Source: a virus
Length of the DNA stretch: 41,827 nt
Strand: one strand, 5' to 3'
IMG/VR virus record: IMGVR_UViG_3300037343_000524
Location: 1 to 41,827 of that record
Shown: piece by piece, positions 1-41,827 of the stretch
How positions within the stretch are numbered: position 1 is the stretch's first letter
Layout: the number at the start of each line of letters is the position of its first letter
Notes under the pieces: generated by a model
What the model saw: the letters and a program-made list of their open reading frames with translations, nothing else
What the model was told of the DNA's origin: nothing
Database searches by the model: none
Translations under genes and position numbers: made by a program

Positions 1-249
1 TCACCGACACGCCCTCACCTGATCGCGCAACACGGCATAATCGCTGAGCATCCGGACGATCATTGCGTCTTCCGGCAAACCCCTGACCTCCTCGACGGCG
101 CGCGCCTGATCGTCTGCGCTGTATTCCACTACCTGGGGACAGACATGCCCCAGGCCATCAGAACCTCCCATCGCGCAAGCGCTGAGCCAGAGCATCGCGA
201 TCAGCGGGGCGGCGGCTGGCGGCGTCGAGCATCTGGCGTTGGATTTCAT
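1..249 (-). CDS. o-spanin-like lysis lipoprotein (Rz1 analogue)
   Basis: An 82-residue protein with a short basic N-terminus, a hydrophobic stretch and a lipobox (LSAC, with Cys at about residue 25), so it is predicted to be an outer-membrane lipoprotein. Its 5' end overlaps the 3' end of the neighbouring membrane/coiled-coil gene by about 92 bases in another frame, the arrangement seen for Rz/Rz1 spanin pairs. Spanins fuse inner and outer membranes at the last step of lysis. An upstream in-frame GTG at 300 would add 17 residues, but the ATG at 249 places a proper signal sequence at the N-terminus. The mature part is not proline-rich like lambda Rz1, so the assignment rests mainly on lipobox, size and context. 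Confidence 0.65.
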   Translation of the reverse strand: MKSNARCSTPPAAAPLIAMLWLSACAMGGSDGLGHVCPQVVEYSADDQARAVEEVRGLPEDAMIVRMLSDYAVLRDQVRACR

Positions 250-412
250 GTGTTCTCTCCGATGTTGATAGCCGCTCTGCCAACCGCCCGGTACGTTCAC
301 CAGCGCGGCGGAGGTTCAGCACGAAAAGGGCGATGGTGATTGCTGCCAGCAACAGGCCCAGCGCTGTGCGCGCAGGGCCGCTGGTGAGGATTGTGGCGAT
401 CCAGCCTATCAT
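158..412 (-). CDS. i-spanin-like membrane/coiled-coil protein (Rz analogue)
   Basis: An 84-residue protein with one N-terminal transmembrane helix (about residues 14-32) followed by a charged helical region with many Arg, Glu and Gln, as expected for an inner-membrane spanin subunit that reaches across the periplasm. It overlaps the endolysin stop by four bases (ATGA) and the downstream lipoprotein gene by about 92 bases in a different frame, which supports a spanin pair. It is somewhat shorter than lambda Rz. The family was not recognised by sequence, so the call depends on architecture and position. Confidence 0.6.
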   Translation of the reverse strand: MIGWIATILTSGPARTALGLLLAAITIALFVLNLRRAGERTGRLAERLSTSERTHEIQRQMLDAASRRPADRDALAQRLRDGRF

Positions 413-1083
413 CGCTGCCCCCGCTTCCAGTCGTCAACGCGGGCGTGGATGGCGACGGCGATGCCCACCAGCGCCACGGCGACGAATACCCAGCGCAGGG
501 TGTCGAGGTAGGGCACCAGGGGCAGGATCGCCGATTGGGTTTCCGCGAGAACCTCCTGCGCGACTTCAACACCCGCCGCGCCGACGGTGGCGATCCCGGC
601 TGCTCCACCGCCTCTCAGAGTGCGGCTGTTTGCCAAAATTTCACGGACAGGGGCCACCTCTGGCACGAAGGGCGTCGCGCGAGCCGGGAAGGGTTCGCCC
701 CAAGACCGCGCTGGCCCGAGGTCGATGTGCATGAAACCCGAGCGGGGATAGGTGCCGAAGCCCAGAAAGCCCACCGCCCGCGCCGCCGCCTCAAAAGCCA
801 CCGGATCGTGGTTCGACATTGCGATGTCGAACGCCGTGCCCAGCATGTGCTTGGAGGCCGGGGCCCCACCGACGGCGCGGTTGTGGCTGGGGCTGCGATA
901 GCCAGAGCGGACGATCAGCGGTTTGCCGAGGCGGTTGCGCAGGGACTGCAGTTTGTCCATGGCCTCGGAGTTGATCTTGATCGCGCCCGTGCCGCGGCAG
1001 GCGATTTCAGCGGGCGAGAAGCTGGGCCAGCGCCATGCGCTTTCGGGCACGTCGCGGAAATGGGCGTAGGTCGTGGTCGGCAT
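409..1083 (-). CDS. endolysin, peptidase M15 family, with C-terminal membrane helix
   Basis: A 224-residue protein of the M15 (D-Ala-D-Ala carboxypeptidase-like) family that cuts peptidoglycan cross-links during lysis. The zinc site is visible as SKHMLGTAFD (His79, Asp86) and MHID (His119), preceded by a substrate-side segment RSGYRSP. After about residue 135 there is a linker and then a hydrophobic helix near residues 197-216 followed by a short basic tail, so the enzyme appears C-terminally membrane-anchored. The start is taken at the ATG giving MPTTT; an upstream ATG at 1104 would begin next to a terminator hairpin. It overlaps the spanin gene by four bases. Confidence 0.85.
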   Translation of the reverse strand: MPTTTYAHFRDVPESAWRWPSFSPAEIACRGTGAIKINSEAMDKLQSLRNRLGKPLIVRSGYRSPSHNRAVGGAPASKHMLGTAFDIAMSNHDPVAFEAAARAVGFLGFGTYPRSGFMHIDLGPARSWGEPFPARATPFVPEVAPVREILANSRTLRGGGAAGIATVGAAGVEVAQEVLAETQSAILPLVPYLDTLRWVFVAVALVGIAVAIHARVDDWKRGQR

Positions 1084-1105
1084 GATCGGTCTCCAGAAAT
1101 GCAAA

Positions 1106-1124
1106 ACCCGCCTCGAGGGCGGGT
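1106..1124 (-). terminator. intrinsic terminator between holin-like and endolysin genes
   Basis: A perfect 7-bp stem ACCCGCC/GGCGGGT with a 5-nt loop. Read leftward it is followed by TTTTGC, the form of a rho-independent terminator. It lies between the holin-like gene ending at 1158 and the endolysin start at 1083, so it could limit endolysin expression from the late transcript unless bypassed by antitermination. Confidence 0.65.
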
Positions 1125-1157
1125 GGGGTGGCAGGTTCAGTGTGGTTTTGGTCTTGG

Positions 1158-1466
1158 TCAGTCGGTGCGGCCGCGCTGGAACGCCTCAAACATCAGATCC
1201 CGCATGGCGCGGATGTCGGTCTCGATGCGTTCTAGCCGGTCGGCATCGCCCTTGCGGTCCTCGGCGCGCTGGCGGTCCACGCGGTCGCGTTCGGCCAGCA
1301 ACTCGCGGTCCAGCCGCAGCAACATCGCGTCATTGGTGAAGGCGCGGCGCGTGACGGCGGCGAGAAGCGCGATGAACCCGCCGATCAACGCGGTAATGGC
1401 GGCGGTCAGTCCGTTGTCTCGGAAGGCCGCGCCGACCTCCTGCAACAGGGTGGTTCGTTCTGTCAT
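1158..1466 (-). CDS. small single-helix membrane protein, possible holin
   Basis: A 102-residue protein with a single hydrophobic helix (about residues 20-41) followed by a long, highly charged, Arg/Asp/Glu-rich helical tail. An AAGGAT ribosome binding site lies 7 nt before the ATG. Its place directly before the endolysin suggests a holin or lysis-associated membrane protein, but it has one helix rather than the two or three common in holins. The function is inferred from position only. Confidence 0.55.
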   Translation of the reverse strand: MTERTTLLQEVGAAFRDNGLTAAITALIGGFIALLAAVTRRAFTNDAMLLRLDRELLAERDRVDRQRAEDRKGDADRLERIETDIRAMRDLMFEAFQRGRTD

Positions 1467-1477
1467 GATGATATCCT

Positions 1478-3403
1478 TCAGTAATCGGTCTCGACGTAGA
1501 CGCCGGAGCAGTCGTAGGCGACGGCGGCCGCCGCCGCGCCGTTGTTCATGTAATTGCGCGGGCTGAGCAGCTGGGTGGCAGCGGGCAGGTCGGTGGTGAC
1601 GGTGAATTCAACCGCCGCCCCGCTGACCTCCTCGACCACCCGCACGCCAATATCCGACCCATTCGGCGCGGCGGCGATGTAGAGCGTCAGCACATTGGTC
1701 ATGCTGGCCACCGGGAAGTTGGCACCGAGGTCGATCAGCGTCGGTGCACCGGTGCCATCGTTGTGCACCAGCTGCCAGTTGGCGTGGGTGCCGCGCTGGA
1801 AGCCGATCCCGATGCAGTTGGCCGTAGCGGCTAACGTCAGCGTGGCGGCCAGTGCCGCAGTCGACCCATAGAGCCCGAAGAACCCCATTCCGGTGGCCTG
1901 CAGGGTGGTCAGCGACAGGCGGTTGACATAGCTCCACCCGCCCAAGCCATCGGCATTGCCGCGCCAGCAGACCCAGCCCGCTGATCGCTCCTGTGCCGCC
2001 GCATCAACCGTTGCCGCGCTTGTGACGCGCCAGCGCCGGATGCTGGTCGAAAGATTGGTGGTCGCCAGTGTCGGCGTGGCCACCGTGCCGACGACCGTAC
2101 GCGGCATGCCGTTGCTGTTCACTGTTGTGCCAGATGACGGTGCCCACGTCGCCACCCGGTTGACCCCGAAATGCGGCTGCAGGGGAAAGAACCGGCCCGA
2201 GGGGCGCTGCACATCCAGCCACCCGGCCCCGGCACGGTCGCGCGCATAGACCGCGAGCTTGCCTGCAGGCGGCGGATCGGGCGCGGCGGATAGGGCGGGG
2301 ATCACCAGCGGCTCGGGCAGTTCGACCCGGCCGGAGGTGCGGTCGATCCGGATCGCATCGAAGAAGGTCGAGCCATTCGGGCTGACCTTGAAGCTGAAAT
2401 CGTCGTTGCCGAGAAGGCCGATCAGAGCGCGGGCGGAAAACCCGGTCTTGAAGGCGAAGGCCGCATCATTCCCGGCGGCGGCCTTGTTGACGGTGGCCTC
2501 GATCCCGGCACCGGCGTTGTTCAGCAGCACCGCAGGGGTGTTCATCGACAAACGGTTGTAGCTGTCGGCCGTGGCCCCGCCGAGGCCGAGAAGCTGGGCG
2601 GTCAAGTTTGCTTGGGGCATTCCAACCTGCGTGACGGCGTTGGCGAAGGTGACATTGGGCGTGTTCACCACGGTCGTGCCGCCCGCGCCTGCCGTGGCGG
2701 ACCCAATGTTGATGACAGTCGTGGATCCATTCGCCCCGCCAGTGCCGAGGTTCAAGGTCTTGGTGACGCCGGTGGTCGTGGCTCCTGTGCCCATGCCGTA
2801 GGTGGCGGTTGTTGTTGCCGTGCCGATGGTGGCCGCCGCCGCCGAAACTGTGACAGTGCCTGAGGCCGTCAGCGTGCCCGAAAAGGTCTTGTTGCCGCTG
2901 AACGTCTGGGTGCCCGCAAGGATCGCCAGTTCCGACGAGGTGTTCGGCAGCGTGAAGGTCCGGGTCGTGCCCGTCGTAATCCCAGACAGCGAGAACGCCG
3001 CCTTCTTGGTTGGATCGGCATCATTCACCAGGCTGAAAATGGCGTCCGAAACATCGACCGGTTCGCCAACCAGATCCCAGGCCGACCCATTCCAGACGAC
3101 AAAGGCCGCCTCATCCGCGATCCACGCCAGCCAGCCCGGGCGCGGGACCAGCCGCATCCAGACGCCGTCGACCCAGAAGGCGACGTTCAGATCCCAGCCA
3201 GCCCACAGACCCGTCGCGCCCGATGCTACAATATGCCGGCCGCCGTCGACGGGGCTGACGGGTGGGGCGGTTCGGGTTCGGTCGAGGACCGACAGCTGAA
3301 CCATGGCATCCAGCAGCCGCAGCGCCTCGTTATGGGTGACGTGCTTTTGCGCCTGCGAGGCCAGGATGTATGGCAGTAGGAGATGGGTGGTGATGTCGGA
3401 CAT
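1478..3403 (-). CDS. DUF2793-containing tail fibre/appendage protein
   Basis: A 641-residue protein. The N-terminal ~110 residues match the DUF2793 type (LPYILASQAQKHVTHNEAL, repeated Trp in the GLWAGW and WVDGVW segments), a domain found at the start of phage tail proteins in Rhodobacterales. It is followed by low-complexity Thr/Ala/Gly-rich beta repeats (residues ~150-280), typical of trimeric fibres, and then a unique C-terminal domain (about residues 400-641) likely to contact the host. It sits immediately downstream of the host-specificity protein. An AAGG motif precedes the ATG. Confidence 0.75.
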   Translation of the reverse strand: MSDITTHLLLPYILASQAQKHVTHNEALRLLDAMVQLSVLDRTRTAPPVSPVDGGRHIVASGATGLWAGWDLNVAFWVDGVWMRLVPRPGWLAWIADEAAFVVWNGSAWDLVGEPVDVSDAIFSLVNDADPTKKAAFSLSGITTGTTRTFTLPNTSSELAILAGTQTFSGNKTFSGTLTASGTVTVSAAAATIGTATTTATYGMGTGATTTGVTKTLNLGTGGANGSTTVINIGSATAGAGGTTVVNTPNVTFANAVTQVGMPQANLTAQLLGLGGATADSYNRLSMNTPAVLLNNAGAGIEATVNKAAAGNDAAFAFKTGFSARALIGLLGNDDFSFKVSPNGSTFFDAIRIDRTSGRVELPEPLVIPALSAAPDPPPAGKLAVYARDRAGAGWLDVQRPSGRFFPLQPHFGVNRVATWAPSSGTTVNSNGMPRTVVGTVATPTLATTNLSTSIRRWRVTSAATVDAAAQERSAGWVCWRGNADGLGGWSYVNRLSLTTLQATGMGFFGLYGSTAALAATLTLAATANCIGIGFQRGTHANWQLVHNDGTGAPTLIDLGANFPVASMTNVLTLYIAAAPNGSDIGVRVVEEVSGAAVEFTVTTDLPAATQLLSPRNYMNNGAAAAAVAYDCSGVYVETDY

Positions 3404-3411
3404 GATAGCCT

Positions 3412-6400
3412 TCAGAAGATAATGGTGACGGATCGCCTAGCGCCCCGACCGATCAGGGAAGAGAGCTGGTAGATGCGGATGGCGAGGAATTGGCCCGGCC
3501 CGAGGGGCGCGCCCCAATCGGCGGTCTGCTGTGCGGCGGTGTAGAGGGCGCTGGTCGTCGTGGTGGTCAGCGTGCGCTTCACCGCCCCGCCATCGCGGAT
3601 TTCCACCTCGTAGGCTTCAACATCCTCAGCCAGCGGCACATCGCCCATCCCCCAGGTGTCGGCGGCCAGCGATCGCGACCGGCGCGTCCAGCGGATGGTC
3701 AGATCGCCGGGGCTGCGGGCGGTACGCCAAGGCTGCTCGACATGCACGACCGAGAAGGGCCGCAGCCCAGCGCCCTCGGGGGTGAAACTGGTGGCAACAA
3801 AGGTTTCGTCGCTGACCGGCTTGGAGGCCGGGCCGATGCGCCAGTTCCACGGCAGACCAAGATCGGCTTCCGCAATCGGCAGACTGGTAAGAGTTGTGTC
3901 CAGCACGACCACCCGCGCGCCAGTCGGCACCATGCTGACCATCGCCCCTTCGGTTCCGCGCTGGCCACGCAACAGGCGGGTCAGGCGATAGCGGCCGGGC
4001 GCGATCAGCTCGGCTGTGCCTGCCTGGACGATTTCCCATTGCCCAGCGGCGGCCTCAATGGCCAGCGCGTTGGCCCCGCCCAGCAGGGTGATGTCCGTGA
4101 CGCTCTCCAGTGTGCCGGAAAACAGGTCAACAACCAGCGCATTGCCCAGATCGAAGCGCGACACCGGCCCGGCGAAGAAATCTGCCGCCAGCACGCCCAT
4201 GCTGGCGCGCGTGCCGAAGGTGGTCAGCAGGGCAAAGCCGTCCGTCGCGGGGCTGCGGTAAACCGCGATCTCGCCCGGCCATGGCTTGGCATGTGCCGCG
4301 ACCATGGGGCGATGCGCGGGCTGATCTTCGCGCAGCTGTGGCAGGTCCAGAAGTACGATGTCGGGTGCGCCAAAGACTGTCGGCGTCGACAGCGTGGCCG
4401 GGCGCGGCTCGCCGGGTGGCAGGTCATAGACCGCGCGGTCCTGCCGCACGGCATCGACGCTGCGCAGGTCGGAATCCGCGATGGACACGAGGCGCATTTC
4501 CGTCAGGCGTCCGTCATGATCAAGCAGGATCACGTCGCAGGGATCCAGCGCAAGTCGCGAGGGCGGCAGGCGAAACACCGCACTTTCCCGGCCCACCCAA
4601 GCCTCCATCAGCGCGCGGCGGCAGCAGCGTTCTGCCTCCTCGGACGGGATCGCCATCGGGAAAGCCTCGGATGCGATCCGGGTTGTGTCGACGGTGATAC
4701 GCCGAGCTTCGACCTGTGCCGCGTCATAGTCCTCGTCGGCACGGGCGACTTGCCACTTTAGGGCCTGCGGCAGTTCGGTTTCCTGAGCGCGGGTCAGTTC
4801 TATCACGTCGCCCTGCGCCGAGGCAGGTGCGACCATGCTGTCGGGCGTGATGGTCAGACCGGCAATGCGGCCGCGCATCAGGAACTTGATGCGCCCTTCG
4901 CTCTCCAAGGCATCGAACCCGAAATGTCTGGCCAGCGTACTTATCGAAGCGCGCGGGGCTTCCAGCGCCGAGATGACATAGCCCTCGACCGCGCCCCAGA
5001 GGCCGGAGACGTCGATCAATTCCTCGGGCATTCCAGCGCGCAGGCACAGATGCCGCACCAGCGCGGCCAAGGACACAGCCCCCAGCCGCCCGGTCAGCCA
5101 ATGCCCGAGCCGCCAGTTCGGACCATCGGTCCAGACCTCGGTCAGCCCGGGGAAGAACGGATAGGGGCGGGCGTCCCATGTCCAGGCGGCGCATTCGGGC
5201 ACATGCACCATCCGGTTGCCATAGACCGATGAGGTCGGGTTGTTCGCCGCAGCGCCCCAGAACAGATAGGTCGCCTCGAGATAGGCGCGCTGGATCGCAT
5301 CATCCCGCCAGCCGCGTGAAAAGTAGGGTGTGAAGCTCTCCGACGATTTGGGATCAAAGAAGACGTTCGGCTGGTTGGTCCCGCGGTCGATGGCCGGGCA
5401 CCCCAGTTCGGTGAACCAGATTGGCTTGGACTGCGGCACCCACGCCGTCGGCGTGCCGCTCTCCATCCCACCCGGGCGGTTGAAATGCGGGTTTTGCCAC
5501 CATGCGCGCAGATCCTTGAAGCGGAAAACCCATGGCTTCGCGGCCGCGCCATCGCTGATCGGCGCGCGATTTTGCGCGGTTCGGTCCAAGGCGCTGGCAT
5601 AGAACCAGTCAAAGCCTTCACCACCAGTGATGTTGGATTGCAGATAGGCCCGGTCATAGATCGCCGGTGCCAGCGCAGCGTCGGCATGATCGAAACCATC
5701 GCGCCAATCGGACAGCGGCATGTAGTTATCGATGCCGATGACGTCGATATTCGCATCCGACCAGAGCGGGTCGAGGTGGAAGAACACATCGCCCGACCCA
5801 TCGCTGGGATGATGCCCGAAGTATTCCGACCAATCGGACGCGTATCCGATCTTGGGCCCAGCGCCGAGGATCGCGCGCACATCAGCCGCGAGGGATTTGA
5901 AGGCGGTCACCGCAGGGTAAGTGCTGGCCCCGCTGCGGATTGTGGTCAGACCGGGCATCTCAGAGCCGATCAGGAAAGCGTCCACGCCTCCAGCCGCTTT
6001 GCACAAATGCGCATAATGGAGGATCATCCGGCGCAAGCCCCACTCACCAACCGGGCCGGTCCAGTCGACCGTTTCGCCGGAAACGGTAAAGTTTGCGGGT
6101 GTGGCGGTGCCGAACAGCGCAGATACTTGGGTCGCTGCCGTCGCGGTCTTGTCCACCGAACCCGCGAAACCAGCCGCAGGGGAGCAGGTGATGCGCCCGC
6201 GCCAAGGAAAGGTCGGCTGGCCAGCGGTGGCGGAATTGGCGCTGTAGGGATTGGGTTTTGTATTGCCAGGCGGCACGTCCATCAGAATGAAGGGATAGAA
6301 GGTCACGCGCAGCCCGCGCGCCTTCATCTCCTGGATCGCCTGCACCACGGCAAAGTCGGCAGGGGTGCCGCCATAGACGGGACGATCCTCGGCATCACGG

Positions 6401-7383
6401 CTGACAAGAAATGCATCGGCACGGCCGGCGCCATTCACAGCCCAAGGTGAGGGCGTGGTGGTCTTGGCCGCAACCTCGACGCCCGGACGGACCTTGCAGT
6501 TCCCGGCGCGCAGATCATCCCCGAACCACGCTACGACGAGGCTAACGCTTTCCACTGCAGGGGCCAAGGATTGCAACCGGTCCAGCGCCACCACGATGTC
6601 AGCGGTGTCGGTGATTGCGTTCAGGTTCTCGGCTACGGTCGCGCCGCCTGCACCGGCAGATTTCTTGACCGGCGCGGTGGCATAGGTGAACTCGCCCGAG
6701 GCCGGGATCATCGTCACGGCCTTGACCAGCCCTTCAGCGGTATCGGGATCGGCGAGGGGCCGGAACACCTCGAAGCTGATCTGCGGCAAACGGTTGCCGA
6801 AGGTACTGAGGTTCAACTCTTCGAACACGACATAGGCGGTGCCGCGATAGGCGGGTGTGTTGGCAGCACCCATCTTGGCCGAGATGAATGGATCGGGGAT
6901 CTGCACCTCATCGCCCGGATACCATCGCCAGGTAACTCCGGTCATATCCATCGGCTTGCCATCGGCCCAGACCCGGCCAATGCCGGTGATCTCGCCCTCG
7001 CAGAGGGCCACGGCGAAGCTGGCAAAGTAGAGGTATTCCGTCGTGGTGACCTTGGGCCCGCTGCCTTTGCCGCCGCCTTGGCTGGTTGTGTTGACCTCCT
7101 CGCGAAAATCCGTGGCCCAGATGATGTTGCCACCAATACGCATCCGGCCGAACAGGCGCGGGATCACCGCCCCTTCGGTCGAGGATGTGATGCGCAAGCT
7201 GTCCAGCCGCGCGCCCTCGATGCGCTGCGCCGGGGCGAGGGACGAGACGATCCAGTTGTCGACGACCGACCCGATGCTGGAGCCGATGAAGCCACCAATC
7301 GTGAAGGCGCTGACGCCGAGCAAGGTGCCCCCGATGGACCCACCGATTGCAGAGCCAATCGCGCCAAGAACTAATGTCGCCAT
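3412..7383 (-). CDS. tail-tip host specificity protein, GTA gp15-like
   Basis: A 1323-residue baseplate hub/tail-tip protein. It begins with a glycine-rich hydrophobic region (residues 1-40, typical of this family and of gpJ-like hubs), and has a central TIM-barrel-like domain (about residues 420-720), with segments such as DVIGIDNYMPLSDW and WFTELGCPA that resemble glycoside hydrolase barrels. A phage-tail domain and fibronectin-like C-terminal part follow. The order DUF2460, DUF2163, NlpC/P60, then this gene reproduces the end of the Rhodobacter GTA cluster. The start is placed at MATLVLG, since the 12 residues upstream have no family character. It is expected to bind the host and organise the tail tip. 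Confidence 0.85.
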   Translation of the reverse strand: MATLVLGAIGSAIGGSIGGTLLGVSAFTIGGFIGSSIGSVVDNWIVSSLAPAQRIEGARLDSLRITSSTEGAVIPRLFGRMRIGGNIIWATDFREEVNTTSQGGGKGSGPKVTTTEYLYFASFAVALCEGEITGIGRVWADGKPMDMTGVTWRWYPGDEVQIPDPFISAKMGAANTPAYRGTAYVVFEELNLSTFGNRLPQISFEVFRPLADPDTAEGLVKAVTMIPASGEFTYATAPVKKSAGAGGATVAENLNAITDTADIVVALDRLQSLAPAVESVSLVVAWFGDDLRAGNCKVRPGVEVAAKTTTPSPWAVNGAGRADAFLVSRDAEDRPVYGGTPADFAVVQAIQEMKARGLRVTFYPFILMDVPPGNTKPNPYSANSATAGQPTFPWRGRITCSPAAGFAGSVDKTATAATQVSALFGTATPANFTVSGETVDWTGPVGEWGLRRMILHYAHLCKAAGGVDAFLIGSEMPGLTTIRSGASTYPAVTAFKSLAADVRAILGAGPKIGYASDWSEYFGHHPSDGSGDVFFHLDPLWSDANIDVIGIDNYMPLSDWRDGFDHADAALAPAIYDRAYLQSNITGGEGFDWFYASALDRTAQNRAPISDGAAAKPWVFRFKDLRAWWQNPHFNRPGGMESGTPTAWVPQSKPIWFTELGCPAIDRGTNQPNVFFDPKSSESFTPYFSRGWRDDAIQRAYLEATYLFWGAAANNPTSSVYGNRMVHVPECAAWTWDARPYPFFPGLTEVWTDGPNWRLGHWLTGRLGAVSLAALVRHLCLRAGMPEELIDVSGLWGAVEGYVISALEAPRASISTLARHFGFDALESEGRIKFLMRGRIAGLTITPDSMVAPASAQGDVIELTRAQETELPQALKWQVARADEDYDAAQVEARRITVDTTRIASEAFPMAIPSEEAERCCRRALMEAWVGRESAVFRLPPSRLALDPCDVILLDHDGRLTEMRLVSIADSDLRSVDAVRQDRAVYDLPPGEPRPATLSTPTVFGAPDIVLLDLPQLREDQPAHRPMVAAHAKPWPGEIAVYRSPATDGFALLTTFGTRASMGVLAADFFAGPVSRFDLGNALVVDLFSGTLESVTDITLLGGANALAIEAAAGQWEIVQAGTAELIAPGRYRLTRLLRGQRGTEGAMVSMVPTGARVVVLDTTLTSLPIAEADLGLPWNWRIGPASKPVSDETFVATSFTPEGAGLRPFSVVHVEQPWRTARSPGDLTIRWTRRSRSLAADTWGMGDVPLAEDVEAYEVEIRDGGAVKRTLTTTTTSALYTAAQQTADWGAPLGPGQFLAIRIYQLSSLIGRGARRSVTIIF

Positions 7384-7393
7384 GTGTGTGGTT

Positions 7394-7828
7394 TCAGTCT
7401 TTTGGGAACAGGAAAGCAAAAGCGATGCGTCGCCGCCAGGATGGGGTCAGCTGTTCCTCGACCACGCCCAGCCGCTCATAGGCATGGATGAAACGGTCGG
7501 GTGCGGTCAGGATCCCGACATGCTTGGCGATGGCACGCGGGGCCATCCTGAACAGGACCAGCGCGCCGGGCCCAGCATCAGCGGGGGTGATCTCCGGCAT
7601 CATCTGGCGCGCGCCTTCAGCCAGAACCTCGCGCGGCCCGGTCTCGCCCCAATCCCGACTGTAGGGCGGGATCGGGAATGGCTCATCCCCGACCACCTCG
7701 CGCCAAACGCCGCGCGCGAGGCCGAGGCAATCGCAGCCGACGCCGCGCAGGCTCGCCTGATCGTGGTAGGGCGTGCCAAGCCAAGACCGCGCGACGGCGA
7801 TGACCAAGGCGGGATCGGCGGTCGTCAC
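7394..7828 (-). CDS. NlpC/P60 family tail-tip peptidase, GTA gp14-like
   Basis: A 144-residue cysteine peptidase of the NlpC/P60 fold. The catalytic Cys lies in the GCDCLGL motif (Cys34), the His in KHVGIL (His103), and a further polar residue in RFIHAY (His115). It starts at a GTG that overlaps the preceding DUF2163 stop as GTGA, which fixes the start. In the GTA and related siphoviruses this gene makes a tail-associated peptidoglycan hydrolase that helps DNA delivery through the cell wall. It is co-transcribed with the surrounding tail-tip genes. Confidence 0.9.
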   Translation of the reverse strand: MTTADPALVIAVARSWLGTPYHDQASLRGVGCDCLGLARGVWREVVGDEPFPIPPYSRDWGETGPREVLAEGARQMMPEITPADAGPGALVLFRMAPRAIAKHVGILTAPDRFIHAYERLGVVEEQLTPSWRRRIAFAFLFPKD

Positions 7829-8709
7829 AGCACGTTCCCTTCGTGGCCGCCGTCCTGGCTGGCATAGCGCAGGACAGCATCTTGGCCGGGGATGTTGGGG
7901 AAACCCCGGAAATTGGCGACATTGGCAAACTTGGCGCTGCAGGTCACGATCCGCTTGTCGCAGCCCGCGCGTGCGATGAAACTGTCGCTCTCGGCGATGG
8001 GTAACACTGGAGCTTCCAGCAAGGTCAGCGTCGCGATGGCATCGGCCAAGCCATGGGACAGCACTTCGGTGACGCGCCCAACATTTGCGCCGCTGGTCCA
8101 GATGAGTGTGCCTGACGTGAACCAGCCCGCGCCAAAACCAGCCAGCCCCGACGCCATCAACGCCCGGTCGCGCAAGAGGTCGGTGACGACGCCCGTACCC
8201 TTGTAGATGGCGTTTTCCAGAGCGATCCCGCAGCGGGTTTCGCCCAAGCGCGCGTCGCAACCCGCCTGAAACGTGCGCCCGACCGTCTGACCCAGCACAT
8301 GCGCCAGGGACCTGACCTCGGCAACAAATGCCATGCGCCCGCGCCGGATTTGCCCCACTGCACCCCGGCGCAACAGCACACGCTGGCTGGCATCGGCCCA
8401 ATTCACCCTCCACAGCTCGACCGCCGCATTGTCCCAGCGCCCGTCGAGAATGTCGGTTTCCGTAATCCGATCCGAGGTCAGCACTCCGGTGGCATCCTGC
8501 GCATCAACCGCGAGATCGGAACCAGAACGGATTTCCGAGGCGGCAAACCCGCTTTCGGGCTCAAACTCGGTACCATCGAAGCTGAGGGCACGGTCATGAT
8601 CGGTAAAGCCCAGCGCCATGCCGTCGGCGCGGCTGATCCTCCAGCACCAAGACAAGGTAGTGGTGCCGTCATCGAGATGGGTCTGCAGCGCCGGGGAGAG
8701 GGTTTTCAT
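7825..8709 (-). CDS. DUF2163 tail-tip protein, GTA gp13-like
   Basis: A 294-residue protein of the DUF2163 family. Recognisable features are an N-terminal LTWCWRI-like segment (here TLSWCWRISRADG), the GFTDHDR motif near residue 35, and a C-terminal cysteine-bearing stretch (AGCDARLGETRCG; AGCDKRIVTC), which in the GTA gp13 counterpart is associated with a metal or iron-sulphur site. It forms part of the hub between tail tube and tip. It overlaps both neighbours by four bases, so the start is firm. Confidence 0.88.
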   Translation of the reverse strand: MKTLSPALQTHLDDGTTTLSWCWRISRADGMALGFTDHDRALSFDGTEFEPESGFAASEIRSGSDLAVDAQDATGVLTSDRITETDILDGRWDNAAVELWRVNWADASQRVLLRRGAVGQIRRGRMAFVAEVRSLAHVLGQTVGRTFQAGCDARLGETRCGIALENAIYKGTGVVTDLLRDRALMASGLAGFGAGWFTSGTLIWTSGANVGRVTEVLSHGLADAIATLTLLEAPVLPIAESDSFIARAGCDKRIVTCSAKFANVANFRGFPNIPGQDAVLRYASQDGGHEGNVL

Positions 8710-9332
8710 CTGCGGATTTCCAAGAGGGGGATGGAGGTGATCGACCCGAGCCGTTCAAAGTCGAGGGTGACGTCGAGCGTGTCGCTGTCAAAGCGCACCG
8801 GCACATCGAATTCAAAACCAGCGCGGACGATGACGCCGCCCGCTGGGGCAGTGGTGAAGGTGATGACGCCGGTGGTGGCATCCAGCGTCCAGCCCGACAT
8901 CTGCTCCACCATGGCCAGCGCTACGCGGACGGTTCCAGCGACAGGTTTGGTGATGGTCCGGACCCATGTCTGCGCGCCGGATGTGTAGCGTTTCGCCAGT
9001 TGGAAGCTCTGCAGACTACCGGTGCCAGTGCCGATCTGCTGGTCTGTTGTGGTGATCGCCTGCGACGGCAGGGCGGATTTGTAATCGGCCCAGTCCTTGT
9101 AGCGAAACCCGTGCAGGCGACCGTTGCGGGACTCAAAGAAGGCGACGACCGCCGCCAGATCATCAGCGCGACGAATGCCATAGGCCACGTCATAGCGGCG
9201 GCGCGAGTTGGCCCAGCTGGCGTTGCGCTCTTCATCACCGGAGGCTAGTTCGACCACTTGCGTGCGTCGCTCCGGCCCGCCGCGCGCACCCCGGCTGATG
9301 TTGTCGGGAAACCGAACCTCATGGAACGCCAT
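8706..9332 (-). CDS. DUF2460 distal tail protein, GTA gp12-like
   Basis: A protein of about 208 residues of the DUF2460 family, recognisable from the start (FHEVRFPDNISRGARGG) and the central FESRNGRLHGFRYKDWADYK block. Members form the distal-tail ring that joins the tail tube to the tip. Two start codons lie back to back (GTG at 9335, ATG at 9332) behind a GGAGGGG site; either gives tight coupling to the tape measure stop. Confidence 0.88.
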   Translation of the reverse strand: MAFHEVRFPDNISRGARGGPERRTQVVELASGDEERNASWANSRRRYDVAYGIRRADDLAAVVAFFESRNGRLHGFRYKDWADYKSALPSQAITTTDQQIGTGTGSLQSFQLAKRYTSGAQTWVRTITKPVAGTVRVALAMVEQMSGWTLDATTGVITFTTAPAGGVIVRAGFEFDVPVRFDSDTLDVTLDFERLGSITSIPLLEIRR

Positions 9333-11779
9333 CACATGCCCCTCCGACCGAGAGAAACGGCGCGGGCGATATCAGCCGCAACTTGTGTGCGGGACTGCCG
9401 GAAGCTTTCGGCGTCACGGGCGTTGATGGTCACATTGATGGATGGTGCAGCGGATTGCCCTTGGCCGTAACCTGCTGCCTCGCGGCGCGACAGAACACGT
9501 TCGCCCCGCTGCAGGATTGCCGGAACCTCGTCGGGCTTGATCCCGGCCCAGCCGCCCGCATGCATGCGCGGGGCATTGGCGAAGGCCAGCGCAGGCACCA
9601 TCCGGCCCGGGCCCGGCGATCCGACTATGCCGCCCGCGTGGAGGATGTTTGCGAACAATCCACCCGCACCGCCAAACGCGCCCGATAAGGCATTGGCGAT
9701 GGGTCCGAGGATAAAGCGCCGCGCGGCCAGTTTGGCGAGATCAGCGATCATCGAGGTGACGAGGCCGCTGAAGTCCAGCTTGCCGGTTTTGACGAAGTCG
9801 CCCACGGCGTTCTCTGCGCTCTGGAACGCCCCGACCAGCGTCTGGCCGATATCGCTGCCAATATCGCGAGCCTTGGTGGCATAGTCGGCCAACGCAGCAG
9901 TAACCGCGCCCCAGCCGGTTGCGGCTTGTGCCGCACCCTCGGCGGCCGCCGCTCCGGCTGCGCGTGCGGCGGCTCCAGCGCCACCGGCAGCGGCGGCCGT
10001 CTCATCAAGTTCAACCCCGAGCGCATCCGCCGAGGTGGCAGCATCCGCGAGGGCTGTTTCCGCCTCCGTCCCGGCGCTGGTCATCGCATCCTGCAGCGCC
10101 TGCCAACTCGCCAAGGGGCGGCCAGCCGCATCCGCCAACATGCCTGCCGCCTCGCGGTAGCCGTCAGCTCGGGCGCTGGCATCGTCGGCCGCCGCCCCAA
10201 GCCCCAGATCAGGCGTATCGACGTAAGTTCGCCCCAGCGCCGCCGAGAATGCATCGGCTGCCGCAGCTCCCGCCGTCTCGGCCGCCCCCGCGAAAGGGTT
10301 GTCAATCCCGCCGAGCGTCACCGGATCAAGTGTGCCGAGCCGCACGCCACCTTCGCCGGTTGCCCATTCGGGGAGCAGGTCCAGCGCTGCGTTTAGCGTT
10401 GCAATGAACCCATTGATCCGGGTGACGACACCGTTCAGCATCGACTCGACCCCGCTGATCAGACCGTTTGCCGCCTGAAACGCGAAGTCGCCAATGGCAC
10501 CGGGAAGCCGCCCCCAGATCGCCTTCATCGCATCGAATGCGCCCTGGAACACAGCCACCGACCGGTCGCCAAAGCTGAACACGCCCGTCACTGCACCGTC
10601 GAGCGCCGTCAGCGCAGTGGCCTTCATTCCCTCCCAACCTGCTGCCATTCGCGCTAGCTCTGCATCCAGCGCCAGACCGATGCGTCCCCAGACCTCGGAG
10701 GCGAGGTCGGAGAGCAAACCCATGGCGTTACCAAAGCCACCAGCACCGGCCATAAGTCGGGTGAACTGATAGACGAGCTCGCCCGCGCCGACGATCAGCG
10801 CGCCGATCCCGGTCCGGATGAGCGCCCCGCGCAGGAACACCAGCGCTGTGGCGAGGCCCCGCACCGACAGCGCGGCCATGGCCATGCCTGCCACCCAGTG
10901 CCCGGCCATGAGGCCCGCGAATGTGGCGGCATAGGTCGTCAGCCGTCCGATATTGTCGAACAGTGCCGTGATCGCGATACCGACCGGCCCGGTGGTGCGC
11001 GCGACGGCGGCCAGCGCATTGGCCACAGCCTCGAGCGCGGGTGCCGCCGCCACGGCCAGTTGGTTCGAAACCCCGCGCCAGATCAGCCCGAGGCGGGAAA
11101 TCGCATCATTGGTCCGCTCGATCTGGTCAGCATCCTGCTCGGAAACCACCACCCCGAAGGCAAGCACGTCCTCTGTCGCCTGGCGTAGTGTCGCCGTGTC
11201 GATGCGCGACATGGCGATGGAGCCTTCCTCGCCGAAAAGCTGCCCCGCGACTGCGGCGCGCTCAGCCGCAGGTACGAATTCCGCGATGGCGGCGTTGATC
11301 GCCCCGACACGCTGGTCCAGCGGCAAAGCGATCAGGTCGGAGGCCGACAAACCCAGCCGGTCCAGCGCATCGGCGGCCGGGCCGGTCCCGGCAGCAGCCT
11401 GGCTCAGCCGCCGCGTCAGATCCTTCGTGGCCTGCTCGATCCCGGACATCGACACACCGGCCAACTCGCCTGCGCGCTCCAGTGTTTGGATCGAGGCGAC
11501 GGTCGTCCCGAGCGACTGCGCCAGTTTTGCCTGCGCGTCCACCGTCTGCAGGCCCGAGCGGATCATCGCGGCCCCGGCGGCGGCCAGCGCCGCCGTTGCG
11601 GCGGCTGCAGCCAGCGTGGCACGACGAGCGAAAGCGGCCACGCGGGCATTGGCCATGTCCATCTCGCGCGACAGTCGCCCGAAGCCGCGCGCGCCAGCCG
11701 AGCCCACACCCTCCAACTCGGCCCGCACCTGGCGGCCGCCTTCCGCCACGAGGCGGACGGAGACCCGTTTTTCAGCCAT
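9332..11779 (-). CDS. tail tape measure protein
   Basis: An 815-residue, Ala/Gly-rich, largely helical protein with hydrophobic segments in the middle (about residues 260-340), the usual form of a tape measure that sets tail length and enters the cell during DNA ejection. The C-terminus ends in a conserved-looking PSINVTINARDAESFRQSR segment, common in alphaproteobacterial phage tape measures. By the usual rule of about 0.15 nm per residue the tail would be near 120 nm (inference). It follows the two-frame tail assembly chaperone, as in most siphoviruses, and its start overlaps the end of the chaperone extension frame. Confidence 0.88.
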   Translation of the reverse strand: MAEKRVSVRLVAEGGRQVRAELEGVGSAGARGFGRLSREMDMANARVAAFARRATLAAAAATAALAAAGAAMIRSGLQTVDAQAKLAQSLGTTVASIQTLERAGELAGVSMSGIEQATKDLTRRLSQAAAGTGPAADALDRLGLSASDLIALPLDQRVGAINAAIAEFVPAAERAAVAGQLFGEEGSIAMSRIDTATLRQATEDVLAFGVVVSEQDADQIERTNDAISRLGLIWRGVSNQLAVAAAPALEAVANALAAVARTTGPVGIAITALFDNIGRLTTYAATFAGLMAGHWVAGMAMAALSVRGLATALVFLRGALIRTGIGALIVGAGELVYQFTRLMAGAGGFGNAMGLLSDLASEVWGRIGLALDAELARMAAGWEGMKATALTALDGAVTGVFSFGDRSVAVFQGAFDAMKAIWGRLPGAIGDFAFQAANGLISGVESMLNGVVTRINGFIATLNAALDLLPEWATGEGGVRLGTLDPVTLGGIDNPFAGAAETAGAAAADAFSAALGRTYVDTPDLGLGAAADDASARADGYREAAGMLADAAGRPLASWQALQDAMTSAGTEAETALADAATSADALGVELDETAAAAGGAGAAARAAGAAAAEGAAQAATGWGAVTAALADYATKARDIGSDIGQTLVGAFQSAENAVGDFVKTGKLDFSGLVTSMIADLAKLAARRFILGPIANALSGAFGGAGGLFANILHAGGIVGSPGPGRMVPALAFANAPRMHAGGWAGIKPDEVPAILQRGERVLSRREAAGYGQGQSAAPSINVTINARDAESFRQSRTQVAADIARAVSLGRRGM

Positions 11780-12095
11780 CACGGCTTCCTTCCATCTGTT
11801 CGTTCACTTTACGGACCATCAAGGCCTCGATTTCGGGCAGCAGTTCGGCGGCGATCAGGGTGTCGATGCCCAGCGCTCGGGCGAGAGCAATTGCCGCGCC
11901 CATGTCCCAGCCCAGCACAGCGCCGGGGATCACCCGCAGCTGCCCGCCAAGGCGACCAACTAAATCCCAGACCTGCCAGCCGTCCTGTGTTTGGGGCTGG
12001 TTCAGTCTTTTGGGGCAGTCTGGGCACGGCCCCTGGCAGGCGGCGCAGTACCGATCGCCCCCGCCGAAGGACCAGTCGGCGAGAGCGCGGAGACG
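11772..12095 (-). CDS. -1 frame extension of the tail assembly chaperone (gpT-like)
   Basis: An open stretch of 107 codons without a good initiation codon at its 5' end, lying in the -1 frame relative to the upstream chaperone and stopping eight bases inside the tape measure gene. It reads as real protein: RLRALADWSFGGGD, then a four-cysteine cluster CAACQGPCPDCP, then a helical C-terminus (AIALARALGIDTLIAAELLP). Third-position G+C counted by hand over the part shared with the upstream frame is about 81% here versus about 68% in the upstream frame. This is the expected layout of a lambda G-GT type frameshift, so it is probably made only as a fusion. Confidence 0.7.
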   Translation of the reverse strand, partial: RLRALADWSFGGGDRYCAACQGPCPDCPKRLNQPQTQDGWQVWDLVGRLGGQLRVIPGAVLGWDMGAAIALARALGIDTLIAAELLPEIEALMVRKVNEQMEGSRDG

Positions 12096-12439
12096 TTTTT
12101 TTCCGCGTCCAGGATCAGCCCGCGCGCGACGTATTGGGTCTGGAAGGCTTCAAAGACCGGCCAGATTTCTAGGAGGGCGTCGATTCCTTCTGGCGAAACG
12201 GGGATGATATTGCCTGCATCATCGCCGACACCCTCCCAATCCAGCACGGCGCGCCGGGCGACGGCTTTCGCCATGGCCAGCGCCAACTCTTCGGTCGTGG
12301 ACGTTTCGGGCATGGCTTCTATGGCTGGATCGGCGCGGGCCGAAACCATTAGCGCGGTGGTCAGGGGTCCGACGAGCAGGCGCAGTCCGGAAGCCAATTC
12401 CAGCCATTCGGGTGAAACGGTCAGGTTCAGACGGATCAT
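12002..12439 (-). CDS. tail assembly chaperone, zero-frame product (gpG-like)
   Basis: A 145-residue protein between the tail tube and tape measure genes, the place of the tail assembly chaperone that keeps the tape measure soluble and recruits tube subunits. It starts MIRLNLTVSPEWLEL behind an AGGAT site in the end of the tube gene; longer versions starting at 12643 run deep into that gene and are rejected. The last 35 codons overlap a second open frame, and two slippery heptamers lie in this overlap, so a minor longer product is expected. Confidence 0.75.
   Translation of the reverse strand: MIRLNLTVSPEWLELASGLRLLVGPLTTALMVSARADPAIEAMPETSTTEELALAMAKAVARRAVLDWEGVGDDAGNIIPVSPEGIDALLEIWPVFEAFQTQYVARGLILDAEKNVSALSPTGPSAGAIGTAPPARGRAQTAPKD
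12008..12014 (-). other. second slippery heptamer C CCA AAA
   Basis: Read leftward, the chaperone frame has codons GCC CCA AAA GAC TGA, so C CCA AAA fits the X XXY YYZ pattern directly before the zero-frame stop. A -1 slip here would enter the same extension frame with a 78-codon tail. It may be a backup or accidental site, since the upstream A AAA AAC heptamer is a stronger sequence. Confidence 0.45.
12095..12101 (-). other. slippery heptamer A AAA AAC for -1 frameshifting
   Basis: Read leftward, the chaperone frame runs GAA AAA AAC, giving the heptamer A AAA AAC in the correct phase (X XXY YYZ), one of the most efficient known -1 slippery sequences. The run of seven A is striking in this GC-rich gene. 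The -1 frame downstream stays open for 107 codons to the tape measure start. Confidence 0.65.
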
Positions 12440-12441
12440 GA

Positions 12442-13380
12442 TCAGTATCCTGTGAGTGTGTTGGTAAGGACGGCCGTGCACATGCGCGCCGGGCTGGTGG
12501 CGCGGGCCGCCTGCCAGTCGAAGCTGGCCTGCACGCCTTGCGGCCCGGCGATCTCGATGCGCGGGATCGGCAGATATACGGCGTGGGCGGTGAAGGTGAA
12601 GCTGGCATTGGCCCCGAGGCTGTAGACGAATTCCAACTCGCAAGGGCTGCCGTCGATGGCTTGGGTGACCAGCGCCGTGTCAGAAAATCGCACCTCGATC
12701 CGGCCGGTCAGCGCGGCCATGGTGGGGTCGGCTCCATCAATGCGGCCATCGCCGCGGATGGTTTCAATGCGGTCGAGGTTATTGGAATAGGTGATTTCGG
12801 CAGAAACCACATTGCCCAAGGCCGAGCCATTGCGCTTCACCGTGCCGTTGAAATGGCCAAACCGTTGCAGGCCCAGCGCGGTCGGTGTGCCAGCGGCGGT
12901 TGCGGCGGCGATGGTTTCGCCTTGGGCAATGAGCCGGGCGGTCGCCGTGAGCAATCCCGACCTCTGCATTTGCCACGACAACTGATCCAGCACACAGCCA
13001 GAATACATGGCAAAACGCGGCACCTCCGGCATGGCGGTTTCGATCGACATGCTGGGCAACGTCCAGTTGCCGGATTGGAAAGTGTGGGTCTTGGGCGTGG
13101 TGCCGCTGGTGACTGGCTGGCCGAAGGCCGCCTTCAGCCAGAACCCGAAGGCCTCCACATCGATCGGCACCACCACCTCGCCGTCGGCGGTGACCGCATC
13201 CTTGATCGGGGCCAGCGGATCGCGGCCATAGCCCAGCAGTTCGGATTCCAGCAGCGGCTGTTCCGACCCGAGTGTCGTCCGGGCAAAGGGCATCAAGCGG
13301 AACCCACTCACCGGCGGGGTGCCGTAAACTGTCTCATACGCAAGCGCCATCTGCGCCCGCGCGCCTTGCGCACGTGCCAT
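12442..13380 (-). CDS. major tail tube protein
   Basis: A 312-residue protein at the tail tube position, between the tail terminator and chaperone genes. The sequence is rich in beta-type segments, with MALAYETVYGTPP at the N-terminus and alternating short hydrophobic strands throughout, matching the phage tail tube (Phage_tube_2-like) proteins. The C-terminal ~90 residues may form an additional surface domain. It polymerises as rings to form the tube. The family name is given from memory of similar proteins, while the role is well supported by order. Confidence 0.78.
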   Translation of the reverse strand: MARAQGARAQMALAYETVYGTPPVSGFRLMPFARTTLGSEQPLLESELLGYGRDPLAPIKDAVTADGEVVVPIDVEAFGFWLKAAFGQPVTSGTTPKTHTFQSGNWTLPSMSIETAMPEVPRFAMYSGCVLDQLSWQMQRSGLLTATARLIAQGETIAAATAAGTPTALGLQRFGHFNGTVKRNGSALGNVVSAEITYSNNLDRIETIRGDGRIDGADPTMAALTGRIEVRFSDTALVTQAIDGSPCELEFVYSLGANASFTFTAHAVYLPIPRIEIAGPQGVQASFDWQAARATSPARMCTAVLTNTLTGY

Positions 13381-13404
13381 GGGGGTCTCCTTTATGTGGG
13401 GGTG

Positions 13405-13827
13405 TCAGGCCAGAGGGCCGGAAGTGGTGTAGTGCAGCACGACGGTGATCACCGCCGCTTTCAGCGCCGCCGCGCCCTCGATAGGCAGGTCAACCGAGGC
13501 CGGGGCTTCGGGTTCGATCCAGTCGCAGAGGCCGCCCAGCGTACGGTCGGCTTCCAGCGCCGCGCCGATGGCGGTGATCAGGGTGTCAAAGGCGCTGGCC
13601 CGGCCATTCGGGGCCTGGACGACGACCTCCAGCTCGGCCCGGTGCTGGTAATGGTAGCGTAGGGGCGACAGGGTCACCTCCGGCTCGCCCGGTTGGCCGT
13701 CGCGCAGAATGATCAGCCCTGCCGCAGGGATCCGCTCTGGCAGCACCTCGTCACGCAAGGTGAGGGCGGCAAGCGGCTGCAGCCGCGCGTGCAGCGCAGC
13801 GAGGACGGTTTCGCGGGAGGTGGGCAT
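13405..13827 (-). CDS. tail terminator / tail completion protein
   Basis: A 140-residue protein beginning with SRETVLAALHARLQPL and containing alternating strands, as in gpU/DUF3168-type tail terminators that cap the growing tail and join it to the head. It is directly upstream of the tail tube gene in the late operon. The next structural gene upstream lies 1.4 kb away, beyond the rightward cargo genes. Family assignment is by size, start pattern and position. Confidence 0.65.
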   Translation of the reverse strand: MPTSRETVLAALHARLQPLAALTLRDEVLPERIPAAGLIILRDGQPGEPEVTLSPLRYHYQHRAELEVVVQAPNGRASAFDTLITAIGAALEADRTLGGLCDWIEPEAPASVDLPIEGAAALKAAVITVVLHYTTSGPLA

Positions 13828-13877
13828 TCGTTGCTCTCAAGTGTGCGGCTTCAGGAAGATCGGCTAGGAGCCCATAG

Positions 13878-13935
13878 TTGACACGGTGAACCGGTTAGAA
13901 AACTACTATGTTGGGTCCCGGTTCTCGTTCGGTTC
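13878..13935 (+). promoter_or_regulatory. candidate promoter and operator for the HxlR/haemoglobin cargo
   Basis: A TTGACA hexamer at 13878 is followed at a long 20-nt spacing by TACTAT at 13904. A palindrome AACCGGTT lies between them (13889-13896) and could bind the HxlR dimer. At 13921-13935 the sequence reads GTTC-N7-GTTC, which matches the alphaproteobacterial LexA consensus. The long spacer makes the promoter call uncertain. The remaining sequence between 13828 and the regulator start at 14020 shows nothing else clear. Confidence 0.35.
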
Positions 13936-14019
13936 GTTTCGTTTAAAAGCGAATGTAGCGGGGTGCTAAGAGTGCTAGGCTTCAACGTCAGGCCCTTTTG
14001 GCCTTTGGAGGGCGCTGGA

Positions 14020-14718
14020 ATGAAGCGAGGGAGTTATGAACAGTTCTGCCCAGTTGCGATGGCATCCGAAGTTCTTTGCACGAGATGGACAATGGTTCTT
14101 GTCCGTGAACTCGTGGCAGGTTCCACGAGGTTCGGGGACCTTCGACGAGGCGTTCCCAGGATGTCTCCCTCACTTCTGTCACAACGGCTGAAGGAGCTTG
14201 AAGCCGCAGGGATCGTCTCCCGCATGCTCGTTGCTGGTGAGGCTGGTATTCACGAATACCAACTGACGACGGCCGGAAAAGACCTAAAACACATCGTAGA
14301 GTCCTTTGGTATCTGGGGGCAGAAATGGGTAGAGACCAGAGCTACTCTCGAGAACCTCGATCCTTCACTGTTGATGTGGGACATGCGGCGCAACATTAAC
14401 CCGGCCCCGCTGCCGTCGCAACGGACTGTCATTCAGTTCTGCTATCCGGAACTTCCCGCCAATCGCCGCGACTGGTGGTTGATCATCGATCCGGAGGCGA
14501 AGGTCGCAGTGGATCTTTGTGCGACCGATCCCGGGATTGAGGTTGATCTTTGGATCACCACGGACCTCAAGACCATGACTGCCATCTGGCTGGGGCTATC
14601 CTCAGTGAGTGATTCTCAATCAAAAATGCTCGTTGATGGTGACCCTGCATTGGCGCGATCCATGGCGCAATGGTTGGGCCTCAGTCACTTCGCCTCGCAG
14701 AAGAAAATCGTCAGGTAG
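14020..14718 (+). CDS. HxlR-family transcriptional regulator with C-terminal SCP2-like domain
   Basis: A 232-residue regulator. The N-terminal ~110 residues are a typical HxlR winged helix: Cys10 in the FCPVA segment, TRWTMVLVREL, the FGDLRRGVPRMSPSLLSQRL recognition region and a wing. The C-terminal ~120 residues resemble the sterol-carrier-like extension found in some HxlR proteins and may bind a ligand. The ATG at 14020 has a GGAGGG site; the ATG further upstream at 13963 lacks one. It is transcribed against the surrounding late genes and stands 94 bases before a truncated haemoglobin gene, so it probably controls that gene. Base composition is more AT-rich than the neighbouring structural genes, suggesting separate acquisition. 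Confidence 0.85.
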   Translation: MKRGSYEQFCPVAMASEVLCTRWTMVLVRELVAGSTRFGDLRRGVPRMSPSLLSQRLKELEAAGIVSRMLVAGEAGIHEYQLTTAGKDLKHIVESFGIWGQKWVETRATLENLDPSLLMWDMRRNINPAPLPSQRTVIQFCYPELPANRRDWWLIIDPEAKVAVDLCATDPGIEVDLWITTDLKTMTAIWLGLSSVSDSQSKMLVDGDPALARSMAQWLGLSHFASQKKIVR

Positions 14719-14812
14719 CGGTCTAATCTAGGGCGAGTCCAGTTTCAGGACTATCGGTAACTTCTTGTTGCTTCCATTGCTTGTGAGGAAGTTTCAATGA
14801 ATGGAGAATGTC

Positions 14813-15172
14813 ATGACCGATACCCTTTACGCTCGCCTCGGAGGGGCGGATGCAATCGTCCGCATCGCGTCCGACCTCGTCGACAATCACATTGCAAACC
14901 CTCTGATAGGCAAACGGTTCGCAGGCAGCGACGTGATTGCTATGAAGAAGAAGGCAGCGGATTTCTTTTCAATGGGTTCGGGCGGTCCCAACAACTATGA
15001 CGGGTTGGACATGCTCAGCGCCCACAAACACATGAACATTTCCGACAACGAATATATGGCTGCCGTCGATGACCTGATGAAGGCGCTTACGAATGCGGAC
15101 GTAGGCGATCATGAAAAAGCTGAAGTGCTCTATATCTTCCACACCCTTCGTCCCGACGTCGTTGGCGTATGA
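14813..15172 (+). CDS. group 1 truncated haemoglobin
   Basis: A 119-residue protein of the length and pattern of group 1 (N-type) truncated haemoglobins: LYARLGGADAIVRIASDLV at the N-terminus and the proximal-His segment SAHKHMNIS (His71 as F8). Such proteins bind haem and commonly detoxify nitric oxide or handle oxygen. A GGAG site lies 6 nt before the ATG at 14813. It is likely co-transcribed with the HxlR gene. Nothing about it is phage-structural, so it is a cargo (moron) gene placed between tail terminator and head-tail genes. It converges on the DUF6441 gene, with about 105 bases between. Confidence 0.88.
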   Translation: MTDTLYARLGGADAIVRIASDLVDNHIANPLIGKRFAGSDVIAMKKKAADFFSMGSGGPNNYDGLDMLSAHKHMNISDNEYMAAVDDLMKALTNADVGDHEKAEVLYIFHTLRPDVVGV

Positions 15173-15277
15173 ATGTCCTGTAGTATGGTTTGTCAGATTT
15201 CACGGCCTGAGTTTCCCTGCATGCTGTCTGCCAGATTGATCTCGCTGCATACGGCCGCTTCGTCCGCATTGCTGACG

Positions 15278-15910
15278 TTAGGTCAGCTTGCCGTCAACCC
15301 ATGCAGCCACAATCCGCCCCGGCACGCCGTCCACCGCCCGCTCTGCATCCCGCGCCAGATCGAGCCGCTTGCGCAGCTTGACCTGTGGCACCAGCAGGAA
15401 GATTGGCACGGTTGCAACGCCGCGTCCGGTCTTCGACCTCGATGCCACGGCCCGGCCTTTCGAATTCAGCCGCCCTTCCGCCACCAGCAGGCTCGGCCCA
15501 CGACGGCGATAGATGAATCGCAGGCGCAACCCAGTGCGGCGTTCCCATTCTCCGGGAGTGATGCGACCGCCCCTGGTGCTTTTGCCAGCGGCCGGAGTGG
15601 GGATGGCCAGCCAAAACCCATCCTTGGACCGGATCAGCGGGCCAGTGTCATGCGCGCCGATAATGATCGGGGCATTTGACCAGACCAGCGCCGCTGCGTT
15701 CAGGCTGTCGCCGGATTTGGGGAAACTGGCGAGGCGGATGCTATTGCCAAGCCTAGTGCCGAGTTTAGCGCCGGTGATTTGGCCGCGCCAGGCGGATTTC
15801 AGGGAGGTGCCAGCCTCGCGCATGGCGGCGGACACTGCCTTTTCGCCAGCCGCGATTTCGGCCTGCATCAGGGCGGCGATGTCCGGATCGAACGCGACCC
15901 GCAGCCTCAT
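15278..15910 (-). CDS. DUF6441-type head-tail/minor tail protein
   Basis: A 210-residue protein starting MRLRVAFDPDIAALMQAE and continuing with a basic, helix-rich region that resembles phage proteins labelled DUF6441, found between head-completion and tail-terminator genes. The probable role is at the head-tail interface or tail completion, comparable to HK97 gp10-like proteins. It overlaps the upstream gene by four bases. A GCTGAC/GTCAGC inverted repeat (15271-15287) spans its stop codon. Confidence 0.65.
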   Translation of the reverse strand: MRLRVAFDPDIAALMQAEIAAGEKAVSAAMREAGTSLKSAWRGQITGAKLGTRLGNSIRLASFPKSGDSLNAAALVWSNAPIIIGAHDTGPLIRSKDGFWLAIPTPAAGKSTRGGRITPGEWERRTGLRLRFIYRRRGPSLLVAEGRLNSKGRAVASRSKTGRGVATVPIFLLVPQVKLRKRLDLARDAERAVDGVPGRIVAAWVDGKLT

Positions 15911-16221
15911 GTTGGCCTCAGGTCCAGCGACCAGATCAGCCGTTCGCGGTCACGCACTGGTTCGCCCTGAATGGTGAAACTGTCCGCCCCGATCACGATC
16001 AGATCGCCGGGGCGGGGACCGGGCAGATCGGACACGCGCACGTCGACCATCATGGTATCGCTGACAAATCGTGCCGCCCCGAATTCGGTGATGCGATCCG
16101 CGGCGCGGTGCATGACCCGAATAGGTGTTTCCTCTGATGTGGTTGCAGAAATCCACAGAGCCGCCACCGCCATGGACGGGCTGGTGTAGATACGATCCAT
16201 GGCGGTGGCAAAGACATCCAT
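15907..16221 (-). CDS. head-tail joining protein
   Basis: A protein of about 104 residues, beta-rich, ending in a segment (GDLIVIGADSFTIQGEPVRD) typical of phage head-closure or adaptor proteins of the gpFII-like type. It lies just downstream of the capsid gene. The ATG at 16221 leaves ten bases after the capsid stop; an alternative ATG at 16260 would overlap the capsid gene by 29 bases. Neither has a clear ribosome binding site, so the start is uncertain. Confidence 0.6.
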   Translation of the reverse strand: MDVFATAMDRIYTSPSMAVAALWISATTSEETPIRVMHRAADRITEFGAARFVSDTMMVDVRVSDLPGPRPGDLIVIGADSFTIQGEPVRDRERLIWSLDLRPT

Positions 16222-16231
16222 GCTGGACCCG

Positions 16232-17254
16232 TCAGTTCGAGGTGTGAATGCGGATCGCAATGCGCGGCCGCTTGTTGACCGGCAGAATTGAGGCTTCGGT
16301 CATCAGGTCGATCCAGCGCCCTTTTTCGTCGAGGTGCTGGCGGGCGTAGAGCGGCAGACCCATTGTGTTGGCCGCCTCCAGCAGGTTGGCCGGGCCGCCG
16401 TAGGTGGTGAAGGTATCCATCGTGCCCAGCGGGAAGGCGATGCCTTCGCTGGCGGGCACCAGCCGTTCGGTCGCTTTGGTCGAGAGGGTGACGGTGCCGC
16501 TGTATTCCTCGAACACGATGCCCGCGAAGGGAAAGTTGCGGCGCACATCCTGGCGCAGGGGTTGCGCGCCGGTGGCAGCGTAGAACTTGTAGGCCTCCTC
16601 GGTTTTGGGGTGCGCGATCAGCTTGTCGAAGAACTCGCGGCTGACGAGGGCATGCACATCACTCATGCTTTCGCCGAGCAGGTTGTCTTCCATCGACCGC
16701 AAGACCTCGCGCACCTTGCCCTGCACATTGGTGCCTGCGGTTCCGAGCAGGAAATCGACCGAGATTTGAGCCAGCCCGAACTCGGTGAAGTAATTGTAGA
16801 GCGTGGTGCCCGCGCCATCCTTCACGATACCGCGCAGGGCGTTCATCTCCATGTATTCGCGGGTCTGGGCGTGCTTGCGTCGCATCAGTTGCAGCTTGCG
16901 GTTCATCACCTCGACCAGCGGGTCGGCGCCATCGAAGACTCCCAGCGCCGGTTGGCCCTGAATATCGCCGGGCAGGATGACGTCGTCATGCGGGATCCAT
17001 GGCAGGGCGAAGGACCGCATCGACCGCCCCTCGCGGGTGCCGACGGTCGCGGGGCCGCCGAGGGGGACGGACGGCAGCAGGTTCAGGACGCCCTCGTATT
17101 GCTCGATGATGACCGAGCGCTGGCTGACGCCTTCAAAGCGGAACAGACCGATCTGGCCGAGGCGGGTGTAGAGGTTGGGCAGGATGTTGATGGCCTGCGT
17201 CATCTCGGCCAGCGAATAGCCGCCAGCGTCAAAAGGATTGCGGACAAGGGTCAT
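16232..17254 (-). CDS. major capsid protein, lambda gpE family
   Basis: A 340-residue HK97-fold capsid protein of the gpE type. Recognisable segments are MTLVRNPFDAGGYSLAEMTQ at the N-terminus, the RRKHAQTREYMEMNALRG spine helix and the YSGTVTLSTKATERLVP C-terminal block. The start at 17254 has a GGAG site 7 nt upstream; the longer frame back to 17560 overlaps the decoration gene and is a reading shadow. It forms the icosahedral shell together with the adjacent gpD-like protein. Confidence 0.9.
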   Translation of the reverse strand: MTLVRNPFDAGGYSLAEMTQAINILPNLYTRLGQIGLFRFEGVSQRSVIIEQYEGVLNLLPSVPLGGPATVGTREGRSMRSFALPWIPHDDVILPGDIQGQPALGVFDGADPLVEVMNRKLQLMRRKHAQTREYMEMNALRGIVKDGAGTTLYNYFTEFGLAQISVDFLLGTAGTNVQGKVREVLRSMEDNLLGESMSDVHALVSREFFDKLIAHPKTEEAYKFYAATGAQPLRQDVRRNFPFAGIVFEEYSGTVTLSTKATERLVPASEGIAFPLGTMDTFTTYGGPANLLEAANTMGLPLYARQHLDEKGRWIDLMTEASILPVNKRPRIAIRIHTSN

Positions 17255-17288
17255 GGGGTGCTCCGGGGGATGAATGGGGGAAACGGGG

Positions 17289-17669
17289 TCAGACGCCGTC
17301 GCGGGCAATGATACCGACGGCGGCGAGCTGGCTGATTTTGGTGGTGATCTTGGCTCCGTCATCGACGGTGCCGTCGTAGGCGAGGCCTGCGCGCGAGACG
17401 ATCGAGGGGCCGCGCGCAACGACGATGCCCACGGCGTCGGCCAGCGTAGCATCGACGGCATAGAGCAGCACGACTGTCGCGGTTTGTGCACCGTCGCTGC
17501 CACCACTGGTGGCCAGTTTGTATTTGCCGCTGGCAGTGATCTTCCCCAGCACTGAACCAACCGGATAGGGCTGGCCTTGCAGTAGGGTGATCACCTCGCG
17601 GGTGTAGTTCGGGTTGACCTCATATTTGAGGACGTCGCCCATGCTGGGCGGTTCCGTCAGGACGGGCAT
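17289..17669 (-). CDS. head decoration protein, lambda gpD-like
   Basis: A 126-residue protein with the gpD pattern: KYEVNPNYTREVITLLQG, a GSVLGKIT turn, then short beta strands. Decoration trimers bind the expanded capsid and stabilise it against DNA pressure. It sits between the protease/scaffold gene and the capsid gene, exactly as D lies in lambda. Confidence 0.88.
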   Translation of the reverse strand: MPVLTEPPSMGDVLKYEVNPNYTREVITLLQGQPYPVGSVLGKITASGKYKLATSGGSDGAQTATVVLLYAVDATLADAVGIVVARGPSIVSRAGLAYDGTVDDGAKITTKISQLAAVGIIARDGV

Positions 17670-17710
17670 TGGTCAGTCTCCATGGTTTGGGGTGGGGAGG
17701 TGGCGCTGGT

Positions 17711-18106
17711 TCAGCGCTTGGCGTCGGTCGCGGCCTTCTTGGCGGCCGCGATGATCGGGCTGTCTTTGGCGGCAGCTGCGGCCGGGGCGGTGGCGATGAT
17801 GCCAGCGGCATCGCTGCGGGCGGCGAGGTCGGCCAAGACCCGAGCGCGCAGGGCCTCAGGCTTCAGGCCTTTCGAGACAGCATCGGCGGCGTCGATCTGC
17901 ACGCCGAGCCGGGCGGCCTGCGCGCAAACCTGCGCCACCTCGGCTGCCTCGGCGCGAATGGTATCTGCGGTCATGGTGGTGGTGACGGGCGCTGCCGCGT
18001 TCACCGATGGTTCGGGTGTGACTGGTGCGGCCGAAACCGCTGGCATTGCTGCGGGAGGGGCGGCAACTGGCGCCGCGTTCGGTGCGTCGGTGGGTGTGGT
18101 GGTCAT
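17711..18106 (-). CDS. possible internally started scaffold protein (Nu3-like)
   Basis: Within the protease gene an in-frame ATG at 18106 (MTTTPTDAP) follows an AAAGGG site at suitable spacing. It would yield a 131-residue protein made of the Ala/Pro/Thr-rich linker and helical C-terminus. In lambda the scaffold Nu3 is made the same way from the end of gene C. This is an inference from layout and ribosome binding site. Confidence 0.4.
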   Translation of the reverse strand: MTTTPTDAPNAAPVAAPPAAMPAVSAAPVTPEPSVNAAAPVTTTMTADTIRAEAAEVAQVCAQAARLGVQIDAADAVSKGLKPEALRARVLADLAARSDAAGIIATAPAAAAAKDSPIIAAAKKAATDAKR

Positions 18107-19048
18107 CTGTGGACCCTTTCTGCTGGGGGGATTGGTGCCGCGTGGGGCGGCGGCGAAGGAACGGAAGGCGGTGACAGGATCGGCCAGTTCGTCAGCAAGA
18201 CCGGCGGCGATGGCATCGGCCCCGCGAAACACGGCGGCTTCGGTTGCGAGTGCGGCCGCATGCGTCAATCGATCCCCGCGCCCTGCGGCGACGGTTTCTG
18301 CGAAGAGGAAGCGGACCACCTCCAACTCGCGCTGCATCTGGTCGTGCACCGCCTCGGGCAGGGGCTGGTAGGGATTGGCGTCGATCTTGTGCGATCCTGC
18401 GTGGATCAGCGTGACCGCGATGCCCTTCTGATCCAACGCCCCGCTCATATCAGTGTGCAACGCCACGACCCCGATGCTGCCGACAGCGCCGGTGCGAGGC
18501 AGGATGATGCGGTCGGCTTGGGAGGCCAGAACATAGCCAGCCGATAGGGCATGTTCCGCCACGAAAGCGTAGACAGGCTTTTGCGCTCGTGCCGCCCGGA
18601 TGCGATCTGCCAGATCGAAAGCCCCAGCTACCTCGCCACCGAAGCTGTCGATATCGAGCGCAATCCCCCGCACGCCGGGATCAGCCAGTGCGGCCTGCAG
18701 CTGGGCGGCGATGCCTTCGTAGGACGTAAGGCCCGAGGATTGCCCGATCCATGCGCCGCGGTGGACAAGTGTGCCCGAGATTTCGATAACGGCGATGCCA
18801 TTGACCGCCGCAAAGGGCTGGCTGCCGTTGCGCTGGTGGCGCTGGGCCAGATCGTTGCCGAACAGCGAGGCGCGGGTGGGCGGAGACGTATGTTCGACAC
18901 TAGGGGAGAGCAGATCGATGCCATGGAAAGTGATTTCCTGTCCGGTGATGCGCGGCCCAAGCCCGGACAGGAAGGCCAGCGCCTTGGCCGGGTCGACCAT
19001 CAGCGGTGTGTTGAAAGCGCGCTGGGCGATTTGTGCGTGGTGCATCAT
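17711..19048 (-). CDS. prohead protease, S49/SppA-like, fused to scaffold (gpC-like)
   Basis: A 445-residue protein. Residues ~80-295 form an S49 (SppA/ClpP-like) serine protease: the structural segment LDIDSFGGEV, the nucleophile in AEHALSAGYV (Ser169), and the general base in AGSHKIDANPY (Lys221), 52 residues later as in SppA. Residues ~300-445 are an Ala/Pro-rich linker plus charged helix, a scaffold-like tail. It directs and processes procapsid assembly. A strong AAGGAGG site precedes the start, which overlaps the portal stop by four bases. Confidence 0.88.
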   Translation of the reverse strand: MMHHAQIAQRAFNTPLMVDPAKALAFLSGLGPRITGQEITFHGIDLLSPSVEHTSPPTRASLFGNDLAQRHQRNGSQPFAAVNGIAVIEISGTLVHRGAWIGQSSGLTSYEGIAAQLQAALADPGVRGIALDIDSFGGEVAGAFDLADRIRAARAQKPVYAFVAEHALSAGYVLASQADRIILPRTGAVGSIGVVALHTDMSGALDQKGIAVTLIHAGSHKIDANPYQPLPEAVHDQMQRELEVVRFLFAETVAAGRGDRLTHAAALATEAAVFRGADAIAAGLADELADPVTAFRSFAAAPRGTNPPSRKGPQMTTTPTDAPNAAPVAAPPAAMPAVSAAPVTPEPSVNAAAPVTTTMTADTIRAEAAEVAQVCAQAARLGVQIDAADAVSKGLKPEALRARVLADLAARSDAAGIIATAPAAAAAKDSPIIAAAKKAATDAKR

Positions 19049-20541
19049 GCGCCCTCCTTCGGGTCGGGTTTTTCATCGCTGGTCTCGTCGGCTTCATCGT
19101 ACTTGGCGCTGTCCTGATCTGCGTCTGTCGCCGTGCTTGCGCCCGGCCCCTGTGCGGGTGATCCGGGGCGACGGAAGTCGAGGCCCAGCGCCAATTCGCG
19201 TTTGCGCTCTGCAGCGATTTCCCGATCCACCTGTTCGGCGTCGTATCCCCGCTCCGCCAACGCTTGGGTGCGCGACTTCAGGCCCGCTTCGATCTGCAGG
19301 ATCTCGGCCGAGGCGTCCTTCATCGGGTCGATCCAGTCCCATTTGGTCGGCAACCAGGCGCAGGTCTGATATTGCCGCCGCTGGCTGTCATAGCCGGGCA
19401 GTTCCAGCGCGCCTGACAACACGGCAGTGTCCATCCAGCGCACCCAGACGGCGCGGCAGAGCTGATAGACCAGCACGCCATGCTGCCAGGCCGAGATGCG
19501 GCGGCGGAACTCGATCAGGCTGATCCGCGTGTTGGAGAAGTTGCCCTTCGCCGTATCGCCAGTCAGATAGCCATAGGGCACGCCCAGCGCGGCCGCGATT
19601 TGTAGCAGGGTGCGATACTGGAACGGCTCATAAGTGCCGCCTGAATCCGGGGTGGCGGGCGTCGAGATGTCCTCGCCAGGATCGAGCCGCACCACTTGGC
19701 CGGGTTCGACTTCCAGATCCTCGTCGGTTGGGTCAAGCGGGGTTTCCGGGGCGGGCGAGGTGATGAACATCGCGAACATCGCTGCGATTTTCTTCCGTTC
19801 CAGCTCGGCATCGTCATAGAGGTCGAGGGTGAACAGCTTGACGATGGCGGCTGCAAAGCGCGACACGCCGCGCAGCTGGCCCGCTTCGACCGGGTCCAGC
19901 ACATGGATCACATCTGCGGCGGGCACGCGTACCGTTTCCCCAAGCAGCCCCGGATCGGTCAGATCACCGGGATGACGGCGCAAGAAGTGATAGGCGACGC
20001 GGCGGCCGATGCCGTCGAATTCGATACCCTGACGGATCAGACCCACGCCGGGCAACGTGCGGTTCATGTCGAGCGGCAGCATTTCAGAGGGCAGCATCTG
20101 CAGTTGCAACGGCACCGTCAGACCGTCTTCTGCCCGGCGCGGCCGGATGCGGATGAAGACCTCGCCGGACAGGAATACCTCGCGGGCGGCCCGGCGCTGC
20201 AATCCGTAGAAGTCTGTCAGCCCTTCGGCGTCGGCATCGTCCGTCCAGGCCAGCCAAAGCGCCTGCAACTCTTCTTTCTTGGCAGCATCAATGATGGTCG
20301 ATGAGGGCTTGATGCCGTCGCCCACAACATTGCTGGCGAAGCTTTCCACCGCATTGGCGGCATAGCCATTATTCCTGACCAGCCAGCGCGCGCGGGCTGT
20401 GATCGTGTCGCCTGAGGCCGCGATCAGCGTGTTCACATGGGCGCGGCTTGCGCGGAATCCGCGCAAGCGACGATGGGCCTGCGCTGCGTCAAAACCGCCA
20501 ATAATGCTGCCGATGCGCTGGCGAAAGGCCTCGAACGCCAT
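19045..20541 (-). CDS. portal protein, lambda gpB family
   Basis: A 498-residue portal of the Phage_portal_2 (lambda gpB) type. The N-terminus has GFRASRAHVNTLIA and NNGYAANAVESFASNVVGDG, a highly characteristic block; the middle carries the ADVIHVLDPVEAGQLRGVSRF crown/wing segment, and the C-terminus is charged and disordered. Twelve copies form the DNA gate at one capsid vertex and contact the terminase. It overlaps the protease gene by four bases. Confidence 0.92.
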   Translation of the reverse strand: MAFEAFRQRIGSIIGGFDAAQAHRRLRGFRASRAHVNTLIAASGDTITARARWLVRNNGYAANAVESFASNVVGDGIKPSSTIIDAAKKEELQALWLAWTDDADAEGLTDFYGLQRRAAREVFLSGEVFIRIRPRRAEDGLTVPLQLQMLPSEMLPLDMNRTLPGVGLIRQGIEFDGIGRRVAYHFLRRHPGDLTDPGLLGETVRVPAADVIHVLDPVEAGQLRGVSRFAAAIVKLFTLDLYDDAELERKKIAAMFAMFITSPAPETPLDPTDEDLEVEPGQVVRLDPGEDISTPATPDSGGTYEPFQYRTLLQIAAALGVPYGYLTGDTAKGNFSNTRISLIEFRRRISAWQHGVLVYQLCRAVWVRWMDTAVLSGALELPGYDSQRRQYQTCAWLPTKWDWIDPMKDASAEILQIEAGLKSRTQALAERGYDAEQVDREIAAERKRELALGLDFRRPGSPAQGPGASTATDADQDSAKYDEADETSDEKPDPKEGA

Positions 20542-20544
20542 GGA

Positions 20545-20760
20545 TCACAGGCCCTTCGAGGCCACGGTGCCCCAGCGCCGACGACGCGGGGTGCCGGTCG
20601 TGGCTGTGGCGATCCGGGTTTCCAGATCGCTGATGGCGTTCGCCAGTTCGGCGTCCGAGCCATAGTTGATCGACTTACCATCATAGCTGACAGAGCGGAC
20701 ACCAGCATACCGCGCCTCCTGAAGTGCTGCCAAAAGCGCGCGCATTCGTTCCAGATCCAT
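20545..20760 (-). CDS. gpW-like head-tail joining protein
   Basis: A 71-residue protein with the gpW layout: an N-terminal helix (LERMRALLAALQEARYAG), a short hairpin (VRSVSYDGKSINYGS) and a second helix ending in a basic tail. gpW plugs the filled head beneath the portal. It lies between terminase and portal genes with three-base and one-base gaps, as in lambda. Confidence 0.85.
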   Translation of the reverse strand: MDLERMRALLAALQEARYAGVRSVSYDGKSINYGSDAELANAISDLETRIATATTGTPRRRRWGTVASKGL

Positions 20761-20761
20761 C

Positions 20762-22819
20762 TCAGTCCCTCATGAAGTTCGGTGTGTAGGCCCGGCGTTT
20801 GCGCCGGGGCGTGGTCGGTGTTCCGGCCTTGGGCAGGGTGGGCGACACCGGTTCAGTCGCGATGGCGGTCGGGTGCGCCGGTCGGGTTTCCACCCCGGCC
20901 TGCGCTTCCAGCCGCCGCCAGGTCGCCTCATCCCAGCGATCGGCGCCCATGATCCACGCCGCCGCACGCGCATAGACCCGCGTGTCCAGCGCCTCGTTGC
21001 GTTCGCGCATCTTCTGCCATTCCTGGTGGGCATAGCCGCGCTTGTTCCGAACTGTGACCAGCTGTTCTGCCACCAGCTGCTTCAGCCATTCGGTGTCGAT
21101 CCAGTCGGGCAGATGCACGGTGCCGGGGGCGTCCAGCACGCCCAGCGCCCGGTCTTCGTCCGAGGGTCGCTCCAGCCGCAGGAAGCGGTAGGTTTCGGTT
21201 TTGAAGGTCGCCGTGGCCACCGACCACAGCCGCGCACCCCGGCGCAGACGTTTGCCGCCGATGGTGGCGTCGACGAAGGTCGGGCCTGATACCGGCGTCG
21301 CGCGGTTAAAGCCCTCAAGGCCCTTGATCGGTGAGACTTGGTCGAACCCCTGCTTGCGCGCCCATGCGTAAACGGCTGGCGCTTCATAGCCAGTGTCGAT
21401 GGCCAGCTTGCCGATCAGCATCACCGCACCATTGGTGCAGGCCCAGGTCCGACTGAGTAGGGCCGTTAGCTTGTCCCAGCAGGCAGGATCGTCGGGGCCA
21501 CCGGCAACGACGATGTGGTCGACGAGCCAGCTTTCTAGGCCACGCCCCCAGGCCCAGACATCGACCTCGATGCGATCCTTCTGCACATCGACGCCAGCCG
21601 TCAGGAACAGGCCTCCAACTGGGATCTGTGTCCCAAAGGCTTCGCGGCGCTCTGCCAGCCGCTGCCATTCCGGCGCATCGCCACTTTCGACCCATGTCTC
21701 GCCCAGCAGAGTGTTGCGCGCGGCGCGCAGCATTTCCTCGGAGCCCTGCGCCGCCAGCCAGTCCCGCGCGATCTGCTGCCAGCTTTTCCAGCCAAGCGGA
21801 GAATAGAGCGCTGAGATGTGGAACCCAATCGAATGCGGATCGGCCGATATGGCCGTTGCCCGCCATTCCCCGCGCTCCAGCATCTGGGTCTTGTGATGCT
21901 CGGCGATGGGCTTCTCGCAGCCCTCGCAATGATAGGCCGCCGTGTCAGGCCGCCCCTTATCCCAACGCAGCCTCTCAAACTGCAGCCATTGCATCGCCCC
22001 GCAGTGCGGACAGGGCACGAAGTAGCGCCGCTGGTCTGATGCCTCGAACTCACGCTCGATGCGGCTGATGCCCCGGATCGTCGGGGTGGAGACCATGAAC
22101 ACCTTGCGCCGGTGCGAGAAGGTGGTGGTGCGCGCCTCGGCCAGCGTGACTGGATCACCTTCTTCGTCGGCGGACGCCGGATAAGCGTCCACCTCGTCGA
22201 GGAAGATGTACCGTGCGGGCATCGACCGCAGGCCGGTGGCGCTGTTCGCCCCGGTAAGCACCAGGATACCGCCGGGGAATTCTTTCGACAGCATCGAGTT
22301 GCCAGCGTCGCGCGACCGGGCCGGATTGACCCTTTCGCGAAGTGCGGGGCTTTCCGCGATCAGCGGATCAAGCCTCCCGCGCGACGTGCGCTTGGCCATC
22401 TCGACTGTCGGCAGCACCGCCAGCATCGGGCCGGGCGCGTGGTGGATCACAAAGCCAATCCAGTTGTTGCCAGCCTCGGTCGCGCCAACCTGCGCCGCCT
22501 TCATGAACGAGATGCGCTGCGCCGGGTGGCGCGGCGACAGCGCATCCATGATTTCGCGCAGGTAAGGCGCGCGGGCCGTGCGATATCGCCCCGGTTCGGC
22601 AGCCGCACGCGACGACAGCCAGCGATGCGCATCCGCCCATTCCGATACCGTCAGATCCGGATCGGGGCGCATGCCCTTGCGCCAACTGCGCAGGATGTCC
22701 TCGGCCCCATCAAACCCAAGGTCGAGATCGTCCGTCAGATCGTCGCTGGTCAGATCATCTTTGTCATCATCCAAGCGAGACCCGGAGATCGGCGAGGGCG
22801 TCGAGGTGCTGTCTGACAT
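20762..22819 (-). CDS. terminase large subunit, lambda gpA family
   Basis: A 685-residue packaging motor and nuclease of the gpA family. It has an acidic N-terminal tail (residues 15-40), a Walker A-type segment KAAQVGATE (about 107-115), Walker B FLDEVDAYP (about 206-214), and two CxxC pairs (PCPHCG and HCEGCE) forming a likely zinc site. The C-terminal nuclease carries the AGVDVQKDRIEV and DTGYEAPAVY segments with acidic metal ligands. It overlaps the small subunit by 53 bases. It packages DNA by cutting at cos-type sites if it behaves like lambda. Confidence 0.93.
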   Translation of the reverse strand: MSDSTSTPSPISGSRLDDDKDDLTSDDLTDDLDLGFDGAEDILRSWRKGMRPDPDLTVSEWADAHRWLSSRAAAEPGRYRTARAPYLREIMDALSPRHPAQRISFMKAAQVGATEAGNNWIGFVIHHAPGPMLAVLPTVEMAKRTSRGRLDPLIAESPALRERVNPARSRDAGNSMLSKEFPGGILVLTGANSATGLRSMPARYIFLDEVDAYPASADEEGDPVTLAEARTTTFSHRRKVFMVSTPTIRGISRIEREFEASDQRRYFVPCPHCGAMQWLQFERLRWDKGRPDTAAYHCEGCEKPIAEHHKTQMLERGEWRATAISADPHSIGFHISALYSPLGWKSWQQIARDWLAAQGSEEMLRAARNTLLGETWVESGDAPEWQRLAERREAFGTQIPVGGLFLTAGVDVQKDRIEVDVWAWGRGLESWLVDHIVVAGGPDDPACWDKLTALLSRTWACTNGAVMLIGKLAIDTGYEAPAVYAWARKQGFDQVSPIKGLEGFNRATPVSGPTFVDATIGGKRLRRGARLWSVATATFKTETYRFLRLERPSDEDRALGVLDAPGTVHLPDWIDTEWLKQLVAEQLVTVRNKRGYAHQEWQKMRERNEALDTRVYARAAAWIMGADRWDEATWRRLEAQAGVETRPAHPTAIATEPVSPTLPKAGTPTTPRRKRRAYTPNFMRD

Positions 22820-23303
22820 GGGTTTCCAGCACCCTCTGCAGGATCGCGGCCTCGATGATCACCGGTGTTCCGGTTTGTTTTTCAACTCCCAAAGCCACTT
22901 CGGCTGCCATCAACGCCGCAACTCTGCTGGGCCAGGTGACCCAAGTGTCGCGTTCTTGCCGTGCGAGGCGAAACACCAGCGCCTCCGCCCGAGCGCGGTC
23001 GACCAAGGTGCCCTTCTTCTTCTGGATGCCAAGCTGCTTGTCCTGCGCCTGGTAGACGGTCAGCGCCGTGCGGGCCTTCAAGTACGACGAGCTGTCGGCG
23101 GGACCAGAAAATCCGCTGTCACCGCCGGTGCTGCGGCGCTGCTGGTCAGGATCGGTCATGTCGGCCCGGCGCACATCGGACGCGGCGGCGTTGATGGACC
23201 CGTCGCTATAGACCACCAGCCGACTGGCTTTGCGTGCCTTCTGAATGGCCCCGCGCGACAGGCCGGAGTGGGCGGCATACTCGCGTTCGGACATACCTTC
23301 CAT
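22767..23303 (-). CDS. terminase small subunit, Nu1-like
   Basis: A 178-residue protein with an N-terminal helix-turn-helix (SEREYAAHSGLSRGAIQKA), a linker with polar residues and a helical C-terminal half that probably oligomerises. It recognises packaging sites on phage DNA and recruits the large subunit. Two starts, 23303 and 23294, are possible. It heads the leftward late operon, with a divergent control region upstream. Confidence 0.85.
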   Translation of the reverse strand: MEGMSEREYAAHSGLSRGAIQKARKASRLVVYSDGSINAAASDVRRADMTDPDQQRRSTGGDSGFSGPADSSSYLKARTALTVYQAQDKQLGIQKKKGTLVDRARAEALVFRLARQERDTWVTWPSRVAALMAAEVALGVEKQTGTPVIIEAAILQRVLETHVRQHLDALADLRVSLG

Positions 23304-23431
23304 GGCTATTGAATTTACCTCAAGATATTGGAACTAAACAGAAATACCGATCTTATTCAGTTGATTACACTCCCGCTTAGAGCGATTCTGGGTGCAAGAA
23401 AACGATGCAACTCACCCCCGGAGACCACGCC
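23304..23431 (+). promoter_or_regulatory. divergent control region between late and small early genes
   Basis: This 128-base AT-rich stretch lies between the leftward terminase operon and the rightward small-gene block. It includes GATTACAC (23363-23370) and a 17-base element GAAAACGATGCAACTCA (23398-23414), both repeated upstream of the gene starting at 24278. It is the obvious place for promoters of both operons, though no clear -35/-10 pair stands out. Confidence 0.5.
23398..23414 (+). repeat. 17-base leader repeat, copy 1
   Basis: The element GAAAACGATGCAACTCA is identical to 24243-24259. Both copies sit about 20 bases before the start codon of a small early gene, preceded at different distances by GATTACAC. 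A shared operator, promoter element or translational control signal is likely. Confidence 0.6.
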
Positions 23432-23632
23432 ATGACCACCAAGACCACCCCCGCCAAAGCCCCCAGCGAAGCCCTGCTTCTGGAGATCGCCACCAAGCAT
23501 TTCCACAGCATCGAGACGCTGGAGACGCAGAACAGCGACCGCCTCGACTTCCACGATGTGGCGGTCTGGGCGATCCGCTCCGCGCTGGAAGCGGCCTATG
23601 CCGCAGGACTCGCCGCCGCCGCGAAACGCTGA
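23432..23632 (+). CDS. small DUF6900-like protein
   Basis: A 66-residue protein: after a short Thr/Lys-rich start it reads ALLLEIATKHFHSIETLETQ and SDRLDFHDVAVWAIRSALEA, a pattern seen in small plasmid and phage proteins labelled DUF6900. Function unknown. The ATG at 23432 has a GGAG site. It is the first gene of a rightward block of six closely spaced small genes. Confidence 0.7.
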   Translation: MTTKTTPAKAPSEALLLEIATKHFHSIETLETQNSDRLDFHDVAVWAIRSALEAAYAAGLAAAAKR

Positions 23633-23646
23633 AGGAGGGCCGCGAC

Positions 23647-23868
23647 ATGACCATGGCCACCACCACCATTCGCATCGACCTAGACACGCTGCCCGACCAT
23701 CTCGACCGCAGCCGCCTGAACAGTGTCGCCGCCAGCATCGAGGACGCGCTGAAGGAAGCGGGCGTTCGGGCTGACTGCTCGGATCTGTTCTCGCACATCA
23801 AGATCGACCTGCCGACCGCGCAGCTGGCCGCCGCCAGCGTCGTGCTGGTCGACCTGCAGTTGATCTGA
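23647..23868 (+). CDS. small conserved phage protein, unknown
   Basis: A 73-residue protein with a beta-type start (TTTIRIDLDTLPDHLD) and a helix with SIEDALKEAGVRAD. A strong AAGGAGGG site lies just before the ATG at 23647 and fixes the start; the longer frame back to 23392 is a shadow of the preceding gene. The family is not recognised. Its place in the small-gene block suggests an early, host-directed or plasmid-type accessory role. Confidence 0.65.
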   Translation: MTMATTTIRIDLDTLPDHLDRSRLNSVAASIEDALKEAGVRADCSDLFSHIKIDLPTAQLAAASVVLVDLQLI

Positions 23869-23877
23869 GGCAGCGCG

Positions 23878-24174
23878 ATGAGCACGCGCGCGCAGATCGC
23901 CATCCAGATCGGCTCCGACAAATGGGCGCATGTCTACGTCCATTTCGATGGCTACCCGGCCCACATGCTGCCCGCGCTGGCGCGCTGGAAGCCCGAGGAC
24001 ATCCTCACCGCCCGAGAAATCCGGCAGGTCATGCCTGACACGCTGGATTGCTTCAATCCGCCCCGCGATCCGCGCATCCTGCCGCGACCGACGCAGGAGT
24101 TTGCCCACCTGTACATGTGGATCGGCTGCCAGTGGGTGACGGTCGAACCGAAGGCCGATGTGGGCAAAGTGTAA
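23878..24174 (+). CDS. conserved hypothetical protein
   Basis: A 98-residue protein beginning STRAQIAIQIGSDKWAHVYVHFDGYP, a pattern of beta strands with an aromatic cluster; the end has YMWIGCQWVTVEPK. The family was not named with confidence. It starts ten bases after the preceding stop and is followed by a roughly 100-base gap with a second leader repeat, so it may end the first transcription unit of the block. Confidence 0.65.
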   Translation: MSTRAQIAIQIGSDKWAHVYVHFDGYPAHMLPALARWKPEDILTAREIRQVMPDTLDCFNPPRDPRILPRPTQEFAHLYMWIGCQWVTVEPKADVGKV

Positions 24175-24242
24175 TCAGAAAGCACTGATATTGCTTGGAA
24201 TTGCCTACACTAGCCGCCCCATCGGAGCGATGGTGATTACAC

Positions 24243-24259
24243 GAAAACGATGCAACTCA
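24243..24259 (+). repeat. 17-base leader repeat, copy 2
   Basis: Identical to 23398-23414 (GAAAACGATGCAACTCA), here directly preceded by GATTACAC (24235-24242). A reverse copy of the core GTGTAATCA occurs at the end of the preceding gene near 24170. The element is probably a shared control signal for the two halves of the small-gene block. Confidence 0.6.
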
Positions 24260-24277
24260 GCCAAGGAAACCCCCGCC

Positions 24278-24505
24278 ATGACCACACGCCGCGCGACCGA
24301 CAACGCCAAAGCCCTCGACGCATTCATGACCACCAAGTTCCAGATCGACGCGATGCTGGCGCGCTTGACCGCCCTGAGCGAAGACCACTTCGAGACCCGC
24401 CCGGACGAGATCAATTGGGGCGATGTCGGCACCCTGAACCACTATGCAAGCCTGCTGCGCCAGATCACCGACAGCGCCTTCAAGGAGGGCGAACATGCCG
24501 CTTGA
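24278..24505 (+). CDS. small hypothetical protein
   Basis: A 75-residue, mostly helical acidic protein (KALDAFMTTKFQIDAMLARL; HYASLLRQITDSAF). The start at 24278 follows an AAGGAAA site. It overlaps the next gene by 11 bases. No family recognised; the helical content suggests a small protein-binding or oligomeric factor. Confidence 0.65.
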   Translation: MTTRRATDNAKALDAFMTTKFQIDAMLARLTALSEDHFETRPDEINWGDVGTLNHYASLLRQITDSAFKEGEHAA

Positions 24506-24719
24506 TCCCGCCCAGCGCCACCAGATCGAACAGGACGCGATCACTGCCGCGTGGGAGGCCGAGCGCCTCGCCGCCTGCGACGACGCCATCGCCCTGCTGC
24601 GCGAGATCGTCGATCTGGACCGCGACGACGATGGCGACGTGATCATCGGCACGGACGCCGACGGCCACAACGACCTGATGTCGCGCATCACTGCCTTCCT
24701 TGCCGCCAACGACGAATAG
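24495..24719 (+). CDS. small acidic hypothetical protein
   Basis: A 74-residue protein with a helical start (AQRHQIEQDAITAAWEAERL) and a very acidic segment around VDLDRDDDGDVIIGTDADG, which resembles a calcium-binding or DNA-mimic-like loop but is not a proven motif. An AAGGAGGG site precedes the ATG at 24495. Unknown function. Confidence 0.65.
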   Translation: MPLDPAQRHQIEQDAITAAWEAERLAACDDAIALLREIVDLDRDDDGDVIIGTDADGHNDLMSRITAFLAANDE

Positions 24720-24730
24720 AGGAACCCGCC

Positions 24731-25285
24731 ATGACCAAGCTGACAGAAACCCAGTCCATTATCCTCAGCGCCGGGGCCCAGCGCCCCGAAAACATCGCCC
24801 TGCCGCTGCCCAAGGGGCTGGCCGGTGCGGCGGCGAAGATGACCGTCTCCAAGATGATCGAGCATGGTTGGCTGCGGGAGGTCGACGCCAACATTCGGCG
24901 GGGCGAACCGCTCTGGCGCGAAACCGGCGATGGGCATGGCACGACGCTGGTGGTGACCGAAGCGGGGCTGCTGGCCATCGGTATCGAGCCGGTGGTGGCG
25001 AAGACCGTGGTCGCGATCCGTGAACATGCTGCCAAGACATCCGCGCCGATATTGCCAGCTGCCACTCAGCCGAAGCTGCGCAGTGGCACCAAGCAAGCCA
25101 CGTTGATTTCCATGCTGCGCGCGCCCGATGGAGCGACGATTGAGGAGATCATGACGGCCACAGGCTGGCAGTCGCACACGGTTCGCGGTGCGATGGCCGG
25201 AGCACTGAAGAAGAAGCTGGGCCTCGAGGTCAGCTCGGAAAAGGACGATGCGCGGGGAAGGGTGTATCGATTGCCTGCGGCATGA
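24731..25285 (+). CDS. DUF3489 protein, probable DNA-binding regulator
   Basis: A 184-residue protein. The C-terminal ~70 residues match DUF3489: GTKQATLISMLRAPDGATIE, then ATGWQSHTVRGAMAG and LKKKLGLEVSSEK, a winged-helix-like fold. The N-terminal half contains a second winged-helix-like stretch (TVSKMIEHGWLREV). It is found widely in alphaproteobacterial phages and plasmids and is probably a transcription or DNA-binding factor. It is the last and largest gene of the rightward small-gene block. The start at 24731 follows the previous stop by 11 bases. Confidence 0.8.
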   Translation: MTKLTETQSIILSAGAQRPENIALPLPKGLAGAAAKMTVSKMIEHGWLREVDANIRRGEPLWRETGDGHGTTLVVTEAGLLAIGIEPVVAKTVVAIREHAAKTSAPILPAATQPKLRSGTKQATLISMLRAPDGATIEEIMTATGWQSHTVRGAMAGALKKKLGLEVSSEKDDARGRVYRLPAA

Positions 25286-25311
25286 CCCGCACCTTCCCCG
25301 ACTGTGACGCA

Positions 25312-25334
25312 CCGCCGCCCCAACCGGGCGGCGG
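25312..25334. terminator. hairpin between convergent genes
   Basis: A perfect 9-bp stem CCGCCGCCC/GGGCGGCGG with a 5-nt loop lies between the convergent DUF3489 and DUF7220-like genes. No strong T tract follows on either side, so it may be a bidirectional pause or rho-assisted terminator. Confidence 0.5.
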
Positions 25335-25337
25335 CTG

Positions 25338-25562
25338 TCATTGGTCGCCGCGCACTCGGATCGCCTCGAACAGGCGCCGCAGGGCGAAGGAACGGCAGAT
25401 TGAGATGATGGTGAAAGCACCGGCCAGCTTGAGGTTCTGCGCGAGGGTCATGTGCATGCCGAAAACCGGGAATAGCAGTATCTGGCTCACCACGGCGATG
25501 CCATAGCCCAACACGACATTTGCCACGGACTCGGCGAGCGACATAGTGCGGGATTGCTTCAT
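25338..25562 (-). CDS. small inner-membrane protein, DUF7220-like
   Basis: A 74-residue protein starting MKQSRTMSLAESVANVVLGY, with two transmembrane helices (about residues 12-33 and 42-57) and a conserved basic C-terminus SFALRRLFEAIR. This pattern occurs in small proteins of plasmids and phages labelled DUF7220. Its ATG overlaps the upstream methyltransferase stop by four bases, so the two are co-expressed. Function unknown. Confidence 0.75.
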   Translation of the reverse strand: MKQSRTMSLAESVANVVLGYGIAVVSQILLFPVFGMHMTLAQNLKLAGAFTIISICRSFALRRLFEAIRVRGDQ

Positions 25563-26902
25563 GCCGCCACCTCATCAGGCGAAGATCGAAGCGCTCTCAT
25601 CCCCGTCATCATTTCCCACCGCCGCACGGCGACGTCGCAATAGACCGGGTCCAGTTCCATCGCGAAGCAGCGCCGCCCAGCGCGTTCGGCGGCGACGATC
25701 TGGGTGCCGGAGCCGCAGAAGGGTTCATAGATCAGGTCGCCCGGATCCGAAAATGCCGTCAGCACCGCCTCGACCAGCGCCACTGGAAACACGGCCGGGT
25801 GCGATCCTGCTGCGCCCAGCCCGCCTTTGTGGCGCATGATCCGGAACACCGAGTCCGGGATGCGATGGCTTTGAATCGCGTTGCCGGTGCCGGTTTTGGC
25901 GTGGACGGTGCCGTCGGCCCCGCGCAGCCCACCGCCGCCAAGGGTCTCGCCCGCGTGCTTGGAAGGGACGGTCTTGTGCGGTTTGCGGGGCGCGCGGTTG
26001 AAGTGGAAAATGAACTCGTGTGACGGGGCCAGGCGGCCGTTCCAGTCGCCCGGCAAGCCCGGGCCCTGATCCCAGACATACCAGCCAAAGCGTCGCCAGC
26101 CAGACCTGCGCATCCATTCGACCCATCCTTCCCAATAGGGTTGCCATTCGCTATCGCGGTGCACGAGGCCCAGATTGACCAGCAGTTGCGCATCGTCGGT
26201 GATTGGGGCTGTGGCAAACACGCCTTGCATCAGCGCATCCCAATCGCCGACCTTTTCCTTGGCCGCGCCGTAGTCGCGCTGCTGGGCGTATGGCGGCGAG
26301 GTGAACATCAGCGTGGCCTGCTCGCCCTGCATCAGCTTGGCGACAGCTAACGGATCGGTGGCGTCGCCGCAGCACAGCCGATGCTTGCCCAGCGCCCAGA
26401 TATCGCCCGGTTTGGTGATGGGTTCGGCCGGTGGCTCGGGAATGGTGTCGGCGGCATCGTCAGAAATAGCGGGGCGGTCGTCGGCGTCGGCCAGCAAGGC
26501 GTCCAGTTCATCCTCGGGGATCCCGATCAGCCCGAGGTCGAAATCCTCGGCCAAGAGCGCCTGCAACTCCTGCAGGAGCAGTGCCTCGTCCCAGCTGCCC
26601 AGCTCGGTTAATTTGTTGTCGGCGATGCGATAGGCCCGGCGCTGCGCCTCGGTCAGATGGCCGAGAATGATGACCGGTGCTTCGGACAGGCCAAGATGAG
26701 CTGCCGCTAGGATGCGACCATGGCCTGCGATCAACTCACCATCAGCCGCCACAAGCACTGGCACGGTCCAGCCGAACTCGGCCATGCTGGCGGCGATCTT
26801 CGCGACCTGATCAGCATCGTGGGTCTTGGCGTTGCGGGCGTAGGACTTCAGCCGAGCCAGCGGCCAATGTTCGATCCGGCCCGGCAGCAGGGGCGCGTTC
26901 AC
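25559..26902 (-). CDS. ParB-domain DNA methyltransferase (TSPPY type)
   Basis: A 447-residue fusion. Residues ~8-110 are a ParB/Srx-like domain (GELIAGHGRILAAAHLG, YRIADNKLTELGSWDE). Residues ~165-435 are a DNA methyltransferase with catalytic motif IV TSPPY (201-205) and, near the end, the SAM motif FCGSGT (395-400), the permuted beta-class order. TSPPY is more usual for N4-cytosine enzymes, but adenine modification is possible. No restriction partner is adjacent, so it is probably an orphan that shields phage DNA or marks control sites. It is a diverged paralogue of the next gene upstream and overlaps it by four bases. Confidence 0.88.
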   Translation of the reverse strand: MNAPLLPGRIEHWPLARLKSYARNAKTHDADQVAKIAASMAEFGWTVPVLVAADGELIAGHGRILAAAHLGLSEAPVIILGHLTEAQRRAYRIADNKLTELGSWDEALLLQELQALLAEDFDLGLIGIPEDELDALLADADDRPAISDDAADTIPEPPAEPITKPGDIWALGKHRLCCGDATDPLAVAKLMQGEQATLMFTSPPYAQQRDYGAAKEKVGDWDALMQGVFATAPITDDAQLLVNLGLVHRDSEWQPYWEGWVEWMRRSGWRRFGWYVWDQGPGLPGDWNGRLAPSHEFIFHFNRAPRKPHKTVPSKHAGETLGGGGLRGADGTVHAKTGTGNAIQSHRIPDSVFRIMRHKGGLGAAGSHPAVFPVALVEAVLTAFSDPGDLIYEPFCGSGTQIVAAERAGRRCFAMELDPVYCDVAVRRWEMMTGMRALRSSPDEVAA

Positions 26903-28158
26903 GCAGCGAGCCTCTTCGCCTTCAGCTCGGCGAAGGTCTCACCGGTTTCTGCCAGCACGGCATTGGCGCCAGTGAATTGCTGCCAGCGATCAATGGCAAC
27001 ATCGACATAGGCCGGGTTCAACTCGATCCCGAAACAGACACGACCAGTAGTTTCCGCCGCGATTAGCGTCGTGCCCGATCCCATGAAGGGCTCAAACACC
27101 GCTTGTCCGGGACTGGAGTTGTTCAGTATCGGGCGCCGCATGCATTCGACTGGCTTTTGGGTGCCGTGGACGGTGGCCGCATCCTGATCCTTGCCGGAGA
27201 TGTGCCACAGCGTCGTCTGCTTCCGGTCGCCCGCCCAATGGCCCTTGCCGGTCTTCTTTACCGCATACCAGCAGGGTTCGTGCTGCCAGTGATAATCGCC
27301 GCGGCTGAGGACGAGGCGGTCCTTGGCCCAGATGATTTGTGACCGCACGGCGAAACCCGCCGCAACCAGGCTTTCGGCCACGGTCGAGGAATGTAGAGCG
27401 CCATGCCAGACATAGGCAACATCGCCGGGAAACAGCGCCCAAGCCTCGCGCCAGTCGGCCCGATCGTCGTTCAGCACTTTGCCGGTGCGTTTGGTCTTGG
27501 CCGCCCCAGCCTGGTTGCGCCAGGACGGATCGTATTCCACGCCGTAGGGCGGGTCGGTCACCATCAGCAGCGGGCGAACATCACCCAGCAGGCGTCCGAC
27601 TACATCGGCGGATGTACTGTCGCCGCAGATCAGACGGTGCGATCCAAGTTGCCACAGATCGCCCGCAACCGACACCGGCGTGACTGGCAGTTCGGGAATG
27701 TCATCCTCGCCCTCCACCGCGCCGCCGTCCACCTGACCAGGATCGCGCAGCAGGGCGTCCAGATCCTCGTCGGTGATCCCCAGCAGCGACAGGTCGAAAT
27801 CCTCGGCCAGCAACCCCGCGATCTCGTCGCGCAGCATCGCCTCGTCCCATTCGCCCAGCTCGGTCAATTTATTGTCGGCGATCCGGTAGGCCCGGCGTTC
27901 GGCCTCGTCGAGGTGGCTGAGCCGGATCACCGGTACGTCCTTCAGCCCCAGCATCGCCGCCGCCAAGACCCGGCCATGGCCCGCAATCAGCTCGCCATCG
28001 TCGGCCACCATGCAGGGCACGGTCCAGCCGAACTTCGCCATGCTGGCGGCGATCTTCGCGACCTGGTCGGTGCCGTGGATCTTGGCGTTGCGGGCATAGG
28101 GGCGCAGCCGGTCGAGCGGCCAAGTCTCGATCTGGCTCGGTGCGAAGACCAGGTCCAT
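26899..28158 (-). CDS. ParB-domain DNA methyltransferase (DPPY type)
   Basis: A 419-residue protein with the same plan as its neighbour: ParB/Srx-like N-terminus (GELIAGHGRVLAAAMLG), then a methyltransferase with DPPY (202-205) and FMGSGT (358-363). DPPY and the WHISGKDQD/HGTQKPVE segments are typical of N6-adenine enzymes of the beta class. The N-terminal 130 residues closely match those of the other gene, whereas the middle differs, so the two probably recognise different sequences. It is the first gene of this leftward unit, about 90 bases downstream of a strong terminator. Confidence 0.88.
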   Translation of the reverse strand: MDLVFAPSQIETWPLDRLRPYARNAKIHGTDQVAKIAASMAKFGWTVPCMVADDGELIAGHGRVLAAAMLGLKDVPVIRLSHLDEAERRAYRIADNKLTELGEWDEAMLRDEIAGLLAEDFDLSLLGITDEDLDALLRDPGQVDGGAVEGEDDIPELPVTPVSVAGDLWQLGSHRLICGDSTSADVVGRLLGDVRPLLMVTDPPYGVEYDPSWRNQAGAAKTKRTGKVLNDDRADWREAWALFPGDVAYVWHGALHSSTVAESLVAAGFAVRSQIIWAKDRLVLSRGDYHWQHEPCWYAVKKTGKGHWAGDRKQTTLWHISGKDQDAATVHGTQKPVECMRRPILNNSSPGQAVFEPFMGSGTTLIAAETTGRVCFGIELNPAYVDVAIDRWQQFTGANAVLAETGETFAELKAKRLAA

Positions 28159-28248
28159 GGGTGGCTCTCTCGGGCAGGCGGACGTGCCGAAGCGCGCCGG
28201 GCAATGCCAGAGACACGATCAGGATCCGCGATGTGGGGGAAAAAGAAA

Positions 28249-28276
28249 GCGCCCGCGAGGGGTATCCTCCGGGCGC
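28249..28276 (-). terminator. strong leftward intrinsic terminator upstream of methyltransferase gene
   Basis: A GCGCCCG/CGGGCGC stem extends inward through GAGG/CCTC with a one-base bulge and a 5-nt loop. Read leftward it is followed by TTTCTTTTTCC. It faces transcription coming from 28300-28700, where no leftward protein gene is visible, so it must end a non-coding transcript or attenuate the methyltransferase operon. Confidence 0.7.
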
Positions 28277-28361
28277 AATTCTTCGATGATCAATAAATAG
28301 GTCAAGGGGGGCAGCTTTGTCAAATGAAAAAATGACGTGGATTCAATGACTTCTTACGGGG

Positions 28362-28519
28362 TGGCTTCCGCTGGCTGGCTTCCGGCGAGGTGGCTTCCAC
28401 AAACTGGCTTCTCTGGATTCCGAAAAGAATCCAGCGCGCCAAGATCGGGGTTCCGCAAGCCTTTGATAATGAGTCGCTTTTTTCAAAATCGAGCGTCAGG
28501 TGGATTCCGCCTGGATTCC
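28362..28519. repeat. cluster of TGGCTTCC/TGGATTCC repeats in a non-coding region
   Basis: TGGCTTCC occurs at 28362, 28376 and 28391, with a TGGCTTCT variant at 28405, at 14-15 base spacing. TGGATTCC follows at 28414, 28501 and 28512. A hairpin GGATTC-N6-GAATCC lies at 28415-28432. The whole 28159-28700 stretch has no convincing protein gene. The repeats could bind a regulator or be part of an RNA transcribed leftward toward the terminator at 28249. Confidence 0.55.
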
Positions 28520-28700
28520 CCGGTGAAACTGCCTGTCGCTAGCGAAATGCCGCGCTGCGCCCCCCCGCATACGTTTGGGGCCGGGGAGGAACCATGCCGT
28601 GGGGGGATCGTGTCGGATCCGCCCAAAGCGGATATTCAACTCTTGCGTGATCACCAGTCTGCGTAGCATGATCCCCCTGCAATTATTGTGAGGTTTTGGC

Positions 28701-29636
28701 TTGCCACAGATTAACAAGACCCTTGAATACCGTCGCGCCCGTTTCAACACCCCTGGTCAAAATCTCGAGCAACTGACGCGGCAGGCGTGGGGGCAGTTCG
28801 CCACCCATGTGGATCGCGCAGTCAACGGAAGTAACCATGCCACTGTCGCGGGGATGCGTGGGCGTGATGAAGGGGGTCTTGGGTTCTCGGTGCATGGCGC
28901 TCGCTTCAACGATGGACAGGGTGTCGGCACGATCCCTATGGTCCCGGCGGCAGAAGTTGATCTAGGCGAGCGGCAACCTAACGCTGGCGAGAACTTTGTG
29001 AACTCGGATTTCCTCGCGTTGATCCGTGGGAATCATGTGATCTGCCTCAACTGTGGCCGCAATGGTGGTGCGCTGCGCGGCTATCTGTCGGCGCTCTTCA
29101 AGAAAGCCGGGCTTCCGGTTGACGCCCAGCAATTCGAGCTGGTTCGAGTTGGCAATCCAAAGAACCTTGCAGTGATCGAAGCTGTTGGCGTTAGGAGTAT
29201 TGACCTCAAGGTGAGCATCGCTGAGGCAACTGCCGATGAAATCATCGACGGGCCGGCTGGTGGCGGGACATGGAAAAACGCTGTGAAGAAGATCGGTGAA
29301 GCCTTCCTCGGCCTGACCGAGAAAGATGCCGAGTTGCAGCAGTTGCGTGAAGCGGAGCAGGGCTCTGTTACCGTTTCGATCAATGTGGACAAACGCGATG
29401 TCACTTCTGCGCCCCACGGCCTCGATCACCTCGCAAGCGAATTTGTGGAGGACGAGGAAGCCGATGGCTATATTATCCACCTGCGCGACAACACAAAAAT
29501 CACGCCGCACGAAATCACTGTCAGAAAGCCCGTAAAGCTGGAAGCGCATGCAAACTCCGTTAGCGTCTTCCAAGCGTGGGACGCCATGCGCGAATTTATG
29601 GGCGAACTTGCGGAAAACGGCCAATTGGAGGCATGA
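28701..29636 (+). CDS. unrecognised soluble protein, first gene of a two-gene membrane system
   Basis: A 311-residue protein starting at TTG with a GTGAGG site upstream. No family was recognised. Visible features: an N-terminal basic segment (TLEYRRARFN), a central region with SDFLALIRGNHVICLNCGRN and a following RGYLSALFKKAGL, then an acidic helical C-terminal half with DVTSAPHGLDHLASEFVEDE. It has no signal peptide or membrane segment. Seven bases later begins a four-helix membrane protein, so the two form an operon. A cytosolic sensor plus membrane effector pair of this size recalls lambda RexA/RexB and, in reversed order, Kiwa KwaB/KwaA, but this is an analogy of layout, not homology. It lies between phage methyltransferases and a type I restriction system. 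Confidence 0.7.
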   Translation: MPQINKTLEYRRARFNTPGQNLEQLTRQAWGQFATHVDRAVNGSNHATVAGMRGRDEGGLGFSVHGARFNDGQGVGTIPMVPAAEVDLGERQPNAGENFVNSDFLALIRGNHVICLNCGRNGGALRGYLSALFKKAGLPVDAQQFELVRVGNPKNLAVIEAVGVRSIDLKVSIAEATADEIIDGPAGGGTWKNAVKKIGEAFLGLTEKDAELQQLREAEQGSVTVSINVDKRDVTSAPHGLDHLASEFVEDEEADGYIIHLRDNTKITPHEITVRKPVKLEAHANSVSVFQAWDAMREFMGELAENGQLEA

Positions 29637-29643
29637 AGCGGGG

Positions 29644-30189
29644 ATGGCTGCCAAATCGGGCAATCAAGACTGGTGGCGGATCGGCAAACTCGCCGGGGCC
29701 ATCGTCGTGTCTTGTGCGGTTGGCTATCTTTTTCAGCCGATGGTCGCGCACAACACCAACGCGGTGAATACGGTTGTCACGATTTTCTCGATCCTCGCGG
29801 GGTTTCTTATCGCGGTTATCACTCTTATTGCTGAACCAACCCTGAAACAGGCGAAGAACTGGCAGGAGCTCCAATTGATGAAAAAGACGGTGCAGCGAAA
29901 GCTGTTCCGTCAGAAGCTGCTGTTCTTCCTCTATCTGATTACCCTCGGCGTGGCCTTGGGCACGTTTCTTGTGCCCGATGCGCAGACTGAATTGCGGCGG
30001 TGGCTGGAAACCATATTCCTTGGCCTTGCGACCTTTGTTTTTCTCGCTTCATTCGATCTGCCCGGATCACTGATGAAAATCCAGATGGAGCGATATGAGG
30101 CTGAAATGGACGCAACGAAACCGCAGGTTTTGAAAGACGCCGCCAAAGCCGCAGCCGATGCAGCCAACAAAGCGGACGCGTCCAAGTAA
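29644..30189 (+). CDS. four-helix membrane protein, second gene of the pair
   Basis: A 181-residue protein with four predicted transmembrane helices (about residues 13-31, 41-63, 87-109 and 120-138), a basic loop between helices 2 and 3 (KKTVQRKLFRQK) and a helical, Ala/Lys-rich cytosolic tail. The start at 29644 is preceded by GAAGCGGGG; the longer frame back to 29548 overlaps the first gene. A small four-helix protein downstream of a soluble partner fits a membrane-perturbing effector such as RexB, but no motif proves it. It ends about 80 bases before the convergent hsdR gene. Confidence 0.75.
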   Translation: MAAKSGNQDWWRIGKLAGAIVVSCAVGYLFQPMVAHNTNAVNTVVTIFSILAGFLIAVITLIAEPTLKQAKNWQELQLMKKTVQRKLFRQKLLFFLYLITLGVALGTFLVPDAQTELRRWLETIFLGLATFVFLASFDLPGSLMKIQMERYEAEMDATKPQVLKDAAKAAADAANKADASK

Positions 30190-30236
30190 CATTTCGCTCG
30201 GCTGATCTCTCTTCCAGCGCTCGCTGCGACCGCTAT

Positions 30237-30262
30237 GACGGGCTGCCGTCTGACCGTTTTTC
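30237..30262 (+). terminator. weak candidate terminator between convergent genes
   Basis: GACGG/CCGTC with a 4-nt loop at 30237-30250 is followed after five bases by a run of five T and then CCCTTTT. It would end the two-gene unit before hsdR. The short stem and the gap before the T run make it uncertain. Confidence 0.35.
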
Positions 30263-30272
30263 GCCCTTTTCG

Positions 30273-33149
30273 TCATATCCCGCCTAACCCATCATCAAAC
30301 GTCGCGACCAACCCAAGCAGCTTATCGATGATCCGCTCGGTGATTTTCTTGCGTTCCAGGATCTTGGGCTTTTGCTCAAGTGCATCAATAACGGCTTCGC
30401 GCAGGGGCGGTTTTCCGGTGAACTGATAATCTTCCACTAGACGCTGGAACGTAGCCGGTGGGATGCCCTCGTCGGCGCAAACGGCTTCCATCGCCTTGAC
30501 CCGCTCGTCGTTCCAGAAGGCCAGAAAAGTCTCTTCGACACTGGCACCGCTATCCTGTGCCTTCAGCATGTGCTGTTCGATGAACCGCTCAATCAAATCA
30601 CGCTTGCTGCGCAACTGCGCCTCTGAACCAAGCATGTCCATCACCAACTTGCGTTTGCGCGCGCTTTCATCGCGCTGGGCGGCATCCAGGCTGTTGGCAT
30701 CCCGCGATACTTCGGCCAGCAGACCGAGGATATAGGCGACGTTGATTTCATCGCGCTGGATCAGCTCGAGTTCGAAATCAACCTCGTCGATGATCGACAC
30801 GGCCTCGGTTTCCTTTGCCCGCTTCGTCCGGTCATAGATGTCGAGGTACTTGCTTTTGTAATCTTCGAACTGCTGTGGTTCGAGGGTCAGGTCATCGGGG
30901 CTGAACTGCGTGAAGCTGCCCAGCACGTTACGGACGCGGATCAACTCGCGGAACGCCTGCACGAAGGCCAGCATTTCTCCCTCGGTTTGTAGATCGTTCA
31001 CGCTGTCGACGTCCGGTGCGATTTCCAGAAGCTTTGCGACGGCCGCGTTGAACTGTGCGACATATTCCTCGTAGGGGGCCATCAAGACGGTTTCGATGGC
31101 ATCCTTGTTGGAAAACAGCGTGATCGCCTCGTCCGTCTTGGTCTTCAGGTTCCGGAAGCAGACGATGTTGCCTTGGGATTTGACCTGGCCGAGGACGCGG
31201 TTGGTGCGCGAAAACGCCTGGATCAGCCCGTGGTACCGCAGGTTCTTGTCGACGTAGAGAGTGTTCAGTTTCTTCGCATCGAAGCCGGTCAGGAACATGT
31301 TGACCACCAGAAGGATGTCGACGCGGTCCTTGTCCTGAAAGTCGCGCCTCTCGCGCTCCTTCATCCGCTTGGCGATGTCCTTGTAATAGTTGTAAAAGCT
31401 GTGGCTGTCCTTCGTTGAATAGGCGGTCTGGTACATCGCGTTGTAGTCGGCGATGAACCGATCCAGCTTTTCGCGGGTGTGCACGTTGACCGGCTTTTCC
31501 ACGCCGATGTTGAAATCGGGATCGCCGATCATGCCGTCGGCATCGGCATCTTCTTCGTTGGCCGTGTATGTGAAAATCGTCGCAACGCGCAGATCGTGCT
31601 CACCCGCGTCGCGGCGCCGTTTGAGGGTTTCGTAATAGGTGATCAGCGCATCGACGGAACTGACGCACAGCATCGCGCTGAACTGGCGGTTGTGGGTCTT
31701 GCGATCATGGTTCTGGATGATCCAGTCCACGACACCGTTGATACGGTCGGGGTGGTCGAAGAATTCCTTGATGTTGATGCCTGCGACCTCTTCGTCGATC
31801 AAGCTGCCATCTTTGCGCTTCAGCTTGCCCCAGTATTCAACCGAAAACCGCAGAACGTTCTCATCGCTGATCGCGTCGGTGATGACATACTTGTGCAGGC
31901 AGTCGCCGAACAGATCCTTGGTGGTGCGCTTCGCCATCGCATTTTCGGCAAAGATCGGCGTGCCGGTGAAACCGAACATCTGCGCGCGGCTGAAGAAGGC
32001 AACGATGCGCTTGTGGGTCTGGCCGAATTGTGAGCGATGGCATTCGTCGAAGATGAACACGACCCGCTCGTCCTTCACCGCCTGCAGAGGCCCTTCGAAC
32101 TTGTCGCGGGAAATGGCCGTGTTCAGTTTCTGGATGGTGGTGACGATCAGCTTGTGATCGCCTGCCAGCTGCTTGACCAGCGCACGGGTGTTGTCCGTGC
32201 CATCGACCGAGCCGTCGCTGAAATGGTTGAATTCCTTGGTGGTTTGGTAGTCCAGGTCGCTGCGGTCGACAACGAAGACGACCTTATGGACCTTCGGGTT
32301 CTCGATCAGCACCTGCGCTGCCTTGAAACTGGTCAGCGTCTTGCCCGAACCGGTCGTGTGCCAGATGTAGCCATTCTTGCGCCCGGCCTTCACCCGCTCA
32401 ACAATCGCCTCGACCGCGAAATACTGATAGGGTCGCAGCACCATTAGCACCTTGTTGCTTTCGTGCAGGACGATGTATTTGCTGATCATCTTCGACGCAT
32501 GGCACTTCTCGAGGAAGGCGTCGGCAAAGGCGTCAAGCTGGGTGACCAGCTTGTTTTCGACATCTGCCCAGAAGAAGGTCTGGTTGAAATCCTGATCGCG
32601 GTTGTTGGCGTAGTACTTCGTGTTCACGCCGTTCGAGATGACGAACAGCTGCACATACTGGAACAGGCCATGGTCCGACCAATAGGAATGGCGCTGATAG
32701 CGGTTGACCTGGTGGAACGCCTCCTTCAGCTCCATGCCGCGGCGCTTCAGCTCCACCTGGATCAGGGGCAGGCCGTTGATCAGCAGCGTAACGTCATAGC
32801 GGTTCTTGTAGCTGCCCTCTTGGGTGACTTGCGACGTGACCTGATACCGGTTGCGGCACCATTCTTCGGTGTTCAGGAACTGAATATAAGCGGTGGTGCC
32901 ATCGTCGCGGGGCAGGGCCATGCGGTCGCGCAGGATCTTGGCCTTGTCGAAGACGTTGCCCTTGTCGAGGTGGTTCAGCACGCGGGTGAATTCGGCGTCC
33001 GACAGACTGACGGCATTATGTGCTTCTAGTTGCGCCTTCAGGTTCGCGCGCAGCCCAGCGCCGTCAGTGATTGTGACGGGGTCCCAGCCAAGGCTGTGCA
33101 GGCGTTTGATCAGGCCGGATTCAAGCTGCGCTTCGGACTGGACGCTCAT
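30273..33149 (-). CDS. hsdR: type I restriction enzyme, R subunit
   Basis: A 958-residue motor-nuclease. The N-terminal nuclease has the PD-(D/E)xK signature RYDVTLLIN (Asp119) and QVELK (Glu133, Lys135). The helicase core shows Walker A TGSGKT (266-271), motif II DECH (368-371) and motif III GFTGTPIF, followed by a second RecA lobe and a helical C-terminus that docks on the methyltransferase. It translocates DNA and cuts at a distance when target sites are unmethylated. It overlaps the rhuM-like gene by four bases and is the last gene of the leftward operon. All key residues appear intact. Confidence 0.93.
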   Translation of the reverse strand: MSVQSEAQLESGLIKRLHSLGWDPVTITDGAGLRANLKAQLEAHNAVSLSDAEFTRVLNHLDKGNVFDKAKILRDRMALPRDDGTTAYIQFLNTEEWCRNRYQVTSQVTQEGSYKNRYDVTLLINGLPLIQVELKRRGMELKEAFHQVNRYQRHSYWSDHGLFQYVQLFVISNGVNTKYYANNRDQDFNQTFFWADVENKLVTQLDAFADAFLEKCHASKMISKYIVLHESNKVLMVLRPYQYFAVEAIVERVKAGRKNGYIWHTTGSGKTLTSFKAAQVLIENPKVHKVVFVVDRSDLDYQTTKEFNHFSDGSVDGTDNTRALVKQLAGDHKLIVTTIQKLNTAISRDKFEGPLQAVKDERVVFIFDECHRSQFGQTHKRIVAFFSRAQMFGFTGTPIFAENAMAKRTTKDLFGDCLHKYVITDAISDENVLRFSVEYWGKLKRKDGSLIDEEVAGINIKEFFDHPDRINGVVDWIIQNHDRKTHNRQFSAMLCVSSVDALITYYETLKRRRDAGEHDLRVATIFTYTANEEDADADGMIGDPDFNIGVEKPVNVHTREKLDRFIADYNAMYQTAYSTKDSHSFYNYYKDIAKRMKERERRDFQDKDRVDILLVVNMFLTGFDAKKLNTLYVDKNLRYHGLIQAFSRTNRVLGQVKSQGNIVCFRNLKTKTDEAITLFSNKDAIETVLMAPYEEYVAQFNAAVAKLLEIAPDVDSVNDLQTEGEMLAFVQAFRELIRVRNVLGSFTQFSPDDLTLEPQQFEDYKSKYLDIYDRTKRAKETEAVSIIDEVDFELELIQRDEINVAYILGLLAEVSRDANSLDAAQRDESARKRKLVMDMLGSEAQLRSKRDLIERFIEQHMLKAQDSGASVEETFLAFWNDERVKAMEAVCADEGIPPATFQRLVEDYQFTGKPPLREAVIDALEQKPKILERKKITERIIDKLLGLVATFDDGLGGI

Positions 33150-34150
33150 GTCTTGCCCCGGTCGCGGGACAAATCCTTGGCCAGCGCCTCGATCGCGGCA
33201 AGGTCATCCGTGTCGGCCTGCATTGCATCTGCCTGCTTTCGGGCGGCATCGAAAACCGCAAAACGGTCGGCGGCCAGTTGTTGCGCCACGTCCATGCGCA
33301 GTTTGCCCGCGTGGGTCAGCACTTCGCGGTCGTTGAACTTTAAGAACGCGTCCAGCTTTTCGGCCCACATGGCCATTGTTACCGGGGCGCGGCGGCGGGC
33401 CTGATCTTCGGCAAAATCCAGATACATCGTGACGATGCGGTTCAGCTCGTCCACCTCCTCGGCGCGCAGGTAGTTCTTGCTGGTGCCAACATCGCCCTTC
33501 CGCACGATGCCGCCCTTCCAACTGGTCAGGCCCATGTTCTGCGCTGTAGGATTGGCGCGGGCGGCAATGATCTCGGCCGCCGTCTGGCCGGTCACGGCCC
33601 AAAGCATCTTGTTCTGCACCTTCTGGAAGAACAGCTGTGCTGCGTCCGATCCCTTGTCGTAATCCACGGCGGTGGTGAACAGATCCTTCACCTTCTGGTA
33701 GAACCGCTTTTCCGAGGCGCGGATGTCGCGGATGCGCGCCAGCCATTCGTCGAAATAGTCCCACTGCTCCGCCGCCTTCAGCTTTGCGTCGTCCATCGCA
33801 AAGCCCTTGACCAGATATTCCTGCAAGACGGTGCCCGCCCAGCGCCTGAACTGCACGCCGCGTCGGGACCGGACGCGGAAGCCCACAGCGAGGATGGCGT
33901 CCAGGTTGTAGGTCAGCGTCGAGTAGGTCTTGCCATCGGCGGCAGGTATCAAGGATTCCTTGACAACTGAATCGGCCACCAGCTCGCCGTCCGCAAAGAT
34001 GTTCCGCAGGTGCAGGCTGACGTTCTGCTTCGATGTGTCGAACAGAGCGGCCATTTCCGTCTGGGTCAACCAGACGGTTCCGTCCATCGCTCGCAAGCTG
34101 ATCTGCGCGGCACCATCTTCGGTCTGATACAGGATCACTTCGCCGGTCAT
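33146..34150 (-). CDS. rhuM: RhuM-family protein inside the hsd operon
   Basis: A 334-residue protein of the RhuM family: YQTEDGAAQISLRAMDGTVW, LTQTEMAALFDTSKQNVSLH (a DNA-binding-like segment) and YNLDAILAVGFRVRSRRGVQ are the diagnostic N-terminal blocks. RhuM proteins are often encoded within type I restriction operons and near toxin-type genes; their biochemical role is not settled. The start at 34150 has a GAGG site. It sits between hsdS and hsdR and overlaps hsdR by four bases, so it is translated with the restriction system. Confidence 0.85.
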   Translation of the reverse strand: MTGEVILYQTEDGAAQISLRAMDGTVWLTQTEMAALFDTSKQNVSLHLRNIFADGELVADSVVKESLIPAADGKTYSTLTYNLDAILAVGFRVRSRRGVQFRRWAGTVLQEYLVKGFAMDDAKLKAAEQWDYFDEWLARIRDIRASEKRFYQKVKDLFTTAVDYDKGSDAAQLFFQKVQNKMLWAVTGQTAAEIIAARANPTAQNMGLTSWKGGIVRKGDVGTSKNYLRAEEVDELNRIVTMYLDFAEDQARRRAPVTMAMWAEKLDAFLKFNDREVLTHAGKLRMDVAQQLAADRFAVFDAARKQADAMQADTDDLAAIEALAKDLSRDRGKT

Positions 34151-34159
34151 GCCCACCCT

Positions 34160-35356
34160 CTACACGAACATCTGCTGCAACAGACCCTTTTTGAAAGCCT
34201 CGAGGTTGGTAACTTGATCGACCACCGCCCGAATTTTGGAGTCCATCGCGGAAATCGCGTTGGCAATCTTCTGTTGTTCGTCTGGATGCGGAAATGGCAA
34301 TGGAAGAGCCATGAGATCAACAATCGCAATCGCCATGCGGTCGTGGCGGGCACCGTAATTTGCAACACTTTTCATGTAGTCATGCCAAAGCGATGTTTGG
34401 AAGTATTGGGCAAAGAAGTCAGTACTCTCATCATGAAATCGAAAAACGGTATAGAGTGGCGACATGACGCCGTCGCCTAGAGCATTACGCTTTATGGGGC
34501 CGACAGGCGCGCTGACAGAGATCCGAGGATTGTATACGAAGTCGCCTTTCTTCACGATATAGTATCCGCCAAGGTTTTCCGAGTTTGCGATGTCCTTGTC
34601 GAAAAAATCACGCTGATCAATGACGCCGTGGACGGCGGAGTTGGTCAAAACGCGCGCGTGGGCCAAGTCTTTGTTCTTTTTCGCACTGCGTGACGCGATA
34701 TCGCCTAGGTCTCTTACATCCCATTCCGGAAAAGCCTTCCCATCGTCTCGCGTAAACCGAAGCTGCTGGCTGAATAGCTTTTGCATCAGCCCTGCCTTGA
34801 ACCGCGCCAGCGCTGCATGCTTTGCCGTCAGCTGGACGAGTTTGGCATCCACCATCCTCAGAAACGCGGCGATTTTCTGCTGTTCAGGAAGGGTGGGCAA
34901 ATGCAGAGGTATGCGGGCAAAGTCATCGGCATAAAGGCGCAACCGGTCGCTGGTAATCCCGTGCGAATAAGCGCCAAGGAGGTGAAGCATCCGCTTCGCT
35001 TTGAACCACTGGTCAAAGAATTGCGGCGAAGTATTCTCCCGTGGGGATAGGACGACATAGGCTGGGCTGACCATGCATTCTTCATGTGCGAGCCCAACCG
35101 CGCCTTGCCACATGCGCATCATGTTGTAGACGACATCGCCCCGCTGTGCCCGCAAATTTTGATTGTCAGCTGCGTCAGCCGCCATCAGCCTGTCCATGCT
35201 GTCGCGCCGCACAAGCCCGCGATCCATCGTCACCGAGTAGATGGGAAGGCCAGCGGCACCCTTCGCGCGGCTGTTCTTGAAGGCGTCGCCAGCATGACCC
35301 GGTTTCCAAGGATCCTTGAACTCGGGAAACCGAAGCTTTGGGGCGGCAGGAATCAT
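34160..35356 (-). CDS. hsdS: type I restriction enzyme, specificity subunit
   Basis: A 398-residue protein with the expected two-part repeat: two target-recognition domains, each followed by a conserved helix beginning LPTLPEQQKIAAFL (first half) and PHPDEQQKIANAI (near the C-terminus). It determines the bipartite DNA sequence recognised by the methyltransferase and nuclease. The start MIPAAPKLRFPEF overlaps the hsdM stop by four bases. Both half-repeats are complete, so it appears functional. Confidence 0.92.
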   Translation of the reverse strand: MIPAAPKLRFPEFKDPWKPGHAGDAFKNSRAKGAAGLPIYSVTMDRGLVRRDSMDRLMAADAADNQNLRAQRGDVVYNMMRMWQGAVGLAHEECMVSPAYVVLSPRENTSPQFFDQWFKAKRMLHLLGAYSHGITSDRLRLYADDFARIPLHLPTLPEQQKIAAFLRMVDAKLVQLTAKHAALARFKAGLMQKLFSQQLRFTRDDGKAFPEWDVRDLGDIASRSAKKNKDLAHARVLTNSAVHGVIDQRDFFDKDIANSENLGGYYIVKKGDFVYNPRISVSAPVGPIKRNALGDGVMSPLYTVFRFHDESTDFFAQYFQTSLWHDYMKSVANYGARHDRMAIAIVDLMALPLPFPHPDEQQKIANAISAMDSKIRAVVDQVTNLEAFKKGLLQQMFV

Positions 35357-36906
35357 ACCGGCGCCTCCAGACCCAGCTCTGCGCAAAAGTCACGGATAGA
35401 TTTGTCGAGGGCAGCCATATTGCCTTCAATCGCGCGGACCTCAGCCGCGACAGTAGCCAAGTCGATTTCCGCGTCCGCTTCGAACGTATCCACATAACGG
35501 GGGATGTTCAGGTTGAAGTCATTTTCGGCGATTTCACCCAAGGTTGCGCGATGACTGAATCGTTCGACCTCAACGCGGTTGCGGAAGGTTTCAACGATGC
35601 GGTCGACATCGGCCGAACGAAGGAAGTTCTGGTTTGTCGCCTTTTCGAAGCAGGTCGAGGCATCAACAAACAGCACATCTTCGGTTTCGCGGCATTTCTT
35701 GAACACCAAAATGCAGGTCGGAATGCCGGTACCATAAAAAATGTTTGCAGGTAGGCCGATGACCGCATCGAGCCAGTTGCGATCCTTGATCAGGTATTGC
35801 CGGATATGCCCTTCGGCCCCGCCACGGAAAAGGGCACCATGCGGCAGGATCACCGCCATGGTGCCGTTGTCGTCCAGATGATGCAGCATATGCTGGACAA
35901 AGGCAAAGTCGGCCTTCGATGCCGGGGCCAGCTTACCATATTGGCTGAACCGGTCATCCGACAACAGCAGGGGGTTTGACGACCAATTGGCGCTGAACGG
36001 TGGGTTGGCCACCACCGCCTCAAACCGCATGCCGTCATGCTGGGGGTGTTCCAGCGTGTCTTCCTGCTTCAGGTCGAAATTGCGGTAATGCACGCCGTGC
36101 AAGATCATGTTCATGCGGGCGAGGTTGTATGTGGTACGGTTCATCTCCTGCCCGAAGAACTCGGAAACTTCCGCCTCCTTGGCCACGCGCAACAGCAAGG
36201 AGCCCGACCCACAGGCCGGATCATAGACCGATTTCAGCCGCGTCTTTCCCGTGGTGACGATGCGCGCAAGGATGGTGGACACCTGCTGTGGAGTGTAGAA
36301 CTCGCCCGCCTTCTTGCCCGCGCCGCTGGCGAACTGCCCGATCAGGTATTCATAGGCGTCGCCCAACACATCGCTGTCGGCCTGATCCAGCTGGAAATCG
36401 ATCTCGTCCAGATGGGTCAGGACGCGCGCGATCAGGGTATTCTTGGCCTCTTCGGTGCGGCCGAGTTTCGTGGATGTCAAATCGAGGTCTTCGAACAGGT
36501 TGTCGAAATCATCCTCAGACTCCGTGCCCATGGTCGAGCGCTGGATGTTGTTCAGGATCTTGGTCAGGTCGGCCAGGATAAACTGGCCAGGCTTTGATCC
36601 GCGTTTGGCGATCTGACTGAACAGCTCTGATGGGCGAAGGAAGTAGCCCAGCGCGTCGACTGACGCCTCGCTGACGGCGTCAAGGATTGCCTGTCCGTCC
36701 GCAGTGGCCTCATTGACAGACAGATAATCTATGCCGTCCTGCTTTAGCACATCGTTGGCATATAGGTGCATGCGCTCTGACAGGTATTTGAAGAAGATGA
36801 ACCCAAGAATATAATCGCGGAATTCATCGGCGTTCATCTTGCCGCGCAGCGTGTTGGCAATATCCCAGAGCTTCTGTTCAAGTTTCTTCTTTTGCTCTTC
36901 GGTCAT
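35353..36906 (-). CDS. hsdM: type I restriction enzyme, methyltransferase subunit
   Basis: A 517-residue N6-adenine methyltransferase. The N-terminal helical domain (KLWDIANTLRGKMNADEFRD) is typical, followed by the SAM motif DPACGSGS (229-236) and catalytic NPPF (301-304). With HsdS it methylates host and prophage sites; with HsdR it restricts. The start MTEEQKKK is chosen because the preceding 17 residues of the longer frame lack family character. The 85-base gap upstream may hold its own promoter; none was clearly identified. Confidence 0.93.
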   Translation of the reverse strand: MTEEQKKKLEQKLWDIANTLRGKMNADEFRDYILGFIFFKYLSERMHLYANDVLKQDGIDYLSVNEATADGQAILDAVSEASVDALGYFLRPSELFSQIAKRGSKPGQFILADLTKILNNIQRSTMGTESEDDFDNLFEDLDLTSTKLGRTEEAKNTLIARVLTHLDEIDFQLDQADSDVLGDAYEYLIGQFASGAGKKAGEFYTPQQVSTILARIVTTGKTRLKSVYDPACGSGSLLLRVAKEAEVSEFFGQEMNRTTYNLARMNMILHGVHYRNFDLKQEDTLEHPQHDGMRFEAVVANPPFSANWSSNPLLLSDDRFSQYGKLAPASKADFAFVQHMLHHLDDNGTMAVILPHGALFRGGAEGHIRQYLIKDRNWLDAVIGLPANIFYGTGIPTCILVFKKCRETEDVLFVDASTCFEKATNQNFLRSADVDRIVETFRNRVEVERFSHRATLGEIAENDFNLNIPRYVDTFEADAEIDLATVAAEVRAIEGNMAALDKSIRDFCAELGLEAPV

Positions 36907-36991
36907 TATCCGCGTCCCCGACTGTTTTATAGGCAAGTTTGCGCAACAAGCCCGCAAGGGGAAGGCGAAAATTGCAATGCTTCGCCTATGC

Positions 36992-37681
36992 TTACAACGC
37001 AGAGTGCCTTCGCGCCAGCCATGGCCGTCCCTTCGGCATCGCCGCCGTCAGCTCGACCTCCCGCAGCATCCCGCCCGCGATCAGTCCATCTCGCACCCAA
37101 TCCAGCGCCAGCCACCAATCCTCATACCCACGCCGGGCGGATGCGATCTGCTCCGGATGGGGCCGCCAGGTGACCGGGCAGGCAAGGATGTCTATGGTTT
37201 TCCATGTGCCGCGTGCAGTTGGGCCTTGGACCCGTATCCGCACGGTGCCCACCACGATGGTGGCAGAGCGTTCGCCATGCTGGTTCTGTTTGGTTTCGAC
37301 CGGCACGCAGCGCGGCACAGCGCCGGGCATCCAGTCGGGCGTCAGCCCGGCTCTTGCCAGTTCCGCCACCCGGATCGCCATGCGGATGCCGCCGAGGCTG
37401 TCCGGGATCCCGGCAACGGTGGCGGCGATCACCTCGGCATCGGGATGGGTGTAGCTGCCCATTTTGTGCTGGCCGCCGTCCACTTTGCAGCCAAGCATGG
37501 CACGCTGGAGGAGGACGTATTCGAGGCCAAAGCCAAACCCTTCCTCCGTCACGTCCTTTGGCGGCGGCAGTTCCAGCTGTGCCCGCTCGACACGAAAGGC
37601 CCATTCCAGCGCCGCCTGGACGCCCAGCGCACGTTTGACCTTGCTGCCGCTCGAACGACCGATCCGTCCCTGGACGCTCAT
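36992..37681 (-). CDS. conserved phage protein, unknown
   Basis: A 229-residue protein starting SVQGRIGRSSGSKVKRALGV and containing QAALEWAFRVERAQLELPPP, AMLGCKVDGGQHKMGSY and ADVIAATVAG-like segments. Proteins of this type occur in alphaproteobacterial phage early regions, but no function is known to me. Its start overlaps the C5 methyltransferase stop by four bases, so it belongs to the same early operon. Confidence 0.7.
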   Translation of the reverse strand: MSVQGRIGRSSGSKVKRALGVQAALEWAFRVERAQLELPPPKDVTEEGFGFGLEYVLLQRAMLGCKVDGGQHKMGSYTHPDAEVIAATVAGIPDSLGGIRMAIRVAELARAGLTPDWMPGAVPRCVPVETKQNQHGERSATIVVGTVRIRVQGPTARGTWKTIDILACPVTWRPHPEQIASARRGYEDWWLALDWVRDGLIAGGMLREVELTAAMPKGRPWLARRHSAL

Positions 37682-38946
37682 GGTAGAAGCCCCTCAAGGA
37701 AATCCATCTGCGCTGGGCCTTCCGTCCCTGCAGTAGGCCGCCAGATCCACGGGCCCGAGGCCATGGGCAACTGCGAAGAGCGCCACGCATGTGCTGCTGC
37801 CAGAGGATGAACTCCATTGCCGAGCAGGCGCAGAGCGCGTGCCCGATGGGCCAGCCCATCAGCCATCCGACGAAGAGCGGGTTCAGCCGCCGCCGTGCCC
37901 GGGCTTTCAGGATGCGCCGCGAGACGACGCGCCCATGCGAGGCAATCAGATAAGCCCACAGCGGGCGCGAGATCGGGGCGTGCGGTGAGGACCGCCGCCC
38001 ATCCGGCGTGATCGCCGGGTCCGGGTGGGTGAAGCCCTGTTCCGCCCGGTAATGCAGGATATCCATCCGGCTTTTGCCATCGGCCCGCGTGATGCTCGCC
38101 GGGCTGCTGCCCTTCCAATTCTGCGCGGCCGGTGTCGGCCACTGGATCGCTTGCGCGCTCAGCTTCGGCTCGCCCCGGCTGTTGATCTTGCCGCGCAGCC
38201 GATCCACATGATCGTCTGCCACCGGCGTCTGCCATTGCGCCGCCTGCGCTGGCAGGGGCGGCATCCCGCCCGAGCCATAGCTCTGGCCCGGCCCACCCTT
38301 CGCGCCGTCCGTAGCCTTGGGTGTCGACCAGTTGTTGGTGATGCCCAGCGCCAGCGCTTCCGCTTTCCGGGTGAAATCGCTGTTCCCCGCCGGATTGTAC
38401 CGATCCGTGCCGGGATGCAGGCTCATCGGTGTGGGCCAGGATGAAGATGCGGTTCCGCTGATGCGGCGCGCCAACTTCTGCCGCGCTGAACAGGCCCGCC
38501 GCAGGCGTGTAGCCCAAGTCCCAAAGCTCTCGCAGGACGGTCTCAAGCCCGAGGGTGACGTGCCCGGGGACATTTTCGAGGAACACCCATTTGGGCTGGC
38601 ATTCAGCGATGACGCGGGCCACCTCGGGCCAGAGGTGGCGGGGATCTTCAGCACCGCCGCGCTTTCCGGCGGCACTGAAGGGCTGGCAGGGATATCCCGC
38701 GAGGACGATTTCGAAGGCTCCGAGGAATGGCCTGGCGTCGAATGAACGCAGGTCGTCCCAGATTGGTGCCGGGGCGAAATACCCGGCGCGCTGGGCGGCG
38801 ATGAGGACGCTGCGAGGCCAGTCCTCCCATTCGACAAAGGCGCGGGTGTGATATCTGGGTTCGGCGAGCATGAGGCCCAGATCCAAGCCTCCGCCGCCTG
38901 CGCAGAGGGACAATCCGTGCCGGGGACCTGACACCATGCCATTCAC
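37678..38946 (-). CDS. C5 cytosine DNA methyltransferase with apparent internal frame switch
   Basis: The uninterrupted frame has 422 codons. Its first ~170 residues are a clear C5 methyltransferase: CAGGGGLDLGL (SAM loop), catalytic PCQPFS (Cys87), ENVPG (124-128) and QRNRIFIL. From about 38436 to about 37785 this frame reads as low-complexity Gly/Ala/Arg text with low third-position G+C, while the +1 frame carries conserved-looking sequence: SWPTP, WSTPKATDG and LNPLFVGWLMGWPIG. The last ~35 codons of the first frame (SQLPMASGPWIW to the end) again look coding. Either two compensating indels have damaged the gene or its middle is recoded. The GTG start at 38946 overlaps the upstream stop (GTGA). 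The N-terminal identification is firm; activity is doubtful. Confidence 0.75.
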   Translation of the reverse strand: MNGMVSGPRHGLSLCAGGGGLDLGLMLAEPRYHTRAFVEWEDWPRSVLIAAQRAGYFAPAPIWDDLRSFDARPFLGAFEIVLAGYPCQPFSAAGKRGGAEDPRHLWPEVARVIAECQPKWVFLENVPGHVTLGLETVLRELWDLGYTPAAGLFSAAEVGAPHQRNRIFILAHTDEPASRHGSVQSGGEQRFHPESGSAGAGHHQQLVDTQGYGRREGWAGPELWLGRDAAPASAGGAMADAGGRRSCGSAARQDQQPGRAEAERASDPVADTGRAELEGQQPGEHHAGRWQKPDGYPALPGGTGLHPPGPGDHAGWAAVLTARPDLAPAVGLSDCLAWARRLAAHPESPGTAAAEPALRRMADGLAHRARALRLLGNGVHPLAAAHAWRSSQLPMASGPWIWRPTAGTEGPAQMDFLEGLLP

Positions 38947-39908
38947 AGTACCCCTCGCTGGCGCAACCGGTCTGTGGTCACCAGTCCGCGCGCCAGCATC
39001 GCCCCGCACATGGCGGTGCTGATCATGCTGGGGGGCAGAAACTTGTCCGAGTTGACGATGTCCGCATAGAATTTTGCCAGTTCATCAGGGTTTAGCACCG
39101 GTTTGACTTGGGTCTTGCGGCTGCGCTTGTCGCTACGACCACTGCCACTTGCGGCAGCTTGCGCATCGCGCTGGGCCGCGCGTTCCATGAACCTATCGAG
39201 GGCCTTGGGGCCATCTGGCGGATTGGGATGATCGGCCCGGCTCTCGGTCGCCACCTCGATGATCCGATCCTCGGTCAGCCCGAGATCATCGATCCAGCGC
39301 TGGACGTGCAGCTTGGCGGGCCAGCCCTGCCACCAGGCGGGCAGCGTGGCGTTGGCAGCGAAGCCGAGCGCCGAGAGCAGTTTTGCGAAGAACCGATCAA
39401 AATCGGTCTCGCGCGCCTGCGCGTCCTCCTCCTCCTTTACAGGTTTACTTAAGGGTTCTCTTACAAGGTTAGTCTCCGGTTTCCGGAGATGGCTTTGGGC
39501 AAAATCCGGAGATGGCTTTGCCGAAAATCCGGAGATGGCCCCATTTCCGGAATCCGGAGTTGGGTTGTCGTCCTGTTCATCGTCCGTTCCAGAAATCCCG
39601 TCTCCGGTTTCCGGAGTTGGCTCTTGTGGAAATCCATCCTCGAACCCCAGGATATAGCGGGTGGCCTGACGCTTGTGGGTGCGCGGATCATGGATGCGGA
39701 CGCGGTGGATCAGGCGCAGATCTTCCAGTTTGGTGAGGTGGTCGTTCAGCGCCGAGATCGACATCTCCGCGTCGTCGGCCAGCCGCGCCTGCGTCGGAAA
39801 GCAGCCGAAATCCGGATTGTGCCGGTCGCAAAGGAACCACAGCACGATCTTGGTGGCAGGCTTCAACCCGCGTTGCTGGATGGCCCAGACGGTCGCCTTG
39901 TGGCTCAT
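38943..39908 (-). CDS. winged-helix DNA-binding protein, likely replication initiator
   Basis: A 321-residue protein. Residues 1-90 form a winged helix of the kind found in phage replication proteins and DnaT/O-like factors (MSHKATVWAIQQRGLKPATK, FPTQARLADDAEMSISALND, LIHRVRIHDPRTHKR). A disordered linker (about 95-160) contains repeated DNA elements, and a helical C-terminal domain ends in LVTTDRLRQRGVL. A GGAGGG site precedes the ATG, which overlaps the nuclease stop by four bases. The DNA-binding fold is well supported; the replication role is inferred from domain layout, operon position next to a VRR-NUC nuclease, and the iteron-like repeats inside the gene, as lambda O carries its origin. 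Confidence 0.7.
   Translation of the reverse strand: MSHKATVWAIQQRGLKPATKIVLWFLCDRHNPDFGCFPTQARLADDAEMSISALNDHLTKLEDLRLIHRVRIHDPRTHKRQATRYILGFEDGFPQEPTPETGDGISGTDDEQDDNPTPDSGNGAISGFSAKPSPDFAQSHLRKPETNLVREPLSKPVKEEEDAQARETDFDRFFAKLLSALGFAANATLPAWWQGWPAKLHVQRWIDDLGLTEDRIIEVATESRADHPNPPDGPKALDRFMERAAQRDAQAAASGSGRSDKRSRKTQVKPVLNPDELAKFYADIVNSDKFLPPSMISTAMCGAMLARGLVTTDRLRQRGVL
39436..39620. other. candidate phage replication origin: iteron-like repeats plus AT-rich stretch
   Basis: The core TCCGGAG(A/T)TGG occurs at 39482, 39505, 39528, 39553 and 39610. The first three are exactly 23 bases apart and share flanking ATTTTG/GGCTTTG sequence. Because 23 is not a multiple of three, these copies are read by the enclosing gene in three different frames, so the repetition is selected at DNA level. 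An AT-rich stretch (39436-39472, including TTTACAGGTTTACTTAAGG) adjoins the repeats, as an unwinding element would. This mirrors the origin within lambda gene O. Confidence 0.6.
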
Positions 39909-40300
39909 GGCGCGACCCTCCGTGCTGGAAGTTGCGCGCGACTGGTGAAGCAGTTGTCGGCCAGCGCGCCCAGCGCATCGTCGACCGACCGCACCAGCGC
40001 CCAGCCAAAGCCCTGCGCGCAGACGGTGTCGCGAAACACCTCCTGGGATTTGCGCAGGCGGCCGGTGTCGCTTTTGACCTCGAGGAACAGCACGCGACCG
40101 CCGGAAATCACGATCAGATCGGCAAAGCCGGAGTGGACGCCCATGCCGACCAAGATCGACTGGCGCTTGGCACCGCGGGGCCCTGCCTCGGTCACCTCGT
40201 TGACGCAGTGGTGGACGATGGCATCGCGGGGAAGGGCGAACCGCAATGCCTGCACGATGGCGCGCTGGGCATCGGCCTCGGGTGTGCTGCGCGGGTTCAT
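39905..40300 (-). CDS. VRR-NUC domain nuclease
   Basis: A 131-residue protein with the VRR-NUC core: VGMGVHSGFADLIVISGGRV supplies the catalytic Asp, FLEVKSDTGRLRKSQ supplies the ExK pair, and a C-terminal helix ends in WALVRSVDDAL. VRR-NUC enzymes act on branched DNA and are common in phage replication or recombination modules. The start MNPRSTPEAD overlaps the upstream gene stop by four bases; the longer frame is not supported. Confidence 0.88.
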   Translation of the reverse strand: MNPRSTPEADAQRAIVQALRFALPRDAIVHHCVNEVTEAGPRGAKRQSILVGMGVHSGFADLIVISGGRVLFLEVKSDTGRLRKSQEVFRDTVCAQGFGWALVRSVDDALGALADNCFTSRAQLPARRVAP

Positions 40301-40563
40301 GCGGCACCGCCTTTCGGGAAGGCGGCTGCGGCGATGGCGTGCAGCGGGCGGCGATCCAGCAAGCGCAGCAGCCCGAGCGCGTCGCCACACTCAACGGCAT
40401 CGTCGGTCTGGCCGACGACCACCCGCGCGGCGAGGATGACCAGCGAGTCCGGATGCTGGGTGGTGTCGGCCAGGACGCCGCGCGCCTCGGTCAGGCGATC
40501 GCGCATCCAGTCGCCAGTGGTGGACGGCGGGATCACGGGAGAGTGGGACAGTAGGCTGCTCAT
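40297..40563 (-). CDS. small hypothetical protein
   Basis: An 88-residue, mostly helical protein (DWMRDRLTEARGVLADTTQH; DDAVECGDALGLLRLLDRR). It overlaps both its neighbours by four bases, which strongly supports translation as part of the early operon. No family recognised. Confidence 0.65.
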   Translation of the reverse strand: MSSLLSHSPVIPPSTTGDWMRDRLTEARGVLADTTQHPDSLVILAARVVVGQTDDAVECGDALGLLRLLDRRPLHAIAAAAFPKGGAA

Positions 40564-40808
40564 TTGCGACCCCGCCGTGTTCGCGCGGGGCGGGTCTGTT
40601 CCTGCGCGTTGATCCAGCTTTCGACCGATGTGCGCCGGTAGAGCACCTTGCGCCCGATCCGCGTGCAGGGCGGGCCAAGCTGGCGGGCCTCCCAGCGGGC
40701 GAGGGTGTCGCAGGCAATGCCGAGTTCACCGGCCAGCTGTTCGCGGCTGATCCAGTCGGTCAGCAAGTTGAGGGGTTGGTCCTGCGCGGCAGGGGCTATG
40801 GTCTGCAT
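40560..40808 (-). CDS. small helix-turn-helix DNA-binding protein (excisionase/MerR-like)
   Basis: An 82-residue protein with an HTH_17/excisionase-type domain: WISREQLAGELGIACDTLAR, RWEARQLGPPCTRIGRKVLY and RRTSVESWI. It may be an excisionase, a replication accessory factor or a repressor of the early operon. It is the first gene of that operon, with a GGAG site before the ATG and a repeat-rich control region upstream. The basic C-terminal tail could contact DNA. Confidence 0.8.
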   Translation of the reverse strand: MQTIAPAAQDQPLNLLTDWISREQLAGELGIACDTLARWEARQLGPPCTRIGRKVLYRRTSVESWINAQEQTRPARTRRGRK

Positions 40809-40870
40809 TTCGGTCTCCTATCCAGATCCCGGCAGATGCCGGAGACGGGGCGAGGGAAGCAGACGGGCAG

Positions 40871-41003
40871 GACCGGAACCTAGGCAGAGACCGGAATTGA
40901 GAGGCCGGAACCCATTCCGGTCCTTGTTTCATTGGTTTTTTTGGCGAGAGACCGGAATGCGAATCGGAAACGCCGCCCAGCGTCATTCCGGCATTTCCGG
41001 TCA
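40871..41003. promoter_or_regulatory. control region with repeated CCGGAA sites
   Basis: The non-coding stretch 40809-41113 contains ACCGGAA-type elements at 40871, 40890, 40903 and 40951, plus inverted copies ATTCCGGT (near 40914), CATTCCGG (40984-40991) and TTTCCGGT (near 40994). CCGGAATG at 40952-40959 and CATTCCGG form an inverted pair. The cluster stands about 60-190 bases upstream of the leftward early operon, as operators would. A T7 run lies at 40936-40942. Clear promoter hexamers were not found. Confidence 0.5.
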
Positions 41004-41113
41004 TCTGTGGCAGATCAGCCCTGCTGATCGTGGCGCTTAACGCTGCAAGCCGGATTTCATCGGCAGGGCGCGACGCCAACCGGGTGGCGCGGGGCAGAAC
41101 ACCCGTTCCGGTG

Positions 41114-41827
41114 TCACGGCAGCGCGGGAAAATCGCTGCGGCGGTAAGCATCGACGAGGCTGCGCACTTCAGGCGGGGCGATCACCTCGACCTTGTCACC
41201 CCATATATAAAGGTGCCAGGCCATTTCCAGCCAGCCTCCAGCGCTGAACCGGACGGTCAGGCTGCCGTCGGCCTCATCCTGCATGTGCTGGTCGGGATGA
41301 AAGATGAAGGTCCGCGCGACCCCGGCCGCTGAGGGCGCAAATCGCCATTCCACTGGCCCATATTCTGCATCGGAATGGAATGAACCGAACGCGCGGGCCG
41401 CGTGTTTGCCAAGGTCAAACTCGGGATCGCGCAGAAAGGAATTCTGCAGCAGGCTGGCACTTGCAATCCGGTCCAGACGGTAATGGCGATACTTGCTGTT
41501 ACCGATTTCGCGCGCAATCAGATATCCACGCATGCCGAACAGCACGCCATAAGGTTCGATCGGCCGCGACCGTGGCGCGGAATCCTGCGCCGCCGCATAG
41601 TCGATCTGCATGGTGAAGGGGCCTTTCAGCGCAGCGTCGATCACGCTCAGAACATGGGCAGAATACTGCGCGCGGGGTCCGGGGCGGCAGGCGTGGCCCC
41701 GTGCTTCCAGCACCGCCTCGGCATCCACCTCGGCACGCCGGGCAAAGGTCGGCGGCATCGTCGCCAGCAGGCGGTTGCGCAGCGATGTCAGTGCCGTGAC
41801 CTCTGTCGCGGCCCCGTCGCGTTCCGC
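41114..41827 (-). CDS. WYL-domain transcriptional regulator (N-terminus beyond window)
   Basis: The open frame continues to the right edge, so at least 237 residues are visible and the N-terminal DNA-binding domain is probably outside. The visible part has the WYL domain: FTMQIDYAA, IEPYGVLFGMRGYLIARE and RHYRLDRIAS, followed by a C-terminal extension (FSAGGWLEMAWHLYIWGDKV) like the WCX region. WYL regulators bind nucleic acid or nucleotide ligands and often control DNA-repair, prophage or defence genes. It points toward the early operon and could act on the CCGGAA repeats, or be a host gene next to the prophage. Similar layouts are known in BrxR/CapW regulators. Confidence 0.8.
   Translation of the reverse strand, partial: AERDGAATEVTALTSLRNRLLATMPPTFARRAEVDAEAVLEARGHACRPGPRAQYSAHVLSVIDAALKGPFTMQIDYAAAQDSAPRSRPIEPYGVLFGMRGYLIAREIGNSKYRHYRLDRIASASLLQNSFLRDPEFDLGKHAARAFGSFHSDAEYGPVEWRFAPSAAGVARTFIFHPDQHMQDEADGSLTVRFSAGGWLEMAWHLYIWGDKVEVIAPPEVRSLVDAYRRSDFPALP

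Follow-up and report, generated by a model that had tools for sequence, protein, structure and literature searches.

The window analysed here is a 41,827 bp IMG/VR virus contig, a prophage of Rhodobacterales type. A short sequence recurs within one of its protein genes, and the question is whether this repetition belongs to the protein or to the DNA, and what it is for. The sequence TCCGGAG[AT]TGG is present on the plus strand of the full record at positions 39482, 39505, 39528, 39553 and 39610. The steps between copies are 23, 23, 25 and 57 bp, i.e., the first three copies are exactly 23 bp apart, and there is no sixth match on either strand of the whole record. All five copies are within one minus-strand gene (positions 38943–39908). 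Each of the three 23-bp copies is read in a frame of its own, giving SHLR, PSPDF and ISGF segments. A preliminary description of this DNA had reported the five positions, the spacing and the three-frame reading; a record-wide search finds the copies exactly as claimed, and translation bears out the frames. It had also proposed an origin at this site. Sequence comparisons support that proposal, and the segment very probably represents a phage replication origin located inside the gene of its own initiator.

The copies are termed iterons and are annotated on the minus strand. Iteron 1 (39482–39492) is beside an AT-rich part, iterons 2 (39505–39515) and 3 (39528–39538) follow, and after iteron 4 (39553–39563) comes the distal iteron 5 (39610–39620). 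In addition to what had been observed earlier, copies 1, 4 and 5 are inverted repeats, formed with positions 39472–39481, 39541–39552 and 39600–39609, respectively (e.g., GTCTCCGGTTTCCGGAGATGG at 39472–39492). When one mismatch is allowed, the best 11-mer has five copies in 160 bp of the gene. Synonymous-codon shuffles of the gene (n = 300) produce a maximum of three copies, a number reached six times, and 0 of 300 match the observed five. No other 400-bp stretch of the window has a five-copy 11-mer cluster.

The gene encodes a 321 aa O-like replication initiator, with matches to HTH_36 (2.4e-11) and to PHROG 345, 'replication initiation O-like' (1.7e-25, residues 2–184). In annotated relatives the gene that comes next is often one for a helicase, a DnaC-like loader or a P-like protein, and several have a helicase or loader gene next door. 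In the window no P-like helicase-loader gene adjoins the initiator gene; the next gene encodes a C-5 DNA methyltransferase (37678–38919). A Pfam search with the window protein returns HTH_36 and, weakly, other HTH models only and does not match PF04492 (Phage_rep_O), and neither Pfam nor NCBIfam gives a match to the Rep_3/RepA-type family of iteron plasmids.

An AlphaFold2 model of the protein displays an N-terminal winged-helix DNA-binding domain (aa 1–90, positions 39639–39908, minus strand) with a recognition helix at aa 51–63 and wing strands at aa 67–70 and 84–87. Its fold matches are the DnaD N-terminal domain and MarR-type winged helices. A linker predicted to be unstructured (aa 97–153, positions 39450–39620, minus strand; pLDDT <50) separates it from a C-terminal helical domain (aa 158–317, positions 38958–39437, minus strand), defined by AlphaFold2 secondary structure and presumed to be the part that recruits the helicase or replisome. 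The C-terminal domain has no confident fold match; the best whole-chain match is DnaD, with an E value of 5e-3, and no solved structure related by sequence was found. The iterons are in the linker DNA, where the AT-rich repeats also begin. The five iterons are within aa 97–143 and thus between the two domains of the protein.

About 115 relatives, with proteins 40–92% identical, were compared. Nearly all keep the triple of sites at 23 and 23 bp, in gene frames 1, 0 and 2. Among close relatives only one (L149) is without one core copy, and another (L105) is a broken gene. The iteron words vary across relatives and include CCATCTCCGGA, CCATCTCCGAA, CCGTGTCCGGA, CCGTGTCTCAA, CCGTGTCCAGA and CCATGTCCAGA, but the copies within one gene mostly have a common word and change together in all three frames. 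Within a gene, the three copies differ on average by 0.061 mismatches per site compared with 0.180 (minimum 0.160) for copies shuffled among genes, a contrast to which shared ancestry contributes. The encoded peptides change differently in each frame (AISGF to AVSGF, PSPDF to PCPEN, SHLRN to SRVRN) because the DNA dictates them. The inverted half-site after the last iteron in gene direction, that of iteron 1, behaves in the same way: its base follows iteron base 5 in 116/116 genes, and this accounts for a perfect E/D switch at residue 145.

Codon use in the linker is consistent with such a constraint. Same-codon conservation is 1.9–2.4 times the codon-use expectation at codons 97–102 and 115–168 and about 1.1–1.8 times elsewhere in the gene, apart from one block outside the linker that is also high (codons 181–186, 1.93 times). 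GC3 is 0.12–0.6 in the linker versus mostly about 0.65–0.9 in the rest of the gene. The preliminary description had stated that the repetition is at the DNA level, that the linker codons are shaped by it, and that homologues should keep the repeats as DNA despite frame changes. These statements hold in both close and distant relatives, also where the amino acids change: the copies vary in step, base for base, from frame to frame, conservation of synonymous sites is about twice the expectation, and close relatives that keep the gene have not lost the array.

A proline-rich linker with repeated peptides would place the repetition in the protein instead, as the predicted lack of structure might suggest, and some relatives do have in-frame repeats (Aggregatibacter phage S1249, where the null is 73/100). 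Copies in three frames that encode different peptides, base-by-base co-variation across those frames and conserved synonymous sites make this extremely unlikely, and for the family of the window gene a protein repeat is rejected on codon conservation and cross-frame co-variation. A recent functionless tandem duplication of a short DNA unit can be given hardly any weight either. Slippage makes tandem repeats, but here the spacers are not alike, and the array has persisted through deep divergence (proteins 40–92% identical) with the words changing in concert. The TCCGGA palindromes could also be targets of the phage's own methyltransferase (37678–38919) or of a restriction system, since CCGG is a common methylation target and a C-5 methyltransferase gene is just downstream. 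However, iterons of relatives that have no CCGG (CCGTGTCTCAA, CCGTGTCCAGA) are at the same places with the same spacing, and TCCGGA is also at many scattered sites outside the gene; the CCGG-free iterons lead to rejection of methylation targets, whose probability is negligible.

The AT-rich stretch reported to adjoin the repeats is real and is directly 3' of the iteron array in the gene direction. No other 50-bp duplex in the gene is as unstable as positions 39426–39475, and in the whole window only 0.12% falls below this stability. The AT-rich part consists of three 12/13-bp AACC-N-GTAA repeats, AACCTTGTAAGAG / AACCCTTAAGTA / AACCTGTAAAGG (39434–39470, minus strand), which are kept at the codon level and constitute a candidate DNA unwinding element. 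The AACC-N-GTAA motif is present in 31 of 39 non-redundant relatives, 21 of which have a second copy at a distance of 12, 13 or 17 bp; it is absent from lambda and some distant relatives. The Glu codon in the motif is GAA in 53/53 cases and in 46% elsewhere. The Val codon in the MSH group is GTA in 41/42 cases versus 43/469 elsewhere, and the third base of the Pro codon in the motif varies. The fixed letters are therefore those of the DNA motif. A purine tract, GGAGGAGGAGGA (39424–39435, minus strand), comes after the putative unwinding element and covers codons 157–162, where the same-codon frequency is 0.99 compared with an expected 0.48. An internal ribosome site was considered for GGAGGAGGAGGA and rejected, as inspection by eye shows no start codon at a suitable distance downstream.

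The winged helix and the iterons are linked in their variation. Residue 51 of the recognition helix is I or V in 68/68 genes with ATC words and R in 46/46 genes with GTG words (114/114 in total), and wing residues 80 and 82 split as cleanly by iteron word. The tree of C-terminal domains requires 28 changes of iteron type, of which at least nine fall on well-supported branches; three changes suffice on the tree of winged helices. Pairs with C-terminal domains 93–95% identical can have winged helices of 62–67% identity and different words, and in such pairs the nucleotide identity steps up around codons 133–145, which is the end of the array. The tree changes and the pairs argue that the winged helix and iterons form a single cassette that moves relative to the C-terminal domain. 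That residue 51 and iteron type became linked repeatedly and independently is rejected, since the winged-helix tree needs only three changes. The association is in essence a single deep split, and what the nine independent pairs on the C-terminal tree reveal is cassette exchange rather than nine separate gains of the residue. The residue 51 link is accordingly a hypothesis about specificity rather than as a case of repeated evolution.

It is possible, although a tentative proposal that is less probable than not, that the AACC-N-GT(A/C)A 12-mers represent a shared, sequence-specific unwinding element of HTH_36-type initiators in alpha- and gammaproteobacterial phages. In single-stranded form the element might be read by a host factor or by the initiator. 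Iteron words would drift meanwhile, and phages would swap cassettes of winged helix plus iterons and so change their replication specificity.

Winged-helix proteins are often regulators, and one would see the same co-variation between sites and DNA-binding domain if the repeats were operators through which the protein controls transcription within its own gene, with replication starting elsewhere. This is unlikely. Three points favour replication: the low-stability repeats are fixed at the codon level, relatives have helicase and helicase-loader genes as neighbours, and the arrangement parallels that of the lambda origin, which is proven. Operator and origin roles could coexist. For an origin inside the initiator gene, we infer the following course of events. 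The N-terminal winged helix would bind the CCATCTCCGGA iterons, which are head-to-tail at 23 bp and flanked by inverted-repeat sites, and several initiator protomers would assemble on them. The adjoining 12/13-bp AT-rich repeats would then open, and the C-terminal helical domain would bring the host replicative helicase, such that replication would start at this site. GC skew, named as a check in the preliminary description, gives no pointer to an origin here; gene order dominates the skew in a prophage.

Iterons with their own words and mostly 21–25-bp steps are found in the same linker in phages of Rhodobacter, Roseibium (Labrenzia), Rhizobium, the cyanobacterium Pseudanabaena, Vibrio, Salmonella, Klebsiella, Serratia, Pectobacterium and Escherichia, and in-gene arrays are also present in phages of Pseudomonas and Acinetobacter. 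When 45 representatives are compared with synonymous shuffles, 24 are at ≤1/100, 28 at ≤5/100 and 17 above 5/100; in most of those that do not beat the null, the copies number two or three or the repeats are in frame. A further eight lineages were fetched afterwards as a test. All eight have an in-gene array with at least some 21–25-bp steps, and the null is ≤3/100 in seven, the eighth being the Aggregatibacter phage S1249 with its in-frame repeats. The HTH_36 'replication protein' genes of ST64B, SfV, ZF40, PPF1, RcKemmy and others have a homologous winged helix, and the linkers of ST64B, ZF40, PPF1 and RcKemmy have in-gene arrays, although the RcKemmy array fails to exceed the shuffled null and the arrays of ST64B and ZF40 exceed it only at 2–5/100. 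Genes of this type differ from the window gene in iteron words and C-terminal domains, and their records list no origin there.

Two circular plasmid records, from Arsenophonus (with phage genes; L366, positions 3788–4561) and Sulfitobacter (L367, positions 2501–3220), each have an initiator with five in-gene iterons, and in the Sulfitobacter plasmid a DnaB-like helicase gene adjoins it. The initiator gene of Pseudanabaena phage Pam5 (L161, positions 3001–3804) is missing from the annotation of its record; a scan with Pam5 yields mostly relatives of its C-terminal part and not initiators of this type. In a 15-sequence alignment of winged helices, no stretch is sufficiently conserved for such a scan. 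Microbacterium phage ValentiniPuff (L170, positions 1501–1764) encodes a stand-alone 87-aa winged helix of the same kind that has no linker or C-terminal part.

Other regions of the window also have repeats. Intergenic GACCGGAAT repeats in both orientations are found at positions 40870–41010, upstream of a small HTH_17 gene (40560–40808, minus strand), and represent a candidate operator region. Intergenic TGGCTTCC / TGGATTCC repeats at 28340–28520 are between a methyltransferase-like gene (26899–28158, minus strand) and an ORF at 28701 (plus strand). Positions 30273–36957, inside the viral contig, have a type I restriction-modification-like operon with helicase/nuclease, RhuM-like, specificity and methylase subunits, as judged by eye from the translations; its GC content is about 0.55–0.6, below that of the flanks (about 0.65).

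If an origin within the initiator gene is correct, origins would be readable from sequence in many phages and prophages in which the initiator has no annotation beyond that of a helix-turn-helix protein, and a specificity code between recognition helix and iteron would be testable by swaps. The locus would also offer a clean natural case in which DNA sites dictate the amino acids of three reading frames and in which recombination cannot separate an origin from its reader.

The closest known system is lambda, the proven case, where iterons in O at 20, 24 and 23 bp steps are followed by an AT-rich, purine-skewed tract (PMC7466680, PMC4488673). As in the window, the lambda O origin and the Stx phage O origins have an initiator with an N-terminal DNA-binding half, and iterons between the parts that encode the DNA-binding and C-terminal regions (PMC7466680, PMC4488673). 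Lambda also shares with the window the steps of 20–24 bp and the AT-rich, purine-skewed tract right after the array. Lambda O matches PHROG 345 (5.2e-17, residues 16–169), such that both proteins match over the N-terminal half. However, the Pfam families differ (HTH_36 in the window, PF04492 at 5.7e-36 for lambda O), and a direct profile comparison of the window protein with the single lambda O sequence is not significant. The window iterons are head-to-tail half-sites with three inverted repeats, whereas those of lambda are four palindromes; the AACC-N-GTAA repeats of the window's AT-rich part are absent from lambda, and the window has no adjacent P gene. Because the arrangement and PHROG 345 are common to both, yet the Pfam family is different and the direct comparison not significant, the segment is most likely a lambda-type in-gene origin by its mode of working, and its initiator does not belong to the Pfam family of lambda O.

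Two other systems show parts of this pattern. For the initiator RepA_N of PLE satellites, experiments have shown that the DNA-binding domain varies with the origin and that the two are exchanged as a pair, with the C-terminal domain left in place (PMC8263062). The PLE origin is intergenic, whereas that of the window would be in linker codons, so that one crossover would move both. In the alphaproteobacterial repABC plasmids the origin is within the gene of the initiator RepC, close to an A+T-rich region, and replication is abolished by silent mutations at that place (PMC3155836). Unlike the window gene, repC has no iterons, and it belongs to a different protein family. No account of an in-gene origin for this HTH_36 initiator family was found in the literature searched, and the main text of the Rhodobacter phage paper has no mention of a replication origin or iterons. 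In-gene origins are already described for lambdoid phages in work on lambdoid O specificity types and in reviews of phage replication modules. The probable in-gene origin is of a known kind, and what is new is the cassette exchange and the shared candidate unwinding motif.
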